A stretch of DNA of 64,000 bases, taken from contig NZ_LBIC01000006.1 of the NCBI RefSeq assembly GCF_001005725.1, positions 248,001-312,000 on the forward strand, read 5' to 3'. This document shows, piece after piece, positions 1 through 64,000 of the stretch (positions are counted from its first letter, which is position 1; the number at the start of each line of letters is the position of its first letter). The position numbers were made by a program, and so were the translations under genes. Under the pieces are notes generated by a model. That model was not told where the DNA came from. It saw only the letters and a list, made by a program, of their open reading frames with translations, and made no database searches. Origin of the DNA: Sphingobium chungbukense. GTDB taxonomy: Bacteria > Pseudomonadota > Alphaproteobacteria > Sphingomonadales > Sphingomonadaceae.

Positions 1-1000
1 ATGCCAGGGCGGGTTCCATATCGGCCGCGCCTATCAACCCACCCAGGCGCTGCCGGATCAGCACTTCAGCATCCGCCATGATCCGGCCGATCAACTCCGC
101 ACAACTCGGAATATCGTGGATCAGACCGACAGCCATGCCGCAGCTCCAGGCACCAGCGTCCATATCACCATCGACCATCACCTTGGGATAGACGCCCGCG
201 ACGAGATCGTGAATGTCGTCGATCGTCAGGCTGTCGCCCTTCTCGCGCTCGATCTCGATAAGCTTGGCCACGTTCGAATTGTTCAACACCCGCTCGGTAT
301 TGCGCAAGGACCGCATGATCAGCCGCGTGTCGGTCTCGGTCGCTTCCAGCAGGGCTTTCTTGACATTTGCGTGGACCGGAGCCTCCTGCGTCGCCAGGAA
401 ACGGGTGCCCATGTTGATGCCGTCCGCGCCCAGCGCCAGCGCTGCGACCAGGCTGCGCGCGTCGGCCATGCCACCGGACGCCAGAAACGGAATGCTTAGC
501 CGATCGGCCGCGCTGGGCAGCAGGATCATGTTCGGGATGTCATCCTCACCGGGATGGCCACCGCATTCGAAACCGTCGACGCTCACGGCGTCGCACCCGA
601 TCGATTCAGCCTTCAGCGCGTGCCGCACCGACGTACATTTGTGGATGACTGTTATACCTGCCGATTTAAGGGCGGGCATATAGGCTTCCGGGCTTCGGCC
701 GGCCGTTTCTACGATCCGCACGCCGCCTTCCGCGATCGCCTGAATATATTCGGGGTAGGGCGGCTTGCTGAAGGTCGGCAGGAAGGTCAGGTTCACGCAG
801 AACGGCTTGTCAGTCATATCGCGACAGCGCGCGATTTCACGGGCCAGCAACTCCGGCGTTCGTTGGGTGAGGCCGGTGATCGTGCCCAGGCCGCCCGCAT
901 TGGAGACGGCTGCGGCGAGTTCGGCCAATCCGACGAAATGCATGCCGCCCTGCATGATTGGCTGCTCGATACCGAAAAGCTTGGTTATTCGCGTCTGCAC
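1..1000 (-). CDS. nitronate monooxygenase-like flavoprotein (3' end beyond left edge)
   Basis: Reading leftward from a GTG at 1000-998, preceded by an AGGGAG ribosome site at about 1005-1011, gives 333 codons without a stop, so the C-terminus lies outside the window. The start ITKLFGIEQPIMQGGM, the following AAAVSNAGGLGTITG, the DGFECGGHPGE loop and the later ASGGMADARS and LGADGINMGTRFLAT segments are those of the 2-nitropropane dioxygenase / nitronate monooxygenase TIM-barrel family, FMN enzymes that oxidise nitronates or act as enoyl reductases. The family is usually 320-380 residues, so little is missing. The true substrate is uncertain because many members are mis-named by homology. It is transcribed in the same direction as the porin gene to its right, about 170 bp away. 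Confidence 0.85.
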   Translation of the reverse strand, partial: MQTRITKLFGIEQPIMQGGMHFVGLAELAAAVSNAGGLGTITGLTQRTPELLAREIARCRDMTDKPFCVNLTFLPTFSKPPYPEYIQAIAEGGVRIVETAGRSPEAYMPALKSAGITVIHKCTSVRHALKAESIGCDAVSVDGFECGGHPGEDDIPNMILLPSAADRLSIPFLASGGMADARSLVAALALGADGINMGTRFLATQEAPVHANVKKALLEATETDTRLIMRSLRNTERVLNNSNVAKLIEIEREKGDSLTIDDIHDLVAGVYPKVMVDGDMDAGAWSCGMAVGLIHDIPSCAELIGRIMADAEVLIRQRLGGLIGAADMEPALA

Positions 1001-1169
1001 GATGCTCTCCCTGATGACTCGGAAACGTTGTTACCATCGAATACATTGTTTCTTATTCCATTGCAACCCGACCAAATGGCATCAAGGCGCTCGTTCATCG
1101 TTGGGCATGTGGCGATCAGGGTCAGGGTGGTTTTTTCGCGCTTTCCGGCAAGTTCAAGAGAACTGCGTC

Positions 1170-2507
1170 TCAAAAACTCGCGGTCAGATTGAACGAGGTG
1201 TACCGGGTCCAGCGATCGACGGGAGCATTGGGCGCATCGCGCAGGAAACGACCCTTGGCGAGCAACAGGCCGTCAAATTCGAAGCGAAGCCGGGCGGGCA
1301 GGATCCAGTAGCGAACACGCGCTTCAACCTGATGTCCGGCGAAACGTCCTGAACTTCCACTGGCATCACGGACCCCTGTGGACGAGAAGCTGTCCTCGCG
1401 GGCCGCCAGCCACATCGGGCGATAGACCGCGAACCAGTCGATCCGCTTGCCGGGCGTGGCTTCGATCCGAAGGCCGGGCGTCACGATGTTGGCACGGGCC
1501 AGCGCATTGTAGAGGCCAGCGGGCGCAAGGTCGGCGCGCCGCATGCCGAAAAGCGTATCGAAACGACCGTAGCGCCTGCCGGATCCGTCGCCGCTGGCAT
1601 AGTCGAATTCCACCGACAACCGCGGCTTCCACGCTCCCGGAAAGCTGTAACCCACGTCGGCATGGACGAAACCGGCGGACACCGACTGGGTGGAGGCTGT
1701 CGCTGCGAGCGACGTGCTGCCCCTGCCTGTCTGGTAGAACGCCTCTACCTCAAAATCAAAGGCGCCGCTGCGTGGATCAGCTATCAGTCGGCCACCGAAT
1801 ATATCGAGTGAGCGGTCGCGCGTCGGCCGGTTCGGTCGATCGCGTTCGCCAAGATGAAAATAGCTCATTTCCGCCATGGCGGTCCCGATTGCCTTGGCCC
1901 TGCTGACCTGCCCACCCCAAAGCACGAGGTCGAAGCTCTCCCGATCAAGACGAACCCGTGCATCCCGCACGTCCGCAGGATCATCAGGCAGCCGGACTTG
2001 GGGGAGCATGTAGATGAATGTCGCCTTCCACCCCTTGCCGACAGCGGTATCGGCGCGAAGGCCGGTATAGCCGTTAGTGGTGTTGCGATAGTCATCCGCG
2101 GCGACCAGTCTGCGCGAGCCAAGGTTCAGCGTCATTCGTCCCGCGGTCAGCGTCAGCTTCGACCCAGAACCAAGCGCGTCGTCGAAATCGGCCGCCACAT
2201 AGGCCTGCACCGGCTCCAGCGCATTCACCTCGTTTGTGGAGACGGGCGTGCCGGGGCGATCGCCCCATACCCGGCTGTCGAAAATCTCGACGCCGATGCG
2301 AAGATCCTGGCGCCGATATTCTGCAAGAATGTTGGTCCGCAGATCGACGAGGTCGTCGCTGCTGTTGAAACCCGCGCGGGCCTGGCCAGTGATCGCCTCA
2401 TATCGCAGGCGGGTAGATCCATGAATTGCGAATGCCCCATCCTCTGCGTTCGCCGGGGACGGGAGGATGAATGCGATGAGGGAGACATTGACGAAACGAA
2501 CAGGCAT
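1170..2507 (-). CDS. alginate-export-type outer-membrane porin
   Basis: A 445-residue protein. I chose the ATG at 2507 because it follows a GAAGGA ribosome site and opens a signal peptide (MPVRFVNVSLIAFILPSPANA); an in-frame extension upstream to 2858 has no such features. The mature part (GSTRLRYEAITGQ, NILAEYRRQDLRIGVEIFDSR, then the GRMTLNLGSRRLVAADDYRNT segment) matches the alginate-export beta-barrel family (AlgE-like), and it ends in a phenylalanine as barrel proteins do. In sphingomonads such porins commonly sit with catabolic genes and need not carry alginate. It probably allows diffusion of an anionic or aromatic substrate across the outer membrane; that substrate is not visible here. 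Confidence 0.8.
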   Translation of the reverse strand: MPVRFVNVSLIAFILPSPANAEDGAFAIHGSTRLRYEAITGQARAGFNSSDDLVDLRTNILAEYRRQDLRIGVEIFDSRVWGDRPGTPVSTNEVNALEPVQAYVAADFDDALGSGSKLTLTAGRMTLNLGSRRLVAADDYRNTTNGYTGLRADTAVGKGWKATFIYMLPQVRLPDDPADVRDARVRLDRESFDLVLWGGQVSRAKAIGTAMAEMSYFHLGERDRPNRPTRDRSLDIFGGRLIADPRSGAFDFEVEAFYQTGRGSTSLAATASTQSVSAGFVHADVGYSFPGAWKPRLSVEFDYASGDGSGRRYGRFDTLFGMRRADLAPAGLYNALARANIVTPGLRIEATPGKRIDWFAVYRPMWLAAREDSFSSTGVRDASGSSGRFAGHQVEARVRYWILPARLRFEFDGLLLAKGRFLRDAPNAPVDRWTRYTSFNLTASF

Positions 2508-2948
2508 GCGGCGTCCTTCACAGAAATGGACGCGAATTTGGGCGTGAGGCCTGAAGGGGAATCGCGGTCCCCGGCCACCTTCAAAGCCAAAAACACTGGT
2601 CGGGGTCAAGGCAATATATCCTTGCCGGGTGGATATCCCGAAATATGTTGGTCTGACCGTAGCTGGCGCAAGATTGCCGCGCCCGCGTCCGTCATCGCGC
2701 AGAATTTCTCCTCCACAAGGTAAGGTTGCGTGTTGTTCGTTCATGAGGGCTGCGAATCCGGAACGATCGGGCAACTGCCCATGGGGTGTGCTGCGGCTTG
2801 AGGCAGCCGGCCTGACCGACCCGGCGCCTTCCTTGAGCGGGAAATCGTTCTTGTCCAATCCTGCCCTCCCCTGTCGCAGGAATGAAAGAAAAGGCTTCTA
2901 GTCGCATCGCCTCCCCGCAAAGCCCATGCGGATACGATCATACGGGAA
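2508..2948. other. intergenic region between divergent porin and transporter genes
   Basis: These 441 bases separate the porin start from the transporter start. The frames open here have no ribosome site or recognisable protein. The stretch should hold both promoters. I see no strong dyad, riboswitch-like structure or terminator. Confidence 0.5.
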
Positions 2949-4430
2949 ATGCGGGTGATGCAGAAACTGGCAGAAGGCCGCATGATAGCCTATGCTTCGG
3001 GTAATTTCGGCAAGGCGCTGGTGTTCGGCGGCGCGGACATCACGATGCTCTTCCTGCTGACCGACGTGTTGGGCCTGGGCGGCACAATGGCGGGATGGCT
3101 GATGTTGGCGGCGCTGTGCGGCGACCTCGTCTTCGATCTCGTGGCGGCCCGGCTGGTTATCCGCCTGCGGCATGCGGGCAAGGGCTATCGCTGGATGGTA
3201 GCAATCGCGGCGACACCCTGCGCACTGGCCTTCGCCCTTCTCTATGCGATACCGGCGTTCGGCGCGCGGCAACTGTGGGTGCTGGCGGCCGCGCTGCTGG
3301 TGTTTCGCGGCGCCTATGCGGTCGTCGACGTGCCCCATAATGCGCTGATGGCGCAGGTCACCAGCGACAGCCGCGCGCGCGGCCGCGTGTCCGGTTATCG
3401 ATTGTTCTTCAGCACGGCCAGCGCACTGGTCGTCGCGACCCTGTTGACGCCGCTGGTGCAGCGGGCCGGCAGCGATCAGGCATTCGACCGGTTGGCGCTG
3501 ACCGGCGTGGCGGCGGGGGGCCTCTTTGCCGTGACCATGATCCTGTGCGCCTGGACCTCCGGCAGCGGCGCGTCCCGGCAAGCGCGGCAAACCGCAGGCC
3601 AGGATGGCATCCGTGTGCCCCTGCGCGATCCCATGGTGATCGGCATGGGCCTGCTCGCCTTGCTGACAGGCTTTGCGGCGCCCGCCTTCGGCCGAATGCT
3701 GCTCTATACGGGCCGCTATATCGTCGATCGTCCCGACCTCGTCCCGACATTGCTGATGGCGCTGACGGTCGGACAATTTACCGGCGTCATCCTGTGGACC
3801 GCATTGACCGGTCGGTTCAGCAAGAGCGTGCTGCTGGCCATGGGTCATGGCGTGAGCGCGAGCGGCCTCGCCGCCTTCCCCTTCTGTCTGCCCTGGCCCA
3901 TTGCACTGATTGCCTGCGCAGCAATTATCGGCTTCGGTCTCGCCAGCGTCTTCATGCTGCCATGGGGGCTACTGGCCGATGCCGTCGACGTCGTGGAATG
4001 GCGGCATGGCCGGCGGTTTGAGACGGGGCTGTTCGCCTATTATCTTGCCATCGTAAAGGCGAGCGGAGCCGCTTCGACGAGCCTCATCGGCTGGACGCTG
4101 GGCTGGCTCGGCTATGTTCCCGGCCAGCCGCAGGCGATCCCGGTCCAGGCAGGCATGATCGGCCTGGGCATCGGCATTCCGCTGCTCGGTAGCCTGGTCG
4201 CGATACTGCTGATGCGGCGCTTCGACCTCGGCCACGCACGGCATGGCCGCCTGCTTGTCCTGCTGGATCGGCGCTGTCAGTCGGGCGCCGACCCGGTCTC
4301 AGGATTGAAGCGAGGATTGGTGAAATCGAGCGGTGCCGGCGTGACCTCTGCCGGCGGCTGGGCGCTCTCCGCCCAGGCGCGGCAGAGCATGTCGCGCAGC
4401 ATGGACGCGCCGGCCGCCGTCCGCTCATAA
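2949..4430 (+). CDS. GPH-type sugar:cation symporter (MFS)
   Basis: A 493-residue membrane protein with about twelve hydrophobic segments. The signature MLPWGLLADAVDVVEWRHG near residues 338-356, with the following RFETGLFAYYLAIVKASGA, is characteristic of the glycoside-pentoside-hexuronide (MelB-like) family, inner-membrane symporters of sugars and related solutes. The N-terminal GNFGKALVFGGADITMLFLLTDVLG also fits. The transmembrane part ends near residue 425 (ILLMRRFDLGHARHG). The last ~65 residues do not resemble the family and run 154 bp antisense into the convergent nuclease gene, so the stop may have been lost by mutation or frameshift. With the TBDR, ROK regulator and YdcF/nuclease genes next door, a role in sugar or nucleoside uptake is plausible. 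Confidence 0.85.
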   Translation: MRVMQKLAEGRMIAYASGNFGKALVFGGADITMLFLLTDVLGLGGTMAGWLMLAALCGDLVFDLVAARLVIRLRHAGKGYRWMVAIAATPCALAFALLYAIPAFGARQLWVLAAALLVFRGAYAVVDVPHNALMAQVTSDSRARGRVSGYRLFFSTASALVVATLLTPLVQRAGSDQAFDRLALTGVAAGGLFAVTMILCAWTSGSGASRQARQTAGQDGIRVPLRDPMVIGMGLLALLTGFAAPAFGRMLLYTGRYIVDRPDLVPTLLMALTVGQFTGVILWTALTGRFSKSVLLAMGHGVSASGLAAFPFCLPWPIALIACAAIIGFGLASVFMLPWGLLADAVDVVEWRHGRRFETGLFAYYLAIVKASGAASTSLIGWTLGWLGYVPGQPQAIPVQAGMIGLGIGIPLLGSLVAILLMRRFDLGHARHGRLLVLLDRRCQSGADPVSGLKRGLVKSSGAGVTSAGGWALSAQARQSMSRSMDAPAAVRS

Positions 4431-5254
4431 ACCATCGCGCGCACATCCTTGTCGGCGAAGTCGGCAAAGCCATTGCGCTTTTCCAGCATATAGAGCGCCG
4501 CAACCTTATCCCCTGCCTCGTCCAGATAGGCGAGGACAGCCTCGAACATATCCCCGCCGCGATGGCCGGGCGCGCCGATGCGCGGCGCGATGTCGCCTAC
4601 GGTCAGCTTCATGCCGTCGACGAACCGGCTTTCGAACCGGCCATGCACGCTGCGGTCGGTGGTGAAGCCCTTGGGATTGTCGCCCCTCCAGCCGTCCGAA
4701 TGGATCGAGTCATGCATGGGTTGCGCACCGTCGCCGATATAATGGCCGAGGCGAATGGTATCGAAGGCGCAATGCTGTTCGGGGATGGACGCATCCCCGC
4801 CCTCGGCCTGCGCCTTGCGGACATGGCGCATGCACACCACCAGCCGGTCGTAGGCTTCGATCGCGGCATAGGGCAGAGTGCCGGTCCAGCGGACATTGGT
4901 GCGCGCGGCGGTCGCGGGATCGCTCTCCCGGATCGCCTCATGGCGCTTGTAGAGCGCGATCACGAACTCATAGCGCGATCGCGGAATCGGTTTCAGGAAA
5001 GTGAACTGCTCGCGGAACCAGCCATGATTGGGGTCTTCCTCGATCTTCGAGAAATTCTCCGAATCCCCCCGCCAACTGTCGGGCAGGGAGGCGGATGCCG
5101 CGATATAATCGACATGCTTGCGCAGGAAAATCGGGCCATCGTCCGGTATGGCCTCGATCGCGGCGCGGTCGATCACGCCATGTGCGGTGCCGCCCCAGGC
5201 GTGCGCAACCGTGGGGGCCATGGCAAGAAGGGCGGCAAGGGCAAGGAAACGCAT
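4277..5254 (-). CDS. S1/P1-type zinc nuclease / phospholipase C family, secreted
   Basis: A 325-residue protein with a signal peptide (MRFLALAALLAMAPTVAHA) directly followed by W-G-G-T-A-H, so the mature N-terminal tryptophan can serve as a zinc ligand as in P1 nuclease. Further expected ligands are visible in D-Y-I-A, in H-Y-I-G-D-G-A-Q-P-M-H-D (residues ~171-182) and in the H-S-D-G-W-R-G-D-N segment. The family hydrolyses single-stranded nucleic acid or phospholipids in the periplasm or outside the cell. It starts only 14 bp after the YdcF-like gene, so it is the last gene of the TBDR > YdcF > nuclease operon, pointing to phosphate or nucleoside scavenging. Whether it is a nuclease or a lipase cannot be settled by reading. 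Confidence 0.8.
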   Translation of the reverse strand: MRFLALAALLAMAPTVAHAWGGTAHGVIDRAAIEAIPDDGPIFLRKHVDYIAASASLPDSWRGDSENFSKIEEDPNHGWFREQFTFLKPIPRSRYEFVIALYKRHEAIRESDPATAARTNVRWTGTLPYAAIEAYDRLVVCMRHVRKAQAEGGDASIPEQHCAFDTIRLGHYIGDGAQPMHDSIHSDGWRGDNPKGFTTDRSVHGRFESRFVDGMKLTVGDIAPRIGAPGHRGGDMFEAVLAYLDEAGDKVAALYMLEKRNGFADFADKDVRAMVYERTAAGASMLRDMLCRAWAESAQPPAEVTPAPLDFTNPRFNPETGSAPD

Positions 5255-5268
5255 AAGGCAGCTCCGTA

Positions 5269-6435
5269 TCAGGGGTCCAGCGGATCGCGCGGATCGATCC
5301 GTGCGGAGAGTCGGCTGGGGCGAAATGCCAGTTCCGTGGGCGAAAGGCGGCGGCCGATCCGGCCGGGCTGATAGCCCAGTTCATCGGCATTACGCTTGGT
5401 GAACTGCACGCTTTCGATCATCGCGCTCTGCTGCGGATTGCAGACGATCAGCGCGTCGTCGTCCAGCGGCGCGCCCATCGCCATCAGCAGCCGCGACGCG
5501 TTGCGCAGGTTCGTCGTGGTGTGCCGGGCATAGGGCTCGATCAGGATCGCATCGGGGGGCACGCCATAACGCTCGATCAGCGCCTTACGCATCTCCTCCG
5601 CCTCGGCAAAGCGAGTCGCGCGCGGATGGGCGCGGCCGCCGGTGACGATGATGAAGGGAATGTCACCCTGTGCGAAGCGATTGGCCGCCAGGCGCAGATG
5701 ATATTTACCATAGGGGCTGAGCGGCATTCCGTCGATTTCCGGGCCGACGCCGGTCAGGATCATCGCGCTGAAGCGATAGCGGCGCCAGTCGAGCGTCTTC
5801 GCCCGCGCCATGGCGGACGCATTGGCGCCCCCCATCAGCGGCTCATAGCCGATCGCATCGGTACGGTCGCTGACATCCAGCAGCGCCAGCGCATAGTCGA
5901 TGCTGGGGTCAAGCGTCTGGGCGGACAAGTCCCGCGACGTGCGCGACAGCCAGTCGGCGGCCTGAAGCCGCGCCTCCCGCTCCTGCGGGTCGATCATGCC
6001 CGCGCCGTCAATCCGCGGGTAGGCAGGGACTTGCCCCAGCCCATAGGTCCGCACGATGGCGTTGACGCCTTCGATTTCCCGTCGGATCTGTGCGGATGCG
6101 CCGTCATCGGCGGCCGAAAGGTCGGTCAGCGCCGCAACGGCCCGGCCCATCGTTGCGACCTCCGCCGCCGTCCAGATCATCGCCTGCGCTGCGCAGCCCA
6201 GATCGGGTTCGCAGGCGGCGCGCCGGTCCTGCCGGGCGCGGAGCAGGGTGGAAACGCCCGCCCCGCCCTTGAGCCGTTCCAGTGCCGCCGGGTCGTGCCC
6301 TACCGCGTCGAGGAGCGGGAAGAGGCGCTGCGATAGTGCCTCCGTCACCGTGTCGCGGGCTGCCCCGGCGCAAGCCGGGGCAGGAGCGAACGCAACCGCC
6401 GCCGCAGTCAGCAGGCTTGCCATGCTCCGCCGCAT
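5269..6435 (-). CDS. YdcF/SanA/ElyC family (DUF218) protein, exported
   Basis: A 388-residue protein starting at the ATG at 6435, which overlaps the TGA stop of the upstream TBDR as TGATG, a typical translational coupling arrangement. It has a signal peptide (RRSMASLLTAAAVAFAPAPACAGA). The C-terminal half carries the DUF218 fold: AMILTGVGPEIDG, then FIIVTGGRAHP, an EAEEMRKALIERYGVP helix, ARHTTTNLRNASRLL, and ALIVCNPQQSAM. Family members bind nucleotides or act on envelope precursors; a single biochemical role is not established. The first ~170 residues are not recognised beyond being helical. Its place between a TBDR and a secreted nuclease suggests a part in handling a phosphorylated nutrient. 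Confidence 0.8.
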   Translation of the reverse strand: MRRSMASLLTAAAVAFAPAPACAGAARDTVTEALSQRLFPLLDAVGHDPAALERLKGGAGVSTLLRARQDRRAACEPDLGCAAQAMIWTAAEVATMGRAVAALTDLSAADDGASAQIRREIEGVNAIVRTYGLGQVPAYPRIDGAGMIDPQEREARLQAADWLSRTSRDLSAQTLDPSIDYALALLDVSDRTDAIGYEPLMGGANASAMARAKTLDWRRYRFSAMILTGVGPEIDGMPLSPYGKYHLRLAANRFAQGDIPFIIVTGGRAHPRATRFAEAEEMRKALIERYGVPPDAILIEPYARHTTTNLRNASRLLMAMGAPLDDDALIVCNPQQSAMIESVQFTKRNADELGYQPGRIGRRLSPTELAFRPSRLSARIDPRDPLDP

Positions 6436-8915
6436 CACCAGCTCTTGCTGATGACGAAGCGGACGTTGCGACCGAAGATCGGGCGACCGTAAATCGCCTC
6501 CGAACTGCCCTGCCCGCTCAGCGAGTCCGTGCGGGTGTTGCCTTCGGTCAGGCCGTGGGCGTTGAACAGGTTGTCGCCCACGATCTGCATCTGCCAACTG
6601 CCCCGGCGCGCCGTGATGCCCGCGCCGACCGTACCATAGGCGGGCAGCGCGGTATTGTTGTAGAGGTCGACGAAGCGCTTCCCCATATAGGTGTAGCGGC
6701 CGTAGATGGAGATATCCGTGTCGTTCGTCCGGAAATCGAAGCTGGGACGGATATTGCCGTAGACCTTGGGCTGGCGCACGATCTGGTTACCCTCCGCCTT
6801 TTCCGGATCGGCGCCGGTGGAGCTCTGGAAATTCTTATATTTGGGATCGCTGATGGTCAGCGCGCCGTTCAGCGAGAACCAGTCGGTCAGCGCCAGCTTG
6901 CCGTCGAACTCCACGCCCTTGACCTGCGCTTCGCCGATGAAGGGCACGTTGACGTCGTTGCGGCCCGTGGTCGGATCATAGGCAAGGAAGCTGGCGTTCA
7001 GCGGATCGAAATTGGTGTAGAAACCGGTGACATAGAGGTAGGAGCGGCCGAAGGCGAGCTTGAGGCCTGCTTCGAACTGATCGGCCTTGGTCGTGATGAT
7101 GGTCGGGTTGATGCTCATCACCGTCTGGACGTTGGGCGGCGTTTCCAGATGCGAGGCGCGGCCATAGACGCCGACATGGCTGGAAAAGTCGTAATTGGCG
7201 CCGACCGTCCAGTTGGTGACGTTGGGCTTCCGCTTCTGATTGATGATGACCCCGGTGAAGGCCCGGGTGCTGTCGTCTGCCAGCGTGCTGGTGTCGCCCA
7301 GATTGGCGGCCTCGGTCAGTGCCGCCCAACCCTTGTAGCTGTAGCGTTCGTGACGAATACCCGCGTCGATGCGCAGACCCGGCACGATTTCCCAGGTGTC
7401 GTTGGCATAAAGCGCGAACATCTTCGCATCGCTGTCGCCCTGGTTGAGCGTTGCGGCGTAGTTGAGCACGCCATTGTCGGTCACCCGGCCGATCTCCGTG
7501 CCCGCCGCATTATAGGCGACCAGATCGAGCGTGCGCGGCTTGCCGGCGACTTCGATCAGGTAATTCTGGTAGAGGGTGCGGCTGTCCTCGCCATAAAGGC
7601 TGGCATAGACGCCGAGCTTCAGGTCATGGCTGCCGATGCCGGTCTCGAACTTGCGGGCGACCGACAGGTTGGCTTGGCCCGAATAGAATTTGGAGTGGAT
7701 GTCGCGATACTGGCCCTGCATGACCAGACCCGATGCCGCATAGGGATCATAGACGGTGTTGGTGCCGGCGAGCGTGTAACCGAAACGGCTCACGACGCCG
7801 AAGGCGGCGGTAGCGCGGGCGAGATAGCCAGCCGCGAAGCCGTTGCCGTCAGCGGGGTTGGTGGTCGAATAGAAGGCGGTGAAATCGAGCTTGCCCTGTG
7901 TGTAGCCAGCCTTGCCCGACACCAGCCAGCCGCCGAACTCGCCATCATATTGGACACCGAAATTGACCATCTGCATATGGCGGCCATCGGACAGGTCGCT
8001 GGTGCGACTCTGTATCCGGCCCGTGCCGTCGCGATACAGGAGGTTGACGTTGCGCAGCGCCGGCGAGTTCATCGTGCCGTCGAAATAGTCGATATATTGG
8101 TCCAGCGAGACGCTGGGATTGCGCGGATCGCTGGTGGGGATCGGCAGATAGAAGACGTTGTGGTCGTTCACATAGTTCAGGTTGAACTTGATCGATCCAT
8201 TGTCGAAATCATGCTTGATGTTGGCACGGATCTGGCCACCCTTGTCATTGGGAAAGCCATTGTCGCGATAGCCGTCATGCTGGCGGATGAAGCCGCCGAT
8301 CGCATAATAGGTGCCCTTGCCCAGCGGCCCGGCCTGATAGGCATCGAGGCGGTAGAGGCCGGTGTCGCCCAGCGTCAGTTGCGCCTTGCCGCGTGGCGTG
8401 TCGCTGCCGGTGACGGTAATGGCATTGATGATCGCGCCCGAATAGCTGGCATAGACCGGCGCCGGGCCGCCGCGCACGACCTCGACATGGTCGGTCATCA
8501 GATCCTGTTTCAGGATCGCGTCGCCGCGGAAGAAGACACCGTCATTCTCGTGGAACAGCGGCAGGCCGTCCTGCTGGAAGCTGACGAAGCCGCCATCATT
8601 GGGCAGGCCGCGGATACGGTAGATATTCTGCACCTCGCCGCCGGTGATTTCGGTCTGAAAACCGGGCAGCTGGCCGATCAGATCGGCGAAGTTCACCGGC
8701 GCGATCTTCTCCACATCCTCGGGCGAGATGGTGTTGATCGCATAGGAGACATCGAAACGGCGCTGGGCGCGGGTCGAGCCGGTGACGATGATATCGCTCG
8801 GCCCGCTGCCGGCGTCGGCCACTTTTTCGGCAGGCGCCATATCCTGCGCAAAGCCAGGCGAGAAGGAACAGAGCGCCGCAAGCGCGGTGCCGGTGGCAAG
8901 GACGGTCTTGAACAT
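6435..8915 (-). CDS. TonB-dependent outer-membrane receptor
   Basis: An 826-residue receptor. The ATG at 8915 follows an AAGGGG ribosome site and opens a signal peptide ending at GFAQ; the longer frame upstream to 9065 would run into the ROK gene. The plug (DIIVTGSTRAQRRFDVSYAINTI, then DLIGQLPGFQT, VEVVRGGPAPVYASYSGAIIN) and the terminal FVISKSW are standard. The plug differs from the five other receptors here (no TAQKR box; GGPAPVYAS instead of GPQGTLFG) and is closer to the carbohydrate-type receptors of sphingomonads. It is the first gene of the operon with the YdcF-like protein and nuclease, and divergent from the ROK regulator, which probably controls it. Its ribosome site lies inside a strong hairpin. 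Confidence 0.93.
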   Translation of the reverse strand: MFKTVLATGTALAALCSFSPGFAQDMAPAEKVADAGSGPSDIIVTGSTRAQRRFDVSYAINTISPEDVEKIAPVNFADLIGQLPGFQTEITGGEVQNIYRIRGLPNDGGFVSFQQDGLPLFHENDGVFFRGDAILKQDLMTDHVEVVRGGPAPVYASYSGAIINAITVTGSDTPRGKAQLTLGDTGLYRLDAYQAGPLGKGTYYAIGGFIRQHDGYRDNGFPNDKGGQIRANIKHDFDNGSIKFNLNYVNDHNVFYLPIPTSDPRNPSVSLDQYIDYFDGTMNSPALRNVNLLYRDGTGRIQSRTSDLSDGRHMQMVNFGVQYDGEFGGWLVSGKAGYTQGKLDFTAFYSTTNPADGNGFAAGYLARATAAFGVVSRFGYTLAGTNTVYDPYAASGLVMQGQYRDIHSKFYSGQANLSVARKFETGIGSHDLKLGVYASLYGEDSRTLYQNYLIEVAGKPRTLDLVAYNAAGTEIGRVTDNGVLNYAATLNQGDSDAKMFALYANDTWEIVPGLRIDAGIRHERYSYKGWAALTEAANLGDTSTLADDSTRAFTGVIINQKRKPNVTNWTVGANYDFSSHVGVYGRASHLETPPNVQTVMSINPTIITTKADQFEAGLKLAFGRSYLYVTGFYTNFDPLNASFLAYDPTTGRNDVNVPFIGEAQVKGVEFDGKLALTDWFSLNGALTISDPKYKNFQSSTGADPEKAEGNQIVRQPKVYGNIRPSFDFRTNDTDISIYGRYTYMGKRFVDLYNNTALPAYGTVGAGITARRGSWQMQIVGDNLFNAHGLTEGNTRTDSLSGQGSSEAIYGRPIFGRNVRFVISKSW

Positions 8916-8916
8916 C

Positions 8917-8948
8917 GGGAGCCCCTTTTTGAGTGGTCGGGGGCTCCC
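8917..8948 (-). promoter_or_regulatory. hairpin sequestering the TBDR ribosome binding site
   Basis: On the transcript of the TBDR, GGGAGCCCC (8948-8940) is followed after 14 nt by its perfect complement GGGGCUCCC (8925-8917), one base before the AUG at 8915. The ribosome site AAGGGG lies inside the right arm, so the folded form should block translation. Nine G-C-rich pairs make it stable. It could be a switch opened by a protein, RNA or ligand; it lacks a U-tract, so it is not a usual terminator. Confidence 0.55.
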
Positions 8949-8967
8949 ATGACGTTGCCATATGACA

Positions 8968-8997
8968 TTTTTAATTATTGTTGTGAAAATAAATAAA
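8968..8997. promoter_or_regulatory. A/T-rich imperfect dyad, candidate ROK operator
   Basis: In the 127-bp divergent promoter, TTTTTAATTATT and AAATAAATAAA flank GTTGTGA as an imperfect inverted repeat. NagC/Mlc-type ROK repressors bind such A/T-rich dyads, and the ROK gene starts 45 bp to the right. Assignment is inferred from position and base composition only. Confidence 0.3.
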
Positions 8998-9042
8998 GCC
9001 GCATAACGGGTCGTCGATTTTCCTTCCGGGGCCGGTTCAGCC

Positions 9043-10155
9043 ATGCAGTTTCCCAATTTGGACAAGGATCAGCGGCGCATTGTCCACCGGCTCCGCAAGT
9101 CCGGGCCCCTGTCACGGTCTGCGCTGGCCACCGAACTGGAAATCAGCGGCGCCGCGCTGACCCGCCTGTCGCGCGACCTGCTTGGCCTGGGCCTGATCGA
9201 GGAAGTGCCGGGGGCCGAAGCGCAGGGGCGCGGGCGGCCCGCCATTCCGCTGCGCCTGGCTGCGCATGGCGGCTATGCAGTGGGTGCGACGGCGCATAAG
9301 GGATTTCTAGAAATCTGCCTCGTCGACTTCACCGGCGCCACGATCGCAACCCACCATCAGGCGGTCGAGCCGATCGATCCCCACGCTTTCGCGCAGAAGG
9401 TGCGGCGCATCACCCATGAGCTGGTGGATCGGCACGGCCTGCTCGGTCGGCGGATGCTGGGCCTTGGCGTGGCCGTACCGGGCCCGTCGCTGTCGCCGGC
9501 GGGCGATCGGTGGAGCGTCGTCGATGTCCTGCCCAACTGGCGTGATGCGCCGCTCCGCGACATAATCTTCGCCGAAATGGGATGGCCGCTCTGGATCGAG
9601 AATGACGCCAACGCGGCCGCCATCGCGGAATATTATCTGGGCAATCTGCTCAAGGATTTCACCACCATCGTCGTGCTTCTGCTGGGCTTCGGCATCGGCT
9701 CGGGGGTCATTGTCGACGGCCGGCTGGTGCGCGGACAATATGGCGTCGCCGGGGAAATTGGCTGCCTGTTTCCAGGGCACCTCCCACGCCCCAGCCCGCT
9801 GGACCTGTTGTCGATGCTCCGCAGCGCCGGTTGCGAGCTCCGCTCGGTTGCCGACATCGACTTCGCCGCAGCAAATCAGGCGCCCACGATCGAAGCCTGG
9901 CTCGACCGCGCTGCCGTGCAATTGCAGACGATATGCAATACGGCTTTTGCCTGGCTCGATCCCGGCGCCATCGTGCTGGCTGGCACCTTGCCTCCGGCTA
10001 TCCTCGAACGGCTCGCCGATCGCCTTCATCGCGCCGAGCTGGTGACAACGGTGCATGACCGCCGGCCGCCGGTACAGATTTCCCATCTCCATGGCTCGCC
10101 AATCACCCTGGGCGCGGCCCTTTTGCCCATTCACGCCTTGTCTGCGGATGTATGA
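9043..10155 (+). CDS. ROK-family transcriptional regulator
   Basis: A 370-residue protein with an N-terminal winged helix-turn-helix (residues ~5-60, RRIVHRLRKSGPLSRSALATELEISGAALTRLSRDLL) and a ROK sugar-kinase-like domain (LGLGVAVPGPS, WIENDANAAAIAEYYLG, VVLLLGFGIGSGVIVDGRLVRG, GEIGCL). Such proteins repress sugar genes and release DNA when a sugar or sugar phosphate binds. Two features are unusual: the zinc site normally read as C-x-C-G-x-x-G-C after the GE.GH segment is absent (GEIGCLFPGHLPRPSPLD instead), and the DxGxT nucleotide loop near residue 80 is ATAHKG. It is therefore probably not a kinase. It is divergent from the TBDR operon, its likely target. Confidence 0.85.
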   Translation: MQFPNLDKDQRRIVHRLRKSGPLSRSALATELEISGAALTRLSRDLLGLGLIEEVPGAEAQGRGRPAIPLRLAAHGGYAVGATAHKGFLEICLVDFTGATIATHHQAVEPIDPHAFAQKVRRITHELVDRHGLLGRRMLGLGVAVPGPSLSPAGDRWSVVDVLPNWRDAPLRDIIFAEMGWPLWIENDANAAAIAEYYLGNLLKDFTTIVVLLLGFGIGSGVIVDGRLVRGQYGVAGEIGCLFPGHLPRPSPLDLLSMLRSAGCELRSVADIDFAAANQAPTIEAWLDRAAVQLQTICNTAFAWLDPGAIVLAGTLPPAILERLADRLHRAELVTTVHDRRPPVQISHLHGSPITLGAALLPIHALSADV

Positions 10156-10193
10156 ACAATCTGCGCCTGATATGATCTACAATGGCCCCGGCC

Positions 10194-11324
10194 TTATAGA
10201 CCGTCGAACAGGACAAGATATTTGTCGCCTGTCTTCTTCTGCATCAGGCCTTCCAGCACAACCGGGTCCAGCAGGTCGGTCAGGTGGATTTGCCGAGAGA
10301 AATGCGTGGCAAATGTGGAATCATATTCTCTCGAAATGCGTGACAGCAGGCGTGTCCTGACATCCTCGCCCGCGCGCTTCAGGAAATGGGTGATCAGAAA
10401 TGAGCCAACCGACCAGGCATAGCCATAGTTGCGGTCAAGGCCGGTCTGGGTGAGGTCAAGCGAGCCGTATATGTAAACCTGCTTGGGCACATCACTGCCG
10501 TAAAGGCTGTAGGATGGACTGAAACGAAGTTCGGACGCTTCCATCGCCTGGAGGAGGATGTTCGTCATCCGTCCTCCCCCTATCGCATCGAAAGCGATGG
10601 TGGCTCTGGTCTTGGCGACCGCAGCGCGAAGTTGTGCGTTGAAATCCAGTGCGCTGCTGTCGATGACATAGCGGGCGCCAAGGGCGTTCAGCACGGCAAC
10701 CTGTTGCTCTCCGCGCACGATATTCACAAGGTCGATGTCATCGGACTTGCAGATCTTGATCAGCATTTGCCCCAGACTTGAGGCCGCGGCGGTATGGACA
10801 AGCGCGCCATGGCCCTCCATCCGCATCGTCTCCACCATCGCCAGCGCCGTGAGCGGGTTGACAAACAGGGATGCCCTCATCGGCGCAGGCACGCCCGCTG
10901 GAACGATCAGGCATTCCTTGGCAGCGATGGTCCGGTAGCATGCAAACATTGCTCCGCCGAAAATGGCGACCTGGCGGCCCAGCATATGGGCGGCATCCGG
11001 TGCGGCCTCAACTACCGTACCCGTTCCTTCATTGCCGACGCGCAGCGGAAGGCCGATGCGGCCTTCGAAAGGGCGGGTCTTCCTGTTCAGCAATTCCGCT
11101 GACAGGCGCTTCTGCTTCCCGCCCCCCGTACTGCTTGCGGTGGCAAGATCCGCCGAAGCGAGCAGCAACCCCATGTCGGATGGATTGACCGGAGCGGCCT
11201 CCATGCGCACGCGCACCTCACCCGGCGCGAGGGCTGGCAGCGGCTCCTCTGCCAGCCGCAGTTCCAGTGTGCCGTCGGCGTTGATCGTCGAGCGCAGGGT
11301 CAGATTGGTGTTTTCGGGGCTCAT
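10194..11324 (-). CDS. MDR-type NAD(P)H-dependent alcohol dehydrogenase / quinone reductase
   Basis: A 376-residue protein starting at the ATG at 11324 after a GGGAGG ribosome site. LPALAPGEVRVRMEAAPVNPSDMGLL and LPLRVGNEGTGTVVE identify the medium-chain dehydrogenase/reductase N-domain, and HTAAASSLGQMLIKICKSDDIDLVNIVR the nucleotide-binding domain. The classical zinc-binding cysteine and GHE motif are replaced by VNPSD and GNEG, so it is likely a zinc-independent member (quinone oxidoreductase or enoyl reductase like) rather than a true alcohol dehydrogenase. It is the last gene of a minus-strand operon and lies 29 bp after the thiolase stop, which points to a step in CoA-ester or aldehyde metabolism. 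Confidence 0.8.
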   Translation of the reverse strand: MSPENTNLTLRSTINADGTLELRLAEEPLPALAPGEVRVRMEAAPVNPSDMGLLLASADLATASSTGGGKQKRLSAELLNRKTRPFEGRIGLPLRVGNEGTGTVVEAAPDAAHMLGRQVAIFGGAMFACYRTIAAKECLIVPAGVPAPMRASLFVNPLTALAMVETMRMEGHGALVHTAAASSLGQMLIKICKSDDIDLVNIVRGEQQVAVLNALGARYVIDSSALDFNAQLRAAVAKTRATIAFDAIGGGRMTNILLQAMEASELRFSPSYSLYGSDVPKQVYIYGSLDLTQTGLDRNYGYAWSVGSFLITHFLKRAGEDVRTRLLSRISREYDSTFATHFSRQIHLTDLLDPVVLEGLMQKKTGDKYLVLFDGL

Positions 11325-11353
11325 GCTCCCTCCCTCCCATGATGTGCCAGGTG

Positions 11354-12526
11354 TCAGACGACCTCGAAAAGGCCTGCGGCTCCCATGCCGCCCCCCACGC
11401 ACATGGTGATGACGACATAATGCGCGCCTCGGCGTTTCCCCTCGATCAGCGCGTGGCCAACCATGCGGGCGCCTGACATGCCGTAAGGATGACCGATCGA
11501 AATGGCGCCGCCGTTGACATTGAGACGTTCATCCGGAATGCCAAGCTGGTCGCGGCAGTAGAGAAGCTGGACTGCAAAGGCCTCATTGAGTTCCCACAGT
11601 CCGATATCCTCCATTTTCAGACCGAACCGATCCAGCAATTTGGGGACGGCGAAAACCGGCCCGATGCCCATCTCGTCGGGCTTCGTCCCCGCCACCGCCA
11701 TGCCGACATAGCGCCCCAGCGGTTCGAGACCGCGCCGCTCCGCCAACGTCGCGTCCATGACAACGACCGCCGCCGCTCCATCCGAAAGCTGGCTGGCATT
11801 GCCTGCGGTGATGACGCCCCCGTCGACCACCGGCCGCAGGGAGGACAGCCCCTCTGCCGTCGTTTCGGGACGGTTTCCTTCATCTCGGTCGATTCGCACG
11901 ATTCGGCACGAAGTTTGACCGCTCGCCTTGTCCAGCACCGTCATTTCGGTCTCGACCGCTATGATCTCACGATCGAACCGGCCCTCGCGCTGCGCTTGCG
12001 CTGTTCGTTGCTGAGATTGGAGCGCGTAGGCATCCTGCGCGTCACGGGAAATCTTGTACCGCCGCGCCACGGTCTCGGCGGTGTGGAGCATAGGCATGTA
12101 CATATCCGGCACCATGGCTTCCAGCTCCGGGTCGGCCGTGATCCGCAAGGCGTCGGTCTGCACCAGCGAGATGGATTCGACGCCGCCCGCGACCACTATG
12201 TCCATGCGGTCGACGATGACCTGCTTGGCCGCCGTAGCGATGGCCATCAATCCGGACGCGCATTGCCGGTCGATCGACATGCCCGCAACGCTCGCCGGGA
12301 GCCCGGCGCGCAACGCGGCGGTCCTGCCGATCGTCGCCTGATGCCCTTGCTGAAGCGCGGCTCCCAGGACAAGGTCGTCGACCTCGGCCGGGTCGATCCC
12401 GGCCCGCGCCACGGCCCCGCGGATGGCGTGAGCGGCCAGGGTGGGGGCCGGCGTGGCGTTGAAGCTTCCTTTATAAGCCCGGCCAATGGGGGTCCGGGCC
12501 GCCGATACGATCACGGCGTCACGCAT
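11354..12526 (-). CDS. acetyl-CoA acyltransferase (thiolase)
   Basis: A 390-residue thiolase of normal length with AAGGAA as ribosome site before the ATG at 12526. The nucleophilic cysteine is C89 ([10 protein letters not shown]), and the second half of the site is G345-H346 ([12 protein letters not shown]) and C376 ([10 protein letters not shown]). It should release acetyl-CoA from a beta-ketoacyl-CoA in the last step of beta-oxidation. It follows an SDR with 47 bp between them and precedes the MDR reductase. Together with the aldehyde dehydrogenase upstream and the CoA synthetase and hydroxyacyl-CoA-like SDR at 18.9-21.4 kb, it supplies most of a side-chain-shortening pathway. Confidence 0.93.
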
Positions 12527-12573
12527 GATGCATTCCTTGTGAAGTTGGAAATTTCTGCTCGATGGAGGGGGCG

Positions 12574-13350
12574 TCAGCCTGCCGCGCTGGTCACGCCGCC
12601 GTCGACCACCAGGGTGGTCCCCACCAGATAGTCACCCGAGCGCGCCGCCAGATAGAGCGCCGCCGCCTGCATGTCCTCATCGCTGCCGATACGCCCCGCC
12701 GGGATCATGGGCAGGACCGAAGCCAGATCGTCCCGGGCGGCACGGTTCAATTCGGAAGCGAAGGCGCCGGGCGCGATCGCCGTCACGCAGATATTATCGG
12801 CGATCAGACTCGTCGCCATCTTGCGGGTCAGATGAATCAGCCCGGCCTTGCTGGCCTGATAGGAATAGGTTTCGTTGCTGCTGACCCGCAATCCGTCGAC
12901 CGAAGCGATATTGATGACCTTGGCGGGCCGCACGGCCGCCGCCGCGCGCAGCGCCGGCAACAGGGCCTGGGTCAGGAAGAAGGGACTGCGCAGGTTGAGG
13001 TTCATCACCTTGTCCCAGCCATTTTCCGGGAAAATATCGATCGGCGCGCCCCAGGCCGCACCGGCATTGTTGACGAGGATATCGAGCTGCCCTTCCCGCG
13101 CCGAAAAGGCGTGAGCCAAGGCGCGCGCGCCCTCGACACTGGCGACGTCCTGCGGCAAGGCATGGCAGACACCTCCCTCGCTCATGATCTGCTCGGCCGC
13201 CTGGTGACAGGCGTCGGCCTTGCGCGAGGAGATGTAGACGCGGGCGCCATGACGAGCGAAGGCTCTGGCGATCATCAAGCCGATACCGCGCGATCCACCC
13301 GTGACCAGCGCGACCCGCCCCTCGAGGCCGAAAAGATCGGAAAGAGTCAT
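12574..13350 (-). CDS. short-chain dehydrogenase/reductase (SDR)
   Basis: A 258-residue classical [11 protein letters not shown] at residues 17-24, NNAG at 94-97, and the catalytic S150, Y164 and K168 (YSYQASK). Ending [16 protein letters not shown] is typical. It should oxidise a hydroxyl or reduce a ketone with NAD(P). It starts 6 bp after the aldehyde dehydrogenase stop, so the two are translated from one message. The product family cannot be narrowed by reading; a ketoacyl-CoA or alcohol substrate would suit the thiolase downstream. Confidence 0.88.
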
Positions 13351-13356
13351 GCGCGC

Positions 13357-14811
13357 TCAGCCCAGAACGGGGGCCGACATGGTCTCTTCGACCAGTCGGG
13401 CGGCCTTGTCATAAGGCGACCAGAAGAGGTCGACATTGACATCTCCCTTCTTCACCACGACGCCGCGCGGATTGGAAAACTCGCGGAACCCGTCCTCGCC
13501 ATGATGGCGGCCCATGCCGCTGCTGCCGGTCCCGCCGAAACCCAGGGAGGGAAGGCCGCCCTGGATGGCACAAAGATTGACCGCCGCGCCGCCGGTCGTC
13601 GTTTCGTCCAGCACCTGTGCGATCTGATTCTCATTCTCGCTGAACACATAGACGGCAAGGGGCCGCTCACCCGCATTGATCCGGTCGATCACATCGGCCA
13701 GGCTGTCATAGGGGATGACCGGCATGATCGGGCCGAAAATCTCCTCCGTCATGACGGCGGTATCGGCCGGCGGATCGATCACCAGATGCATCGGCATCCG
13801 GCGGGTTTCGGGATCGGTCGCGGCGTTCTCTTCAAAAGTGACGACCGAGGCGAGGTTGGCGACCTCGTCCAGCATCCCGGACAAGCGGGCGAGATGACGG
13901 TCGGAAATGATGCCGGTGCATTCACTGGTTTTGGCATAATCCGGCACGACTTCGGCCATGAAGGCGCGCGCATGATCGGTGAAGGCCGCGACATCCTCCC
14001 GGGGCACATAGACATGGTCGACCGAGATGCACATCTGGCCGTTCTTGATGATCTTGGTGCCAATGACCGTGTCGACATTCTCCCGCGTGACTGATCCGCT
14101 GGTCATCACCGTCGGGCATTTTCCGCCCAGTTCCAGCGTCACCGGCGTCAGGTTGGACGCCGCGGCGGCCATGATCTCGCGGCCCACATTGGGACTGCCC
14201 GTATAGAGCAGATGATCGAGAGGAAGTTTCGAAAAGGCACGCGCGAGATCCAAACCGCCCACGGCGACATAGGCAAGGTCGGCAGGAAAATATTCGCCGA
14301 TCATGATCTTGAGCAGTTCGGCGCAAGCCGGCGTGTAATCGGACGGCTTGATCATCACGCGGTTGCCCGCCGCGAACATGTCGACCATAGGCCCGAGCGC
14401 GATGTCGAAGGGGAAGTTCCATGGCACGATATTGCCGATCACGCCCTTTGGCTGGGGCTGGATATAGACTTCGGACCGGCCCATCAACGCCGGGTCGGCA
14501 TGACGCGGTTGCGGACGCATCCATTCTTCCAGATGATCGAGCGCATATTGTGCGCGGCCCAATATGCCGAGCATTTCGATCAGATCCGACGCGCCCTTGG
14601 GGTGCGAGCCGAAATCCGCGGCGAGCGCGTCATGAATGGAATGGCGATAGGCGCGGACCATGTCCATCATGGTCTCTATACGGGCTTTCCGAGTGGCGGC
14701 GCTCGGAGCCCGATCAGCGGCAAACGCTGTCTTCTGCGAGGCAAACGCCGCGTTTAGTTCGACGATGGCCAGGTGGTCGGATATATCCGTGTTGTTCTCG
14801 ATGATCGCCAT
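13357..14811 (-). CDS. coniferyl-aldehyde-dehydrogenase-type aldehyde dehydrogenase
   Basis: A 484-residue aldehyde dehydrogenase with a GAGGAAGG ribosome site before the ATG at 14811. The general base is E227 (LELGGKCP) and the nucleophile C261 (NGQMCISVDHVYVP). The combination KGASDLIEMLGILGRAQYALDHLEEWMRP, LYTGSPNVGREIM and the C-terminal NPRGVVVKKGDVNVDLFWSPYDK is characteristic of the coniferyl aldehyde dehydrogenase subgroup, which oxidises aromatic or long-chain aldehydes to acids. First gene of the operon ALDH > SDR > thiolase > MDR reductase. It is divergent from the double TetR gene, the likely regulator. Confidence 0.88.
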   Translation of the reverse strand: MAIIENNTDISDHLAIVELNAAFASQKTAFAADRAPSAATRKARIETMMDMVRAYRHSIHDALAADFGSHPKGASDLIEMLGILGRAQYALDHLEEWMRPQPRHADPALMGRSEVYIQPQPKGVIGNIVPWNFPFDIALGPMVDMFAAGNRVMIKPSDYTPACAELLKIMIGEYFPADLAYVAVGGLDLARAFSKLPLDHLLYTGSPNVGREIMAAAASNLTPVTLELGGKCPTVMTSGSVTRENVDTVIGTKIIKNGQMCISVDHVYVPREDVAAFTDHARAFMAEVVPDYAKTSECTGIISDRHLARLSGMLDEVANLASVVTFEENAATDPETRRMPMHLVIDPPADTAVMTEEIFGPIMPVIPYDSLADVIDRINAGERPLAVYVFSENENQIAQVLDETTTGGAAVNLCAIQGGLPSLGFGGTGSSGMGRHHGEDGFREFSNPRGVVVKKGDVNVDLFWSPYDKAARLVEETMSAPVLG

Positions 14812-14948
14812 GACAAGCCTTCCTCAATCCTGCCGCCCGCCGTGCGGGTCGGTATTCTTCGCCGTGACGCGGCTATCTGGTCCCCTTTTCCGGAACCGAG
14901 ATCGCTATTTGGCTATCACGCCCCTGACGCCCTTCGCTACATAGTCCA

Positions 14949-14957
14949 TTGTTCAGT
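14949..14957 (+). promoter_or_regulatory. candidate TetR half-site TTGTTCAGT
   Basis: TTGTTCAGT in the divergent promoter between the aldehyde dehydrogenase and the double TetR gene. It matches the TTGTNCARt word also found at 15036 and, inverted, at 16379 and 16409. Confidence 0.35.
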
Positions 14958-15030
14958 AAATTTGCTTGCTAGATGGCACGAATAGCGGGACATATGAGGG
15001 ATAAAGCCATTCGCGGTTGAGCATATCATG

Positions 15031-15048
15031 GAAAGTTGTACAATTTTC
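15031..15048. promoter_or_regulatory. 18-bp dyad at the TetR start, candidate autoregulatory operator
   Basis: GAAAGTTGTACAATTTTC has a perfect TTGTACAA core and matching GAAA/TTTC ends, and stops two bases before the ATG at 15051. TetR-family repressors commonly bind such palindromes overlapping their own start. The position would also cover the promoter of the divergent aldehyde dehydrogenase operon. Confidence 0.5.
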
Positions 15049-15050
15049 TC

Positions 15051-16313
15051 ATGGCTGAGGCACGGACAGAGCGGCTCGATAAATCTAAGATGCGGCGTGA
15101 GGAGATACTCGCCGCTGCGACGCGACTCTTCAATCGCAGGAGCTTTGCCGGAGTGACGCTCGACGCGGTCGCGGCCGAAGTCGGCGTGACGAGCGGAGCA
15201 CTTTACCATCACTTCGCCAACAAGGAGTTACTGGTATTCGAATGCCTTTCCCGAGGCATCACGCTATATCGCGAGGAACTTGCCCGCGCGATGGAGCAAG
15301 GGATAGACGGGTTGGAACTGGTCCGCCGCTTCGTCCGGGGCCGGCTGCGGCCCGGCGAACCGCGCATGATCGTCTTTTCCGACCTCAATGCGCTGCCGAA
15401 AATCCATCGCGATGCCGTTCATCGCGGCCGCATGGAGAATGTCGAGCGCCTTGCCCGGCTGATCGCGACCGGCATCGCCGACGGCACGATCGCGCCGCGC
15501 GACCCGCATATGTCGAGCCTTGCGGTCTTCGCGGTGCTGGACTGGATGCCGCACTGGTATTCGGAAAACAGCTATTATACGCGACAGGAGGCCGCCGACG
15601 CCATCGACGACCTGCTGACCCACGGCGTCCTTGCCCGACACATCCCGGAGCCGGAATGGCTATGCGAGCCCTGGGACGTTGAGCAGGCGATCGAAGAACT
15701 GACGCCGCGCGCGCGGCGTGCGCTTCGGCGCGAAAGGATTTTGCGCACCGCGTCGCAAAGCTTCAATCAATATGGCGTGGTCGGTTCCTCCATGGAAGCG
15801 ATCGCCAATGACGCCGGGCTGACCCGTGGCGCGGTCTATCATCATGCGCCCGACAAGATGACGCTGCTGCGCCTGTGTCTGGAACGGGCCTATCGGCGCG
15901 AGGGCGAACTGCTGGACCTGGTCCTGCGCAAGGTCGAGGCGGAAGCCGATCCGGTGCGGCGGATCATCGCCGAGGAAGTCTATATCATGCGCGCCATGGT
16001 CGCCCTGCACGAGAGCAGGATAGGGCCAAAGATCAACTTCCAGAACGTCGCCTTCCTCAGCCCGGACCAGCGCCGCCAGATGTCCGGATTGCATGAGGAG
16101 GTGGTGGGCAAGAACCGTGGCCGTTATGCTCGCGGCATCGATTCCGGCTTATTCCGAAAACTGGACATGGCCTTCATGCAGGAAATCGGCGCTGGCCTGC
16201 GCAACAACTCTCCGACCTTCTTCACCATGTCCCAGGGGCAGCATGGGCTGGACATTGCAGACTTATGCGCACGCCTGTTTTTATTTGGACTGAAGCCCAG
16301 ACTTATGCGCTGA
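15051..16313 (+). CDS. double-headed TetR-family regulator
   Basis: A 420-residue protein, about twice the usual TetR length, with two complete TetR units in tandem. The first DNA-binding domain is near residues 15-65 (EEILAAATRLFNRRSFAG, VAAEVGVTSGALYHHFANKELL), the second near 225-275 (ERILRTASQSFNQYGVVG, IANDAGLTRGAVYHHAPDKMTLL). Each is followed by a helical ligand domain. A single chain can thus act like a TetR dimer or bind two different sites. I chose the ATG at 15051; a TTG at 15036 is in frame and closer to a GGAAAG site. Neighbouring aldehyde dehydrogenase, TBDR and CoA ligase genes are the likely targets. Confidence 0.88.
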   Translation: MAEARTERLDKSKMRREEILAAATRLFNRRSFAGVTLDAVAAEVGVTSGALYHHFANKELLVFECLSRGITLYREELARAMEQGIDGLELVRRFVRGRLRPGEPRMIVFSDLNALPKIHRDAVHRGRMENVERLARLIATGIADGTIAPRDPHMSSLAVFAVLDWMPHWYSENSYYTRQEAADAIDDLLTHGVLARHIPEPEWLCEPWDVEQAIEELTPRARRALRRERILRTASQSFNQYGVVGSSMEAIANDAGLTRGAVYHHAPDKMTLLRLCLERAYRREGELLDLVLRKVEAEADPVRRIIAEEVYIMRAMVALHESRIGPKINFQNVAFLSPDQRRQMSGLHEEVVGKNRGRYARGIDSGLFRKLDMAFMQEIGAGLRNNSPTFFTMSQGQHGLDIADLCARLFLFGLKPRLMR

Positions 16314-16378
16314 AATGGGCTGTTCCGTCGGCCCATCGATGATGTGGACCGGCATCCGCCGCGCGGTTCGCTCCCCAC

Positions 16379-16387
16379 ATTGGACAA
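16379..16387 (-). promoter_or_regulatory. candidate TetR half-site TTGTCCAAT
   Basis: Reads ATTGGACAA on the + strand, upstream of the TBDR at 16542. It repeats with 21 bases between as ACTGGACAA at 16409 and resembles the sites around the TetR start. Confidence 0.3.
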
Positions 16388-16408
16388 GCTCCATATCCTG
16401 ATCTGATA

Positions 16409-16417
16409 ACTGGACAA
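16409..16417 (-). promoter_or_regulatory. candidate TetR half-site TTGTCCAGT
   Basis: Reads ACTGGACAA on the + strand, 30 bp (about three helical turns) from the copy at 16379, so both lie on the same face of the DNA in the TBDR promoter region. Confidence 0.3.
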
Positions 16418-16541
16418 CATACTATGTTTTATGCGCCGAGAGCCGATCCTATGATCTGCTCGACGGTCCGGCGCTTCGATCGAGGCAACGTGACCAGGCG
16501 CATAAGGGCACCAGCGGGGCTGGGCCGGTCGGAGGGGACAG

Positions 16542-18872
16542 ATGCACTATTTTCGAACCATTTCGCTTTTCCTGGCGACATCCGCCAGTATCGTGTCGAT
16601 GGCGTCGGCACAAACCGCCGCGCAAGCGGATAGGGCCACGGACAGCCTGCCGGGCGACATCGTCGTCACCGCCCAGAAGCGCGAGCAGAGCATGAACAGC
16701 GTGGGCCTGTCGCTTCAGGCGTTGAGTGGCGCGGACCTGCAGAAGCGCCGGATCGACAGCGCAGCCGATCTGGTGAAGGCGGTGCCCGGCTTCACCTTCA
16801 CGCCGTCGCCCTATGCCACCCCCGTCTATACCTTGCGCGGCGTCGGCCTGTATGATTCCGGGCTCGCGGTGGCGCCGTCGGTCAGCGTCTATATGGACGA
16901 GGTTCCGCTCGCCTATCCGATCATGACGCTGGGCGGCACGCTCGATCTGGAACGGGTCGAGGTGCTGAAGGGACCGCAGGGCACATTGTTCGGCCAAAGC
17001 TCTACTGGTGGTGCGGTCAACTATATCGCGGCGAAGCCGACATCGACCTTCCGCTATGGCGCGAACGGATCGCTCAACCAGTTCGGGCAGGTCGATCTGG
17101 AAGGATTTGTCAGCGGGCCGATCTCGCCCACGCTGGGCGCGCGCCTGGCGGTGAAGACGCAGCAGGGGGGCGCGTGGCAGAAAAGCACGTCGCGCGACGA
17201 CAAGCTCGGCGACGCGCGGTTCCTGACGGGGCGGTTGCTGCTGGACTGGGCGCCGAGCGACACGCTGAAATTCTCGTTCAACGCCAACGGTTTCATCGAC
17301 AAGGGCGATCCCCTGGCGCCGTCGCTGATCAAGGTCGCGCCGACCAATCCGGCGTTGATCGCGCCGGGATTCGACCAATCGAAACCGGCGCGCAGGCCGC
17401 GCGACGCGGACTGGCCGGAGGGCTATCCCGATCGCGACAACAGTTTCTACCAGGTCGCGTTGCGGGGCGATCTGAACCTGAGCGACAGTGCCAAGCTGAC
17501 GTCCATCACTTCCTATCAGAAGGCGAAGGCCGACGAGCAACTGCCCTTTTCGGGTACGCCTTTCCCCTATCAGAACATCCTGCATTTCGGGTTCGTCAAA
17601 TCCTTCAACCAGGAACTGCGCCTGAGCGGGGACGCCGGCCCGCTGAACTGGATCGTCGGCGCCAGCTATGAGCATGTGAAGTCGGACGATCATATCCGGT
17701 ATGACCAGCGGATCGTGTCCAATCGCGTGATCATCCCCGGCCTTCCCGCCTATCAGGACGCGCACGCATCCATCGCGCAGAAGAACGAGACCTATGCGTT
17801 TTTCGGCAATCTGGACTATCGGCTGACCGACCGCCTGTCGGCGCGGGCCGGTCTTCGCTACACGCACAACAAGACGACGGGCGTCGGATGCACGTTCGAC
17901 GACCTGCCGTCGAACGAACTGGGCTTCCTGTTCGAGGCCATTCAGGCGAGCATCAAGGGGTCGGCGGTCCCGATCGGGCCGGGGGACTGCGTCACGCTGG
18001 ATGACAATGTCAATCCGGGGCCGGTCCCGCTGCGCCTGTCGGAAGGCAATGTGTCCTGGCGGCTGGGCCTGGACTATAAGCTGGACAACGGCACGCTGGT
18101 CTATGCGACGGTCAGCCGGGGCTTCAAGCAGGGCATTTTGCCCAATGTCGCGGCGGTGCAGTCCGCCCAATATGATCCCGCCGTACGCGAGCGGCTGGAC
18201 GCCTATGAGGTCGGGGTGAAGGCCCCGATCGCGGGCCGCGCGCTACAGGTCAATGCGTCCGCCTTCTACTATGACTATAAAGACAAGCAGATCCGTGGCA
18301 CCGTGCTCAACGCCTTCGGTAAGCTGGAGCGGGAGATCAACGTGCCGAAATCACGCGTGTTCGGCCTGGAGGCGGAAGTGCAGATGCGTCCGATCCGGGG
18401 CTTGAACGCGTCAGTGGGCGCCACCTACCTGGACACGAAGATCACCAGCAGCATCTCCACCATTCCGGGCACGTCGGAAACCTATAATTCGGACGGCGTG
18501 CAGATCGACGCCAAGGGCGCACGCATACCCTTCGCACCCAAATATACGGTGGTCGGCGATGCCGAATATGATTGGGCCATCGGCGGCGACACGCAGGCGC
18601 TGGTCGGCGGCGGGCTGGTCTATCACAGCGCCGACAATGGCAGCCTGGCGACGAAGGCCGTGCCGGCTACGGAATTCCGCATCAAACCTTATACGGTGAT
18701 CGATCTGCGCGCTGGCCTGCAGGCCGCCGACGGCCGCTGGCGGGGGACGGTGTGGGTTTCCAATGTGTTCAATGTGCTGCGGTGGAACACGGTGTTCCGT
18801 ACTATCGACGACTATTTTCGCTATCAGGACAGGCCACGCACCGTGGGCGTCTCGATCAGCTATCGGCCCTGA
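16542..18872 (+). CDS. TonB-dependent outer-membrane receptor
   Basis: A 776-residue receptor with a GGAGGGG ribosome site and a signal peptide ending at MASAQ. The plug shows DIVVTAQKREQSMNSVGLSLQALSG, LVKAVPGFTF, PVYTLRGVG and LERVEVLKGPQGTLFGQSSTGGAVNYI; the barrel ends GVSISYRP, a rather unusual last residue for this family. No N-terminal signalling domain is present, so it is a transporter only. It belongs to the sphingomonad type linked with aromatic and terpenoid catabolism. It follows the double TetR gene (228 bp apart) and is followed by a CoA synthetase after 66 bp, suggesting receptor, synthetase and SDR are one operon. Confidence 0.93.
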   Translation: MHYFRTISLFLATSASIVSMASAQTAAQADRATDSLPGDIVVTAQKREQSMNSVGLSLQALSGADLQKRRIDSAADLVKAVPGFTFTPSPYATPVYTLRGVGLYDSGLAVAPSVSVYMDEVPLAYPIMTLGGTLDLERVEVLKGPQGTLFGQSSTGGAVNYIAAKPTSTFRYGANGSLNQFGQVDLEGFVSGPISPTLGARLAVKTQQGGAWQKSTSRDDKLGDARFLTGRLLLDWAPSDTLKFSFNANGFIDKGDPLAPSLIKVAPTNPALIAPGFDQSKPARRPRDADWPEGYPDRDNSFYQVALRGDLNLSDSAKLTSITSYQKAKADEQLPFSGTPFPYQNILHFGFVKSFNQELRLSGDAGPLNWIVGASYEHVKSDDHIRYDQRIVSNRVIIPGLPAYQDAHASIAQKNETYAFFGNLDYRLTDRLSARAGLRYTHNKTTGVGCTFDDLPSNELGFLFEAIQASIKGSAVPIGPGDCVTLDDNVNPGPVPLRLSEGNVSWRLGLDYKLDNGTLVYATVSRGFKQGILPNVAAVQSAQYDPAVRERLDAYEVGVKAPIAGRALQVNASAFYYDYKDKQIRGTVLNAFGKLEREINVPKSRVFGLEAEVQMRPIRGLNASVGATYLDTKITSSISTIPGTSETYNSDGVQIDAKGARIPFAPKYTVVGDAEYDWAIGGDTQALVGGGLVYHSADNGSLATKAVPATEFRIKPYTVIDLRAGLQAADGRWRGTVWVSNVFNVLRWNTVFRTIDDYFRYQDRPRTVGVSISYRP

Positions 18873-18938
18873 CATGACGGCGCGCGCATATTGGCAGGGT
18901 CCTTCTCAGGAAGCCATGACGGGGCAGCAGGCAGGTTC

Positions 18939-20480
18939 ATGAGCAACGACGTGATTTTTCTATCCGAGCTGATCGCCGAGCACGCGCGTTCTGCCCCCGA
19001 GCGCCCGGCCATCCTCATTGACGATCGTCACATCGGTTATGGCGAGCTGGATGTCCTGGTTGACCGGGCAGCGGCCTCTCTGCGGCGGGATGGAGCGGGG
19101 CGGGGCGATCGCATGGCGATCTGCGCCGCCACCAGCGCCGAATATCTTATCGCCTTCCTCGGAGCGCTGCGAAACGGGATGGCAGCGGTGCCGCTTCCGG
19201 TCGCGGCCGCGGTGGGCCAGTTGGACAGGATGATCCGGGACAGCGGTCCGACCCATTTGCTTATCGGTGCGCCCTGTCCGGCCGAACTCATTGCAGGATT
19301 GAAGGACAGCGATATCCGCGTCATCACCTTGTCGCCCGATCTTCCCGGGGAAGCATGGGCGCACTGGATCGCAGCCGAGGGCGGGCAGGGTCAGCCCTTC
19401 CCCCGCCCGGACGCCGACACAGAATTCAATCTCATCTATTCCTCCGGCACGACCGGCGCGCCTAAGGGCATCGTGCATTCGCACCGCTTCCGCGCGGGCG
19501 TCTATTCGCAGGCGCAACTCCTCGGCTTTGACAGCGATGCCGTCATGCTGATCTCGACACCGCTGTATTCGAACACCACGTTGACGGCCGTTTTCCCGAC
19601 GCTGGCGGCAGGAGGCACCTTGCTGTTGATGGAAAAGTTCGACGCAGAGCTTTTCCTGAAACTGTCGGAGCGGCACCGGGTCACGCACGCTATGCTCGTC
19701 CCGGTCCAGTTCAGGCGAATTCTGGCGAGACCGGACTTCGACAGCTTCGATCTTCGCGATTACCGGATGAAATATGTCACTTCCGCCTATCTCGCTGCGG
19801 AGGAGAAGCGCGCGATACTCGATCGATGGCCCGGTGGGCTGATCGAATTCTACGGCCTGACCGAAGGCGGTGGATCGACGCTCCTGTTCGCGCATGACCA
19901 CCCCTCGAAACTGCACACGGTCGGTTACCCAGTGCCCGGTCATGATGTCCGGTTGATTGGGGAGGACGGAAAGGAGGTCGCAGCCGGAGAGGTGGGCGAG
20001 GTCGTGGGCCGTTCGGCATCCTCTATGACCCATTATCACGGTCGCCCGGACTTGACCGAGGCTGCCCGTTGGGTGGGACCGGACGGCGCGCCTTATTTCC
20101 GGACGGGGGATCTGGCGCGCTTCGATGCGGACGGCTTCCTTGTCATATGTGGTCGCAAGAAGGATATGATCATTTCCGGGGGGTTCAATATTTACCCCAG
20201 CGATCTGGAGACCGTGCTCCTGGGTCATGAGCAGGTCGCCGACGTCGCGGTCGTGGCCGTCCCGTCCACACGCTGGGGTGAGACGCCGGTCGCCTTTGTC
20301 ATCGCGGTTTCGCCGGGCGTCGACGCCGATGCGATCCGAGACTGGGCAAATGACCGACTGGGCAGGATGCAGCGAATCCACGCCCTGGTGCTGACGGATG
20401 AGCTGCCGCGCAACGCATTGGGGAAGGTGCTCAAGGCGCAGTTGAGCGAGCATTTTGTCACCATGCATGGGACGGCGTGA
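18939..20480 (+). CDS. acyl-CoA synthetase (AMP-forming)
   Basis: A 513-residue adenylate-forming enzyme. The ATG at 18939 begins MSNDVIFLSELIAEHARSAPERPAI, the expected N-terminus; a TTG farther upstream is less likely. Core motifs are YSSGTTGAPKG (P-loop), FYGLTEGGG, YFRTGDLARFDADGF and the hinge GRKKDMIISGGFNIYPSDLE, with the catalytic lysine in LPRNALGKVLK near the end. It should activate a carboxylic acid to its CoA thioester. It lies between a TBDR and a hydroxyacyl-CoA-dehydrogenase-like SDR, consistent with activation of an imported acid or of the acid made by the divergent aldehyde dehydrogenase. Confidence 0.9.
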   Translation: MSNDVIFLSELIAEHARSAPERPAILIDDRHIGYGELDVLVDRAAASLRRDGAGRGDRMAICAATSAEYLIAFLGALRNGMAAVPLPVAAAVGQLDRMIRDSGPTHLLIGAPCPAELIAGLKDSDIRVITLSPDLPGEAWAHWIAAEGGQGQPFPRPDADTEFNLIYSSGTTGAPKGIVHSHRFRAGVYSQAQLLGFDSDAVMLISTPLYSNTTLTAVFPTLAAGGTLLLMEKFDAELFLKLSERHRVTHAMLVPVQFRRILARPDFDSFDLRDYRMKYVTSAYLAAEEKRAILDRWPGGLIEFYGLTEGGGSTLLFAHDHPSKLHTVGYPVPGHDVRLIGEDGKEVAAGEVGEVVGRSASSMTHYHGRPDLTEAARWVGPDGAPYFRTGDLARFDADGFLVICGRKKDMIISGGFNIYPSDLETVLLGHEQVADVAVVAVPSTRWGETPVAFVIAVSPGVDADAIRDWANDRLGRMQRIHALVLTDELPRNALGKVLKAQLSEHFVTMHGTA

Positions 20481-20519
20481 CGCGCGCGACATCGCGATGA
20501 TTTTGAGGGGAATGGTGTG

Positions 20520-21410
20520 ATGACAAATAGTTTTGCGGGTAGGCGGGCTCTGGTAACCGGAGCCGGCACAGGATTAGGGCGTGCCTATGCCATCGGCCTC
20601 GCGCGACTGGGCGCTCAGGTCGTCGTCAATGATGTCGACGAGCGCGCGGCGGGTAACGTGGCGAACGAGATCCTGACCACGCAGGGCACAGCGATGGCAA
20701 TCGGCTGTTCGGTCAGCGATCCTGCCGGCGTGACGGACATGGCGGACCGCATTAACCGCGAATGGGGCGGCATCGACATCGTCATCAACAATGCTGGCAT
20801 CCTGCGCGACCGTACTTTCTCCAAGATGACCATCGAGGATTGGACGGATGTGCTGACGATCCATCTGAACGGTGCCTTCCTCGTCACCAAGGCCTTTTGG
20901 GACGGAATGCGCGAGCGCAACTATGGCCGTATCCTCATGACCACTTCCTCAAGCGGTCTCTTCGGTAATTTTGGTCAATCCAATTATGCGGCCGCCAAGC
21001 TCGGGCTGGTAGGGCTGGCGAAAACGCTGTCCCTGGAGGGGGAGAGATACGGGATCATCTGCAATTGTATTGCGCCAATCGCCGCTACCGCCATGACCGA
21101 GTCCATCCTTACTGACGAGATGATACCGATATTCGAGCCCGAACTCGTGGTTCCGGCTGCGCTGCATCTCGTCAGCGATACCGCGCCTCGCAACGTGATT
21201 ATCGGCGCCGGAGGCGGGTATATCTATGCCGCTAACGTCACAATGACCCAAGGCATGAAATATCAGAACCAGGTCATGGACATCGGCCAGATACGGGAAA
21301 ATTGGGAGGGCATCACATCACGGATCGGGGATATCGTGCCGCAAAGCGGAAATGCCCAAGTCGATGCCGTCCTGTCCGGACACGGGCATGGTCTGGCCGA
21401 ACCCCATTGA
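20520..21410 (+). CDS. SDR of the (3R)-hydroxyacyl-CoA dehydrogenase (17-beta-HSD4) type
   Basis: A 296-residue [11 protein letters not shown] at residues 14-21, NDVD at 37-40, [14 protein letters not shown] at 90-103, and S143/S144, Y156, K160 (SNYAAAK). The phrase [11 protein letters not shown] and the long C-terminal tail after the Rossmann domain ([19 protein letters not shown]) are typical of dehydrogenases related to the N-terminal unit of peroxisomal multifunctional enzyme type 2, acting on hydroxyacyl-CoA esters. ATG at 20520, with GAGGGG upstream; a GTG at 20517 is also in frame. It is 39 bp after the CoA synthetase, so probably the last gene of that operon. Confidence 0.88.
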
Positions 21411-21977
21411 GCGCAATTTTCTTTGGCGCAACCCGCGTATGACGCTTAGAGCCGTTCAAGAGATGAACCCGTGACGGGCTTTCCGTCAATCATGGCGCCA
21501 ACCGACTATTTTCCGCTTTCCGCAAGCTCGCTCAGATCTTTGCGAAACGCCCCCTCGCCCAGGCAAGATATTTCTCTTCCCCGCTTCCCGGCGGATCAAG
21601 GCGGTGTGCCTCGCCTGTTCGTCCATCAGATAGCGCAGTTGCGTTGTCGAATTTAATTCGACACTGATTCGACAAAAGGTCGTTACAGGACGGAGCAGAA
21701 ATGGCTTAATCTTCCTGCATTGGCGAACGGAAGCTTCCGAGCAGAGAGATAAGAAGAGGCGTACGCAATTACGGGTATATAGCGGCCATGCATCTAGCAG
21801 TATCAGCATTTGGAATTGCCGACTAAACAGACGTCGCTCAAGCCCGGGAGGAGTCGAAGGCATCCGATCCGGTCAACAGCCGCACGTAAACCTGCTCCAG
21901 GCCAATCAGCGTACATTGGCCGCGGCGGCGAAACGAACTTCTGGCATCCGATAATTCATAACAAGGCGAGACCTGAG
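21411..21977. other. 567-bp region without a recognisable gene
   Basis: Frames open here on both strands show no family resemblance or ribosome site. The region holds a cluster of ATTCGACA half-sites at 21645-21675 and presumably the promoter of the RidA-like gene. The length suggests loss of an older gene, but I recognise no remnant. Confidence 0.45.
21645..21675. promoter_or_regulatory. triple half-site operator candidate (ATTCGACA)
   Basis: TGTCGAAT (21645-21652) and ATTCGACA (21656-21663) form a perfect dyad with a TTA centre. A further ATTCGACAA follows at 21667-21675, in direct orientation 11 bp from the second. It lies about 300 bp before the RidA-like gene. The binding protein is unknown; the LysR protein at 22530 is the nearest regulator. 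Confidence 0.45.
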
Positions 21978-22385
21978 ATGACAACTGACATTAGCCGTAT
22001 GAACCCCCCGTCCCTGCCCGACGCGGGCGCAGTGGGCTATTCGCAGATTTCCATCGTGGAGCCGGGTAAGCTCGCCTTCATTTCCGGTCAGGTTGCATGG
22101 TCCGTCGATGGCCAGCCCATCCCTTCCACGCTGGGCGGACAGGCGGAGATCGTCGTACGGAACTGCCGCGCCGCGCTACAGGCGGTCGGCGCCACCGCCA
22201 AGGACATCGTGATCGCGCGGGTCTACATGACCGATCTGACGGACGAACGGCTGGGCGAACTGTGGCCGCACGTCCATGCCCTGTTCGACGGGAACCAGCC
22301 GAGCCTGACGGGCATCGGCGTCGCCGCACTGGCCGGGCCCGAACTGCAACTGGAAATCGAGATGACGGTACGCATACCCGGTTGA
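21978..22385 (+). CDS. RidA/YjgF family protein
   Basis: A 135-residue protein. The ATG at 21978 has AAGGCGAG before it and gives the usual family length; an in-frame extension to 21810 is not family-like. Segments AFISGQVAWSVDGQPI, QAEIVVRNCRAALQAVGATAKDIVIARVYMTDL and ALAGPELQLEIEMTVRIPG are those of the RidA fold, trimeric enamine/imine deaminases or related hydrolases. Many members serve specific catabolic pathways. It stands alone between the region 3 SDR and a LysR regulator, and is followed by a strong hairpin with a T-tract. Confidence 0.88.
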   Translation: MTTDISRMNPPSLPDAGAVGYSQISIVEPGKLAFISGQVAWSVDGQPIPSTLGGQAEIVVRNCRAALQAVGATAKDIVIARVYMTDLTDERLGELWPHVHALFDGNQPSLTGIGVAALAGPELQLEIEMTVRIPG

Positions 22386-22432
22386 GGGGAGCAATAGCCA
22401 CCGATTTCCGGTTCTTGACGATCCGGTTCATC

Positions 22433-22462
22433 ATGTGCGACGGGCATATGCCTGTCGCACAT
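22433..22462 (+). terminator. factor-independent terminator after the RidA-like gene
   Basis: ATGTGCGAC and GTCGCACAT enclose a GGGCATATGCCT centre that is itself nearly self-complementary, giving an almost continuous 30-bp dyad, followed by ATTTTTAT. It lies 47 bp past the RidA-like stop and 67 bp before the LysR start; the dyad could also be bound by the LysR protein. Confidence 0.6.
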
Positions 22463-22529
22463 ATTTTTATATACCGGACCGGGTGGGCATCCGCGCCCCG
22501 CTTGATCGTCGAACGAGGCGCAAAATCCG

Positions 22530-23429
22530 ATGTCGCGTAGCAAATTGAACGACATTCTCGTCTTCATGGCCATTGCCGATGCGGGAAGCTTCGTCAGCGG
22601 GGGACAGGCAATGGGACTGACCCGGTCGGCCGCCGGCAAGGCCATTGCCCGCCTGGAGGAACGACTGGGGGTCAGACTGCTGACCCGGACCACCCGGAAA
22701 CTCAGCCTCACCGATGAGGGACGCGCCTTTTACGACCATGGCCTTCGGATATTGGCGGCCGTGGACGAGGCGGAATCCAGCGTTGCGGGCAACGCAGGCA
22801 CACCGCGCGGTTTGCTGCGCATGACCATCCCGGACGCCTTCGGCCGCTTGGTCATCCTTCCACTGCTCAAGGATTATATGGAGGCCTGGCCCCATGTGCA
22901 GGTGGAGGTCTCCCTCACCGATCGGGTCGTGGACATCGTCGAGAAAGGGTTCGACCTTGCCATACGCATCGGCGTCACCCATTCCGACAGTCGCCTCATC
23001 TCCCGCGTCATCGCCTCGTACAAGGTTCTGATGTGCGCGTCGCCCGCTTATCTCGAACGGCGCGGCGAGCCGGTCACTGTCCAGGACCTTGCCCGGCACG
23101 AATGCCTGTTGTTCAGCAGCAAGACGCGGAAACAGGCCTGGCGCCTGCGGATCGAAGACGGAAGCCTCGTCAGGGCAGCCGGTCGCAGCCGCCTGAGACT
23201 GGACAGCGGCGAAGCTATCCGGGATGCCGCAGCGCAGGGACTGGGGATCGCCTTGCTGCCGGAATTTCTGGTGGAACGACATATCGCAACAGGTAGCCTG
23301 TGCCCGGTTCTTCCCGGCATCCATGACTCGGTCAATATCGTGCTGATATATCCGAGCAGGAAATTCATCGAACCGCGCGTCCGCACCTTCATGGACTGGA
23401 TCATCCGGAACATGGCCGATCGCAACTGA
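22530..23429 (+). CDS. LysR-family transcriptional regulator
   Basis: A 299-residue protein with the N-terminal winged helix (residues ~1-62: SRSKLNDILVFMAIADAGSF, LTRSAAGKAIARLEERLGVRLLTRTTRKLSLTDEG) and a periplasmic-binding-type effector domain (LLRMTIPDAFGRLVILPLLKDYMEAWPHVQVEVSLTDRVVDIVEKGFDLAIRIG). Members usually activate a neighbouring gene in response to a small molecule. Its partner here could be the RidA-like gene before it or the minus-strand hydrolase after it; neither is arranged in the usual divergent way, so the target is open. Confidence 0.9.
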   Translation: MSRSKLNDILVFMAIADAGSFVSGGQAMGLTRSAAGKAIARLEERLGVRLLTRTTRKLSLTDEGRAFYDHGLRILAAVDEAESSVAGNAGTPRGLLRMTIPDAFGRLVILPLLKDYMEAWPHVQVEVSLTDRVVDIVEKGFDLAIRIGVTHSDSRLISRVIASYKVLMCASPAYLERRGEPVTVQDLARHECLLFSSKTRKQAWRLRIEDGSLVRAAGRSRLRLDSGEAIRDAAAQGLGIALLPEFLVERHIATGSLCPVLPGIHDSVNIVLIYPSRKFIEPRVRTFMDWIIRNMADRN

Positions 23430-23562
23430 TCATCCGGCGCGGGGCTGGTCGCCGCTACGATCGCCACGAAGCCCGATGAGTTTTGAGCGAGCCGGCTGGC
23501 GGGCGGCCCTGATTTGACCGGCCGATGCCATTCCGCTGCCGACTCCGGACGGGCCGCAGCGG

Positions 23563-24765
23563 TCAGACGATATCGTGCCGGTTGAGGAACGAGCGGACAG
23601 CGGCATTGAATTCGACGGGATTCTCGATCATCGGATAATGGCCCGTACCATCCAGTATCGCGACTTCACTCCCGGCGATGCGGCCTGCGGTGGCATCGAC
23701 CTGTTGCTGCGTGACGAGCCAGTCGTCCGAACCACGAATGAGGAGCGTGGGATCGATGATGTCGCCCATGGCTGTCCTTTTGTCGAACCCTGCATAGCCG
23801 CCGAGGTCGGCTCGCATGATGTCGGGCGTGGAGCGGCAGAGTTGCCATATCACTTCCCGCGCCCGGTCGGGTGAGGTGCGCTTGCCGGTCAGCGACTGGG
23901 AATAGCATTCCAGCAACTGGTGCCCGTTGACCATCAGCATATCGAGAACGAAATCGTCCAGGCCCGGCGTATGGTCCGCTCCCTCGCAGGAAATGACGGC
24001 AGCGTAGCGCCCCGGCCGCCGCGCCGCGAGTTCCAGTACCAGATTGCCGCCCATCGAACAGCCGATGATGACGGGACGATCCAGACTCAGCCGCTCGATA
24101 AAGCGTTCGTTGAATTCGGCATGAGCGGTCAAATCCGATAAAGGCCCCCGCTCCGGCATCATGCTCTTACCGTGCCCCGGCGCGTCGACGGCGATCACGC
24201 GATAGCGGTCCGACAGAGCGGCCAGCACGTGACGATACATCAGGCTGTCCTGACTTGCCGCATGGATGCACAGAATTGCAGGACCGCTGCCTGCCTCTTC
24301 ATAATAGATGTCGGTCCCGTCCAGTTCGAGATAGCGCCCTGTCCTCGCGCACGGAGGGGACAGAGGCGCGGGGGAAAACTGCCGCGGCAGCCGCGTTCCA
24401 CCGCTCCTGGCAATGGCATCGAAGAGAAGCCAGCAGATCTTGACGTTGCGCATGACGAACACGGGGTCGCCCTCGACGGTCATGGCGCCGTACCCGGGCG
24501 TCACCGCCTGAAACCAATCGAGTTCGCCTGCCGCCACCTGTTCCCAATCCCTCCGTGGACCGGACACGCTCATGGCCGTGTCCCTGTCACCCGTCCCCAC
24601 TGTCGAAAGCGCGCCGTTCCGAATGTCCAAGATGATCGAAGAGATTCCATCGGATAGCCGGATCGCCATCGAAAAATATTTCGCTGTTGCACGCCACTCG
24701 CGCGAAGAGTCGAGCGCAGCACGCACCGCTGCCGCTCTGTCGAACGTCCAGAAACCGGTTTCCAT
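23563..24765 (-). CDS. SCP2-like domain fused to alpha/beta hydrolase
   Basis: A 400-residue two-part protein. Residues ~20-120 (ATAKYFSMAIRLSDGISSIIL, ELDWFQAVTPGYGAMTVEGD, FVMRNVKICWLLFDAIAR) resemble a sterol-carrier-protein-2 lipid-binding domain. Residues ~145-400 are an alpha/beta hydrolase: oxyanion region ILCIHAASQDS, nucleophile S237 in GCSMGGN, DAPGHGKS, and the final histidine in GTGHYPMIENP. The fusion suggests an esterase or C-C hydrolase for a hydrophobic, perhaps steroid- or terpenoid-like, substrate delivered by the first domain. A terminator-like hairpin separates it from the upstream TBDR gene, so it may have its own promoter. Confidence 0.8.
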   Translation of the reverse strand: METGFWTFDRAAAVRAALDSSREWRATAKYFSMAIRLSDGISSIILDIRNGALSTVGTGDRDTAMSVSGPRRDWEQVAAGELDWFQAVTPGYGAMTVEGDPVFVMRNVKICWLLFDAIARSGGTRLPRQFSPAPLSPPCARTGRYLELDGTDIYYEEAGSGPAILCIHAASQDSLMYRHVLAALSDRYRVIAVDAPGHGKSMMPERGPLSDLTAHAEFNERFIERLSLDRPVIIGCSMGGNLVLELAARRPGRYAAVISCEGADHTPGLDDFVLDMLMVNGHQLLECYSQSLTGKRTSPDRAREVIWQLCRSTPDIMRADLGGYAGFDKRTAMGDIIDPTLLIRGSDDWLVTQQQVDATAGRIAGSEVAILDGTGHYPMIENPVEFNAAVRSFLNRHDIV

Positions 24766-24789
24766 ATCGTCGCCTCAACCAGGAGAAAG

Positions 24790-24815
24790 GCGGGCCGACC
24801 GTAAGACCGACCCGC
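24790..24815 (-). terminator. terminator-like hairpin between TBDR and hydrolase genes
   Basis: On the minus strand GCGGGTCGGTC, loop TTAC, GGTCGGCCCGC: eleven pairs, three of them G-U, followed by CTTTCT. It lies 24 bp before the hydrolase start, so it may end transcription from the receptor gene or act as an attenuator. Confidence 0.5.
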
Positions 24816-24825
24816 AGGTGAGATC

Positions 24826-24868
24826 AGAGCGGTTCCCGATCTGATTGAATGAGATCGGAAAACGCTCT
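24826..24868. repeat. long palindromic repeat (REP-like)
   Basis: AGAGCGGTTCCCGATCT and AGATCGGAAAACGCTCT are complementary apart from two G-T positions and flank a 9-base loop. A partial echo (TCTGACTGGAAATCGCTCT, preceded by a GTCAGAT/ATCTGAC stem at 24899-24918) follows. Words of this type recur between genes in alphaproteobacteria; here it probably protects the 3' end of the receptor message. Confidence 0.5.
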
Positions 24869-24958
24869 ATTTCTTTCTTTTACCGTGATTTCTTAACCGT
24901 CAGATAATCCCATCTGACTGGAAATCGCTCTATTGCGCGCTCCTATTCCGTCCGGACG

Positions 24959-27295
24959 TTACATGGAGTAACGCAGCGTCAGACCATATGTGCGCGGTTC
25001 GTTGTATACCGGGAAATAAAAGCCCAGACTCGACAGGTCGTTCATATCGGTGAGGTAACGCTTATTCCCGACATTGCGCACGAAGGCAGAGATGTCGAAA
25101 CCCGAGCTGTGCCGTATTCCAGCGTTCAGGTTCACTTCCCCACGACCTTCGCTGACCATGGGTGAAACATTGTTCGGGCTGAAATAGACCTTCGACTGGT
25201 ATGAGAAGTCCGCACCGATGCGGGCCGTCCAGTCCGCACTGAGTTCGGTGCTGTAGGTCGCACCGCCCGTCAACTGCCAGCGCGGAGCCTTGTCGAGGCT
25301 CTTGCCCTTGAGATCACCGCGGATGGCATCCATGAACTTCGCATATTCGGCATGCACATAGGCCGCACCGAAATTCAGGTCGAGGCCACGCACCGGTCGC
25401 GCGTGGATATCAACTTCAGCGCCGTAAATCTCGGCGTCCGCATTCTGCAGCCGCTGTAGCGGCACGCCGCCATTGGGATTTCCTTCAATGCCGAACACCT
25501 GCATGTTGCGGTAATCATAATAGAAGGCAGCCGCGTTGAAGCGTAGGCGGCGGTTCAGCAGATCGGTCTTCAGGCCGACTTCAAAGGCATCGATCGCCTC
25601 GGAATCGACCGCGTTGAATTCCAGATCGTTGAACAGGGCGCCTGTATTATAACCCCCCGCACGCACACCGCGCGAATAGCTGGCGTAGGTATTGACGGTC
25701 GGCGTCGCCTGGTAGGCCAGCGCGAGACGCCAGGTCGGCTTTCTGAGCGTCGTCACCCGTCGAGCCGGGCCATCCACCGCCAGACTTGCGGGGTCGGAAT
25801 CGACGAAGCCGACGAGACGCTGTGTCAACCGCGCCTGCGAATTGCTGTCTGCGTTTACCGGACCGCCGTAGGTTTGGAACCGCAGCTTTTTCTTATCATC
25901 GGTGTAACGCAGACCGGCAGTCATGGTGAGCTTGTCGGAAAGCTGATAATCGAACTGCGCAAAGATGGCCTTGCTGGTCGTGCGTTGGGCGAAATCGCGC
26001 TCCAGATAGACAACCGGGATGCTGGGATCGAAATAGGGCTGTGTGGGGTCCGGATTGAACATGCGCAGCACGCTGAAGTCCGTCAAACTGTGCAGAGTTT
26101 CGCGCAGATAATAAAGGCCGGCAACCCACTTGAGCGGTCCGTCACCATTGGAAGCCAGACGCAGTTCCTGGCTGAACTGTTCGGATTTCTCGGTCCAGAT
26201 CGGGCTGGAGGCGACGGCAAAGGGCGAGTAATCCTGGTCCTGATTAAGCTTGCGCTTGTTCCAGACGTAGCCAGTGACGGACGTCACGCTGATGCTGTCG
26301 CCCTTCCAGCTCATCTGCAAGCGATCGGCAAAGTTTACGAGAGATTCCGAATTGTTCAGGACATCGGTGTTGAACTCGTCGATATTCTCATTTGCCCGAT
26401 AACCGCTGATCGGGTTGACGCAGATCGTGCGGGCAAGAATTTCTGGACCAGTGCACGGCCGATTTGCGGTGGGATTGAAGGTGCCGAGCGACTGGTGACC
26501 CAGCGCCGACGATTTGCTCCTGCCGCCCTCGATCTTGTTATGAATCTCGATCATGTCAGTCGGCGTAAACAGAAATTGCAGGCGTCCGGCATAGCTATTG
26601 ATGCCGTTGATATCGCGGCCATCCTGAAGATTCACGGCCCAGCCGTCGCGCTTCTTGACGGTGACGGATACGCGCGCGGCAAGTTTATCGGGAATGATGG
26701 CGCCGCCGCCAGCGGCATCGAGGAAGATCTGGTCGAAACGTCCGCCGGTCACCGATGCAGAAAAATCCGGCTTAAAGGTCGGACGCTTGGTGGTATAGTT
26801 GATGACGCCGCCGGTCGTGTTGCGGCCATAAAGCGTGCCCTGCGGCCCTTTCAGCACTTCGACCCGATCAACGTCGAACACGGCGAAAAGCGCACCGACG
26901 CCCGAGTTGAGAAACACTTCGTCGACTGTAATGCCGATCGCACCGGACGATGCGGCGTTATAGTCATTGACGCCGACGCCGCGCAGGAAAATCGTCGGGT
27001 TCGACGCCTGGAAAAGCTGGTTGATCTGAAGACCCGGCACGGATTTGGTCAGGTCGAGACTGTTGCGGACGCCCTGTTGCGCCAGAATATCGCCGCTGAG
27101 CGCCGTAATGGCGATCGGAACCTTCTGAACATTTTCGCCGCGCTTCTGAGCCGTGACGATAATCTCGGCGATGCCGCCATCGTCGGTGGCGGCTTCCTCT
27201 TGCGCAAACGCCTGCCCGGCGGGGCTGAGCGCAAGCAGCGCCGCTATGCCGATGCGGCTGGCGACCGCCTTGATGTGATTACGCTGTTCCAACAT
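24959..27295 (-). CDS. TonB-dependent outer-membrane receptor
   Basis: A 778-residue receptor. Of three closely spaced ATGs the one at 27295 has the ideal GGGAGG site and begins MLEQRNHIKAVASRIGIAALL, a signal peptide ending at QAFAQ. Plug: EIIVTAQKRGENVQKVPIAITALSG, LDLTKSVPGLQI, TIFLRGVG, DRVEVLKGPQGTLYGRNTTGGVINY; barrel end GLTLRYSM. Transport only, no signalling domain. A 17-bp IclR-type operator lies 266 bp upstream at 27561, shared with the ThDP and CoA-ligase promoters, so it should import the same or a related substrate as the 37.3-39.7 kb receptor. Confidence 0.93.
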   Translation of the reverse strand: MLEQRNHIKAVASRIGIAALLALSPAGQAFAQEEAATDDGGIAEIIVTAQKRGENVQKVPIAITALSGDILAQQGVRNSLDLTKSVPGLQINQLFQASNPTIFLRGVGVNDYNAASSGAIGITVDEVFLNSGVGALFAVFDVDRVEVLKGPQGTLYGRNTTGGVINYTTKRPTFKPDFSASVTGGRFDQIFLDAAGGGAIIPDKLAARVSVTVKKRDGWAVNLQDGRDINGINSYAGRLQFLFTPTDMIEIHNKIEGGRSKSSALGHQSLGTFNPTANRPCTGPEILARTICVNPISGYRANENIDEFNTDVLNNSESLVNFADRLQMSWKGDSISVTSVTGYVWNKRKLNQDQDYSPFAVASSPIWTEKSEQFSQELRLASNGDGPLKWVAGLYYLRETLHSLTDFSVLRMFNPDPTQPYFDPSIPVVYLERDFAQRTTSKAIFAQFDYQLSDKLTMTAGLRYTDDKKKLRFQTYGGPVNADSNSQARLTQRLVGFVDSDPASLAVDGPARRVTTLRKPTWRLALAYQATPTVNTYASYSRGVRAGGYNTGALFNDLEFNAVDSEAIDAFEVGLKTDLLNRRLRFNAAAFYYDYRNMQVFGIEGNPNGGVPLQRLQNADAEIYGAEVDIHARPVRGLDLNFGAAYVHAEYAKFMDAIRGDLKGKSLDKAPRWQLTGGATYSTELSADWTARIGADFSYQSKVYFSPNNVSPMVSEGRGEVNLNAGIRHSSGFDISAFVRNVGNKRYLTDMNDLSSLGFYFPVYNEPRTYGLTLRYSM

Positions 27296-27599
27296 ATATC
27301 CTCCCATTCTGTTCATTGTGTCACTCCGCTCGCTTGTCTCTCGAGCGTGCAGCCGGGCTTTGGTTTCGACCGGAAACCGGGATGAAACCAAGGGTTCGCC
27401 AAGGCGCGCACCCTGACGTTGCGAAGCACCTCCGCTCGCTCCGAATCCGATTTCCTACCTGTCGAGATGACGGGTTTTCATTGTTCCGCCGACGGACTCC
27501 CAAGCCCCGCCACTTGGCGGGTATAGCACAAACTATCTTAAAATATCAAATATCAAATTTAATTCATATATTGAAATATCAAAATGCGTCAGACCTCCG
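27296..27599. other. promoter region of the TBDR gene
   Basis: These 304 bases lie between the receptor start and the stop of the hydrolase at 27600. The first 230 bases are G+C-rich without a gene; the last ~65 are A/T-rich and hold the operator at 27561 together with repeated ATATCAAA words at 27543-27557 and 27577-27583. Confidence 0.5.
27561..27577 (+). promoter_or_regulatory. IclR-type operator, site A
   Basis: AATTCATATATTGAAAT, a TTCA/TGAA dyad, identical over 14 bases to the inverted copy at 39806-39819 and matching 15 of 17 bases of the perfect copy at 31916. It sits upstream of the receptor gene starting at 27295. Confidence 0.6.
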
Positions 27600-28520
27600 T
27601 CAAAACAGGCGCTCGAGAAAGGCGCAGCCATTCTCGAGCGCCTGCCTTCCTTCGGGCACGATGCTGGAAAAGACCGGCCAGACGTGGAACATGCCTGGCC
27701 ACACTTCCAGGCTGGTGCGCACGCCATTCTGGGCAAGGTGATTGGCGAGCTGGATACTGTCGTCCAGCATCACCTCACTTTCGCCAATCTGGATGAGTAG
27801 CGGCGGCAATCCGCGGACGTCGGCATAGACCGGCGAGGCGTCCGGATCGTTGGGCCGGATCGATCCAAGGGCGGCGCGGGCCATCAGCACCAGTATGTCC
27901 CGCGTGCAGAGCGGATCGATGCCGTCACGCGTCTGGTAAGACGGGTTATTCATTTCCAGATTGCACCAGGGCGAGATCGCAACGCCACCTGCCGGGAGGG
28001 GAATGCCAGCGCGGTTCGCGCGCACCATCAGGGATACGGTCATCGCGCCACCTGCGGAATCCCCGGATATGGCGATGTGGCACGCATCGCCCACCGTGTC
28101 GACCAGCCATTTGTAAGCGGTGATGCTATCATCCAGCGGCGCGGGAAAGCGGTGTTCGGGCGCTAGGCGGTAGTCCGGCATGTAGACGCGGGCCCCCAGC
28201 ATTTTCGCATAATGGCCCGCTATACCATGATAGCCGTCCGGCCCGCCGCTGAAATACCCGCCGCCATGGAGATAGAGAAGCGTACGGCTGCCCTTCACTT
28301 CCTCGGGCGTCGCAAGAACCCCGCGCACTCCGCCCATATCCACTTCGGAAAAACGAACTCCCTCTGGCGCCGGATCGCGGGCCAGAAAATCATTGTAGCG
28401 CTTGCGCAGGTCGGCAACGACGGCCGGATCGACGGCTTCCCCCATCAGCAGGGGAGCGAATTCAAATGCAATCGCCTTCCAGTCCTCGATGCGTTGCAGC
28501 GTTGCTTCATTCAACGGCAT
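27600..28520 (-). CDS. HSL-type alpha/beta hydrolase (esterase)
   Basis: A 306-residue esterase of the hormone-sensitive lipase family (family IV): oxyanion motif HGGG at residues 85-88, PDYRLAPEHRFPAPLDD, nucleophile S155 in GDSAGGA, and the acid/histidine pair toward the end (GMFHVW near 280). It should cleave a small ester or lactone in the cytoplasm. It lies 55 bp after the aldehyde dehydrogenase stop, as the third gene of the operon ThDP enzyme > aldehyde dehydrogenase > hydrolase. Confidence 0.9.
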   Translation of the reverse strand: MPLNEATLQRIEDWKAIAFEFAPLLMGEAVDPAVVADLRKRYNDFLARDPAPEGVRFSEVDMGGVRGVLATPEEVKGSRTLLYLHGGGYFSGGPDGYHGIAGHYAKMLGARVYMPDYRLAPEHRFPAPLDDSITAYKWLVDTVGDACHIAISGDSAGGAMTVSLMVRANRAGIPLPAGGVAISPWCNLEMNNPSYQTRDGIDPLCTRDILVLMARAALGSIRPNDPDASPVYADVRGLPPLLIQIGESEVMLDDSIQLANHLAQNGVRTSLEVWPGMFHVWPVFSSIVPEGRQALENGCAFLERLF

Positions 28521-28575
28521 ATTCTTTTCCTCTCACCACAGGTCCGCGTTATCCTACCAAGCGCGGCCCGGCATT

Positions 28576-30072
28576 TCAGGCGACCTCCATTTGTCCAATT
28601 CCCGCATAATGGGTGGTCAAATATTCCTCGATTCCTTCGACTCCGCCCTCGCTTCCCAGACCGGAATGCTTGATGCCGCCAAACGGCGCGGCAGGATCGG
28701 AAATCAGGCCGGTATTGATGCCCAACATGCCTGCCTCGATCTGCTCCTGCAGGCGCAGAGCACGGCTCAGGTCGCGCGTATAGGCGTAGGATGCGAGCCC
28801 ATATTCTGTCGCGTTCGCCTGTTCGATCGCTTCCTGCTCGCTCGCGAAGCGGCTGATGGCCGCGACCGGACCGAATATCTCTTCCGAAGCGATGCGGGAG
28901 GCCGGATCGATGTCGCACATGATCGTGGGCGGATAGAAATTGCCTGGCCCGCCGGGAACGAAGCCGCCGGTGATGAGCGTCGCCCCGTCTTCTATAGCCT
29001 CGGTGACCAGCCTGTGCACATCCTCGCGCGCCTTGCCGCTGATCATCGGGCCGACGACATCATCTCCACCGGCCCCGCGCCCCATGCGAAGCGAAGAGAA
29101 TTTCGCGTGCAGGCGCCGCGTGAACTCGGCGGCCAGGGTCTCATGAACATAGAAGCGGTTTGCGGCGGTACAGGCCTGTCCGATATTCCTGAGCTTGGCC
29201 TGCATGGCGCCTTCCACCGCGGCGTCGAGATCGGCATCCTCGAAGACCAGGAACGGCGCGTTACCCCCCAACTCCATCGACGTGCGCAGGATGTTGGCGG
29301 ACGCGGCCGCCAACAATATGCGCCCCACCCGTGTCGATCCGGTGAAGGAGATTTTCTTCAGCCGTTTATCCGCAAGCAAGGGCATCATCACGTCGTGCGA
29401 CCGGGTCGTCGTGACGACATTGAGCACGCCGTCGGGCAGCCCGGCTTCCTGCATGAGCGACGCGAACAGCAGGGCGGTCAACGGCGTCAGTTCGGCCGGC
29501 TTCAGGACCATGGTACAACCCGCGGCGACGGCTGGTCCCACCTTTCGGGTGATCATGGCCAAGGGGAAATTCCATGGCGTGATGAGCAGGCATGGCCCAA
29601 CCGGCCGTTTGCTGATCAGGTGGCGCAAACCGCCGTTCGGCGCCACCTGGTAGCGACCATGTACATGGGCTGCCTCTTCGGAAAACCAGCGCAGAAACTC
29701 CGCCGCATAGGCGACTTCGCCTCGCGCCTCCTTAAGCGACTTGCCCATTTCCAACGAAATCAACAGGGCAAAATCGTCCGCCCGCCCGATCAGAAGGTCA
29801 AAGGCGTGCCGCAAGATGTCGCTGCGCGCGCGGGTGCTTTGCCCTGCCCAGCCCTTCTGCGCCCGATCGGCGGCAGCAAGTGCGTCCATCGCGTCCAATG
29901 GCGATGCGTCAGCGGCCGACGCTAGCGGAGCGCCCGTGGCCGGGTCATGGACCGTGAACGAACGGCCCTCGACGGCCTTGATCCAGCGTCCGCCGATAAA
30001 CAACCCGGATGGCAGGGACGCGAGCAGGCTCACCTCCCTTTCCGCCACAGCCGCTGGCTCATCATTGCTCAT
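28576..30072 (-). CDS. succinate-semialdehyde-dehydrogenase-type aldehyde dehydrogenase
   Basis: A 498-residue NAD(P) aldehyde dehydrogenase with general base E267 (MELGGNAP) and nucleophile C301 (GQACTAANRF). PWNFPLAMITRKVGPAVAAGCTMVLKPAELTPLTAL and the C-terminal AAPFGGIKHSGLGSEGGVEGIEEYL place it near GabD, which oxidises succinate semialdehyde and similar omega-oxo acids. It begins 10 bp after the ThDP enzyme, so the aldehyde it oxidises is probably the product of that C-C bond cleavage. The real substrate may differ from succinate semialdehyde. Confidence 0.88.
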   Translation of the reverse strand: MSNDEPAAVAEREVSLLASLPSGLFIGGRWIKAVEGRSFTVHDPATGAPLASAADASPLDAMDALAAADRAQKGWAGQSTRARSDILRHAFDLLIGRADDFALLISLEMGKSLKEARGEVAYAAEFLRWFSEEAAHVHGRYQVAPNGGLRHLISKRPVGPCLLITPWNFPLAMITRKVGPAVAAGCTMVLKPAELTPLTALLFASLMQEAGLPDGVLNVVTTTRSHDVMMPLLADKRLKKISFTGSTRVGRILLAAASANILRTSMELGGNAPFLVFEDADLDAAVEGAMQAKLRNIGQACTAANRFYVHETLAAEFTRRLHAKFSSLRMGRGAGGDDVVGPMISGKAREDVHRLVTEAIEDGATLITGGFVPGGPGNFYPPTIMCDIDPASRIASEEIFGPVAAISRFASEQEAIEQANATEYGLASYAYTRDLSRALRLQEQIEAGMLGINTGLISDPAAPFGGIKHSGLGSEGGVEGIEEYLTTHYAGIGQMEVA

Positions 30073-30082
30073 GCCTGACTCC

Positions 30083-31828
30083 TCACGCCCGCTCTAACGG
30101 GCGCGACGGGCGTGGCGCGGGCTCGATATCCATTTTTTCCTCTTGTCCATCAAAGATGCGCAGCGGCCCTATCGCCGTGGCACTGCTGATGACATCGAGC
30201 ACAGTGACCTTCCCAGAATTCATGGCTTTTTCAAGCGCCGGGGCGAAATCGGCGGGCTCCTCGATCCTTACGCCTTCAGCGCCGACAGAGCGGGCGACCG
30301 CGGCATGATCGACCTCGGCAAACCCGATCCCGGTCGTCGTGCGACCAAAGCCTAGTGCTTCGCCATGCTTCTGCATCACGAGCTGGGAATTGTTGAGCAC
30401 GATAAGCGTGAGCGGAATATCCTCACGAACGGCCATTTCCAGTTCCGCCCACACATGGGCAAAACCGCCATCACCGACAATGCCAACCACCCTCGCGTCC
30501 GGACGCGCCAATTTGGCGCCCATCGCATAGGGCAGGCCCCACCCGAGACCGGCCAGCCCGCGCGGCGTGAGTATGCGTTGCCCGGCGGCCTGCGCGGTCA
30601 GATAGGCCGTCACCCATACGGACGAATAGCTGGCATCGGCAACGACGATGTCGTTCGGCGTCAGCAGCGCATCGAGATCGCCCATCAGCCGCTGCGGCAG
30701 CAAAGGCTTTTCATCGGACTGGAGCTCCGGCGCGATCGCCTTGAGCCGCTCTTCCCGTGCCTGCACGATGGCGGCCTTGAGCGGGGCCGCCGCGCTCCGG
30801 CGCTTCGTCAAGTCCTGGGCCTTGAGCGCCTCGGTCAGATCGCCAATCGCCGAGCGCGCATCGCCCAGCAGTCGCACGGCCTCATAATTGCGGCTGATTT
30901 CCTGCGGATCGACATCGATATGGATGTAGGTCGCGTCGGGCGAGGTCAGCGACCAGGCATCCGTGCCGTTCTCATTCGTGCGCGTGCCGATGAACAGGAC
31001 GACATCGGCATCCCGCATCAAACCACGATGCGCCGCCGCCGGACCATTTTTGCCGACGATATTGGCTGCTACGCCCATGGACAGCGGATGGGTTTCATCC
31101 ACCGCGCCCTTGCCCATGAAGGTCGTCGCCACGGGGATTTCGACGACATCGATCAGCGCGGCCAGCTCTGCGGTCGCCTGCGCGCCGTGAACACCGCCCC
31201 CCACGATCGCGATCGGTGACCTGGCGATCGCCAGCAACGCAGCCGCCTGCTGAACGGCGGCACCCTCCGGTCGTGGCCTGTCCAGCGGGAAGCTGCCAAG
31301 ATCCTGCTTGCGCGCCGCCGTCCTGGTATGGGACGGCTGCATCAGCATGTCCTTGGCCAGCAGCAGAACCACCGGTCCGGGGCGTCCGCTGTTGGCGGCA
31401 ATCATCGCGAGATCGACATATTCCGCGGCGCGATCAGGATCGTCCAGCCTGCGGATCCACTTCGCGCACCCGGCGAACAAGGCAAAATGATCATATTCCT
31501 GAAAGGCGTTGCGATCGCGTTGCGATGCGGGAACCTCCTGCACCAGGACCAGCATGGGGATGGACGCCTTCAACGCCTCCGCCATCGGGGCGACCATCAG
31601 CGACGCCGCCGGACCGTTCTGCGCAGCAACCACACCAATGCGACCGGAAACGCGGGAATAGGCGTCGGACATGGCGCCCGCCGCATTCTCAGTCCGATAC
31701 AGAAGCTGGCGAATGCCTGCCTTTTCCACCGCCAGCATCAGCGCCGTCGGGTTGCTTTGCGCAAAAACGCTTTTGACGCCGTGGCGCACCAGCGCGGCGG
31801 CTATCGCGTCTGCAACACTATCAGCCAT
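30083..31828 (-). CDS. thiamine-diphosphate-dependent enzyme (acetolactate synthase / benzoylformate decarboxylase family)
   Basis: A 581-residue enzyme with the three-domain ThDP layout. The catalytic glutamate is E47 (YRTENAAGAMSDAYSRVSG), the central domain holds IVGGGVHGAQATAELAALI, and the ThDP/Mg motif runs from G452-D453-G454 to N479-N480 (IVGDGGFAHVWAELEMAV to IVLNNSQL). Family members make or break the bond next to a carbonyl: acetolactate synthase, 2-hydroxyacyl-CoA lyase, benzoylformate decarboxylase, cyclohexanedione hydrolase. A biosynthetic acetolactate synthase is unlikely because there is no small subunit and the gene is in a catabolic operon followed by an aldehyde dehydrogenase. 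Three copies of the IclR-type site or parts of it lie upstream. Confidence 0.85.
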   Translation of the reverse strand: MADSVADAIAAALVRHGVKSVFAQSNPTALMLAVEKAGIRQLLYRTENAAGAMSDAYSRVSGRIGVVAAQNGPAASLMVAPMAEALKASIPMLVLVQEVPASQRDRNAFQEYDHFALFAGCAKWIRRLDDPDRAAEYVDLAMIAANSGRPGPVVLLLAKDMLMQPSHTRTAARKQDLGSFPLDRPRPEGAAVQQAAALLAIARSPIAIVGGGVHGAQATAELAALIDVVEIPVATTFMGKGAVDETHPLSMGVAANIVGKNGPAAAHRGLMRDADVVLFIGTRTNENGTDAWSLTSPDATYIHIDVDPQEISRNYEAVRLLGDARSAIGDLTEALKAQDLTKRRSAAAPLKAAIVQAREERLKAIAPELQSDEKPLLPQRLMGDLDALLTPNDIVVADASYSSVWVTAYLTAQAAGQRILTPRGLAGLGWGLPYAMGAKLARPDARVVGIVGDGGFAHVWAELEMAVREDIPLTLIVLNNSQLVMQKHGEALGFGRTTTGIGFAEVDHAAVARSVGAEGVRIEEPADFAPALEKAMNSGKVTVLDVISSATAIGPLRIFDGQEEKMDIEPAPRPSRPLERA

Positions 31829-31858
31829 GCAACATCCTTTATTTCATTATTTGATTTT

Positions 31859-31875
31859 ATTGCATTATATGACAG
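31859..31875 (-). promoter_or_regulatory. IclR-type operator, site B
   Basis: On the minus strand CTGTCATATAATGCAAT. Sixteen bases, TTATTGCATTATATGA on the + strand (31857-31872), are identical to 39899-39914 in front of the CoA ligase. Confidence 0.55.
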
Positions 31876-31915
31876 GCAATGCAGGCTGTAAAGTGTCACA
31901 TGGAAATAATGAATT

Positions 31916-31932
31916 ATTTCATATAATGAAAT
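31916..31932 (+). promoter_or_regulatory. IclR-type operator, site C (perfect dyad)
   Basis: ATTTCATATAATGAAAT is a perfect inverted repeat (ATTTCAT / ATGAAAT around ATA). It partly overlaps a second perfect dyad, GAAATAAT-GA-ATTATTTC at 31903-31920. It is 88 bp upstream of the ThDP gene start. Confidence 0.65.
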
Positions 31933-32183
31933 ACCTTTGCGGGATACACCGGGGATAGCGGCGGCGGCGCAGGCCTGCTGCTCAAAGGAATCGAGCTTGG
32001 CGGTCGCGATGACGACCGAAGCGCGGGGCACGGTTAACCGAGAAGCGATCGGCCCTTCATCGTGCCGCTGCGCAAGGCGGCTTCGGCGTCACATCCGGCG
32101 CCACCGACGCGTCACGCCACGGTCGGAAATACGACCGGGATCGGACAGACACGCGTCAGGAAGGCAAGAAAGCGGTCGAACCG

Positions 32184-32951
32184 CTAACCTGCGGGAATGT
32201 TTTTCAGCAGGGCATTGGCATCGGCTGCCGCATTTTGGATCGCGCTGAAGAATTTTTCGCGTGCGTTTTCGAGCCGGAAGGTCGGCGTCACGATACCGAT
32301 GGCTCCGAAGATCGCACCGGATGAATCGAAGAGCGGCGCACAGATGGCGATGATTCCCTGCTCGGTCTGTTCGTCGGATGCCCAGCCGCGCTCCACGATC
32401 TGCGGAAATTCCTTTTCCAGCGCTTTTACGATGCCCTTCCTTTGCTTTTCCGGCAGTGCGGAAACACTGGCTTCCAACATCGCCGCGCGGGTTTTGGGAT
32501 CGAGATGCGCCAACACGACCTTGCCGGACGCGCGTTGATGCTCGTTGCCTCGCAGACCGACGCTCAAGCCCGAAACGCGGAGCCGATGCGACCCTTCCAC
32601 AAGCAGCTTGAGGACCACATTATTGTCCTCCCGGCGCGAGAACACCGCGCTTTCCATCGTCTCCGCCGCAAGGCGCTTGACGATTTCGGACAAGGACTTC
32701 TCGATATCCTGAAAACGCTGATAACCGCGGATCAGCACCTCGACACCGCCCCCCAATTCCAGCCCGCCATGCTCATTGCGCTCGATATACTGTTTGGCCG
32801 CGAGCGTTCGCAGCAGATGATAGCAGGTGGTGATGTTGAGGTTCAGGGCAGCCGAAACATCCTTGATATTCGGCGGCGTTGCTGCGTTCGCCACATATTC
32901 CAGGAAGGCGATCGCGCGTTCTACGGTTTGCAACGTGTAATTGTTGTCCAT
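32184..32951 (-). CDS. IclR-family transcriptional regulator
   Basis: A 255-residue regulator: N-terminal winged helix (residues ~5-65, LQTVERAIAFLEYVANA, IKDVSAALNLNITTCYHLLRTLAAKQYIER) and the IclR ligand domain (SGLSVGLRGNEHQRASGKVVLAHL, RGWASDEQTEQGIIAICAPLFDSSGAIFGAIGI). Such proteins sense aromatic acids or short carboxylates and act as repressors or activators of catabolic operons. It is central in the module and its own start is preceded by a TTTTCAATTAATGAACT dyad, so it is the most likely protein to bind the repeated 17-bp sites of this module. It may also be read from the upstream SDR gene, 69 bp away. Confidence 0.92.
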   Translation of the reverse strand: MDNNYTLQTVERAIAFLEYVANAATPPNIKDVSAALNLNITTCYHLLRTLAAKQYIERNEHGGLELGGGVEVLIRGYQRFQDIEKSLSEIVKRLAAETMESAVFSRREDNNVVLKLLVEGSHRLRVSGLSVGLRGNEHQRASGKVVLAHLDPKTRAAMLEASVSALPEKQRKGIVKALEKEFPQIVERGWASDEQTEQGIIAICAPLFDSSGAIFGAIGIVTPTFRLENAREKFFSAIQNAAADANALLKNIPAG

Positions 32952-32992
32952 ACCCCTGCTCTAGAACAAATGCCCTGTTCCGAGAACGCATT

Positions 32993-33009
32993 TTTTCAAT
33001 TAATGAACT
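32993..33009 (+). promoter_or_regulatory. IclR-type operator, site F (autoregulation)
   Basis: TTTTCAATTAATGAACT keeps the TTCA-N5-TGAA frame and 13 of 17 bases of site C. It is 42 bp upstream of the IclR start, a usual position for self-control. Confidence 0.45.
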
Positions 33010-33020
33010 TTCGCCTGCGC

Positions 33021-33827
33021 TCACAGAATCCGCGCAATGTTGAGCCCACCCGCCGTCCAGATCGGCTGGCCGGTCATGTAGGGGAGCGCGCCCGCCGCCA
33101 GCGCCGCCACGGCCTTGCCCACATCCTCCGGTTGCCCCTGCCTGGGAAGAGGCACGACGCCGTCCGCGATCAGCCTGGCGATCGTATCGTTTCCGACTTT
33201 TGCAGTCATCGGCGTTTCCATCAAACCGGGCCGGATTTCGTGGACATGGATTCCGGCTGCGCCCAGCCGGGCCGCGAAGAGCCTGGTGACCATGGACAGG
33301 GCCGACTTGGTGACGCAATATTGCGAGCGGTCGGTGAAGGAAAGCTCGGCCGCTATGGACGTTATGATGATGATCGACTTGTAGCTTTCCGGCGCAGCCT
33401 TCCCCGCCGACAGCAGCGCCTTCGCGAAGGCCTGCGTCAGGAAAAAGGTGCCGCGAAGGTTGATGTCGACCGATTTGTCGAATGCATCCGGCTGCAATTC
33501 CAGCAGATCGGTCAGGGGGCGCGCCGCAATACCGGCATTGTTGACGAGGCAGTCCAACCTGCCGAAATCGGCATCGATCGCATCCAGCACGGGGCCGTGA
33601 CGCGCCAGATCGCTGATGTCCATCTGATAATAGCGGCAGCGCCCCCCTGCCGCTTCAACCTGTGAAAGCTCGGCCGGCATGACGGGCGCATCGGGCAGGT
33701 CCACGATCGCCACATCGAACCCCGACTTGCCCAGTTCTAGAACGGCGCCCAGACCGAGGCCCTGCAAGCCCCCGGTGACGATCGCGACGGGGCGAGTTCC
33801 AGGACGATCATGTTCCATGTCCGACAT
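33021..33827 (-). CDS. short-chain dehydrogenase/reductase (SDR)
   Basis: A 268-residue SDR with the glycine loop TGGLQGLG (residues 18-25), an acidic VDLPD segment after the second strand (NAD preference), NNAG at 96-99, and S157, Y170, K174 (SQYCVTK). The tail TGQPIWTAGGLNIARIL is typical of dehydrogenases acting on sugars or cyclic alcohols. Sixty-six bases separate it from the cyclase-family gene upstream. It would supply the ketone that the cyclase-like hydrolase or ThDP enzyme could cleave; that link is inference. Confidence 0.85.
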   Translation of the reverse strand: MSDMEHDRPGTRPVAIVTGGLQGLGLGAVLELGKSGFDVAIVDLPDAPVMPAELSQVEAAGGRCRYYQMDISDLARHGPVLDAIDADFGRLDCLVNNAGIAARPLTDLLELQPDAFDKSVDINLRGTFFLTQAFAKALLSAGKAAPESYKSIIIITSIAAELSFTDRSQYCVTKSALSMVTRLFAARLGAAGIHVHEIRPGLMETPMTAKVGNDTIARLIADGVVPLPRQGQPEDVGKAVAALAAGALPYMTGQPIWTAGGLNIARIL

Positions 33828-33893
33828 AGCGGTTCTCCGGCTATCCGTCCGTCCGCGTCTTTCGCGCGAGCGGCGAACGGGTTCATTCAGCTT

Positions 33894-34856
33894 TCACTTG
33901 ATGACGACGGGATTGACCGGTGCCCCGGTGCCGTTCACGACCTTGAGCGGCGCTGCGACATAGAGGAAATCCCACTGGCCGTCCTCGGCGCAATCCGCCG
34001 CCAGCTTGCCCAACCCCGCCAGTTCGGTAAACGTCACACCCAGATTGCGCATGAGCGCTCCATGGAGAATGAGCAACGCGCCGTTTACAGGGTCAACGGT
34101 TACCTCGTTGGCGATGGTATCCGTCACCAGATTGGGAATCTCCATCTTGTGGAACCAGTCGACCAACTCGGGGGAATAGGTAAGGCCCGGCTCGATGAAG
34201 TCCTTGTAGAATTCGTCGGCGCCCAGCCGGTAAAAGGATTCGAGGAAGCCGGTCCGGATGACGACGATATCGCGCTTGCATATTTCCGTGCCCTGCACCT
34301 CCGCGGCTTTCAGCAGATCTTCGTGCGTAAAGGTCTCGCCCTTGTCGAGACACTCCTTGCCGCGCAGCCGGGCAATGTCGAGCAGGACGCCCCGCCCGAC
34401 AACGCCCTTTTCCCCGATCGGCTGCACACTGGCCCTGTCGAGCCCGCCGATGGTCGATCTGGCATCATATCCGTTGTAGAGCTGCCCGTCATACCAGACG
34501 TGACCCAGCGCGTCATATTGCGTGGAGCCCTGGAGATAGGCGGAAATCATATCGTCGGCATAATGCTGGCCGCCAGGAAACTGGGGAGCCTTGCCGCACA
34601 GCCAGTGCCCCTCGTCGATCACCTGGCTGCGTTCGGCGCCCCTGCGGCCCGGCCATACCGGATCGCCCTTGGGATCCGCCATCGGCAACTGCAAGGTGAA
34701 CACCTTGCCGGATCGCACGGAGCCCAGGGCGGCGAGCGCCTGCTGCGGCCCCAGATAATTGAGCGCGCCGACTTCGTCGTCCGCCCCCCATTTCCCCCAG
34801 TTCTTCGGACAATCCTTCAACAATTCCGATACCGCGGGGGAAACCTCATGCGTCAT
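33894..34856 (-). CDS. cyclase-family hydrolase (kynurenine-formamidase-like fold)
   Basis: A 320-residue member of the cyclase family (PF04199 type), metal-dependent hydrolases including kynurenine formamidase, isatin hydrolase and enzymes opening cyclic diones. NWGKWGADDEVGALNYLGPQQAL at the start and the core STQYDALGHVWYDGQLYNGYDA are characteristic. In the usual metal motif TH-x-D-A-x-x-H the first histidine is glutamine here (T-Q-Y-D-A-L-G-H); I believe this also occurs in a bacterial subgroup, but it bears on metal binding. It lies between an aldehyde dehydrogenase and an SDR in the large minus operon, suggesting hydrolytic ring opening of a cyclic intermediate. Confidence 0.82.
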   Translation of the reverse strand: MTHEVSPAVSELLKDCPKNWGKWGADDEVGALNYLGPQQALAALGSVRSGKVFTLQLPMADPKGDPVWPGRRGAERSQVIDEGHWLCGKAPQFPGGQHYADDMISAYLQGSTQYDALGHVWYDGQLYNGYDARSTIGGLDRASVQPIGEKGVVGRGVLLDIARLRGKECLDKGETFTHEDLLKAAEVQGTEICKRDIVVIRTGFLESFYRLGADEFYKDFIEPGLTYSPELVDWFHKMEIPNLVTDTIANEVTVDPVNGALLILHGALMRNLGVTFTELAGLGKLAADCAEDGQWDFLYVAAPLKVVNGTGAPVNPVVIK

Positions 34857-34905
34857 GTCTCTATCTCACAGTCATTAGGGTAGCGGGCACTGGAGCAGCG
34901 GGCGA

Positions 34906-36336
34906 TCATCCGGCGACGGGGGTCAATCTTCTGCTCGTGATGGTCTGCGTGTTGGTGAACTCCAGCAGGCCTTCCATCCCGTGCTCCACACCCACGCCGG
35001 ATTGCTTGTGGCCGCCAAAGGGCGCGTTGGGAAGGAATGCGAACATCTCGTTGATCCAGACGGTGCCGGTCTGCAAACGCTGGCCGATCTCCCGCGCCTT
35101 GTCGACATCGTTGGACCAGACCGATCCACCCAGCCCGGACTCGCTGTCATTGGCGCGCGCGATCACATCGTCGAGATCATCATATTTCAGCAACGGCAGC
35201 ACCGGACCAAAGGCCTCTTCCGTCACCACGCGCGACTTCTCCGGCGGATTGTCGACGATCGAGATCGGAATGAAATAGCCAGGGCTGTCGGACACTTCGC
35301 CGCCAAGCAGGAACTTCTGCCCATTGGCACGCGCGTCATCGAGCAGATCCTTGACCTTTTCGAACTGCATCCTGTTCTGGACCGGACCGAGATCGACGCC
35401 CTGCTGCGAACCATCGCCGACGGTCACGGTCCTGGCGAACTCGACCAGCTCGCGCGCGACCGCGTCATAGATGCTGGAGTGGATATAGAGGCGCTTGATC
35501 GCGACACATACCTGCGCGCTGTTGAAAAACGCGCCCCAGAACAAAGCCGGCGCAATCGCCTTGGGATCGACATCGGGCAACACGATCGCGGCATCGTTGC
35601 CGCCCAGTTCCAGCGTCACCCGTTTCAGCGTCTTGGCCGCGCTCTCCATCACGCGCTTGCCGGTGGCCGTGGACCCGGTGAAGGAGACCTTGCCGATATC
35701 CGGATGGTCCGTGATCCACTGTCCCAGCTCATTGCCGCCGGAAACGATGTTGAGCACACCGGGCGGCAGGATGTCGAGCAGCAGTTCACCGAGCTTCAGC
35801 GTGGTCAGCGGCGTGAAGGGCGAAGGCTTGAGCACCATGCAATTGCCCGCCAGCAGCGCCGGCGCCATCTTCCAGATCGCCATGAGCAAAGGCGCGTTCC
35901 ACGGCGCGATCGCACCGACGACACCGATGGGCGTATGACGCACCTCGACCCGCCGCTCCTCACTGTCTTCGATCACCTCGACGGGCAGATCGAACTGGGC
36001 CACGCCATGGCACCATTGAGAGGCTACATCGACTTCCCATTCGGCCCCGCCATGGGGACGCTCCTGCTCGGCGGTGAAGATCCGGGCCAGCTCGGCCTTG
36101 TTTTCCTGCAATCGGCCGGCGATCGCGAGAATTTTCTTGCGCCGATCGTCCATGGAGAGCGCCGCCCATGCGGGAAAGGCCGCCTTGGCGGCGGCAACCG
36201 CCTCATCGAGCTGCGCCTTGCTGGCGTCCGGCACCCTGGCGATGACTTCCTCCGTCGCGGGGTTCAGCACATCGAGGCCAGCGCCGCCGGTGACTTTCCG
36301 GCCGTTGATGGTCATCACGAAATTGTCGAATCTCAT
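34906..36336 (-). CDS. NAD-dependent aldehyde dehydrogenase
   Basis: A 476-residue aldehyde dehydrogenase. General base E243 (LELGGNDA), nucleophile C277 (NSAQVCVAIKRLY), cofactor site GAIAPWNAPLLMAIWKMAPALLAGNCMVLKPSPFTPLT. It lacks the lysine-rich oligomerisation tail of some classes and resembles broad aliphatic/aromatic aldehyde dehydrogenases of catabolic islands. It is 27 bp after the alpha/beta hydrolase and 49 bp before the cyclase-family gene, in the operon headed by the receptor at 39731. It probably converts the aldehyde formed after ring or chain cleavage into an acid for the CoA ligase at 40 kb. Confidence 0.88.
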   Translation of the reverse strand: MRFDNFVMTINGRKVTGGAGLDVLNPATEEVIARVPDASKAQLDEAVAAAKAAFPAWAALSMDDRRKKILAIAGRLQENKAELARIFTAEQERPHGGAEWEVDVASQWCHGVAQFDLPVEVIEDSEERRVEVRHTPIGVVGAIAPWNAPLLMAIWKMAPALLAGNCMVLKPSPFTPLTTLKLGELLLDILPPGVLNIVSGGNELGQWITDHPDIGKVSFTGSTATGKRVMESAAKTLKRVTLELGGNDAAIVLPDVDPKAIAPALFWGAFFNSAQVCVAIKRLYIHSSIYDAVARELVEFARTVTVGDGSQQGVDLGPVQNRMQFEKVKDLLDDARANGQKFLLGGEVSDSPGYFIPISIVDNPPEKSRVVTEEAFGPVLPLLKYDDLDDVIARANDSESGLGGSVWSNDVDKAREIGQRLQTGTVWINEMFAFLPNAPFGGHKQSGVGVEHGMEGLLEFTNTQTITSRRLTPVAG

Positions 36337-36363
36337 CGGGCAGTTCCTCTCTGTGTTCCGGGG

Positions 36364-37218
36364 TCAGGCGCCAGCAGGAGCGGGCCGTATTTCGAGAGCG
36401 CGCTGAGCGCTGGCCATGAAATCAAGCGTTGATGGGATGACGACGTCCGGCACCTCTAGGATCGGGCTGTGTCCCACCCCTTCGAGCCTTGCGAGCTTGG
36501 CGCCGGGAATATTGTTCACAACTTCATGCGTCCATTCCTGCGGACGCGCGACATCCTCGTCGCTCAGATAGACAAGCGTCTGCGCCTTTACCTGGGGAAG
36601 CAGCGATACCGCGCTGGGCCGCTCCACCACGCCATGCATGGCGGCCCAGGTAGAGGGGGCAAGCCGTCCGATATGCAGGCGCCAGTGGTCAAGCATCGCC
36701 TGCTTTTCCGGATTCGACCGGGTTGTCGCGCCGAACATGATGGACATCATCATGTCCAGATCGCCACCGACAAAGCCGGTGGCATAGGTCCGGTCCAGCA
36801 GGTCCGTGAAATGGGCCTTCTGATCGTCCGGCTCACCGCGCACGGAGGACCCCATCATCACCATGGAGGCGCACAGATCCGGTCGGCGCGCCGCGATCCG
36901 AACCGCAACGTCCCCGCCCATCGACGCTGCTATCAGATGAACCGGCGGCAACCCCAGTGTCTCGATCAGGGCGATCATGTCATCCGCGCAGCAATCCATG
37001 GTCACCACGGCTTGGGTAGAGGGCGCGCTGCTGCCTTGCCCGCGGAAGTCCGGACGGATCACCCGGAATCGCCCCTTGGCCGCAGGGACGAGCGCGTCGA
37101 ACATCCGCCCGTCCAGAAAGAGAGAGTGGAGACACAGGATCGGCGGCAGATCCGTTTCCCCCGTGTCATCGACCCAGAGGATCGTGTCGCGCACCGGAAT
37201 GCCTGTGCCACCATCCAT
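36364..37218 (-). CDS. alpha/beta hydrolase
   Basis: A 284-residue hydrolase; the ATG at 37218 follows GAGGAGAG, while a longer frame to 37275 has no such site. ILCLHSLFLDGRMFD, DFRGQGSS, the nucleophile in AASMGGD and the histidine in GVGHSPILEVPD define the fold. Of the size and type of esterases, lactonases (3-oxoadipate enol-lactonase-like) and meta-cleavage hydrolases. It is the first enzyme gene after the receptor, 59 bp away, so it likely acts first on the imported molecule or on its lactone intermediate. Confidence 0.87.
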   Translation of the reverse strand: MDGGTGIPVRDTILWVDDTGETDLPPILCLHSLFLDGRMFDALVPAAKGRFRVIRPDFRGQGSSAPSTQAVVTMDCCADDMIALIETLGLPPVHLIAASMGGDVAVRIAARRPDLCASMVMMGSSVRGEPDDQKAHFTDLLDRTYATGFVGGDLDMMMSIMFGATTRSNPEKQAMLDHWRLHIGRLAPSTWAAMHGVVERPSAVSLLPQVKAQTLVYLSDEDVARPQEWTHEVVNNIPGAKLARLEGVGHSPILEVPDVVIPSTLDFMASAQRALEIRPAPAGA

Positions 37219-37277
37219 ATCCGAACTCTCCTCTTTCCTGTCTTCCTGCCCATGCGCGCACAATGGCGCGATCACGC

Positions 37278-39731
37278 TCAGAATTTATAGCCCAACGTTA
37301 CACCATATTCGGACGGACGGCCCGTGTAGCGGACGATAGTGTCGAACGCCCGCAGGCTGTTCGTCCAATAGTGCCTATTGGTGACGTTCCGACCCCAGAC
37401 CGTCAGCTTCCAGCGCTCGTCGGCAGACTGCACGCCGGCCCGAAGGTCGAGCGTCGCATAGCCCTTGATCGTTGCGTCCTTCTTGTCCTGCCCGCCCAGT
37501 TGCGGAGAACCGTAGCTCTTCGTCTGCGCGCGCACGCCCCCGCCCAGGAACGCTTCGACCGTCCCGGTCAGGGGGAACAGATAGTCCAGGCTTGCCGACC
37601 CGGCCAGCTCCGGCGCGAACGGCAGACGAGCGCCCTTGAACGAACTGAAGACCGGGAACAGCAGCCCACCGACATTCTGCGCGCCGACAATGCCGCTGAA
37701 CGTCTTGATCCTGGTGTTCAGATAGGTTCCCGCCAGCCGGACGGTCAGGCCCCGCGTCGGCACCAGCGTCATGTCCATTTCCGCGCCCCAGATACGGGAC
37801 TTGGGGATGCTCACCAGCTTTTCGAGTGCGCCGAACAGCGGATCCACCGTCTTGCCGCGCGTCTGCTTGTTGGCATAGTCGTAGTAGAACGCCGCCCCAT
37901 TCCACACGACGCGATTGCCCAGCAGGTTGGACTTGAAGCCGAGTTCATAGGCCGTCAGCTTCTCCTGCGGCACGGGATAGAATTGCTCCTGGCTGGCGGC
38001 GTTCACCAGTGGGAACGCCCCACCCTTGAAGCCCCGGGACATGTTGGCATAGATCAGCAAGTCGTCGTTGGGCTTGAAATCGATACCGACACTCCAGGGG
38101 ACATTATCCTCCTTGAGCTTGGCTTTATACGTGCCCGATACACAGTTGTTGGGATCGACCGACACCGATTGCCCCGGAACTACGGGAGTATAGGTGACAC
38201 CGGGACAGAATAGCGGCACATAGACCGCCGGCATGAGGACATTGAAAAAGTCCGTCAGGCCGAGCGCGCCGGGGATAGGTTCGACATAGCCCGGCGTGTC
38301 GTAAACCCGGCTGGCCGCCGTCCGGCTGGAATCGGTATAGCGGATGCCGGCCTTCAACTTCAGCCGCTCGCTGAGGTCATATTCCATGTTACCGAACACG
38401 GCCCACTGCTTGAAGACCTGGCGCGTATCGAGCGTGTTGGCGGTAAAGCCATCGCGAAAACCGGTCGATGCAAACGGATAGATCGCATCGATCCGTTCAT
38501 AACTGGCCGTGCGCTGATAATTGCCGCCGACCATCCAGCGCAGCCCCGACCCGACATCGTTGCCGGCAAGCCGAAGCTCCTGACTGAAGTCATTGGCACG
38601 GGCGGGGTTTGCAGCCTGCTCGAAGGCCGGAAGGTCCGTACCCGAATAGGAGGACGCCTTGCGCTGACGCAGATTGCTGTAGGCGGTCAAGGACGTGAGG
38701 GTGATCGTGTCGGACAGGTCGATATTGGCCGTCAGCGCCGTCTGGTAGAAGCGGTCGTCGCGATAGGGCCGGTAATCGGGGTCCCAGTTCGCCGCACGGT
38801 TGTTGTCCGGCGCGCCCGGAATGAGAAGCAGCGCGAAATCGGGAGGAACCACCTGGCCGAAGGTGACGGACCCGACGGGGGCCTGAAGGTCCGCGGGCGT
38901 CGTTTGACGCGCGAGCTGCGGCGCCTGCGGATCGGACTTGTTCAGCCAGCCGTTGAGATTGAGGACGAAGCCCATCCCCTCGCGCGGTTGCCAGTCGAGC
39001 AGGATGCGGCCGGCAAGTTCATCGGTCTTGCCGAGCTTGTCCCTGCGGGTATAGCTATATTGCCATTCGTCGCCCTGGCTGACCTTGACCGCGATACGCC
39101 CTTTCAGCGTGTCCGACAGCGGCCCGCTGATGTGCGCTTCGCCACGGATCGTGTTGAAACTCCCGAAGCCAAGCTCGATACCGGCATCCAGATCGTTGGT
39201 GGGCTTGGCTGCGATGAGGTTGATCGCGCCGCCGGTCGCGTTGGTGCCGAAGAGCGTGCCCTGCGGGCCCTTGAGCACTTCGACGCGCTCCAGATCGAAC
39301 GCCGTGAGCGCACCGAACGCCGGAACCGCAAGAGGCAACTGGTCGATATAAAGCGCAACGTCGGGCGCGGCACTCAGGGTGCTTTCGAAGAAGCCCACGC
39401 CGCGAAGCGTATAGACCGGCGTTCCGCTCGGGCTGGGGGTGATGTCCAGGCCCGGAACGACCTTGGCCAGATCCGTCACCGCGTTCACGCCCGCATTGTC
39501 GAGCGCGGCGCCATCAAAAGCCGAAACGCTCAGTCCGACGTCCTGTAGCTTCTGCTCGCGCTTTTGCGCCGTCACCACGATTTCCCCAAGCCCTCCATCT
39601 TCCTGGGGCACGGCGGGAGCTCCACCCTGAGCGAAAGCGACCGCGGGCATGACGAGGGAGAGTGCGCTGCACAGGCCGAGCCGCCGCAGGGGGCCGGTTT
39701 GAAAAGGGGTGCGCGAGCGTCGGTTAATCAT
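37278..39731 (-). CDS. TonB-dependent outer-membrane receptor
   Basis: An 817-residue receptor; the ATG at 39731 follows GAAGGAGGG and starts MINRRSRTPFQTGPLRRLGLC with a signal peptide ending at AFAQ. Plug: EIVVTAQKREQKLQDVGLSVSAFDG, VTDLAKVVPGLDI, PVYTLRGVG, LERVEVLKGPQGTLFGTNATGGAINLI; barrel end GVTLGYKF. The plug is closely similar to that of the 16.5 kb receptor (PVYTLRGVGFFES / PVYTLRGVGLYDS), so they probably recognise related molecules. It heads the operon receptor > hydrolase > aldehyde dehydrogenase > cyclase > SDR (> IclR) and is divergent from the CoA ligase, with three IclR-type sites in between. Confidence 0.94.
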   Translation of the reverse strand: MINRRSRTPFQTGPLRRLGLCSALSLVMPAVAFAQGGAPAVPQEDGGLGEIVVTAQKREQKLQDVGLSVSAFDGAALDNAGVNAVTDLAKVVPGLDITPSPSGTPVYTLRGVGFFESTLSAAPDVALYIDQLPLAVPAFGALTAFDLERVEVLKGPQGTLFGTNATGGAINLIAAKPTNDLDAGIELGFGSFNTIRGEAHISGPLSDTLKGRIAVKVSQGDEWQYSYTRRDKLGKTDELAGRILLDWQPREGMGFVLNLNGWLNKSDPQAPQLARQTTPADLQAPVGSVTFGQVVPPDFALLLIPGAPDNNRAANWDPDYRPYRDDRFYQTALTANIDLSDTITLTSLTAYSNLRQRKASSYSGTDLPAFEQAANPARANDFSQELRLAGNDVGSGLRWMVGGNYQRTASYERIDAIYPFASTGFRDGFTANTLDTRQVFKQWAVFGNMEYDLSERLKLKAGIRYTDSSRTAASRVYDTPGYVEPIPGALGLTDFFNVLMPAVYVPLFCPGVTYTPVVPGQSVSVDPNNCVSGTYKAKLKEDNVPWSVGIDFKPNDDLLIYANMSRGFKGGAFPLVNAASQEQFYPVPQEKLTAYELGFKSNLLGNRVVWNGAAFYYDYANKQTRGKTVDPLFGALEKLVSIPKSRIWGAEMDMTLVPTRGLTVRLAGTYLNTRIKTFSGIVGAQNVGGLLFPVFSSFKGARLPFAPELAGSASLDYLFPLTGTVEAFLGGGVRAQTKSYGSPQLGGQDKKDATIKGYATLDLRAGVQSADERWKLTVWGRNVTNRHYWTNSLRAFDTIVRYTGRPSEYGVTLGYKF

Positions 39732-39802
39732 ATTCCCTCCTTCAGCGTGGCCGCTGCAAGCCATCTTCTTGAATGGGGCGTTCGTACCAACGCCCTCACG
39801 AT

Positions 39803-39836
39803 AGGTCAATATATGAATTTGTGCATATATTGAAAT
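39803..39836. promoter_or_regulatory. IclR-type operators, paired sites D1 and D2
   Basis: Two 17-bp sites head to head: D1 on the minus strand (AATTCATATATTGACCT, 39819-39803) and D2 on the plus strand (TGTGCATATATTGAAAT, 39820-39836). They directly abut, 72 bp upstream of the receptor start, and could hold two dimers side by side. Confidence 0.6.
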
Positions 39837-39900
39837 AGACGGAAACGTGGATGAGCTCCCCATATCCCGTGCGGACCAGGCTGGCGATCCAATGGGGATT

Positions 39901-39917
39901 ATTGCATTATATGAATA
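39901..39917 (-). promoter_or_regulatory. IclR-type operator, site E
   Basis: On the minus strand TATTCATATAATGCAAT, 88 bp before the CoA-ligase ATG. It lies in a 16-base identity with the ThDP promoter (39899-39914 with 31857-31872). The surrounding 39900-39945 is strongly A/T-rich. Confidence 0.6.
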
Positions 39918-40004
39918 TTTTTGTATATTTGATATATCAGCCGGCCAGTTGTTCGTGACAAAAGTGAGCCGGAGCGGAAAGATCTGACCGGAAAGGACGC
40001 CATC

Positions 40005-41627
40005 ATGCCCTCTGCCGCCACGGCCCGAAAAACGCTGTCCTCGTCTTGCTATACGGCTGATCTGACTGCCGTCCTGATCGAGGGGACGGTCGGTGACGCC
40101 CTGAACCGAGCGGCGACATCCTATGGCAACAGAATCGCCCTGATCGATGGTCAACCCGACAGAGCGTCACGGCGCCGATGGACGTTCCGGGAACTCGCCG
40201 CCGAGGCGGAAAAGGTGGCGCGCGCCCTGCTCACCCATTTCAGGCCGGGCGAGCATGTCGCGATATGGGGCAGCAACAGCCCCGAATGGGTGCTGGTGGA
40301 ATTTGGCGCGGCATTGGCGGGCCTCGTTCTCGTCACTGTGAACCCCGCCTATCTTGAACATGAACTCGCCCATGTCCTGAAGCAGTCGCGCGCGCGCGGC
40401 ATCATCGTTCAGGACGAATATCGGGGACGACGACTTGGCGATGTTCTCAGCGGGGTGATGCATGATCTTCCGGAATGCGGCACTGTCGTCCACCTGTCCT
40501 CGTGGAGGGACTTCCTGTCGAACGCTTCAGGCGGCGCACTGCCGCATGTCTCCCCAGACGACATCGCGCAAATCCAATACACGTCAGGCACGACCGGCTT
40601 TCCCAAGGGCGTGTGTCTCACCCATAGGGGGTTGAGCAATAACGGCCGCCTGTTCGCAGAAATTCTCGGCGCAGATGCCGGGGACATATGGATCAACCCC
40701 ATGCCGCTATTCCATACCGCGGGGTGCGGGCTCGCCACGCTGGGCGCGCTCCAGACCGGCGGAACCCAGGTGCTACCGCCCGAATATCATCCTGCCCATA
40801 TGCTGGACCTATTCGAGCAGGAGAAAGGGTCGATCATGCTTTGCGTTCCCACTATGCTGATCCGCATGCTGGAAGAACAGGAAATACATCCCCGCGCCCT
40901 GTCGTCCTGGCGATTGGTCGCCCTGGGCGGCGCTCCGGTTTCCCCCGAGTTGGTCAGGCGCGCCGAAAGCGTCGCGAACGTGGATGTCACCATCGGATAC
41001 GGCCAGACGGAGGCGTCGCCCTATCTCACCCACACCCTGCCCCGCGACCAGCATGCCGGATGGCAGGAAAGCGTTGGCAAGCCCCTTCCCCATACCGAGG
41101 TCAAGATCGTCGATCCCGCCACGGGTGAGATCCTGCCGATCGGTGGGTCCGGCGAGATTTGCGGGCGCGGATATGGTATCATGACCGGCTATTTCGATGC
41201 CCCGGACGCCACCAGGGCGACGATCGATGACGAAGGCTGGCTGCATAGCGGCGACATTGGCAGTATGGACGAACAGGGCTATTGTCGCGTACTCGGGCGG
41301 CTCAAGGACATGATCATCCGCGGCGGGGAAAACATCTATCCGCGCGAGGTCGAGAATGTCCTCATCACCCATCCCGCCATCGCTGACGTCGCCGTGGTCG
41401 GGATGCCCGACGATGCCTGGGGAGAGACGGTCGCCGCCTGTATCCGCCTCTATGACCCCAAGGCTTCCCGCCCCACCGATCTCGAAGCCTTCTGCCGCAA
41501 GCATCTGGCGGGATACAAGGTGCCCCGGCGCTGGCACTTCCTCGAAAGCTTTCCGCAAACCGCATCAGGCAAGGTCCAGAAATTCGCGCTGCGCGATCTT
41601 TTGCTCAACGAAGCGGCAGGAGACTAG
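40005..41627 (+). CDS. acyl-CoA synthetase (FadD-like, AMP-forming)
   Basis: A 540-residue ligase with AAAGGACG before the ATG. Motifs: QYTSGTTGFPKGVCLTHRG, IGYGQTEASP, GWLHSGDIGSMDEQGYCRVLGRLKDMIIRGGENIYPREVE and the catalytic lysine in TASGKVQK. The whole layout is that of medium/long-chain fatty-acid or aryl-acid CoA ligases. It is divergent from the receptor operon and carries its own IclR-type site, so it should activate the acid delivered or produced by that pathway. The kappa-GST-like gene begins 5 bp after its stop. Confidence 0.92.
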   Translation: MPSAATARKTLSSSCYTADLTAVLIEGTVGDALNRAATSYGNRIALIDGQPDRASRRRWTFRELAAEAEKVARALLTHFRPGEHVAIWGSNSPEWVLVEFGAALAGLVLVTVNPAYLEHELAHVLKQSRARGIIVQDEYRGRRLGDVLSGVMHDLPECGTVVHLSSWRDFLSNASGGALPHVSPDDIAQIQYTSGTTGFPKGVCLTHRGLSNNGRLFAEILGADAGDIWINPMPLFHTAGCGLATLGALQTGGTQVLPPEYHPAHMLDLFEQEKGSIMLCVPTMLIRMLEEQEIHPRALSSWRLVALGGAPVSPELVRRAESVANVDVTIGYGQTEASPYLTHTLPRDQHAGWQESVGKPLPHTEVKIVDPATGEILPIGGSGEICGRGYGIMTGYFDAPDATRATIDDEGWLHSGDIGSMDEQGYCRVLGRLKDMIIRGGENIYPREVENVLITHPAIADVAVVGMPDDAWGETVAACIRLYDPKASRPTDLEAFCRKHLAGYKVPRRWHFLESFPQTASGKVQKFALRDLLLNEAAGD

Positions 41628-41632
41628 CGCAG

Positions 41633-42262
41633 ATGGCAAAAGCGGAAAACACCGGCAATCAGGATTCCATCGATTTTTATTTCGATTTCATTTCACCGTT
41701 CGGCTGGATCGGCGCGGAGCGGATCGGAACGCTGGCGCGCCGATTCGGTCGCGGCGTTCGTTGGCACCCCTTTCTTCTCAAGGCGACCGTCGTCGATACG
41801 ATGGGCCTTCCCCCCTTACTCGAAACGCCGCTCAAGGGCGATTATTTGCGCCGCGACCTGCCGCGCAGCCTGCGCTATCATGGTCTTGGCATAGCGGAGG
41901 CCCCCGTCTTCACCTTCTCATCCGTCGTCGCCGCGCGTGCCACACTCTGGGTCCGCGACACCGCTCCTCAGAGGACCGAAGATCTTGTCCTCGCCCTCTA
42001 TCGGGCGCACTGGTCGCAAGGCCATGACATTTCGGAAATCGATACAGTGCTCGCCATCATCGGGGAACTGGAGTTGCCGCAGCATGATGCAAGAGCGGCT
42101 CTTCAGTCGGAGACCATCAAGGCCGCATTAAGAAACGAGATCGCCGACGCCATCGCGGCGGGCGTGTTCGGCTCTCCTACAACGATCATCGATGGCGAAA
42201 TGTTCTGGGGATCCGACCGCTTGGACATGATGACGCAATGGCTCGAGACCGGAGGTTGGTGA
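41633..42262 (+). CDS. 2-hydroxychromene-2-carboxylate isomerase-like (kappa-class GST fold)
   Basis: A 209-residue DsbA/thioredoxin-like protein: IDFYFDFISPFGWIGAERIGTLARRFG at the start and AAGVFGSPTTIIDGEMFWGSDRLDMMTQWL at the end are diagnostic. The family needs glutathione and includes the naphthalene-pathway isomerase NahD; many relatives sit in other aromatic or cyclic catabolic clusters. FISPFGW replaces the FDF-S-P-Y pattern with a serine available to activate glutathione. Coupled to the CoA ligase, it may isomerise a cis double bond or a CoA-linked intermediate. The precise reaction is not predictable. Confidence 0.85.
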   Translation: MAKAENTGNQDSIDFYFDFISPFGWIGAERIGTLARRFGRGVRWHPFLLKATVVDTMGLPPLLETPLKGDYLRRDLPRSLRYHGLGIAEAPVFTFSSVVAARATLWVRDTAPQRTEDLVLALYRAHWSQGHDISEIDTVLAIIGELELPQHDARAALQSETIKAALRNEIADAIAAGVFGSPTTIIDGEMFWGSDRLDMMTQWLETGGW

Positions 42263-42453
42263 AGCCATCCTCGCGCCCGCCATGCGAGAGGTGCCCGCTC
42301 GGCTGACATTTGGATCATCTTTTGCGCAGCATCCGTGTTGCCGAGGGTCTCGCGCGACTATATGTCATGAGTGATGGTCACACATATCTCGACACGGGCC
42401 GACCCGCGAGCCTCCTGAACCCGCGGGCGCGCTGTCCCGCTTCCCCGGCAAGT

Positions 42454-42483
42454 TCGAGGAAGGGCCGATCGAGGAAGGACCGA
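42454..42483 (+). repeat. 15-bp tandem duplication
   Basis: TCGAGGAAGGGCCGA followed directly by TCGAGGAAGGACCGA, one mismatch, in the 234-bp gap between the convergent isomerase and receptor genes. No function is apparent; no clear terminator was seen in this gap. Confidence 0.7.
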
Positions 42484-42496
42484 CCGCTCTCATCCT

Positions 42497-44905
42497 TCAA
42501 TATTTATAGGCCGCCTTGAAGAAGATGGTCCGGGGCGCATTTTGCGCGCCCTGAACGAGCTGCGTTCCCGCAAAGGGGCCAGCCCTGAGTGGAGTGCCGA
42601 CCGGAGCCAGAGCGGAGAAATAGAAGGCGTTACCGACATTGCGAGCGGTCAGCGTGAAGTCCCACCGCCGGTCCGCGGTGGTGAAGCCGATGAAAGCATT
42701 GACGAAATGCTTGTCACCGATGCGATATTGCGGGCTGTTGAGCAGGTCGGAGAAATAGGATGTCTGCCAGTTGATGCTACCGCCCAGCTTGATCGTGCCG
42801 ACCCCGCCAATCGGGATGCCATAATCCGCCGAGGCGAAATATTGCCATTCCGGCTGTCCCGAAAACGCTTTGCCGGTGTAGTTGTAGGCAGGTATAGTTC
42901 CGAGGGCCGGCGCCGAATAGTCGTCAAACCGTGTCTTGAGGTAGGTAACGTTCAACGCCAGCGACAGATTATCGACAGGCTGTGCGGACGTCTCCAGTTC
43001 GAAGCCCTGGGTATGCGCCGATGGCGCATTGCCCCGCGTGCTGACATAGGTGCCTGAGATCGGGCTGAAGGCCGATACCGCCGTCTGGAGATTCTTATAG
43101 TCGTTGTAGAAGCCCGTCAGGTTGACGCGCAGGTGACTGTCCAGCCAGTCGCTCTTGAAGCCGCCCTCAAATGTGTTCACCGTTTCGGGTGCATAGGGCA
43201 GCGCGGTCGCCAGATTGAGGGCGCGATTGTTGAATCCGCCTGCGTCAAAGCCTCTCGAATAGCTTGCAAACAGGAAAATGGCGGGCGTGACCTGATAAGA
43301 GATGCCAGCCTTGGGCGTGAACGCATGCCAGGTCTTCCTGTTGAGCACCCCTGCGTTGGTGAAGTTGACCTGGGAGGCGGCGACGTTGACGCCAAGAGAC
43401 GGGATCGCGCCCCCTGTCAGAACCTGTGGATAGCGCGAGGGATCGATCGGGTTGCTGTCGAGATCATAGTTGAGGCCCTGAAAATCGAAAGCGCGGCGTA
43501 TGGTGATGTATCGCCCGCCCGCGGTCAGGGTCAACCGGTCGGTCAGACGATAATTGGCCTGTAGATAGGCTGAATAGTTGCGGGTGATGGTTTTGCCGAT
43601 CTGGTCGAAAGGTGCAGCAGGCAGCGAAGTGTCCGACTGCGGCAGACCGGTGACATAGCCGATGCGGTTGCTGCGAAAATTTTCGAACAGATAGTAAAGG
43701 CCGCCGGTGAAGTCGAAGCGGTTCCAGTTGCCCTGCAATTGCAGTTCCTGGGTGAAGCTCTTCTGCTTGTAGACGATGTAGTTGTCGGAGATGTCGATAC
43801 GACGGGGCTGTGCGCTATTATAGGGGAGCTGATTCTGCCCGTCATTATTGTAATTGACCGGATCCTGATCGAAACCGCGCAAAGCCGTGATCGAATGAAC
43901 GGAAAGATGGCGGTCCAGATCATAATCGATCCGGCCGGTGACACCCCCGGAATGGGATCGGTTGATCCCGAAACGCCCGGCGTAGCTGACATTGTCCTTG
44001 AAGGCGGAGAATTGCGTCGGACTGAACAAAGTCCCACCGGTGATGGCACCCAGGCCGGTCAAGGCGGGATTCGTCGCATTGTAGGTGGTCGCGACATATT
44101 GCGCAGCCTGCGAACGATCGATCGTGCCGTCGGCCGAGAGCGTGAGCTTCAATCTGCTGGAAGGCGTGAAGACCAGTTTGACGCGCCCTCCATCTGTATT
44201 CTGGTCGTTGACGCGGCGCTGGAGCGACGGGTTCCACGTATAGCCTTCATGCTCGTCATGCGCGAACGCGATGCTGGCCGCCAGCAGGCCCGGCACCAGC
44301 GAACCGGCGACATAGGCATGCGCGTTGAAGGTCTTGTAATTGCCGTAGCCCGCATCGAACCTCAGATCGAGGCTGTCGCCCGGTGTGCGCGTGATATAGC
44401 GGATCGCGCCGCCGGCCGAGTTCGCGCCGAACAATGTGCCTTGCGGTCCCCGCAGCACCTCGACCCGCTCGATATCCGTCAGGTCCGACATGCCATTGAT
44501 GGCGCGCGGCAGATAGACGTCGTCGATATAGACGCCGACCGTCGGATCGAAGATCGGATCGCTGTTGCCGATGCCGCGAATGAAGAAGGTATTGGTCAGC
44601 GGCGTAATGCCGGTTGGCGGCGTGTAAAGCCCCGGTATCTGCCCGGCGAGATCGCGGGTCGTCAGGACATTGTGATTGCCGCGAAAGACCTCGTCGATCA
44701 CGCTGACAGCCACAGGAGTGGATTGGAGCCTGGTTTCCTTGCGGGTGGCGGTGACGACGATGTCACCAAGACCGCTGCCCGCATCAGGACCCTCCGCAAG
44801 GACGGCCGTTTCATTGGCCGACGCAGGCGCTATCGACAGGGCTGCGAGCGAAACGATGGGCAGGGCCGTGGCCGCGAGCAGCCATGCCCGGTTGATGACC
44901 GGCAT
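42497..44905 (-). CDS. TonB-dependent outer-membrane receptor
   Basis: An 802-residue receptor; the ATG at 44905 follows GAAGGA and begins MPVINRAWLLAATALPIVSLAAL, a signal peptide ending at ASA. Plug: DIVVTATRKETRLQSTPVAVSVIDE, TTRDLAGQIPGLYTPP, FIRGIGNSDPIFDPTVGVYIDDVYLPRAI, IERVEVLRGPQGTLFGANSAGGAIRYI; barrel end FFKAAYKY. It differs from the other receptors in the module and is divergent from the LLM monooxygenase operon across a 429-bp gap, so it is the likely importer of that operon's substrate. Confidence 0.93.
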   Translation of the reverse strand: MPVINRAWLLAATALPIVSLAALSIAPASANETAVLAEGPDAGSGLGDIVVTATRKETRLQSTPVAVSVIDEVFRGNHNVLTTRDLAGQIPGLYTPPTGITPLTNTFFIRGIGNSDPIFDPTVGVYIDDVYLPRAINGMSDLTDIERVEVLRGPQGTLFGANSAGGAIRYITRTPGDSLDLRFDAGYGNYKTFNAHAYVAGSLVPGLLAASIAFAHDEHEGYTWNPSLQRRVNDQNTDGGRVKLVFTPSSRLKLTLSADGTIDRSQAAQYVATTYNATNPALTGLGAITGGTLFSPTQFSAFKDNVSYAGRFGINRSHSGGVTGRIDYDLDRHLSVHSITALRGFDQDPVNYNNDGQNQLPYNSAQPRRIDISDNYIVYKQKSFTQELQLQGNWNRFDFTGGLYYLFENFRSNRIGYVTGLPQSDTSLPAAPFDQIGKTITRNYSAYLQANYRLTDRLTLTAGGRYITIRRAFDFQGLNYDLDSNPIDPSRYPQVLTGGAIPSLGVNVAASQVNFTNAGVLNRKTWHAFTPKAGISYQVTPAIFLFASYSRGFDAGGFNNRALNLATALPYAPETVNTFEGGFKSDWLDSHLRVNLTGFYNDYKNLQTAVSAFSPISGTYVSTRGNAPSAHTQGFELETSAQPVDNLSLALNVTYLKTRFDDYSAPALGTIPAYNYTGKAFSGQPEWQYFASADYGIPIGGVGTIKLGGSINWQTSYFSDLLNSPQYRIGDKHFVNAFIGFTTADRRWDFTLTARNVGNAFYFSALAPVGTPLRAGPFAGTQLVQGAQNAPRTIFFKAAYKY

Positions 44906-45334
44906 ATTATATCCTTCTTTGCTAAGGCTTTGGGCGTGGCGCGCTAGGGGCAGCAACTCACAGGATCAGGCACGCGGCAAGACCTGCCGGCCGAGGATCG
45001 CACCTCTATAGTGTCTCATCTGAACGGTTGAACCCCCACGGCTTATGCTCTCGCGGAAACACTATTAATTTAGTAGAGAATGTATAATGAACTTTGCTGT
45101 GCCGGAGAGAAGATCTGCTCAATCGTTGAGCTTTGCTGATTGGATTAGAAGGCCCGCTCATCGACAAGGCGAAGGCGGATGGCCGCACCGGTCAGCCGCC
45201 CCATACAGCGCCTGGATTCCCAACTCGTGAACATGTTCGCTTTGAACAAACTCAGCGGTGGTTGAGCAGCTCTTGTTATTCCCGGTCTTTCCAACTCCCT
45301 ATCCTCGCCCTCCAATGGTTTCAGGAGGATCGAC
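44906..45334. promoter_or_regulatory. 429-bp divergent promoter region
   Basis: No protein is recognisable here. It contains a perfect GCTCAA-TCG-TTGAGC dyad at 45117-45131 and an A/T-rich stretch around 45055-45095 (ACTATTAATTTAGT), candidates for control of the receptor and the LLM operon. An AGGAGG site at 45322 precedes the LLM start. Confidence 0.5.
45117..45131. promoter_or_regulatory. small perfect dyad, operator candidate
   Basis: GCTCAATCGTTGAGC: six-base arms around TCG, near the middle of the divergent region. No regulator gene lies nearby, so its binding protein would be encoded elsewhere. Confidence 0.35.
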
Positions 45335-46669
45335 ATGGCCAAACGGCAATTGCATCTGGGCGCGATACTCGAAGGGGTCGGGGCCGATCATCATAGCTGG
45401 CTCGACCCCGACTTGCCGGGCGACGCCAGTATCGACATCAACTGGTATATCGAGCATGCGCGCCTCGCCGAAGCGGCGAAGTTCGATCTCGTTTTCATCG
45501 TCGATTCTCCCTACATCACGCCCGACACCGCGCCGCATTTCCTCAACAGGCTGGAGCCGCTGACACTGCTGTCGGCGGTGGCGGCATCGACATCGCGCAT
45601 CGGCCTCGTCGGCACGCTCACCACATCCTATTGGGAACCCTACAACGTCGCGCGGCAGTTCGGGTCACTAGACCATATCAGCCGGGGCCGCGCAGGCTGG
45701 AACGTCGTCACCACCGGTCTTGAAGGCGCGGCTCTGAATTACGGACGCGACGCGCATTTCGAACATGGCGTGCGCTATGCCCGCGCACGCGAGTTCGTGG
45801 AGGTGGTTCAAGGCCTGTGGGACAGTTATGAGGACGACGCTTTCCCACGCGACCGGGCAAGCGGCGTCTTCCTTGATAAGTCGAAGCAGCACCGGTTGGA
45901 TCACAAAGGGGCGCATTTCTCGGTCGCCGGGCCACTGGCGCTCGGCCGGTCGCGACAGGGGCAGCCGGTGATCTTTCAGGCGGGCGACAGCAGCGAGGGC
46001 CGCGCATTGGGCGCGGCAATTGCGGAGGGCACCTTCGCGGCATCGCAGGATTTCGAAAGCGGCCGCGCTTATTATGCCGACCTCAAGGCACAAGCGGCAG
46101 CACTTGGACGCAATCCCGATCATATCGTCGTGATGCCGGGCCTCGTTCCGACAATCGCGGAGACCGACGAGGAAGCGCGCGCCATCGCCGATGCGGCGCA
46201 AGGGGCGCTGAGTGTCGAGAAGCTGCTGACGCAGGTCGGGCGTCTTTTCAACTATCATGACTTCTCGAAATATGATCTGGACGCGCCCTTCCCCGACCTG
46301 TCGGGTGTGACGCTCAACAGCTACAAGGGTGGGGCCGAACGCGTCATCCGTGTGGCGGCGGAAGAGAAGCTGACACTGCGCCAGGCGGCCTATCGCTTCG
46401 GCCAGTGGACCTCGCCCTTCGTCGGATCGCCCGAAACGATCGCGAACGAGATCGAGCGCTGGTTCGTCGGGCGCGCAGCCGACGGGTTCAATCTGCGCGT
46501 CACGCGCCCGCGCGACTTCGCCTTGTTCCGGGAGAAAGTCGTACCGATCCTCCAGGAACGCGGGCTCTTCCGACGCGACTATGCGCATGACACGCTGCGC
46601 GGGCATCTGGGGCTGCCGGTGCCGGAGCATCGCCATGTCCAACCGCCCGTCGCCATCGCGGCAGAATGA
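45335..46669 (+). CDS. LLM-class FMN-dependent monooxygenase (NtaA/SnaA/DszA family)
   Basis: A 444-residue bacterial-luciferase-like monooxygenase with an AGGAGG ribosome site. RQLHLGAILEGVGADHHSWL at the start, DHISRGRAGWNVVTTGLEGAALNYGRDAHFEHGVRYARAREFVEVVQGLWDSYEDDAF and QPVIFQAGDSSEGRALGAAIAEGTFAA are hallmarks of the NtaA/SnaA/DszA group, which use reduced FMN from a separate reductase to split C-N or C-S bonds (nitrilotriacetate, dibenzothiophene sulfone, dimethyl sulfone). Its stop overlaps the next start by ATGA. No flavin reductase gene is in the window. The redox partners downstream and the sulfite-oxidase relic favour an organosulfur substrate, by inference. Confidence 0.92.
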   Translation: MAKRQLHLGAILEGVGADHHSWLDPDLPGDASIDINWYIEHARLAEAAKFDLVFIVDSPYITPDTAPHFLNRLEPLTLLSAVAASTSRIGLVGTLTTSYWEPYNVARQFGSLDHISRGRAGWNVVTTGLEGAALNYGRDAHFEHGVRYARAREFVEVVQGLWDSYEDDAFPRDRASGVFLDKSKQHRLDHKGAHFSVAGPLALGRSRQGQPVIFQAGDSSEGRALGAAIAEGTFAASQDFESGRAYYADLKAQAAALGRNPDHIVVMPGLVPTIAETDEEARAIADAAQGALSVEKLLTQVGRLFNYHDFSKYDLDAPFPDLSGVTLNSYKGGAERVIRVAAEEKLTLRQAAYRFGQWTSPFVGSPETIANEIERWFVGRAADGFNLRVTRPRDFALFREKVVPILQERGLFRRDYAHDTLRGHLGLPVPEHRHVQPPVAIAAE

Positions 46670-48246
46670 ACGACATCCAAGCCCATCGGTGCGACGTCCT
46701 GATCATCGGCGGCGGCATGGCGGCGGCATGGGCAGCCATCGCCGCTGCGAAAACGGGTGCGATCACCATCATGGTCGACAAAGGCTATGTCGGCACCAGC
46801 GGAGTTACGGCGACGGGTGGCCCCAACCACTGGTGGGTGCCGCCTGATCCTGGAAAACGGCGCGAGGTGATCGAGCGGAAGTTGGCCGCCGGACTGGGCC
46901 TTGGCGATCCGGAATGGATGGAGCGGGTCATCGACACCACCTGGCGCACCCTGCCGGAGCTTGCCCCCTATTATCCATTCGGATCGGACGGCAAGGGCGG
47001 GCGCTATTATAGCGGCGTCCGAGGGGCAGAATATATGCGTGCCCTGCGCGCCTATGCTCTGGCAGCAGGCGCGCGGATCCTGGATCATCATCCTGCGACG
47101 CAGTTGCTGGTGAACGGCGACGGCGCGGTCAGGGGCGCGAGGGGACATGCCAGGCTGATCAGACGGGATTGGGAGATACAGGCAGGCGCGGTCATCATGG
47201 CGACGGGCGGCTGCGCGTTCCGGTCAGGCTTGCTTGGCAGTCATGGCAATACGGGTGATGGCTATCTGATGGCGGTGGAAGCCGGGGCGGAACTATCCGG
47301 CATGGAGTTTTCCATCCAGTATAGCGTGTCGCCCGCCTGGGCATCGACCCGCACTCTACCTTATGGAGCGGCACGCTATTATGATGTGGATGGCGAGGAA
47401 ATCGTCCAGCCTCCCCGCGGTCACGCCCATTTCCAGGCACTGGGCGCGGCTTTGTTGACGGGGCCGGTCTATGCCGACCTGATCGACGCGCCGTCCGCAC
47501 TGCCTCCGGTCCTGCACGACATCCAGCCTTTTACGCCGCCGCCCTTCGTCCGAAAGGGTGTCGACCTGTTCAAGGAGCGTTGGCCGATAAAATTGTTCGG
47601 CGAAGGAACGATAAGGGGCAATGGCGGGCTACGCATTCGGGACGGGAATTGCCGGACGAACGTGCCGGGCCTCTTCGCCGCGGGCGATGCGGCAACGCGC
47701 GAGTTGGCGACGGGCGCCATCAGTGGCGGCGGGGCGGTCAATAGCGCCTGGGCACTGACATCGGGACAAATTGCCGGGGCGGCGGCGGCGAAGGAAGCTC
47801 TTGCCGGAAGAAGGCGCACCATGGAGCAGTTGCGATCCGCCGCTTCAGCAGCCATCCATCCGGTCGCGGCCGAACGTCCCGTCGACCGCAAGGCGATAGA
47901 GGCCGACATCGACCATCATATGAACGGCTACCAACACGCGCTTTGGCGCAGCGAGCGGCAATTGACGGACTCGCTGAAGGTGCTTGAGGCGCATTGGCGT
48001 GCTATCCGCGATCATGGCCGGGCCGAGGGCCTATCGCTCGTGTCGCTGCGGGAGACGGCGGCGATGACCGCCACGGCGCGCTGGTGCACGGCAGCGGCGC
48101 TGTCGCGACGGGAAAGCCGTGGCATCCACGTCCGCATCGATGCACCTGAACTCGATGCCGGAAGCGGTGCGCGGCTGCTGACCGGTGGACTGGACATGAT
48201 CTGGACACGGCCGGAGCAGCAAAGATATGCCGAGGCAGCAGCATGA
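46666..48246 (+). CDS. FAD-dependent oxidoreductase (fumarate reductase / AprA-like flavoprotein)
   Basis: A 526-residue flavoprotein: FAD dinucleotide motif DVLIIGGGMAAAWAAIAAAKTGAITIMVDKG (residues ~10-40), VIMATGGCAFRSGLLGSHGNTGDGYLMAVEAGAEL in the middle, and NVPGLFAAGDAATRELATGAISGGGAVNSAWALTSGQIAG toward the end. These are those of the fumarate reductase/succinate dehydrogenase flavoprotein family. Pairing with an adjacent 2[4Fe-4S] protein recalls adenylylsulfate reductase AprA/AprB, though AprA is longer. ATGA overlaps at both ends show strict coupling with the monooxygenase and the ferredoxin, so the three work in fixed ratio. Confidence 0.88.
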   Translation: MNDIQAHRCDVLIIGGGMAAAWAAIAAAKTGAITIMVDKGYVGTSGVTATGGPNHWWVPPDPGKRREVIERKLAAGLGLGDPEWMERVIDTTWRTLPELAPYYPFGSDGKGGRYYSGVRGAEYMRALRAYALAAGARILDHHPATQLLVNGDGAVRGARGHARLIRRDWEIQAGAVIMATGGCAFRSGLLGSHGNTGDGYLMAVEAGAELSGMEFSIQYSVSPAWASTRTLPYGAARYYDVDGEEIVQPPRGHAHFQALGAALLTGPVYADLIDAPSALPPVLHDIQPFTPPPFVRKGVDLFKERWPIKLFGEGTIRGNGGLRIRDGNCRTNVPGLFAAGDAATRELATGAISGGGAVNSAWALTSGQIAGAAAAKEALAGRRRTMEQLRSAASAAIHPVAAERPVDRKAIEADIDHHMNGYQHALWRSERQLTDSLKVLEAHWRAIRDHGRAEGLSLVSLRETAAMTATARWCTAAALSRRESRGIHVRIDAPELDAGSGARLLTGGLDMIWTRPEQQRYAEAAA

Positions 48247-48620
48247 TCACGCACATCTTCGAAGACCTGTGCGACAACTGCAACGATTGCGTCGCCATAT
48301 GCCCTTCGCATGTGTTGGATGCAGGAGAAGGCGCTCCTGTCATCGCCCGGCTAGACCAATGCCAGACCTGCTATATGTGCGAACTTTATTGCGTTTCCGA
48401 TGCCATCTATGTGGGGCCGGACGCCCACGCTGCCGAAATCATCGACCCGGAGGCTATCCGCCTGTCCGGGCATCTGGGCCGCATTCGTCACGACCATGGC
48501 TGGGACAGACCGGACGCGCCGGGCCATCTTGATCATTACAGGCTGCTGGGACCACTGCTCCAGGAAGGGATCGAGACCGCAGAAAGTCGATACCAGACGC
48601 TGAAGACGGATGGCCTATAG
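48243..48620 (+). CDS. 2[4Fe-4S] ferredoxin (AprB-like partner)
   Basis: A 125-residue protein with eight cysteines in two clusters: C10, C13, C16, C20-P and C40, C43, C46, C50, each as C-x2-C-x2-C-x3-C. The second set ends C-V rather than C-P. The ~75-residue C-terminal tail (HLGRIRHDHGWDRPDAPGHLDHYRLLGPLLQEG) is not a ferredoxin fold and may contact the flavoprotein, as the AprB tail wraps AprA. Start overlaps the flavoprotein stop by ATGA. It likely passes electrons between the flavoprotein and another carrier. Confidence 0.9.
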   Translation: MITHIFEDLCDNCNDCVAICPSHVLDAGEGAPVIARLDQCQTCYMCELYCVSDAIYVGPDAHAAEIIDPEAIRLSGHLGRIRHDHGWDRPDAPGHLDHYRLLGPLLQEGIETAESRYQTLKTDGL

Positions 48621-48729
48621 CTCCCTTGCTTCAGAACTGCTGGCTGGGCAACTGCGGTCCGCACCGGCAAAGAGCATATACAGAAATCTTGGCGCACGAT
48701 AAATCCGTCCGTCTTGTGGAGAGACGCCT

Positions 48730-48900
48730 GTGAGTGAAGTCGATCGACGCAGCCTCGTTGCTGGCTTGATTGCGGGAAGTTTTGCGGGCGTGGGCGCATC
48801 ACGCGCGGCGGCGCGAGACATCATCATGCCCTTCGCCAATGGCCTGCGTCCGCTTGTCGCCTATCCGCAGAAGCGGCCTTTGATCCGCCTCACCGCCCGT
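48730..48900 (+). pseudogene. N-terminal remnant of a sulfite-oxidase-type molybdopterin oxidoreductase
   Basis: A GTG with a GGAGAG site starts MSEVDRRSLVAGLIAGSF, a twin-arginine-like export signal, followed by PFANGLRPLVAYPQKRPLIRLTAR. That phrase is the usual beginning of exported sulfite-oxidase/YedY-type molybdopterin oxidoreductases, which continue with PPQLETPF. Here similarity stops at about residue 57; the frame goes on to 49062 without resemblance and collides with the convergent hydrolase. The molybdopterin and heme/dimer domains are therefore missing. It stands 109 bp after the ferredoxin, so the ancestral operon probably disposed of sulfite. Confidence 0.65.
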
Positions 48901-48973
48901 ATCTTGGCGCGGCCTATGGCGCTTCGTCACCAGAACATGAAGTCTCGTCCTTCGGAGGAGTCACGAGCGAAGG

Positions 48974-49780
48974 TCAGTAAGAGGGAGGATCGGCGAGGAA
49001 TGCGTCGATTTCCCTGGCCACGATCAGCGCACTCTCGATCGGGAGCATATGCCCCTCGGTAGAATAGACCACCTCCTTGCACCGCGGCAGCTTGCACGCC
49101 ATGTCGTGCTGGATGGCGGGCGGGACCACAGGATCGGCCTCGCCACGGATGAGCAGGGCCGGCGCGGCGACATCCTTTAGCTGATCGTCGATCGAGAACA
49201 ACGGATTGGCTGCCTGGAGCGCCAGGTGAACGCCGCTGTCGAGCGAGGTGACAGCGTCGAGCGTGGCTTCCGTCCAAGGGCTCGGTTGACGCACGAACAT
49301 CCCGTCGAATCCCGGACGCAGGACATCGCGATTGCGACCATTCTCGATCATGAATTTGAGCGCATCCACTGGATCGCGCCGGTGATCGGCCGGTCCCGGG
49401 CACAGCAGGCAAAAGGCCGAAAATGTTCCCGGACGGCGAATTTCCGTGAAGAGACCGACCGGCGCACCAAAGGAATGGCCGACGAAGACCGGCTGATCGA
49501 GGCGCAACGTTTCGACAAAGGCGACAATATCGTCGGCCAGTGTCTCGAACGACCAGTCGGCCCATGAATCCCTGGAGGCACCGTGGCCGCGCAGATCGAG
49601 CGCATACACCGCATAGCGCTTCGACAGACGCGTCAACAGTTCCTCATAGAGCGGGCCGGTCGAACGCATCGCATAGCCGTGGACAAAGACAAGCGCCTTC
49701 TTGCCATTCTCCACGCCATAGGTGGAATAGCCGAGTTCCGCGCCGTTCAGCTCAATCCGTTTCATCATTTCGTCGCTCAT
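48974..49780 (-). CDS. alpha/beta hydrolase
   Basis: A 268-residue hydrolase with the full triad context: VFVHGYAMRSTG (oxyanion), DLRGHGAS, nucleophile in GHSFGAP, acid in RGEADPVVP and histidine in STEGHMLPIES. Similar to haloperoxidase/epoxide-hydrolase-like and meta-cleavage hydrolases. It is 55 bp downstream of the CocE-type hydrolase in the same direction, so the two may act in sequence on an ester or amide. Nothing in the sequence fixes the substrate. Confidence 0.87.
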   Translation of the reverse strand: MSDEMMKRIELNGAELGYSTYGVENGKKALVFVHGYAMRSTGPLYEELLTRLSKRYAVYALDLRGHGASRDSWADWSFETLADDIVAFVETLRLDQPVFVGHSFGAPVGLFTEIRRPGTFSAFCLLCPGPADHRRDPVDALKFMIENGRNRDVLRPGFDGMFVRQPSPWTEATLDAVTSLDSGVHLALQAANPLFSIDDQLKDVAAPALLIRGEADPVVPPAIQHDMACKLPRCKEVVYSTEGHMLPIESALIVAREIDAFLADPPSY

Positions 49781-49835
49781 GACAGCCTCTCAGCAATTCC
49801 GCATTTTGAAGTATCGGTAGATCCGTCGCGTCGGA

Positions 49836-51452
49836 TCAGACAAATGGGACGAGTAGATGCGAAGGGTGATGTGGGCCGGTAAGAATTTCATGCTGGCCCT
49901 GATTGACGCTGTCGTCATGCCCGAAGCGCGAAAATTCAACGATGTCACGGCCGCTTATGGCAAGCCGCAGGGTTTCGCCGGGCTCGAAAAGGGTGCTGGA
50001 GGGCAAGATCTCCAGCTCAACGGGAACGACTTCGCCGGGGCGCAGCTTCTCCGTCCGTTCCAAGCTCTGGAATGGCCGCCACGGTCTGGATCGCAGCGGA
50101 TCGAGATGCCGTCTCGACGCGCGCAGCCAGCCAAGCGCCACCACGCCCGATCGGAACCCGTCCTTGCCACAGAAAAACACTTCCTGCCCGTGGCGATCAA
50201 ATTTCCGGACGGCTGCGAACAGATCAAGATCGTCGGTATCTTTGGCGCATACCCATAGTTTGAGCACCATGGGGCCGGTCACTTCAGTCCGGCGGTCGAA
50301 GGCGAGGTCGAACTCTATCGACTGCTTTGCTTCGGAGTCATAGGCAACGGACCCGGTCTGCCCCGGCATGGACGCGACGAGCGCCTTACGCGCCGGATCC
50401 AGATATATCGGCGTGAACCTCGTGCTCTCAAGCGGCCAGGCGGTCTCGCTGCGAACCTCGACCCGCTCCTTGGTCGCGCGCACTTCCAACCGGACACGCG
50501 GACGGTCTTGAAAACCATTATCTTCGCCCTTGAGGAAATGGTCGAAGAAGGATTTCTGCCACTCGACTGCTTCAGGGCTGTAATAGACTTCCCATTTGTT
50601 GCCGCCATGCGTGTAGAGCCATTTCTGTTCCGAGGCGATACGCATGAATCCCTCGATCGAGCCCCGCGTATGCAGGCCGTGATCGGACCAGGACGCGCAG
50701 ATGAGCGCGGGCACATCGATATTCTCAAGCTCGAACGGATGGCGCGCGGCATGGTCCATCATCGAGGGTCCGGTCTCTGCAATGCCCATGCCGGCTCCGC
50801 GGGCAAGCGAACCGGCATAATAGCCGCCCAGAAAGCGGGTTTCCGGCACGCCACCCGGCTCTATGACATCGCGCAGGAAATCGCTCGCCCCTTCCCACGG
50901 AACAATGGCTTTCAGGTGGGAAGGTCTTGTCTTGGAGGCGACCATCCACTGGTTGCAGGCGAGATAGGAAACACCGTGAAGCCCGACCGAGCCGTTGCTC
51001 CATGGCTGAACGCCTGCCCACTCGATCAATTCCGCATAGTCATGCGCGTCTTCCTCGGAGTAGACGCCGGGTTCACCCTCCGACCCATAATAGCCGCGGG
51101 GATCGGCAACCATCACGACATAACCATTGGGCACCCAGAAGCCCGGATCCGGCCCTTCCCAGGTCGTCGCCTCGCAGATGTGCATCGTGCCGACCGCCAT
51201 ACCCGCAGCCTTGATCTTGGGCAGTGTCGAATAGTCGGCAGGGCCAAAATCCTTGCCATAGGCCGTCACGCACATGACCACCGGATACCGGCCTTCCGCA
51301 ATAGGCCGGTATATTGTCGCTTCAAGGTGAACACCGTCACGCATCCGGACGCGAACATCACGATCGACCACGATTCCCTCTGGAAGCGGATAGGTCACCG
51401 CTCCGAGATCTTGCTCCACCATGTTCGCCGCTTCATACGTCAACTCCGCCAC
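49836..51452 (-). CDS. CocE/NonD-family hydrolase (X-Pro dipeptidyl-peptidase-like)
   Basis: A 538-residue serine hydrolase. I chose the GTG at 51452 because GGAGGAGG lies six bases before it; ATGs at 51470 and 51422 lack this. VRMRDGVHLEATIYRP, the strand ADPRGYYGSEGEP, the nucleophile in GLHGVSYLACNQWMVA and the C-terminal jelly-roll (IEFDLAFDRRTEVTGPMVLKLWVCAKDTDDLDLFA) define the CocE/NonD family, hydrolases of esters and amides such as cocaine or acylated antibiotics. No signal peptide is seen. It is divergent from the TBDR at 51683; the intergenic region carries the 27-bp dyad. Confidence 0.87.
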   Translation of the reverse strand: MAELTYEAANMVEQDLGAVTYPLPEGIVVDRDVRVRMRDGVHLEATIYRPIAEGRYPVVMCVTAYGKDFGPADYSTLPKIKAAGMAVGTMHICEATTWEGPDPGFWVPNGYVVMVADPRGYYGSEGEPGVYSEEDAHDYAELIEWAGVQPWSNGSVGLHGVSYLACNQWMVASKTRPSHLKAIVPWEGASDFLRDVIEPGGVPETRFLGGYYAGSLARGAGMGIAETGPSMMDHAARHPFELENIDVPALICASWSDHGLHTRGSIEGFMRIASEQKWLYTHGGNKWEVYYSPEAVEWQKSFFDHFLKGEDNGFQDRPRVRLEVRATKERVEVRSETAWPLESTRFTPIYLDPARKALVASMPGQTGSVAYDSEAKQSIEFDLAFDRRTEVTGPMVLKLWVCAKDTDDLDLFAAVRKFDRHGQEVFFCGKDGFRSGVVALGWLRASRRHLDPLRSRPWRPFQSLERTEKLRPGEVVPVELEILPSSTLFEPGETLRLAISGRDIVEFSRFGHDDSVNQGQHEILTGPHHPSHLLVPFV

Positions 51453-51530
51453 CTGACACCTCCTCCGCATGTCCGCTCGCGCTGGGGCGGTCATCCATTG
51501 CGATCAGGCCTAGTCATGCACGGCCCTGCC

Positions 51531-51557
51531 GTCTGTCCCTTCTAATTGAGGACAGAC
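51531..51557 (+). promoter_or_regulatory. 27-bp dyad operator, copy 1
   Basis: Perfect 8-base arms GTCTGTCC / GGACAGAC with an 11-base centre (CTTCTAATTGA). It ends 125 bp before the TBDR ATG. In that orientation it matches copy 2 at 24 of 27 positions, including the asymmetric centre, so this is a conserved site rather than a chance palindrome. Confidence 0.65.
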
Positions 51558-51682
51558 GCTCGTCGCCGGATATGGGAAACCGGCCACCGAGCCAATGTGC
51601 GCAGGATCGCAATCAAAGCCGCATGCGCCAGCGGTATCGCGCCGCCAGCGCGGCTAATACAAGTCGAAAAGAGGGGATGACG

Positions 51683-53887
51683 ATGTTTCGCAAAATCACA
51701 ACGCTTCTTATCACGGCTGCGCCGATCGCGATCGGCGCCTGCCCAGCTTATGCGCAGGGGAACGCGGACGCCGGCAGTCTGGAAGACATAGTCGTCACGG
51801 CCCAGAAGCGATCTGAAAATCTTCAGGATGTCCCGGTTGCGATCACGGCTGTGACCTCGGCGCGGCTGGAAGCCACGGGTATTTCAAACGCGGCCGATCT
51901 TGGTGCCGTGACGCCGAACCTCTCCCTGACCCAGGTTGCCGGCACGATCCAACCCCATATTCGCGGCGTCGGCACCGACTTTTCCGGACCCGGCGTGGAA
52001 AATCCGGTCGCGCTCTATGTCGACGGCGTCTATATCGCGAGCGGCACGTCGTCCCTGCTCACGCTCAACAATATCGAGCGGGTGGAGGTGCTCAAGGGCC
52101 CACAGGGGACTTTGTTCGGGCGCAACGCCACGGGCGGCCTGATCCATGTCATCACCAAGGATCCCAAATATGATCCTCCGATGGCGCTGGACCTAAGCTA
52201 TGCCAATTATGAGAAGCTTACCGCCAATGCTTATCTCACCGCCGGATTAGGGGATCGCGTGGCGGCCGACCTGGCGGTGCGTTACGAGCATCAGGGCGAC
52301 GGGTGGGGAACCAATCTTTTCAACGGCCGCGACGTCAACCGCACCGATCACGACTTCGCGGTTCGTTCGAAGCTGCTGTTCGAGCCGGGGGACGCGACGA
52401 AGATACGCCTGGCTGTCGATTATGCCGACCGGAAGGCAACCGACGTGCAACATGCCTATCCGGGCTATCCGCAGAGCTTCAACAATCCCTTTTTCGGCGG
52501 GCCGTTCCCGCTTGGCGGCGCCTTCGACACCAACAGCAATGTCCAGGGCGACAGCCGATTGCGTTCGGGCGGCATCTCACTCCAGATCAACCAGGATCTG
52601 GGGGCCGTGGCGTTGCAGAGCATCACGGCCTATCGCAAGAGCCGATATATGTTCGAGCTGGATCTCGATCTGACGCCGGTGCAACTGATCAGTTGCTGCG
52701 GCACCGATGGCGGACCTGTTCGCGCCAGGCAGATCAGCCAGGAATTCCAACTCTCATCCACCGGCGCGGGACCGCTCAAATGGGTGGCCGGAGCGTATTT
52801 CTTTGATGCCAAGGACGGATATGACGATGTCAGCATCGAGCTTGCCGCGCCGGTCTCCTTCATTCCGGGCGTGTCCGCCGCCATCCTGCTGAACAACAGG
52901 GTGACGACCCGGTCGCTGGCCGCCTACGGCCAGGCAAGCTATGAGATATTGGACGACACGACCCTTACGCTGGGCGGACGCCTGACTCATGAGAAAAGGG
53001 AAATCAGCGGGACGGAGAGTATCGTCGCCGGGGGCGTCATCGCGGCGGTCCACCCTCTGCCTGTGGCCGGCTTTCCCGGAAAAATCGATTTTACGCGGTT
53101 CAACTATCGCATTGCGCTGGATCACAAATTCTCGCCGGATATCCTCGGCTATGTCAGCTACAATACCGGGTTCAAGAGCGGCGGCTATAATCTGAACTCG
53201 TCGGCGAACCCTCCCTATAAGCCAGAGCAGATCAAGGCTGCGGAGGTGGGCCTGAAGACCGAGCTGCTGGACCGGCGGCTAAGGCTGAACATCGCCGCAT
53301 TCCACTATAATTATTCCAATATACAGGTGACCAACTATGCCGGAGGCAACAGCCTGATCGGCAATGGCGCGGCTGCCAAAATCTATGGCATCGATTTCGA
53401 TGCGGACCTCGCCTTGGGGAATGGATTCTCGCTCAATGGCGGCCTGGGTTATCTGCATGGCCGGTTCAGCTCTTACGACAATGCGCCCTATTTCAACGGC
53501 TTTTCTGGTTGCGTCACTGCTCCGGGAAGTTTCTGCACCCTGTCTGCCAAAGGCAATCGGGTGGGGCAATCGCCGACCTGGTCCGTTAATGCCGGTGCGA
53601 ACTACAAGACCGAACTGGCTCAAGGTACACTCGCGTTCAGCGTCCTTTACTCCTATTCGAGCCGCTGGTACGCGTCCGCCGACAATTTCGCCTTTCAGCC
53701 CGCCTATGGCCTTCTGAACGCTTCCGTCCAATGGACCGAACCAAGCGACCATCTTTCCTTACGCTTCTGGGGTAAGAATCTGACGAACGAAGTCTACGCC
53801 ACTGGCATCGGCGAGGCCAATCAGGGCGTGTTCCGGCATCTTGGGGCACCCCGGACATATGGCGTAACGCTCGGCGTGAAGTTCTGA
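51683..53887 (+). CDS. TonB-dependent outer-membrane receptor
   Basis: A 734-residue receptor; GAGGGG precedes two ATGs, and the second, at 51683, has the better spacing and gives MFRKITTLLITAAPIAIGACPAYAQ as signal peptide. Plug: DIVVTAQKRSENLQDVPVAITAVTS, AADLGAVTPNLSLTQ, HIRGVGTDFSGPGVENPVALYVDGVYIAS, IERVEVLKGPQGTLFGRNATGGLIHVI; barrel end GVTLGVKF. One of the shorter receptors in the window. The 45-bp spacing to the esterase gene suggests receptor > esterase > LuxR regulator form one operon. Confidence 0.94.
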   Translation: MFRKITTLLITAAPIAIGACPAYAQGNADAGSLEDIVVTAQKRSENLQDVPVAITAVTSARLEATGISNAADLGAVTPNLSLTQVAGTIQPHIRGVGTDFSGPGVENPVALYVDGVYIASGTSSLLTLNNIERVEVLKGPQGTLFGRNATGGLIHVITKDPKYDPPMALDLSYANYEKLTANAYLTAGLGDRVAADLAVRYEHQGDGWGTNLFNGRDVNRTDHDFAVRSKLLFEPGDATKIRLAVDYADRKATDVQHAYPGYPQSFNNPFFGGPFPLGGAFDTNSNVQGDSRLRSGGISLQINQDLGAVALQSITAYRKSRYMFELDLDLTPVQLISCCGTDGGPVRARQISQEFQLSSTGAGPLKWVAGAYFFDAKDGYDDVSIELAAPVSFIPGVSAAILLNNRVTTRSLAAYGQASYEILDDTTLTLGGRLTHEKREISGTESIVAGGVIAAVHPLPVAGFPGKIDFTRFNYRIALDHKFSPDILGYVSYNTGFKSGGYNLNSSANPPYKPEQIKAAEVGLKTELLDRRLRLNIAAFHYNYSNIQVTNYAGGNSLIGNGAAAKIYGIDFDADLALGNGFSLNGGLGYLHGRFSSYDNAPYFNGFSGCVTAPGSFCTLSAKGNRVGQSPTWSVNAGANYKTELAQGTLAFSVLYSYSSRWYASADNFAFQPAYGLLNASVQWTEPSDHLSLRFWGKNLTNEVYATGIGEANQGVFRHLGAPRTYGVTLGVKF

Positions 53888-53932
53888 CCTGCAATCAAGC
53901 GAGCCCGTAGATCAGGGTGCAAAGGATGACTC

Positions 53933-55156
53933 ATGCGGAGTGAAACAGGGCGTGCAGATTTTGGCGAGGTCGCCGCTTTGCTCGATGAATTGGTGGATTC
54001 GCAGCAACTGCCCGGCGCCAATGTCGTGATCCACCGGTCGGGCCAGGAGATATTCTACCATCAGTCCGGTTTCAGCGATATCGCGAACGGCACGCCCATA
54101 GCGCGAGATTCCATGTTTCGGCTCTTCTCGATGACCAAGCCGGTCATCGCTGCCGCGACAATGGTTCTGATCGATGACGGTGCACTCAGCCTGGATGACG
54201 CCGTCGTCGATCATATTCCGGAGTTTGCCGGCCTCGGCGTTTATGCGGACAAAGCCAGTGATGCCACTCGCCCCTCCCCGGCTCACATCCTGACCGTCAA
54301 ACATCTGCTCACGCACACAGCCGGCTTTTCCTACTGGTTCCAGTCGGGCAATCCGGTCGGTGCGCTCTATGCCGCAGACCCCGGCATCAACCAGGACCGC
54401 TGGCGATACGATCCCCTTTTCGGAGGTCTCGATGGCCTTGCGCGTGTCCTGGGCGAGCTTCCTCTTGTCGCGCAGCCCGGCACGCGATGGCATTACAGCA
54501 TGTCCTTCGAGGTTGCCGGCATCCTGATCGAGCGCGTGAGCGGGCAAAGGCTCGATGATTTTCTGAGAAGGCGGGTCTTCGATCCGCTGAAGATGGACGA
54601 CACGGTCTTCTGGGTCGAGCCAGGCAAGTCTCACCGGCTTGCCTCCCTTTATCGTCCGAAGGAAGGCGGCGGCATGGAACTGGCCGAAAGCGGCGCTGAC
54701 AGCCCTCGGCTGAAGCCGGTTCCCGGTCTCGCCGGCGGCGGCGGCCTCATTTCCACTGTCGATGACTATGGTCGCTTCGCCGAAATGCTGTTGCGAAAGG
54801 GCGAGTTTGGGGGTGCGCGCATCCTGTCGGCCCAGTCAGCACGCGCGATACTCTCCAATCACCTCCTGCCCGACCAACTCGAAGAGCTGCCCGAGCTCGC
54901 GAAGTGGGGCCTGGGCGGAGCCGGTGACGGAATGGGTTTCGGGCTCGGCGGCGCCGTGGTGCTTCGTCCGCCTGCCAACGGCGTACCGGCGTTTCCGGGA
55001 GAATATAGCTGGGGCGGCGGTTGCAGCACGACCTTCTGGATCGATCCGAAGCATGATCTCAGCGTCGTATTCATGACGCAGCGCTTCCCGCCTGCCGCGG
55101 ATATGCCTCGGGATTTGTTGCACAGCGCTGTGTACAACGCGCTCGGGCTTGCGTGA
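53933..55156 (+). CDS. serine beta-lactamase-fold esterase (EstB-like)
   Basis: A 407-residue member of the class C beta-lactamase/esterase family VIII. Nucleophile S66 and K69 in F-S-M-T-K, then Y188-S-M (Y-x-N in true beta-lactamases; the third residue is methionine, as in many esterases), and a WGGGCST segment near 362 replacing the KTG box. No export signal is visible, which also argues for a cytoplasmic ester hydrolase rather than an antibiotic-resistance enzyme. It follows the TBDR by 45 bp, so it probably hydrolyses an imported ester; its stop overlaps the next start. Confidence 0.87.
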   Translation: MRSETGRADFGEVAALLDELVDSQQLPGANVVIHRSGQEIFYHQSGFSDIANGTPIARDSMFRLFSMTKPVIAAATMVLIDDGALSLDDAVVDHIPEFAGLGVYADKASDATRPSPAHILTVKHLLTHTAGFSYWFQSGNPVGALYAADPGINQDRWRYDPLFGGLDGLARVLGELPLVAQPGTRWHYSMSFEVAGILIERVSGQRLDDFLRRRVFDPLKMDDTVFWVEPGKSHRLASLYRPKEGGGMELAESGADSPRLKPVPGLAGGGGLISTVDDYGRFAEMLLRKGEFGGARILSAQSARAILSNHLLPDQLEELPELAKWGLGGAGDGMGFGLGGAVVLRPPANGVPAFPGEYSWGGGCSTTFWIDPKHDLSVVFMTQRFPPAADMPRDLLHSAVYNALGLA

Positions 55157-55986
55157 TGAGGATGGGCAAGGCAGCGGCGATTCTGTATGAAGCGTCGATG
55201 GCTATAGCAACGCAGACGAGCAATCCGCGCGGTTTGGTTTCCTTCGATGGAAGTTTGCTCGATTCCGTATCGAAGTGCATTTCTTCGATAGGTCGTGACG
55301 CGTTCACCGAATTCTTCCTCGAATTCGTGTTGCAGGTCGGTGCCGCGCAGGTCACGGCCTTCAGCTATGAAGCGGACATGGCCAACTGCCTGCTCAGCCG
55401 GAATTTCCTCTCCGAGGAGAGGGGCGGCACCTTGGCCGCTGCCTATGTCGACGGGTGGTTTCGGGAAGACCCGCTGTTCAAGCGCGCCAGAGCCATGGAA
55501 GATGGCGAATGCGCCGTCGTCAGGCTGGAGTCGCTCCTGCCCGAACTGGACGAGAAATATGTATCGATGTTCTTCGGCGCACCCGGCTTTCGAACCAAGA
55601 CGGCGATCCTCCTGGCGCAGGATTCGCGCCGGATGATCCTGAACCTCTATCTTGCCCGCGATCCCAGTTCGGTTTCGTCGATCGCGCTCGATAGCATTCC
55701 GACGGAATTATACCAACTGATCGGCAGAATGCTGGCAACCCATTTCGCGCGGTTGAAGCCGCCAGAATTTCCCTTGCCGCTCGCGGTTCTGTCCGAACGG
55801 GAAAAGCAGGTTTGCCTCGGCATGCTCGCCGGCCGGAAAGCCGAGGCAATCGCGGAAAATATCGGGGTAAGCGCCAACAGCGTGGTGACATATCGGCAAA
55901 GGGCTTATCAGAAGCTCGGCATATCCTCGCGAGGGCAGCTCTTCTCGATCTGCCGTATCCAGGAAGGTGGCGCCTTTTCGGCCTAG
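55156..55986 (+). CDS. LuxR-type transcriptional regulator
   Basis: A 276-residue protein with a C-terminal LuxR helix-turn-helix (residues ~208-262: LSEREKQVCLGMLAGRKAEAIAENIGVSANSVVTYRQRAYQKLGISSRGQL). The N-terminal ~200 residues resemble the sensor part of solo LuxR proteins but lack an obvious autoinducer-domain signature, so the ligand may be a substrate of the cluster. The ATG at 55156 overlaps the esterase stop (TGATG); later ATGs at 55162 and 55198 are possible. It is the only regulator between the two copies of the 27-bp dyad and so the best candidate to bind them. Confidence 0.85.
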   Translation: MRMGKAAAILYEASMAIATQTSNPRGLVSFDGSLLDSVSKCISSIGRDAFTEFFLEFVLQVGAAQVTAFSYEADMANCLLSRNFLSEERGGTLAAAYVDGWFREDPLFKRARAMEDGECAVVRLESLLPELDEKYVSMFFGAPGFRTKTAILLAQDSRRMILNLYLARDPSSVSSIALDSIPTELYQLIGRMLATHFARLKPPEFPLPLAVLSEREKQVCLGMLAGRKAEAIAENIGVSANSVVTYRQRAYQKLGISSRGQLFSICRIQEGGAFSA

Positions 55987-56080
55987 CAGGATCGTAGCCG
56001 CGACCCGCTTCCTGCCATGATATCCAGGCTTGTGCGCGGGCGAATGAGCCTGCTCTCAAGGGTCAGCTTCTTAACTCCGG

Positions 56081-57733
56081 TCAGGACGATGCCCCCTCGG
56101 CATGACGGGCGCGCAGGCGTTTCTTGTCGATCTTCCCGACGCTGGTCCGCGGGAGCTGATCCACCACCTCGAACCGGTCGAGCCTGGCATAGCGCGTGAT
56201 AAGCCCTTGGGAAATGGCGTAATCGACGGGAGCGTTGATGCTGTCGAGCGTCGGGATGGTGCCAGGCGTGGGCACCACTACGGCCAGTGGACGCTCGCCC
56301 CATTTTGCATCGGGCACTGCAATCACGGCGGCCTCGGCGATGCCTTCGCCTGTTGCGACAATTTCCTCCAACTGAAGGGAATCGACCCATTCACCGCCGG
56401 TCTTGACCACATCCTTCAACCGGTCCCGGATCTGCACCTGTCCCACAGGGTCCATGGTGGCGATATCCTGCGTGTGCATCCAGCCGCCCCGCCACAAAGC
56501 AGCCGTTGCCGTCTGGTCTCCGGTGTAAAGCGGGGTCAGCCAGGGAGATCGCAAAACGACCTCCCCGCGTGTCCGCCCGTCATGGGGCACCGGGTTCATG
56601 TCTTCATCGACGATCTGCACCTCGACAAGCGGCGCCGATACGCCCGCCAGGGTCAATGCGTCGGGCACGCCCGCCTCACCCACATCGGCGGGCGGTCCGC
56701 GCCGGCCGGCGGCTGCCACGACCGGACAGGTTTCCGACATGCCATAGGCCGCGCCGAGCAACATGCCATGGGCGTGCCCCCTGGCAAGCAGGTTCCTGGT
56801 CAATGCCGATCCGCCGATCGTTACCTTCCAACCCGCCAGATCAGCGCCTTGGTCTTCCGCGGCATTGAGCACCATCTCGAGCACGGTGGGAACACAGTGG
56901 GAATAGCTGACCCTGTGAATCTCACGGAGCGCGCAGATCGTCTGCGGCTCATAGCGTCCAGGATAGACCTGTTTCAAGCCAAGCATCGTCGCAATATAGG
57001 GGAAACCCCACGCATGGACGTGGAACATCGGCGTCAGCGGCATGTAGACATCGCCCACGCCGATCCACGGGGCAGCGTCCGAAGCGCCGAACGGCGCGCT
57101 TATCGCCAGCGTATGCAGGACAAGCTGCCTGTGGGTGAAACAGACGCCCTTGGGATTGCCGGTCGTGCCGCTGGTATAAAATGTCGTGGCGACGGCATTC
57201 TCATCGAAATCCTCGAAGGGATAATCGGGTGATGATGCCGCCGACATTGCCTCATATTCGCCGACCGCCCAGGCCGGCACGGCGTCAAATCCGTTGTCCA
57301 TGATCGCGACGATCGCCTTGACCTGAGGTAGCAAGGGCAGGAGCGCCTCGACGATGGGGAAAAAGTCGCGATGGACGATGAGGATTTCAGCCTCGGCATG
57401 CTGCAACGTATAGGCGATCTGCGGCTGCGGCAGCCTGATGTTCACGGTCTGGAGCACCGCGCCCATCATCGGCACGGCGAAATAAGCCTCCAGATAACGG
57501 TGGCTGTCCCAATCCATGACCGCCACCGTCATGCCCGGTTTCGCGCCGACGGCTTCGAGGAGCGACGCAAGGCGCCCGACGCGGCCGACAAATTCGCGGT
57601 AGCTGAGGTCGACCTGATCGCGATAGAGGATGCGCTGGTCTCCCGCTTTGGTCAGCACACCGTCGAGGAGGTGCCGGATCGTGAGGGGGACGCGATAATA
57701 TTCAGCGGCAGGCTCGACAAAACGCAATGGCAT
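56081..57733 (-). CDS. acyl-CoA synthetase (AMP-forming)
   Basis: A 550-residue ligase: TFYTSGTTGNPKGVCFTHRQ, PMFHVHAWGFPY, AYGMSETCPV, GWMHTQDIATMDPVGQVQIRDRLKDVVKTGGEWVDSLQLEE and LPRTSVGKIDKKRL with the catalytic lysine. TGGEWV in place of the usual GGENI-YP is typical of the long-chain/FadD subgroup with W-V-S. AGGGAG precedes the ATG. It is the last gene of the ring-cleavage operon, 69 bp after the dioxygenase, and would activate an acid released from ring opening or the starting aromatic acid. Confidence 0.9.
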   Translation of the reverse strand: MPLRFVEPAAEYYRVPLTIRHLLDGVLTKAGDQRILYRDQVDLSYREFVGRVGRLASLLEAVGAKPGMTVAVMDWDSHRYLEAYFAVPMMGAVLQTVNIRLPQPQIAYTLQHAEAEILIVHRDFFPIVEALLPLLPQVKAIVAIMDNGFDAVPAWAVGEYEAMSAASSPDYPFEDFDENAVATTFYTSGTTGNPKGVCFTHRQLVLHTLAISAPFGASDAAPWIGVGDVYMPLTPMFHVHAWGFPYIATMLGLKQVYPGRYEPQTICALREIHRVSYSHCVPTVLEMVLNAAEDQGADLAGWKVTIGGSALTRNLLARGHAHGMLLGAAYGMSETCPVVAAAGRRGPPADVGEAGVPDALTLAGVSAPLVEVQIVDEDMNPVPHDGRTRGEVVLRSPWLTPLYTGDQTATAALWRGGWMHTQDIATMDPVGQVQIRDRLKDVVKTGGEWVDSLQLEEIVATGEGIAEAAVIAVPDAKWGERPLAVVVPTPGTIPTLDSINAPVDYAISQGLITRYARLDRFEVVDQLPRTSVGKIDKKRLRARHAEGASS

Positions 57734-57802
57734 CTCCCTAATCCCGGTCGCGCTGGGGCGATGCGGTGCAAACGCGGCGCTCTTTGACTTGCACTATTGC
57801 GA

Positions 57803-58774
57803 TCACGGCAGGGTGTGTCCGGCGGCAGACGCAACCCTCAAGGAGGCACGCATGCCGTGCCTTGCCGCCTCCAGCCGCAGCCGCCGCGCCTCGGCTTTCA
57901 TCTCGTCCGACAGCCAGTCGCGATCATGACCCCACAGGCTCGGGCCGCATCGCATCTCACTCGGCTGCCATCGATCCGGATCGATATCCCGGCCGCCCCA
58001 ACCATATTCGATCAGGAACCGGGATGGCGTTCGCATGTAGAAGGACGTCATATGATCGTTCGAGTGCCGCCCCAGCGTGGCGGCGACACGGCCCGGTTCG
58101 ATCTGCGCCAGATCATAGCCCTGGCCGACGTCGTCGAAGCCGTCCAGTTCGACCATCAGATGGTGCATCCCGGCATGGCCGTTCTCGATCATCGCGAGAC
58201 TGTGATGGCGGGTGTTGACGTGAAAGAAGAAGGCCTTGAAAGGCGCGAGCGTATAGTCGCTCAGCCGGAAGCCGAGCAGATCGCGATAATAAGGCAGCAA
58301 TGGCTCGATCCGGCTGACGTTGAGGACCGCGTGCCCCATACCCAGCGAGCCAGTCCGGAAGCCTTCTATCGGTCGCCCCGGCACAAAGTCTGTGTTGGCG
58401 AGCGCCCGGCCATGGAAGAATTCGAGCACGTTCCCTTCCGGATCGGTCGTCGTGAAGCCGTCCGCCACTCCTCGATCTTCACAGAGCGCCGGCGGCATGG
58501 CGGAAACAGCCCTGCCGTGCGCCTCCAGCCGCGCCGCAAGTGATTGTAGCGCCTGCGCGTCGCGCACCTCCCAGCCATAATAGTCGACACCCTCGCCAGC
58601 CGCTTCGCGTACAGCCAACCGGTGGGTCGCATCGTCCATGCGCAGGCCGATCCGGCCGCCGGACAGCGGCAGCACCTGCATGCCGAGCAGATGGGTGCCG
58701 AACTGCCGCCAATCGTCCAGCGAAGCCGTGCGCGCGCCGATATAGCCCAGTCCGATGATCTCGCCGCCGGTCAT
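57803..58774 (-). CDS. type I extradiol ring-cleavage dioxygenase (VOC fold)
   Basis: A 323-residue enzyme of two glyoxalase-fold halves. The iron ligands expected for the BphC type are visible: H148 (MGHAVLNV), H205 (MHHLMVEL) and E256 (FLIEYGWGG). H191 (NTRHHSLA) and H241 correspond to the second-shell catalytic histidines. It should insert O2 next to a catechol to give a ring-opened semialdehyde or dienoate. Start and FAA-hydrolase stop overlap by ATGA. With the FAD hydroxylase upstream to make the catechol and the FAA hydrolase to split the product, the order of a meta-cleavage path is complete. Confidence 0.92.
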   Translation of the reverse strand: MTGGEIIGLGYIGARTASLDDWRQFGTHLLGMQVLPLSGGRIGLRMDDATHRLAVREAAGEGVDYYGWEVRDAQALQSLAARLEAHGRAVSAMPPALCEDRGVADGFTTTDPEGNVLEFFHGRALANTDFVPGRPIEGFRTGSLGMGHAVLNVSRIEPLLPYYRDLLGFRLSDYTLAPFKAFFFHVNTRHHSLAMIENGHAGMHHLMVELDGFDDVGQGYDLAQIEPGRVAATLGRHSNDHMTSFYMRTPSRFLIEYGWGGRDIDPDRWQPSEMRCGPSLWGHDRDWLSDEMKAEARRLRLEAARHGMRASLRVASAAGHTLP

Positions 58775-59766
58775 CCCGCTGGCTCGTAGCGGACGACCGT
58801 TTGTTCTATCGTGCCGAAAATGCTGGCGCCCGCGACATCGGTCATGTCGATCTTCACCCGGTCGCCGAAACGCAGGAATTGGGTCTCCGGTTTGCCGCTA
58901 TCGATGGTTTCCAGCATCCGGACTTCGGCCAGGCAGGACGATCCGACCGCCCGGTCCCGATTGGATACCGTGCCCGAACCGACGATCGTGCCCGCGCCCA
59001 GTTCCCGGCTCTTCGCCGCGTGGGCGATGAGTGCGGCAAAGTCGAAGTTCATGTCGTGGCCGCCATTGGGTTCGCCCAACCAGCGGTCGTTCACCCAGCT
59101 TCTGAGCGGCAACGCGAGTTTGCGCCCGTCCCACGCGTCGCCCAGTTCATCGGGCGTGACCGCCACCGCGGCGAAAGCCGTCGCGGGTTTCGACTGGAAG
59201 AAGCCGAACCCCTTGGCCAGTTCACTGGGGATGAGATTGCGCAGGCTGACATCGTTGAGGATCGTGACCAGAAGGATATGCCGGGCCGCCTCGTCCGCGC
59301 TGACGCCCATGGGAACATCATCGGTGATGACCGCGATTTCGGCTTCCAGATCGATCCCCCAGGCTTCGTCGGCGATCAGTATCGGATCACGCGGACCCGC
59401 CATGCGATCGCCGCCACCCTGATAGATGAGCGGATCATGATAGAGCGACTGGGGCATTTCGGCGTTACGCGCCCGCCGCACCAGTTCGGCGTGCGAGAGA
59501 TAGGCCGATCCGTCGCACCATTGATAGGCGCGCGGAAGCGGCGCGGCCGCCGCGGCTGGATCGAAATCGAAGGCATCTTCGAGCGTTCCCGCCTCGAGCG
59601 CCTCGGCCCGCGAACGCAGCAGGGCTTCCGTTCGGCTCCAGTCGTCCAGCGCCTGTTGCAACGTGGCTGCAATATCGGGGACACGCACGGCGTGGCGCAA
59701 GTCGCGGCTGACGATCACCAGATTGCCGTCGCGTGACGAGGGGGAGCGCAATGTTGCCAGTTTCAT
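58771..59766 (-). CDS. fumarylacetoacetate-hydrolase (FAA) family enzyme
   Basis: A 331-residue protein with the N-terminal FAA subdomain (MKLATLRSPSSRDGNLVIVSRDLRHAVRV) and the catalytic FAA domain: LPRAYQWCDGSAYLSHAELVRRARNAEMP, DPLIYQGGGD, WGIDLEAEIAVITDDVPMG with acidic metal ligands, NDVSLRNLIPSELAKGFGFFQSKPATAFA and GSGTVSNRD. The whole pattern is that of bacterial fumarylacetoacetate hydrolases, Mg-dependent C-C hydrolases acting on 2,4-diketo acids. In this operon it probably cleaves the ring-opened product. Twelve bases separate it from the hydroxylase gene; it overlaps the dioxygenase gene by 4 bases. Confidence 0.9.
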   Translation of the reverse strand: MKLATLRSPSSRDGNLVIVSRDLRHAVRVPDIAATLQQALDDWSRTEALLRSRAEALEAGTLEDAFDFDPAAAAAPLPRAYQWCDGSAYLSHAELVRRARNAEMPQSLYHDPLIYQGGGDRMAGPRDPILIADEAWGIDLEAEIAVITDDVPMGVSADEAARHILLVTILNDVSLRNLIPSELAKGFGFFQSKPATAFAAVAVTPDELGDAWDGRKLALPLRSWVNDRWLGEPNGGHDMNFDFAALIAHAAKSRELGAGTIVGSGTVSNRDRAVGSSCLAEVRMLETIDSGKPETQFLRFGDRVKIDMTDVAGASIFGTIEQTVVRYEPAG

Positions 59767-59778
59767 TCTACTTCTCCG

Positions 59779-61293
59779 TCATTCCTTGATGCGCGCCGGC
59801 CGCGACGAAAGCAGCGCTGCGATTGCAGGCGTCGCCAGCACGGCGTTCAATTCGGGACCGCTGTTTGCGGTCGCGAGAATATATCGGTCCGGCCGCAATA
59901 ATGCCGCGCGTATGCCAAGACGCGACAGCTCTTCCTCGATCCCCGGCGCTTCGCGCGGGGAGATGACTTGCAGACCCGGAACCGAACCAATCTCTCGAGC
60001 AAGTTCGGCATCCGCGACCAGCGCCATGGCATAGCCGACCGCATCGTCCATCCGGACTCCGTCGCGCAGACTGGGTTGTCCGAATATGCGCCCTCTATGC
60101 GGGCCAGCGCCGGGGCCAGGGCCGAGTTCGGAAACCAGGCTCTTCATTCTCCCCCCGCCCTCTCCAGAGGCCTGCGCCATCCGCAGCGCCGCGCCGGGAT
60201 CGCTGGCGTTTATCAGGCCGCCCAACCCGACCGCCGTGGTGATATATTTTGTCACATTGGGTTTACGCTCCGACTGATAGCTGTCGAGCAGCTCGTCGTC
60301 GGCCTTGCCTCCGATCGCGAGCACGAGTTTCCAGGCAAGATTGGCGACATCGCGAATCCCGGCGCACATTCCCTGTCCCATGAAAGGGGGCGTCTGGTGA
60401 GCGGCATCACCCGCGATCCAGAGCCGCCCCCGCCGCCACCGCTCCGCCACCAGCGAATGGAAGCTATAGGCCGCCACGCGCTCGATTTCCGCCTCGTCCG
60501 GCTTGATCCAGCGCGACAGCAAGGTCCAGATGCGGTCGGGCCGGCCGATCGAATAGTCCTGCTCATCCGGGAGCAACCTGATTTCCCAGCGCCGCCGGTT
60601 TCCCGGCTGCCGTGCATAGGTCATCGACCGCTGCGGGTGGCAGTACTGAATTGAATGATCGCCAAGGTCAGGCCTGTCGCTGTTCAGCAGGACATCGACG
60701 ACCAGCCATCTTTCGTGAAAGCCGTGGTCCTCCATCCCGGAGCCGATGAAGCGGCGGAGCAGGGAGCGCGCGCCATCGCACCCGACGACCTGGGCACCCC
60801 ACGCCTCGATGATCTGCCCGGTCGCCATGTCCTCGTATCGGACAAGGGCTTCGTCTCCCCGGTCCTCGACCAGGAACGCCTCGCATCGCCGACGCAGTTT
60901 CACGTTGGAATATTTCAAGATTTCGTCGTTCAGTACCGCTTCCAAGGTCGGCTGATGGAAGCGGTAGCTCGCATGCCACCCATGCTGGCCGATATCCTGC
61001 GGCCGCGACCAGTCGAGCAGCAGGTTCCCGTCCGGATCGACAAAGCGCATGCCGACATTGACCCGCGCTTCCGCCGCCACGGCATCCGCAACCCCGATCG
61101 TCTGGAAGACGCGCATCACCTCATCGTCGAAGTGCACCGCGCGCGGGACATTGTAGATACCGCCATCGCGTTCCAGAACCAGCACGCTAAGGCCGGACAG
61201 TCCCAGCAGATGGGCAAGCGCAGCGCCGCTCGGTCCAAAGCCGATGATGATGACATCGAATTTCTGCCTTGTATCAAGCATGGTATCAAGCAT
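59779..61293 (-). CDS. FAD-dependent aromatic hydroxylase (MhpA-like)
   Basis: A 504-residue flavoprotein monooxygenase: FAD motif FDVIIIGFGPSGAALAHLLG, NADPH/FAD segment VVGCDGARSLLRRFIGSGM, and GDAAHQTPPFMGQGMCAGIRDVANLAWKL. Closest in layout to 3-(3-hydroxyphenyl)propionate hydroxylase, which turns a phenol into a catechol for extradiol cleavage. The start region is duplicated (MLDT-MLDT), so the ATG at 61293 or 61281 could serve; a further ATG lies at 61326. First gene of the operon hydroxylase > FAA hydrolase > dioxygenase > CoA ligase. The conserved 27-bp dyad is 115 bp upstream. Confidence 0.88.
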   Translation of the reverse strand: MLDTMLDTRQKFDVIIIGFGPSGAALAHLLGLSGLSVLVLERDGGIYNVPRAVHFDDEVMRVFQTIGVADAVAAEARVNVGMRFVDPDGNLLLDWSRPQDIGQHGWHASYRFHQPTLEAVLNDEILKYSNVKLRRRCEAFLVEDRGDEALVRYEDMATGQIIEAWGAQVVGCDGARSLLRRFIGSGMEDHGFHERWLVVDVLLNSDRPDLGDHSIQYCHPQRSMTYARQPGNRRRWEIRLLPDEQDYSIGRPDRIWTLLSRWIKPDEAEIERVAAYSFHSLVAERWRRGRLWIAGDAAHQTPPFMGQGMCAGIRDVANLAWKLVLAIGGKADDELLDSYQSERKPNVTKYITTAVGLGGLINASDPGAALRMAQASGEGGGRMKSLVSELGPGPGAGPHRGRIFGQPSLRDGVRMDDAVGYAMALVADAELAREIGSVPGLQVISPREAPGIEEELSRLGIRAALLRPDRYILATANSGPELNAVLATPAIAALLSSRPARIKE

Positions 61294-61294
61294 G
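61271..61294. repeat. 12-bp tandem duplication at the hydroxylase start codon
   Basis: GTATCAAGCATG occurs twice in direct succession. On the coding strand it doubles the start codon and the MLDT codons, giving two in-frame ATGs 12 bases apart. Confidence 0.85.
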
Positions 61295-61746
61295 GGTAGC
61301 TCATCTCGATCTTTGCCGGATTGCATGTCGGCGTCCGCAACGGGCCAGCCGGTCCGCAATCACGCGGTCGGCCGCCTCTCGATGGAACTGGCAGATTGCG
61401 CGATGATCGTCTGTCCTCAATAAGAGGGGACAGGCCGCTCTAAGCTACGACAAGGGCGCCGAACCGAGGCAAACGACGCCTTCACCGCCATAAGATTCCT
61501 CCCTCCCGCCCGGATATCCGGTTGCCATGCTTGAATTCTGCCAGCCGACATGAGGGAAAGTCACTGCTCCAGCCGTTCACCGCAGACATTGGCATTCCCT
61601 GCATGTCAGGGTCAGATGGACTGGGCGTTGCCCAGCCGCGACACGCCATCGCTGAATGTGGACGAGTTCAAGAAGAAGTCGCGCTGAAGAATCGGCAGGG
61701 ATATGTAACGCGACCATCGACTGGCTCTGAATTGCAGGAGATGGCG
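61294..61746. promoter_or_regulatory. 453-bp divergent region
   Basis: Between the hydroxylase and the TPR-protein starts. It holds the 27-bp dyad at 61408 and presumably two promoters. A frame runs from 61522 into the TPR gene but is not protein-like before 61741. Confidence 0.5.
61408..61434 (-). promoter_or_regulatory. 27-bp dyad operator, copy 2
   Basis: On the minus strand arms GCCTGTCC / GGACAGAC with centre CCTCTTATTGA. It ends 114 bp before the hydroxylase ATG at 61293, against 125 bp for copy 1 and its TBDR, and in the same orientation. Confidence 0.65.
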
Positions 61747-63525
61747 ATGAAGAGGATTGTGCATTCGCTTTCCCTCGCCTTGGCGGCGGGCATGCTGTTG
61801 AGTGTCGCACCGGCCCCGCAGCAACCATACTCATCCGGGCTGCTCGCCCTCCTCGACCCCACCACTATGGCGCGCGGCCTTTGCGGCGGCAGGGAGAGAG
61901 CCAGCGGATCGATGCGCGCCATGCTTTCCACGGCGGCGGCGCTTGTTCCATCGGACCCCGATGCCCGCACGCCGCTCTATGACGATATGGGGAAAGTCCA
62001 CTTTCCCATCACGACGGCCAGTCCGGTCGCGCAGCGCTATTTCGACCAGGGGCTGGCAATGGCCTATGGCTTCAACCATGCGGGCGCGATCGCGTCGTTC
62101 CGCGAAGCGCAGCGGCTCGATCCCGGCTGCGCCATGTGCTTCTGGGGCGAAGCGCTGGCCCATGGTCCTAACATCAATGCACCGATGGACCCCGCCACCA
62201 ATGCGCGGGCCGTCGGCCTGGCGCGCTATGCCGAATGGCTCGCGCGCAAGGCGACGCCTGCCGAACAGGTGCTGACGGCGGCCATGATGAAACGCTATTC
62301 GGCCGATCCGAACGTGGATCGCGCCGCGCTCGATGCCGCCTATGCCGACGCCATGCTGGCAGCCGCAACGGCTGAGCCGGCCAATGACGACATCGCGCTG
62401 CTTGCGGCGGAAGCGGCGATGGACACGCGGCCATGGGATTATTGGCTGCCTGATGGGCGCACGCCCCAGCCGCGGCTGGGGGAAGCGGTCGGGCTGGTCG
62501 AGGCGGTGTTTGCGCGGAACCCCGATCATCCGCAGGCGGCGCATCTCTACATTCATCTGATGGAGAATGGGCCCGACCCCAAGCGTGCGGAAGCCGCAGC
62601 AGACTGGCTCGCAACACCGCTCGCGCCGCAGGCGGCTCATCTGGTCCATATGCCGGCGCATATCTATTATCGCGTCGGCCGCTGGAAGGATTCCATACGC
62701 GTCAATATCGCCGCCGCGCGCGCCGACGAGGAATGGATCAGGGCAAGCGGGGACAGGGGGCTGGTCCGCTACGGCTATTATCCGCACAATGTCCACTTCA
62801 TCGTCACCTCGGCGCAGATGGCCGGCGACATGGCGACCGCCATTCGCGAGGCCGGGCGGCTGGAACAGATGCTCGACCCGTCCACCAGCGCGAAGATCGC
62901 GTGGGTCCAGGCGATCCACGCCGCGCCCTATTTCGCGGCGGCGCAATTCGCGACGCCCAGGCAGATCCTCGCCATGCGGGCGCCCGATGCGCGGTTGCCC
63001 TATGCCAGTGCCATGCGCCATTATGCCCGCGCGCTGGCCTATGCCCAGCAGCGGAACCGGGCCGGGTTCGACCAGGAGATGACGAAGCTGCGCGCGCTGC
63101 GTCTGGGCGATGGTGTGCAGCCGATGATCGACCAGGGCGTTCCCGTGCGCGATCTCATCCAGCTTGCGGAAACGGTGGCGCGGGCCCGCTGGGCTTATGC
63201 CAATGGCCGCTTCGGCGATGCGGAGAAGCTCTTTCGCGAGGCCATCCTGATCGAGGACAAGCTTCCCTATATGGAACCGCCCTACTGGTATTATCCGGTC
63301 CATCAATCGCTGGGAAGCGTGCTGTATCGCCAGCGCCGTTACGACGAAGCCCTGACCGCATTCACCGCCGCCCTGACGCGCTCGCCCAATAACGGCTGGG
63401 CGCTCTATGGCGTGGCTTCAGCGCAGCGGGCGTTGGGCCGCGCGGCGCATGCCGCCGCCGCCGAGGCTGCCTTGCAGAAGGCCTGGGCGGGTGATCCGAA
63501 CTGGCTGAGGATGGATCGTTTATAG
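61747..63525 (+). CDS. exported TPR-repeat protein
   Basis: A 592-residue protein with a CAGGAG ribosome site and a signal peptide (MKRIVHSLSLALAAGMLLSVAPAP). Tetratricopeptide-like helices are visible at YFDQGLAMAYGFNHAGAIASFREAQRLDPGCAMCFWGEALAHGPN and again at the end (LGSVLYRQRRYDEALTAFTAALTRSPNNGWALYGVASAQRALG). The phrase F-N-H-A-x-A-I-x-S-F-x-x-A-x-x-L-D-P-x-C-A-M-C-x-W-G and the HLVHMPAHIYYRVGRW region occur in a large family of uncharacterised periplasmic proteins. The paired cysteines could bind heme or form a disulfide. Role unknown; it lies beside, not in, the ring-cleavage operon. Confidence 0.8.
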   Translation: MKRIVHSLSLALAAGMLLSVAPAPQQPYSSGLLALLDPTTMARGLCGGRERASGSMRAMLSTAAALVPSDPDARTPLYDDMGKVHFPITTASPVAQRYFDQGLAMAYGFNHAGAIASFREAQRLDPGCAMCFWGEALAHGPNINAPMDPATNARAVGLARYAEWLARKATPAEQVLTAAMMKRYSADPNVDRAALDAAYADAMLAAATAEPANDDIALLAAEAAMDTRPWDYWLPDGRTPQPRLGEAVGLVEAVFARNPDHPQAAHLYIHLMENGPDPKRAEAAADWLATPLAPQAAHLVHMPAHIYYRVGRWKDSIRVNIAAARADEEWIRASGDRGLVRYGYYPHNVHFIVTSAQMAGDMATAIREAGRLEQMLDPSTSAKIAWVQAIHAAPYFAAAQFATPRQILAMRAPDARLPYASAMRHYARALAYAQQRNRAGFDQEMTKLRALRLGDGVQPMIDQGVPVRDLIQLAETVARARWAYANGRFGDAEKLFREAILIEDKLPYMEPPYWYYPVHQSLGSVLYRQRRYDEALTAFTAALTRSPNNGWALYGVASAQRALGRAAHAAAAEAALQKAWAGDPNWLRMDRL

Positions 63526-63703
63526 TGCAGGTTTGCAGCGATTTGTGACGTTTTGCGGTAGTCGCCGACCGGCACTGGGTCTCGATTTCCCGAAAAGACC
63601 GGCATCGATATCGTGGTTGTCCGGTAGCGATCGAAGTCCGGTAGCGGTTGACCGCCTGCGCCTTTTGCTTGCCAATCCTGCGGCAATCAGCATAGCGCAA
63701 CGA

Positions 63704-63871
63704 ATGAGCGCAACCCTTTTACAGACCATCCTCAACGTGCTGGAACACGCACCTGCATGGATTCGCCATGACCTTGCAGGCAAAGACAATGCTGCTCGTG
63801 CCCGGGCGGAGGAAACCCTCGCGGCCATGATCGAAGCGGCGATCAAGGAAAGCGACAGCGCCCGATTGTGA
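63704..63871 (+). CDS. small conserved protein (DUF6771-like)
   Basis: A 55-residue protein, MSATLLQTILNVLEHAPAWIRHDLAG and then a charged helix (ARARAEETLAAMIEAAIKESD). It resembles very short sphingomonad proteins of unknown function (DUF6771 type), though I am recalling the pattern rather than matching it. The frame is open from 63533, but the preceding part is not protein-like and no strong ribosome site separates the choices. Confidence 0.5.
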   Translation: MSATLLQTILNVLEHAPAWIRHDLAGKDNAARARAEETLAAMIEAAIKESDSARL

Positions 63872-63931
63872 ACGGGTCCCGCTCCCTCGGCCAGCCCTTG
63901 CCCGGAATCGAGGCGCGTCTCTCCGGCGAAG

Positions 63932-64000
63932 ATGAGCAACCCATCACCCAAAGGGCCAACCGGCAAGATTCGCGTCAAAGGGTCCCATGTCTTCCTTGAA
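63932..64000 (+). CDS. possible start of a gene running off the right edge
   Basis: An ATG after GGCGAAG opens MSNPSPKGPTGKIRVKGSHV and stays open to the edge (23 codons). Too short to identify. It lies 60 bp after the small protein. Confidence 0.25.
   Translation, partial: MSNPSPKGPTGKIRVKGSHVFLE

Follow-up and report, generated by a model that had tools for sequence, protein, structure and literature searches.

Candidate tandem IclR-type operators in an uptake-and-catabolism module of Sphingobium chungbukense

In the account given in the main text of Suvorova and Gelfand (2021; PMC8222616), the group 1 motifs of IclR-family regulators include the subgroup WTT-11-AAW, with the consensus WTTYCRYW3RYGRAAW, and 94 orthologous groups have predicted tandem IclR sites, with centres 18-22 nt (mainly 19-21 nt) apart. 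The locus described here shares with that tandem group the 17-bp palindrome of the type WTTYCRYW3RYGRAAW, the arrangement of palindromes in tandem and a small, mainly catabolic regulon. Its pitch of 17-18 bp (19 bp in an Embleya plasmid, below) stands at the lower limit of the published 18-22 nt, with the 17-bp cases falling one base short. The three-box operators of PcaU, PobR and HmgR, as presented in the same text, likewise combine an IclR-family palindrome with an extra repeat at catabolic targets. However, the extra element there is a third half-box rather than a complete second palindrome, and the core is of the GTNCG type rather than TTCA. The main text of PMC8222616 contains none of the words "TonB," "thiamine pyrophosphate," or "acetolactate."

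Within the genus, the parts of PMC13273656 that deal with PheR of Sphingobium sp. SHPJ-2 describe an IclR-family repressor whose deletion raises expression of a catabolic operon and of several TonB-dependent receptor genes. PheR is thus, like the regulator considered here, an IclR-family protein of Sphingobium linked to catabolic and receptor genes. It differs in its 44-bp footprint, its GCAACG core and its target, a phenanthrene-degradation operon, as far as its published description goes. The mechanism proposed below is a textbook one and its design is already known; the particular regulon is a new case.

Module genes and paired boxes

The window, that is the whole stretch of DNA analysed, comprises 64,000 nucleotides. 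The genes of the module and the candidate operators are listed in Table 1. On the substrate side, comparisons with Pfam, NCBIfam, and the PDB gave enzyme classes only, and a literature search for such a catabolic cluster returned no matching paper; the substrate is therefore left unnamed.

The preliminary description had listed seven 17-mers. All seven occur in the window without a single mismatch, on the strands and at the coordinates given for them, and all are intergenic. Boxes absent from that list were found as partners at 27543, 31841, 31899, and 39919. Most of the listed 17-mers are halves of a larger element, in which two 17-bp quasi-palindromes follow each other at a centre-to-centre distance of 17-18 bp; the pitch is 18 bp in three of the five window operators and 17 bp in two. 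The best window box, ATTTCATATAATGAAAT, belongs to the WTT-11-AAW subgroup, fitting the consensus at 17/17 positions by eye; each of the other window boxes has at least one position that does not fit.

Using the IclR gene as the query, we found four other loci (L033-L036) in which that gene and nearly the whole module recur. Tandem operators stand before the same gene groups in all four, which supports the earlier proposal of one regulon tied to the IclR protein, the co-occurrence of IclR gene and boxes being partly by construction. Boxes were scored with a thresholded, symmetrised matrix trained on L034-L036 only, distant relatives whose IclR proteins are 57-61% identical. It took the place of a soft-EM model of intergenic DNA from the relatives, rejected after it had settled on a general A/T pattern with about 159 "sites".

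Table 1. Candidate operators and genes of the module (window coordinates; L033-L036 are the four related loci, and R1 is the profile defined in the text)
Feature	Position	Strand	Boxes and pitch	Score or basis; counterparts
Candidate tandem operator before TBDR1	27543..27577		27543-27559 and 27561-27577, pitch 18	40.3 bits; counterpart in L033-L036
Candidate tandem operator before ThDP gene	31841..31875		31841-31857 and 31859-31875, pitch 18	41.5 bits; counterpart in L033-L036
Second candidate tandem operator before ThDP gene	31899..31932		31899-31915 and 31916-31932, pitch 17	40.3 bits; no counterpart seen in L033-L036
Candidate tandem operator, TBDR2 side of divergent region	39803..39836		pitch 17	40.5 bits; counterpart in L033-L036
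Candidate tandem operator, CoA-ligase side of divergent region	39901..39935		39901-39917 and 39919-39935, pitch 18	36.1 bits; counterpart in L033-L036
Unpaired box before iclR, standing doubtful	32993..33009		no partner	22.6 bits; R1 unfiltered 9.4 bits, E 0.19
TBDR1, TonB-dependent receptor	24959..27295	-		Pfam
Alpha/beta hydrolase, hormone-sensitive-lipase type	27600..28520	-		Pfam/NCBIfam comparison
ALDH1, aldehyde dehydrogenase	28576..30072	-		Pfam
ThDP enzyme, acetolactate-synthase-like	30083..31828	-		NCBIfam NF004772 above cut-off
iclR, IclR-family regulator, 255 aa	32184..32951	-		Pfam HTH_IclR and IclR_C above cut-off
SDR, short-chain dehydrogenase	33021..33827	-		NF009386 above cut-off
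PF04199 cyclase-type hydrolase	33894..34856	-		Pfam
ALDH2, aldehyde dehydrogenase	34906..36336	-		Pfam
Alpha/beta hydrolase (second)	36364..37275	-		Pfam
TBDR2, TonB-dependent receptor	37278..39731	-		NCBIfam TonB-receptor models, below cut-off; conserved in L033-L036
Acyl-CoA ligase	40005..41627	+		NCBIfam CoA-ligase models, below cut-off
DsbA-fold protein, 2-hydroxychromene-2-carboxylate (HCCA) isomerase-like	41633..42262	+		Pfam DSBA; PDB 3fz5, E 1.5e-32

Predicted mode of regulation

The sequence comparisons make it very probable that the module has a dedicated regulator in IclR, which is predicted to bind the tandem operators at four promoters and is most likely a repressor. In the scheme that we infer, the 255-residue protein would occupy the two quasi-palindromes of each operator, probably as two cooperating dimers. 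The first promoter would serve TBDR2, the second hydrolase, ALDH2, the cyclase-type hydrolase and the SDR, with iclR as a possible last gene; the second, the divergent CoA-ligase gene with the HCCA-isomerase-like gene; the third, the ThDP enzyme, ALDH1 and the first hydrolase; and the fourth, TBDR1. An imported compound or a catabolite would relieve repression. Repression is favoured by the position of one operator over the -10 of the likely ThDP promoter. Specifically, a TTTACA-N17-TATAAT promoter with one mismatch lies before the ThDP gene, and its -10 falls inside the second box of operator 31841-31875.

IclR-type proteins can also be activators, as PcaU and PobR are and PbaR reportedly is, and activation of the same regulon would suit some of the geometry. 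The TBDR2 and CoA-ligase operators are situated at a possible -35 or upstream of it; the TBDR2 promoter predictions are weak (3-4 mismatches where present; no promoter within 4 mismatches at the TTGAC of this operator in L033 and L036). The operator stands roughly 110-280 bp before TBDR1 and, in L034-L036, roughly 160-260 bp before the ThDP gene, with starts as aligned. Such distances are beyond what simple occlusion would lead one to expect, unless the transcripts have long leaders. Nevertheless, in the window the best promoter has its -10 within operator 31841-31875, which argues against an activator, a role that we consider unlikely.

The preliminary description had taken the single 17-bp box as the operator and had placed the regulator inside its own regulon. 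A reading with single operators, including one directly before iclR that would give autoregulation, draws on the lone box at 32993, whose score is reached by 0/1000 shuffles of its 69-bp stretch. The boxes are real, but all strong window boxes other than 32993 are paired, and the unit is probably the tandem pair. Before iclR in L033-L036 there is no match with four or fewer mismatches and no conserved tandem operator, the only counterpart of box 32993 among the four relatives being a weaker one, of 16.4 bits, in the corresponding position of L033. We therefore judge single operators improbable and regard direct autoregulation of iclR, whose box is lone and poorly conserved, as unproven. The gene keeps its place in the regulon by position, perhaps by read-through, but not by a demonstrated operator of its own.

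Specificity and conservation of the operators

The sites might be ordinary A/T-rich promoter elements (-10 boxes or UP-like DNA) with no common regulator, similar to one another only because the genome around them is G+C-rich. TATAAT-like letters do occur in the boxes, one of them coinciding with a good -10, and a single box is unspecific, 26 of the 34 rows with up to three mismatches to TTTCATATAATGAAA falling outside the module. With the L034-L036 matrix, single boxes of at least 18 bits number eight in the window (the seven listed earlier and 31841) versus one in 393,883 bp of own-genome background. Tandem composites number five in the window, at 36-41.5 bits, versus none at 26 bits or above in the same background. 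Dinucleotide shuffles of each of three key intergenic regions gave 0/1000 that reached the observed composite score. A matrix hitting many unrelated promoters, the outcome named in the preliminary description as refuting it, did not materialise: R1, a profile of other species' operators built without window sequence and run on the whole 5.5-Mb genome, returned the five window operator places and nothing else at E<=10 (150/276 candidates scored). Together with the recurrence of the operators at the same places in all four relatives, these results leave the promoter-element reading highly improbable.

Among the off-module single-box matches in the own genome, 22 loci were checked (4 of the 34 rows were without a locus). 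Their best composite scored just 19.6 bits, and therefore no extra regulon member is proposed. Across 149 genomes of the family, R1 gave matches at E<=0.6 in 8 of the 148 besides the own genome; the best of these, at 16.5 bits, outscores three of the five window sites under R1.

The pairing recurs in the relatives. Their operators have a pitch of 18 bp in 14/16 cases and 17 bp in 2/16 in a scan that admitted these two pitches only; with spacing left free, 27 boxes were found in L034-L036, and 24 of them group into 12 pairs, 11 with a pitch of 18 bp and one of 17 bp. In a plain identity test the operator stretch ranked above every outside stretch in 7/9 region-locus pairs, the exceptions being L034 before the ThDP gene and L036 before TBDR1. 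The regulon is well supported by this between-species comparison, and the keeping together of regulator and operator would mark the genes of one pathway.

Binding by another regulator, such as the LysR-type protein at 22530-23429 or the TetR-type protein at 15036-16313, is scarcely credible: a LysR homologue (68%) also adjoins the module in L034, but no LysR match was found in the fetched stretches of L033, L035, L036, and the Embleya plasmid (L039), all of which hold the IclR gene and boxes (partly by construction), and the 17-bp motif and tandem spacing are as published for IclR proteins.

Distribution of the regulator and a plasmid locus

The regulator belongs to the IclR family, with 34.2 bits for PF09339 (cut-off 22) and 74.9 bits for IclR_C, PF01614 (cut-off 24). 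Against the NCBIfam equivalogs for known members (BhcR, PcaR/PcaU/PobR, KdgR, AllR, and IclR) it scored below every curated cut-off, the best being NF045644 (BhcR; 80.7 bits versus 350) and TIGR02431 (72.7 versus 284.75). The tandem element offers a precise, testable candidate operator for a regulator that falls far short of the cut-offs of all the NCBIfam IclR equivalogs it matches, and an operator-reporter pair could help to find the inducer of the pathway.

The regulon also marks out a catabolic module that is rare: its regulator was detected at E<=1e-30 in 2/94 genomes of the genus and in 1/298 genomes sampled from the family, both counts including the own genome, and at E<=1e-50 in the own genome alone among 385 genomes of the class. 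A plasmid search with the IclR protein at E<=1e-20 matched two records, one of them from Rhodococcus (33%). Plasmid matches to the ThDP enzyme comprised 153 records, of which the Embleya plasmid and two rhizobial ones were examined.

The Embleya plasmid (Actinomycetota) carries the IclR-ThDP pair but lacks the other genes of the module. Two tandem operators precede its ThDP gene, both at a pitch of 19 bp, and 0/2000 shuffles were as good; they emerge only with pitch 19 allowed, a value chosen after the single boxes had been seen. Operator spacing is, then, not fixed. The two rhizobial ThDP homologues, which do not have this IclR gene nearby, show no such box pairs, and R1 detected nothing in the Embleya locus or in these two control loci.

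Conceivably, though this is only a tentative reading, Alphaproteobacteria and Actinomycetota came to share the IclR-ThDP pair because it spread between them together with its tandem operator. In some few sphingomonads and a Phenylobacterium, this unit would then have taken control of a pathway for uptake and catabolism that has yet to be described, with a CoA ligase and a ThDP carboligase or lyase acting on a bulky imported compound. If so, the operator could be used to track down the inducer and any additional pathway genes. In the helix-turn-helix region, the motif LNITT[CS]YHLLRTL is present in all six IclR proteins compared.

Single boxes and tandem operators

A preliminary description had proposed that a repeated 17-bp operator ties the catabolic module to the IclR regulator encoded within it. 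All seven 17-mers named there match the window letter for letter, and their intergenic placing was borne out (stretches 27296-27599, 31829-32183, 32952-33020 and 39732-40004). Across the whole own genome, the consensus TTTCATATAATGAAA gave 34 rows with at most three mismatches versus 8 with a reversed control. Eight of the 34 lay inside the module, as did four of the six rows with at most two mismatches. Lone 17-bp boxes are enriched, yet they lack specificity for the module.

A symmetrised 17-bp matrix was refined on intergenic DNA of three relatives' loci only (L034-L036), with the long stretch upstream of TBDR1, a TonB-dependent receptor gene, trimmed to its last 450 bp. With non-overlap as the sole spacing rule, this matrix placed 27 boxes in that DNA, 24 of which formed 12 pairs with a pitch between box centres of 18 bp (11 pairs) or 17 bp (one pair); the remaining three were weak lone matches. 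When pitches of 17 and 18 were admitted, L033-L036 together contained 16 tandem operators, 14 of them at pitch 18 and two at 17. Five such composites were located in the window. In each of the window's three regions, none of 1000 dinucleotide shuffles scored as high as the composite actually present. No composite of at least 26 bits was detected in 393,883 bp of own-genome background, comprising 20 stretches of which two had been picked for their off-module boxes; the top score there was 24.9.

Tandem operators in the window scored with the L034-L036 matrix
First positions of the two boxes	Score (bits)
27543 + 27561	at least 36
31841 + 31859	at least 36
31899 + 31916	at least 36
39803 + 39820	at least 36
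39901 + 39919	at least 36

The operator at 31899-31932 is an additional one upstream of the ThDP (acetolactate-synthase-like) operon, has no counterpart in the four relatives and is perhaps a recent gain. The operator claimed before the regulator gene iclR stood in part: one box is present (22.6 bits, 0 of 1000 shuffles as good) but no pair, the best composite of this upstream stretch scoring 22.3, equalled in 1 of 1000 shuffles.

Conservation, rarity and genome-wide specificity

A scan of genome contigs with the IclR protein confirmed four loci: Sphingobium subterraneum (L033, IclR 91%), a Phenylobacterium MAG (L034, 61%), Sphingopyxis witflariensis (L035, 58%) and S. jiangsuensis (L036, 57%). 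Because IclR was the search query, its gene is present in all of them by construction. Judging by the 91% match, the window itself probably belongs to Sphingobium. The window gene order is retained in all four, with an HCCA-isomerase-like gene and a CoA ligase gene divergent from TBDR2, followed by a hydrolase, ALDH2, a cyclase, an SDR, iclR, ThDP, ALDH1, a hydrolase and TBDR1; the cyclase and SDR are absent from the corresponding place in L034. In a plain identity test, the operator stretch topped every outside stretch in seven of nine region-locus pairs, the exceptions being the L034 ThDP and L036 TBDR1 upstream regions. The regulator is rare, occurring in 1 of 298 family genomes and 1 of 385 class genomes (E ≤ 1e-50), in both cases the own genome only, and in 2 of 94 genus genomes, own counted.

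The genome scan suggested in the preliminary description was run with R1, a sequence-only, fixed-length profile of 14 of the relatives' 16 operators (the two at pitch 17 omitted), built from both strands with window sequence excluded. It returned ten rows, namely five places on both strands, all in the module, with E-values of 5.7e-4 to 1.65 over the whole own genome. Outside the module, none reached E ≤ 10 among the 150 of 276 first-look candidates scored. At E ≤ 0.6, matches occurred in eight of 149 family genomes besides the own, with a top score of 16.5 bits. The five window sites scored 23.2, 18.6, 16.2, 14.4 and 12.6 bits; three fall below 16.5 and are therefore not supported by the R1 score alone. 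Support for the weaker sites comes from the matrix, pairing and conserved places. Since three of the 14 training operators came from L033, near kin of the window, the L034-L036 matrix is the stricter evidence.

Beyond TBDR1, a hydrolase gene (23563-24765) has a counterpart adjoining TBDR1 in L033 only, among L033-L036. It adjoins a LysR-type regulator gene (22530-23429), whose 68% homologue in Phenylobacterium (L034 1410-2294) lies at the opposite module end. After the module, window 42497-48246 encodes a third TonB-dependent receptor, an FMN monooxygenase of the NtaA/DmoA family (TIGR03860 above cut-off) and a flavoprotein; the matrix scan found no tandem operator at these genes.

Promoters and mode of regulation

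The likely window ThDP promoter, TTTACA-N17-TATAAT, has one mismatch to consensus, and its -10 lies within the box at 31859-31875. The L033 counterpart is TTTACA-N17-TATAGT. In L034-L036, too, TTTACA lies ahead of the operator; the -10 elements there are poorer (3-4 mismatches in all). The TTGAC in the TBDR2 operator may be a -35 element; in the window, L034 and L035, promoters so read depart from consensus at 3-4 positions in total, and L033 and L036 gave none within four mismatches. On the likeliest reading of these sequences, IclR on the operator would occlude RNA polymerase and would therefore act as a repressor. Activation by IclR is possible, the operator lying roughly 160-260 bp upstream of ThDP in L034-L036 and 110-280 bp upstream of TBDR1. 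The two palindromes suggest two IclR dimers per operator. The enzyme classes would fit import via two receptors along with hydrolysis, oxidation of aldehydes, CoA activation and a ThDP-dependent step, with no sequence of steps implied.

PMC8222616 reports both tetramers and tandem sites in the IclR family and predicts tandem sites spaced 18-22 nt in 94 orthologous groups. The best window box agrees at 17 of 17 positions with an IclR subgroup motif given there, WTTYCRYW3RYGRAAW (PMC8222616). The module's IclR scores far under the cut-offs of NCBIfam equivalogs of known IclR regulators. With PheR of Sphingobium SHPJ-2, too, an IclR protein, in that case a repressor, is tied to catabolism and to TonB receptors; both the footprint and the core of PheR are unlike the module's boxes (PMC13273656). 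No description of the module was recognised among the papers returned by the literature searches. The mechanism type is already known, and the proposed window regulon would be a new case of it.

Plasmid-borne homologues

A 30.7-kb Embleya plasmid stretch (Actinomycetota; 69.6% G+C) carries a 49% IclR gene adjoining a 63.5% ThDP gene. All four of its top-scoring boxes are located no more than 130 bp upstream of the ThDP reading frame and form two pairs of 33.2 and 28.0 bits at pitch 19, a pitch admitted only once the boxes had been seen; the next best pair at pitches 14-30 scored 14.1. When the 358 bp preceding ThDP were shuffled 2000 times, a score of 33.2 was never reached. R1, fixed at 35 bp, did not detect the Embleya sites. 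The six IclR proteins compared all share LNITT[CS]YHLLRTL in the HTH region, a segment that we take, from the IclR family, to be the recognition helix.

Two rhizobial ThDP homologues (54-55%), representing two of the 152 further plasmid records that matched ThDP, were compared. At pitches of 17-19, no pair in either scored more than 11 bits, and the fetched stretches contained no match to the module's IclR. Both homologues lie in a similar cluster (L066 5831-17656; L067 5829-17656) with Liv-type ABC transporter, FabG-like and shikimate-dehydrogenase-like genes, a different setting of the same enzyme type.

Luciferase-type monooxygenases are encoded about 3 kb past the Embleya IclR gene (L039 18697-21272), one of them 34% to the window's FMN monooxygenase. 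Upstream of the Embleya ThDP gene, a short stretch (L039 10728-11042) with 44% identity to part of the module's aldehyde dehydrogenases is perhaps a remnant.
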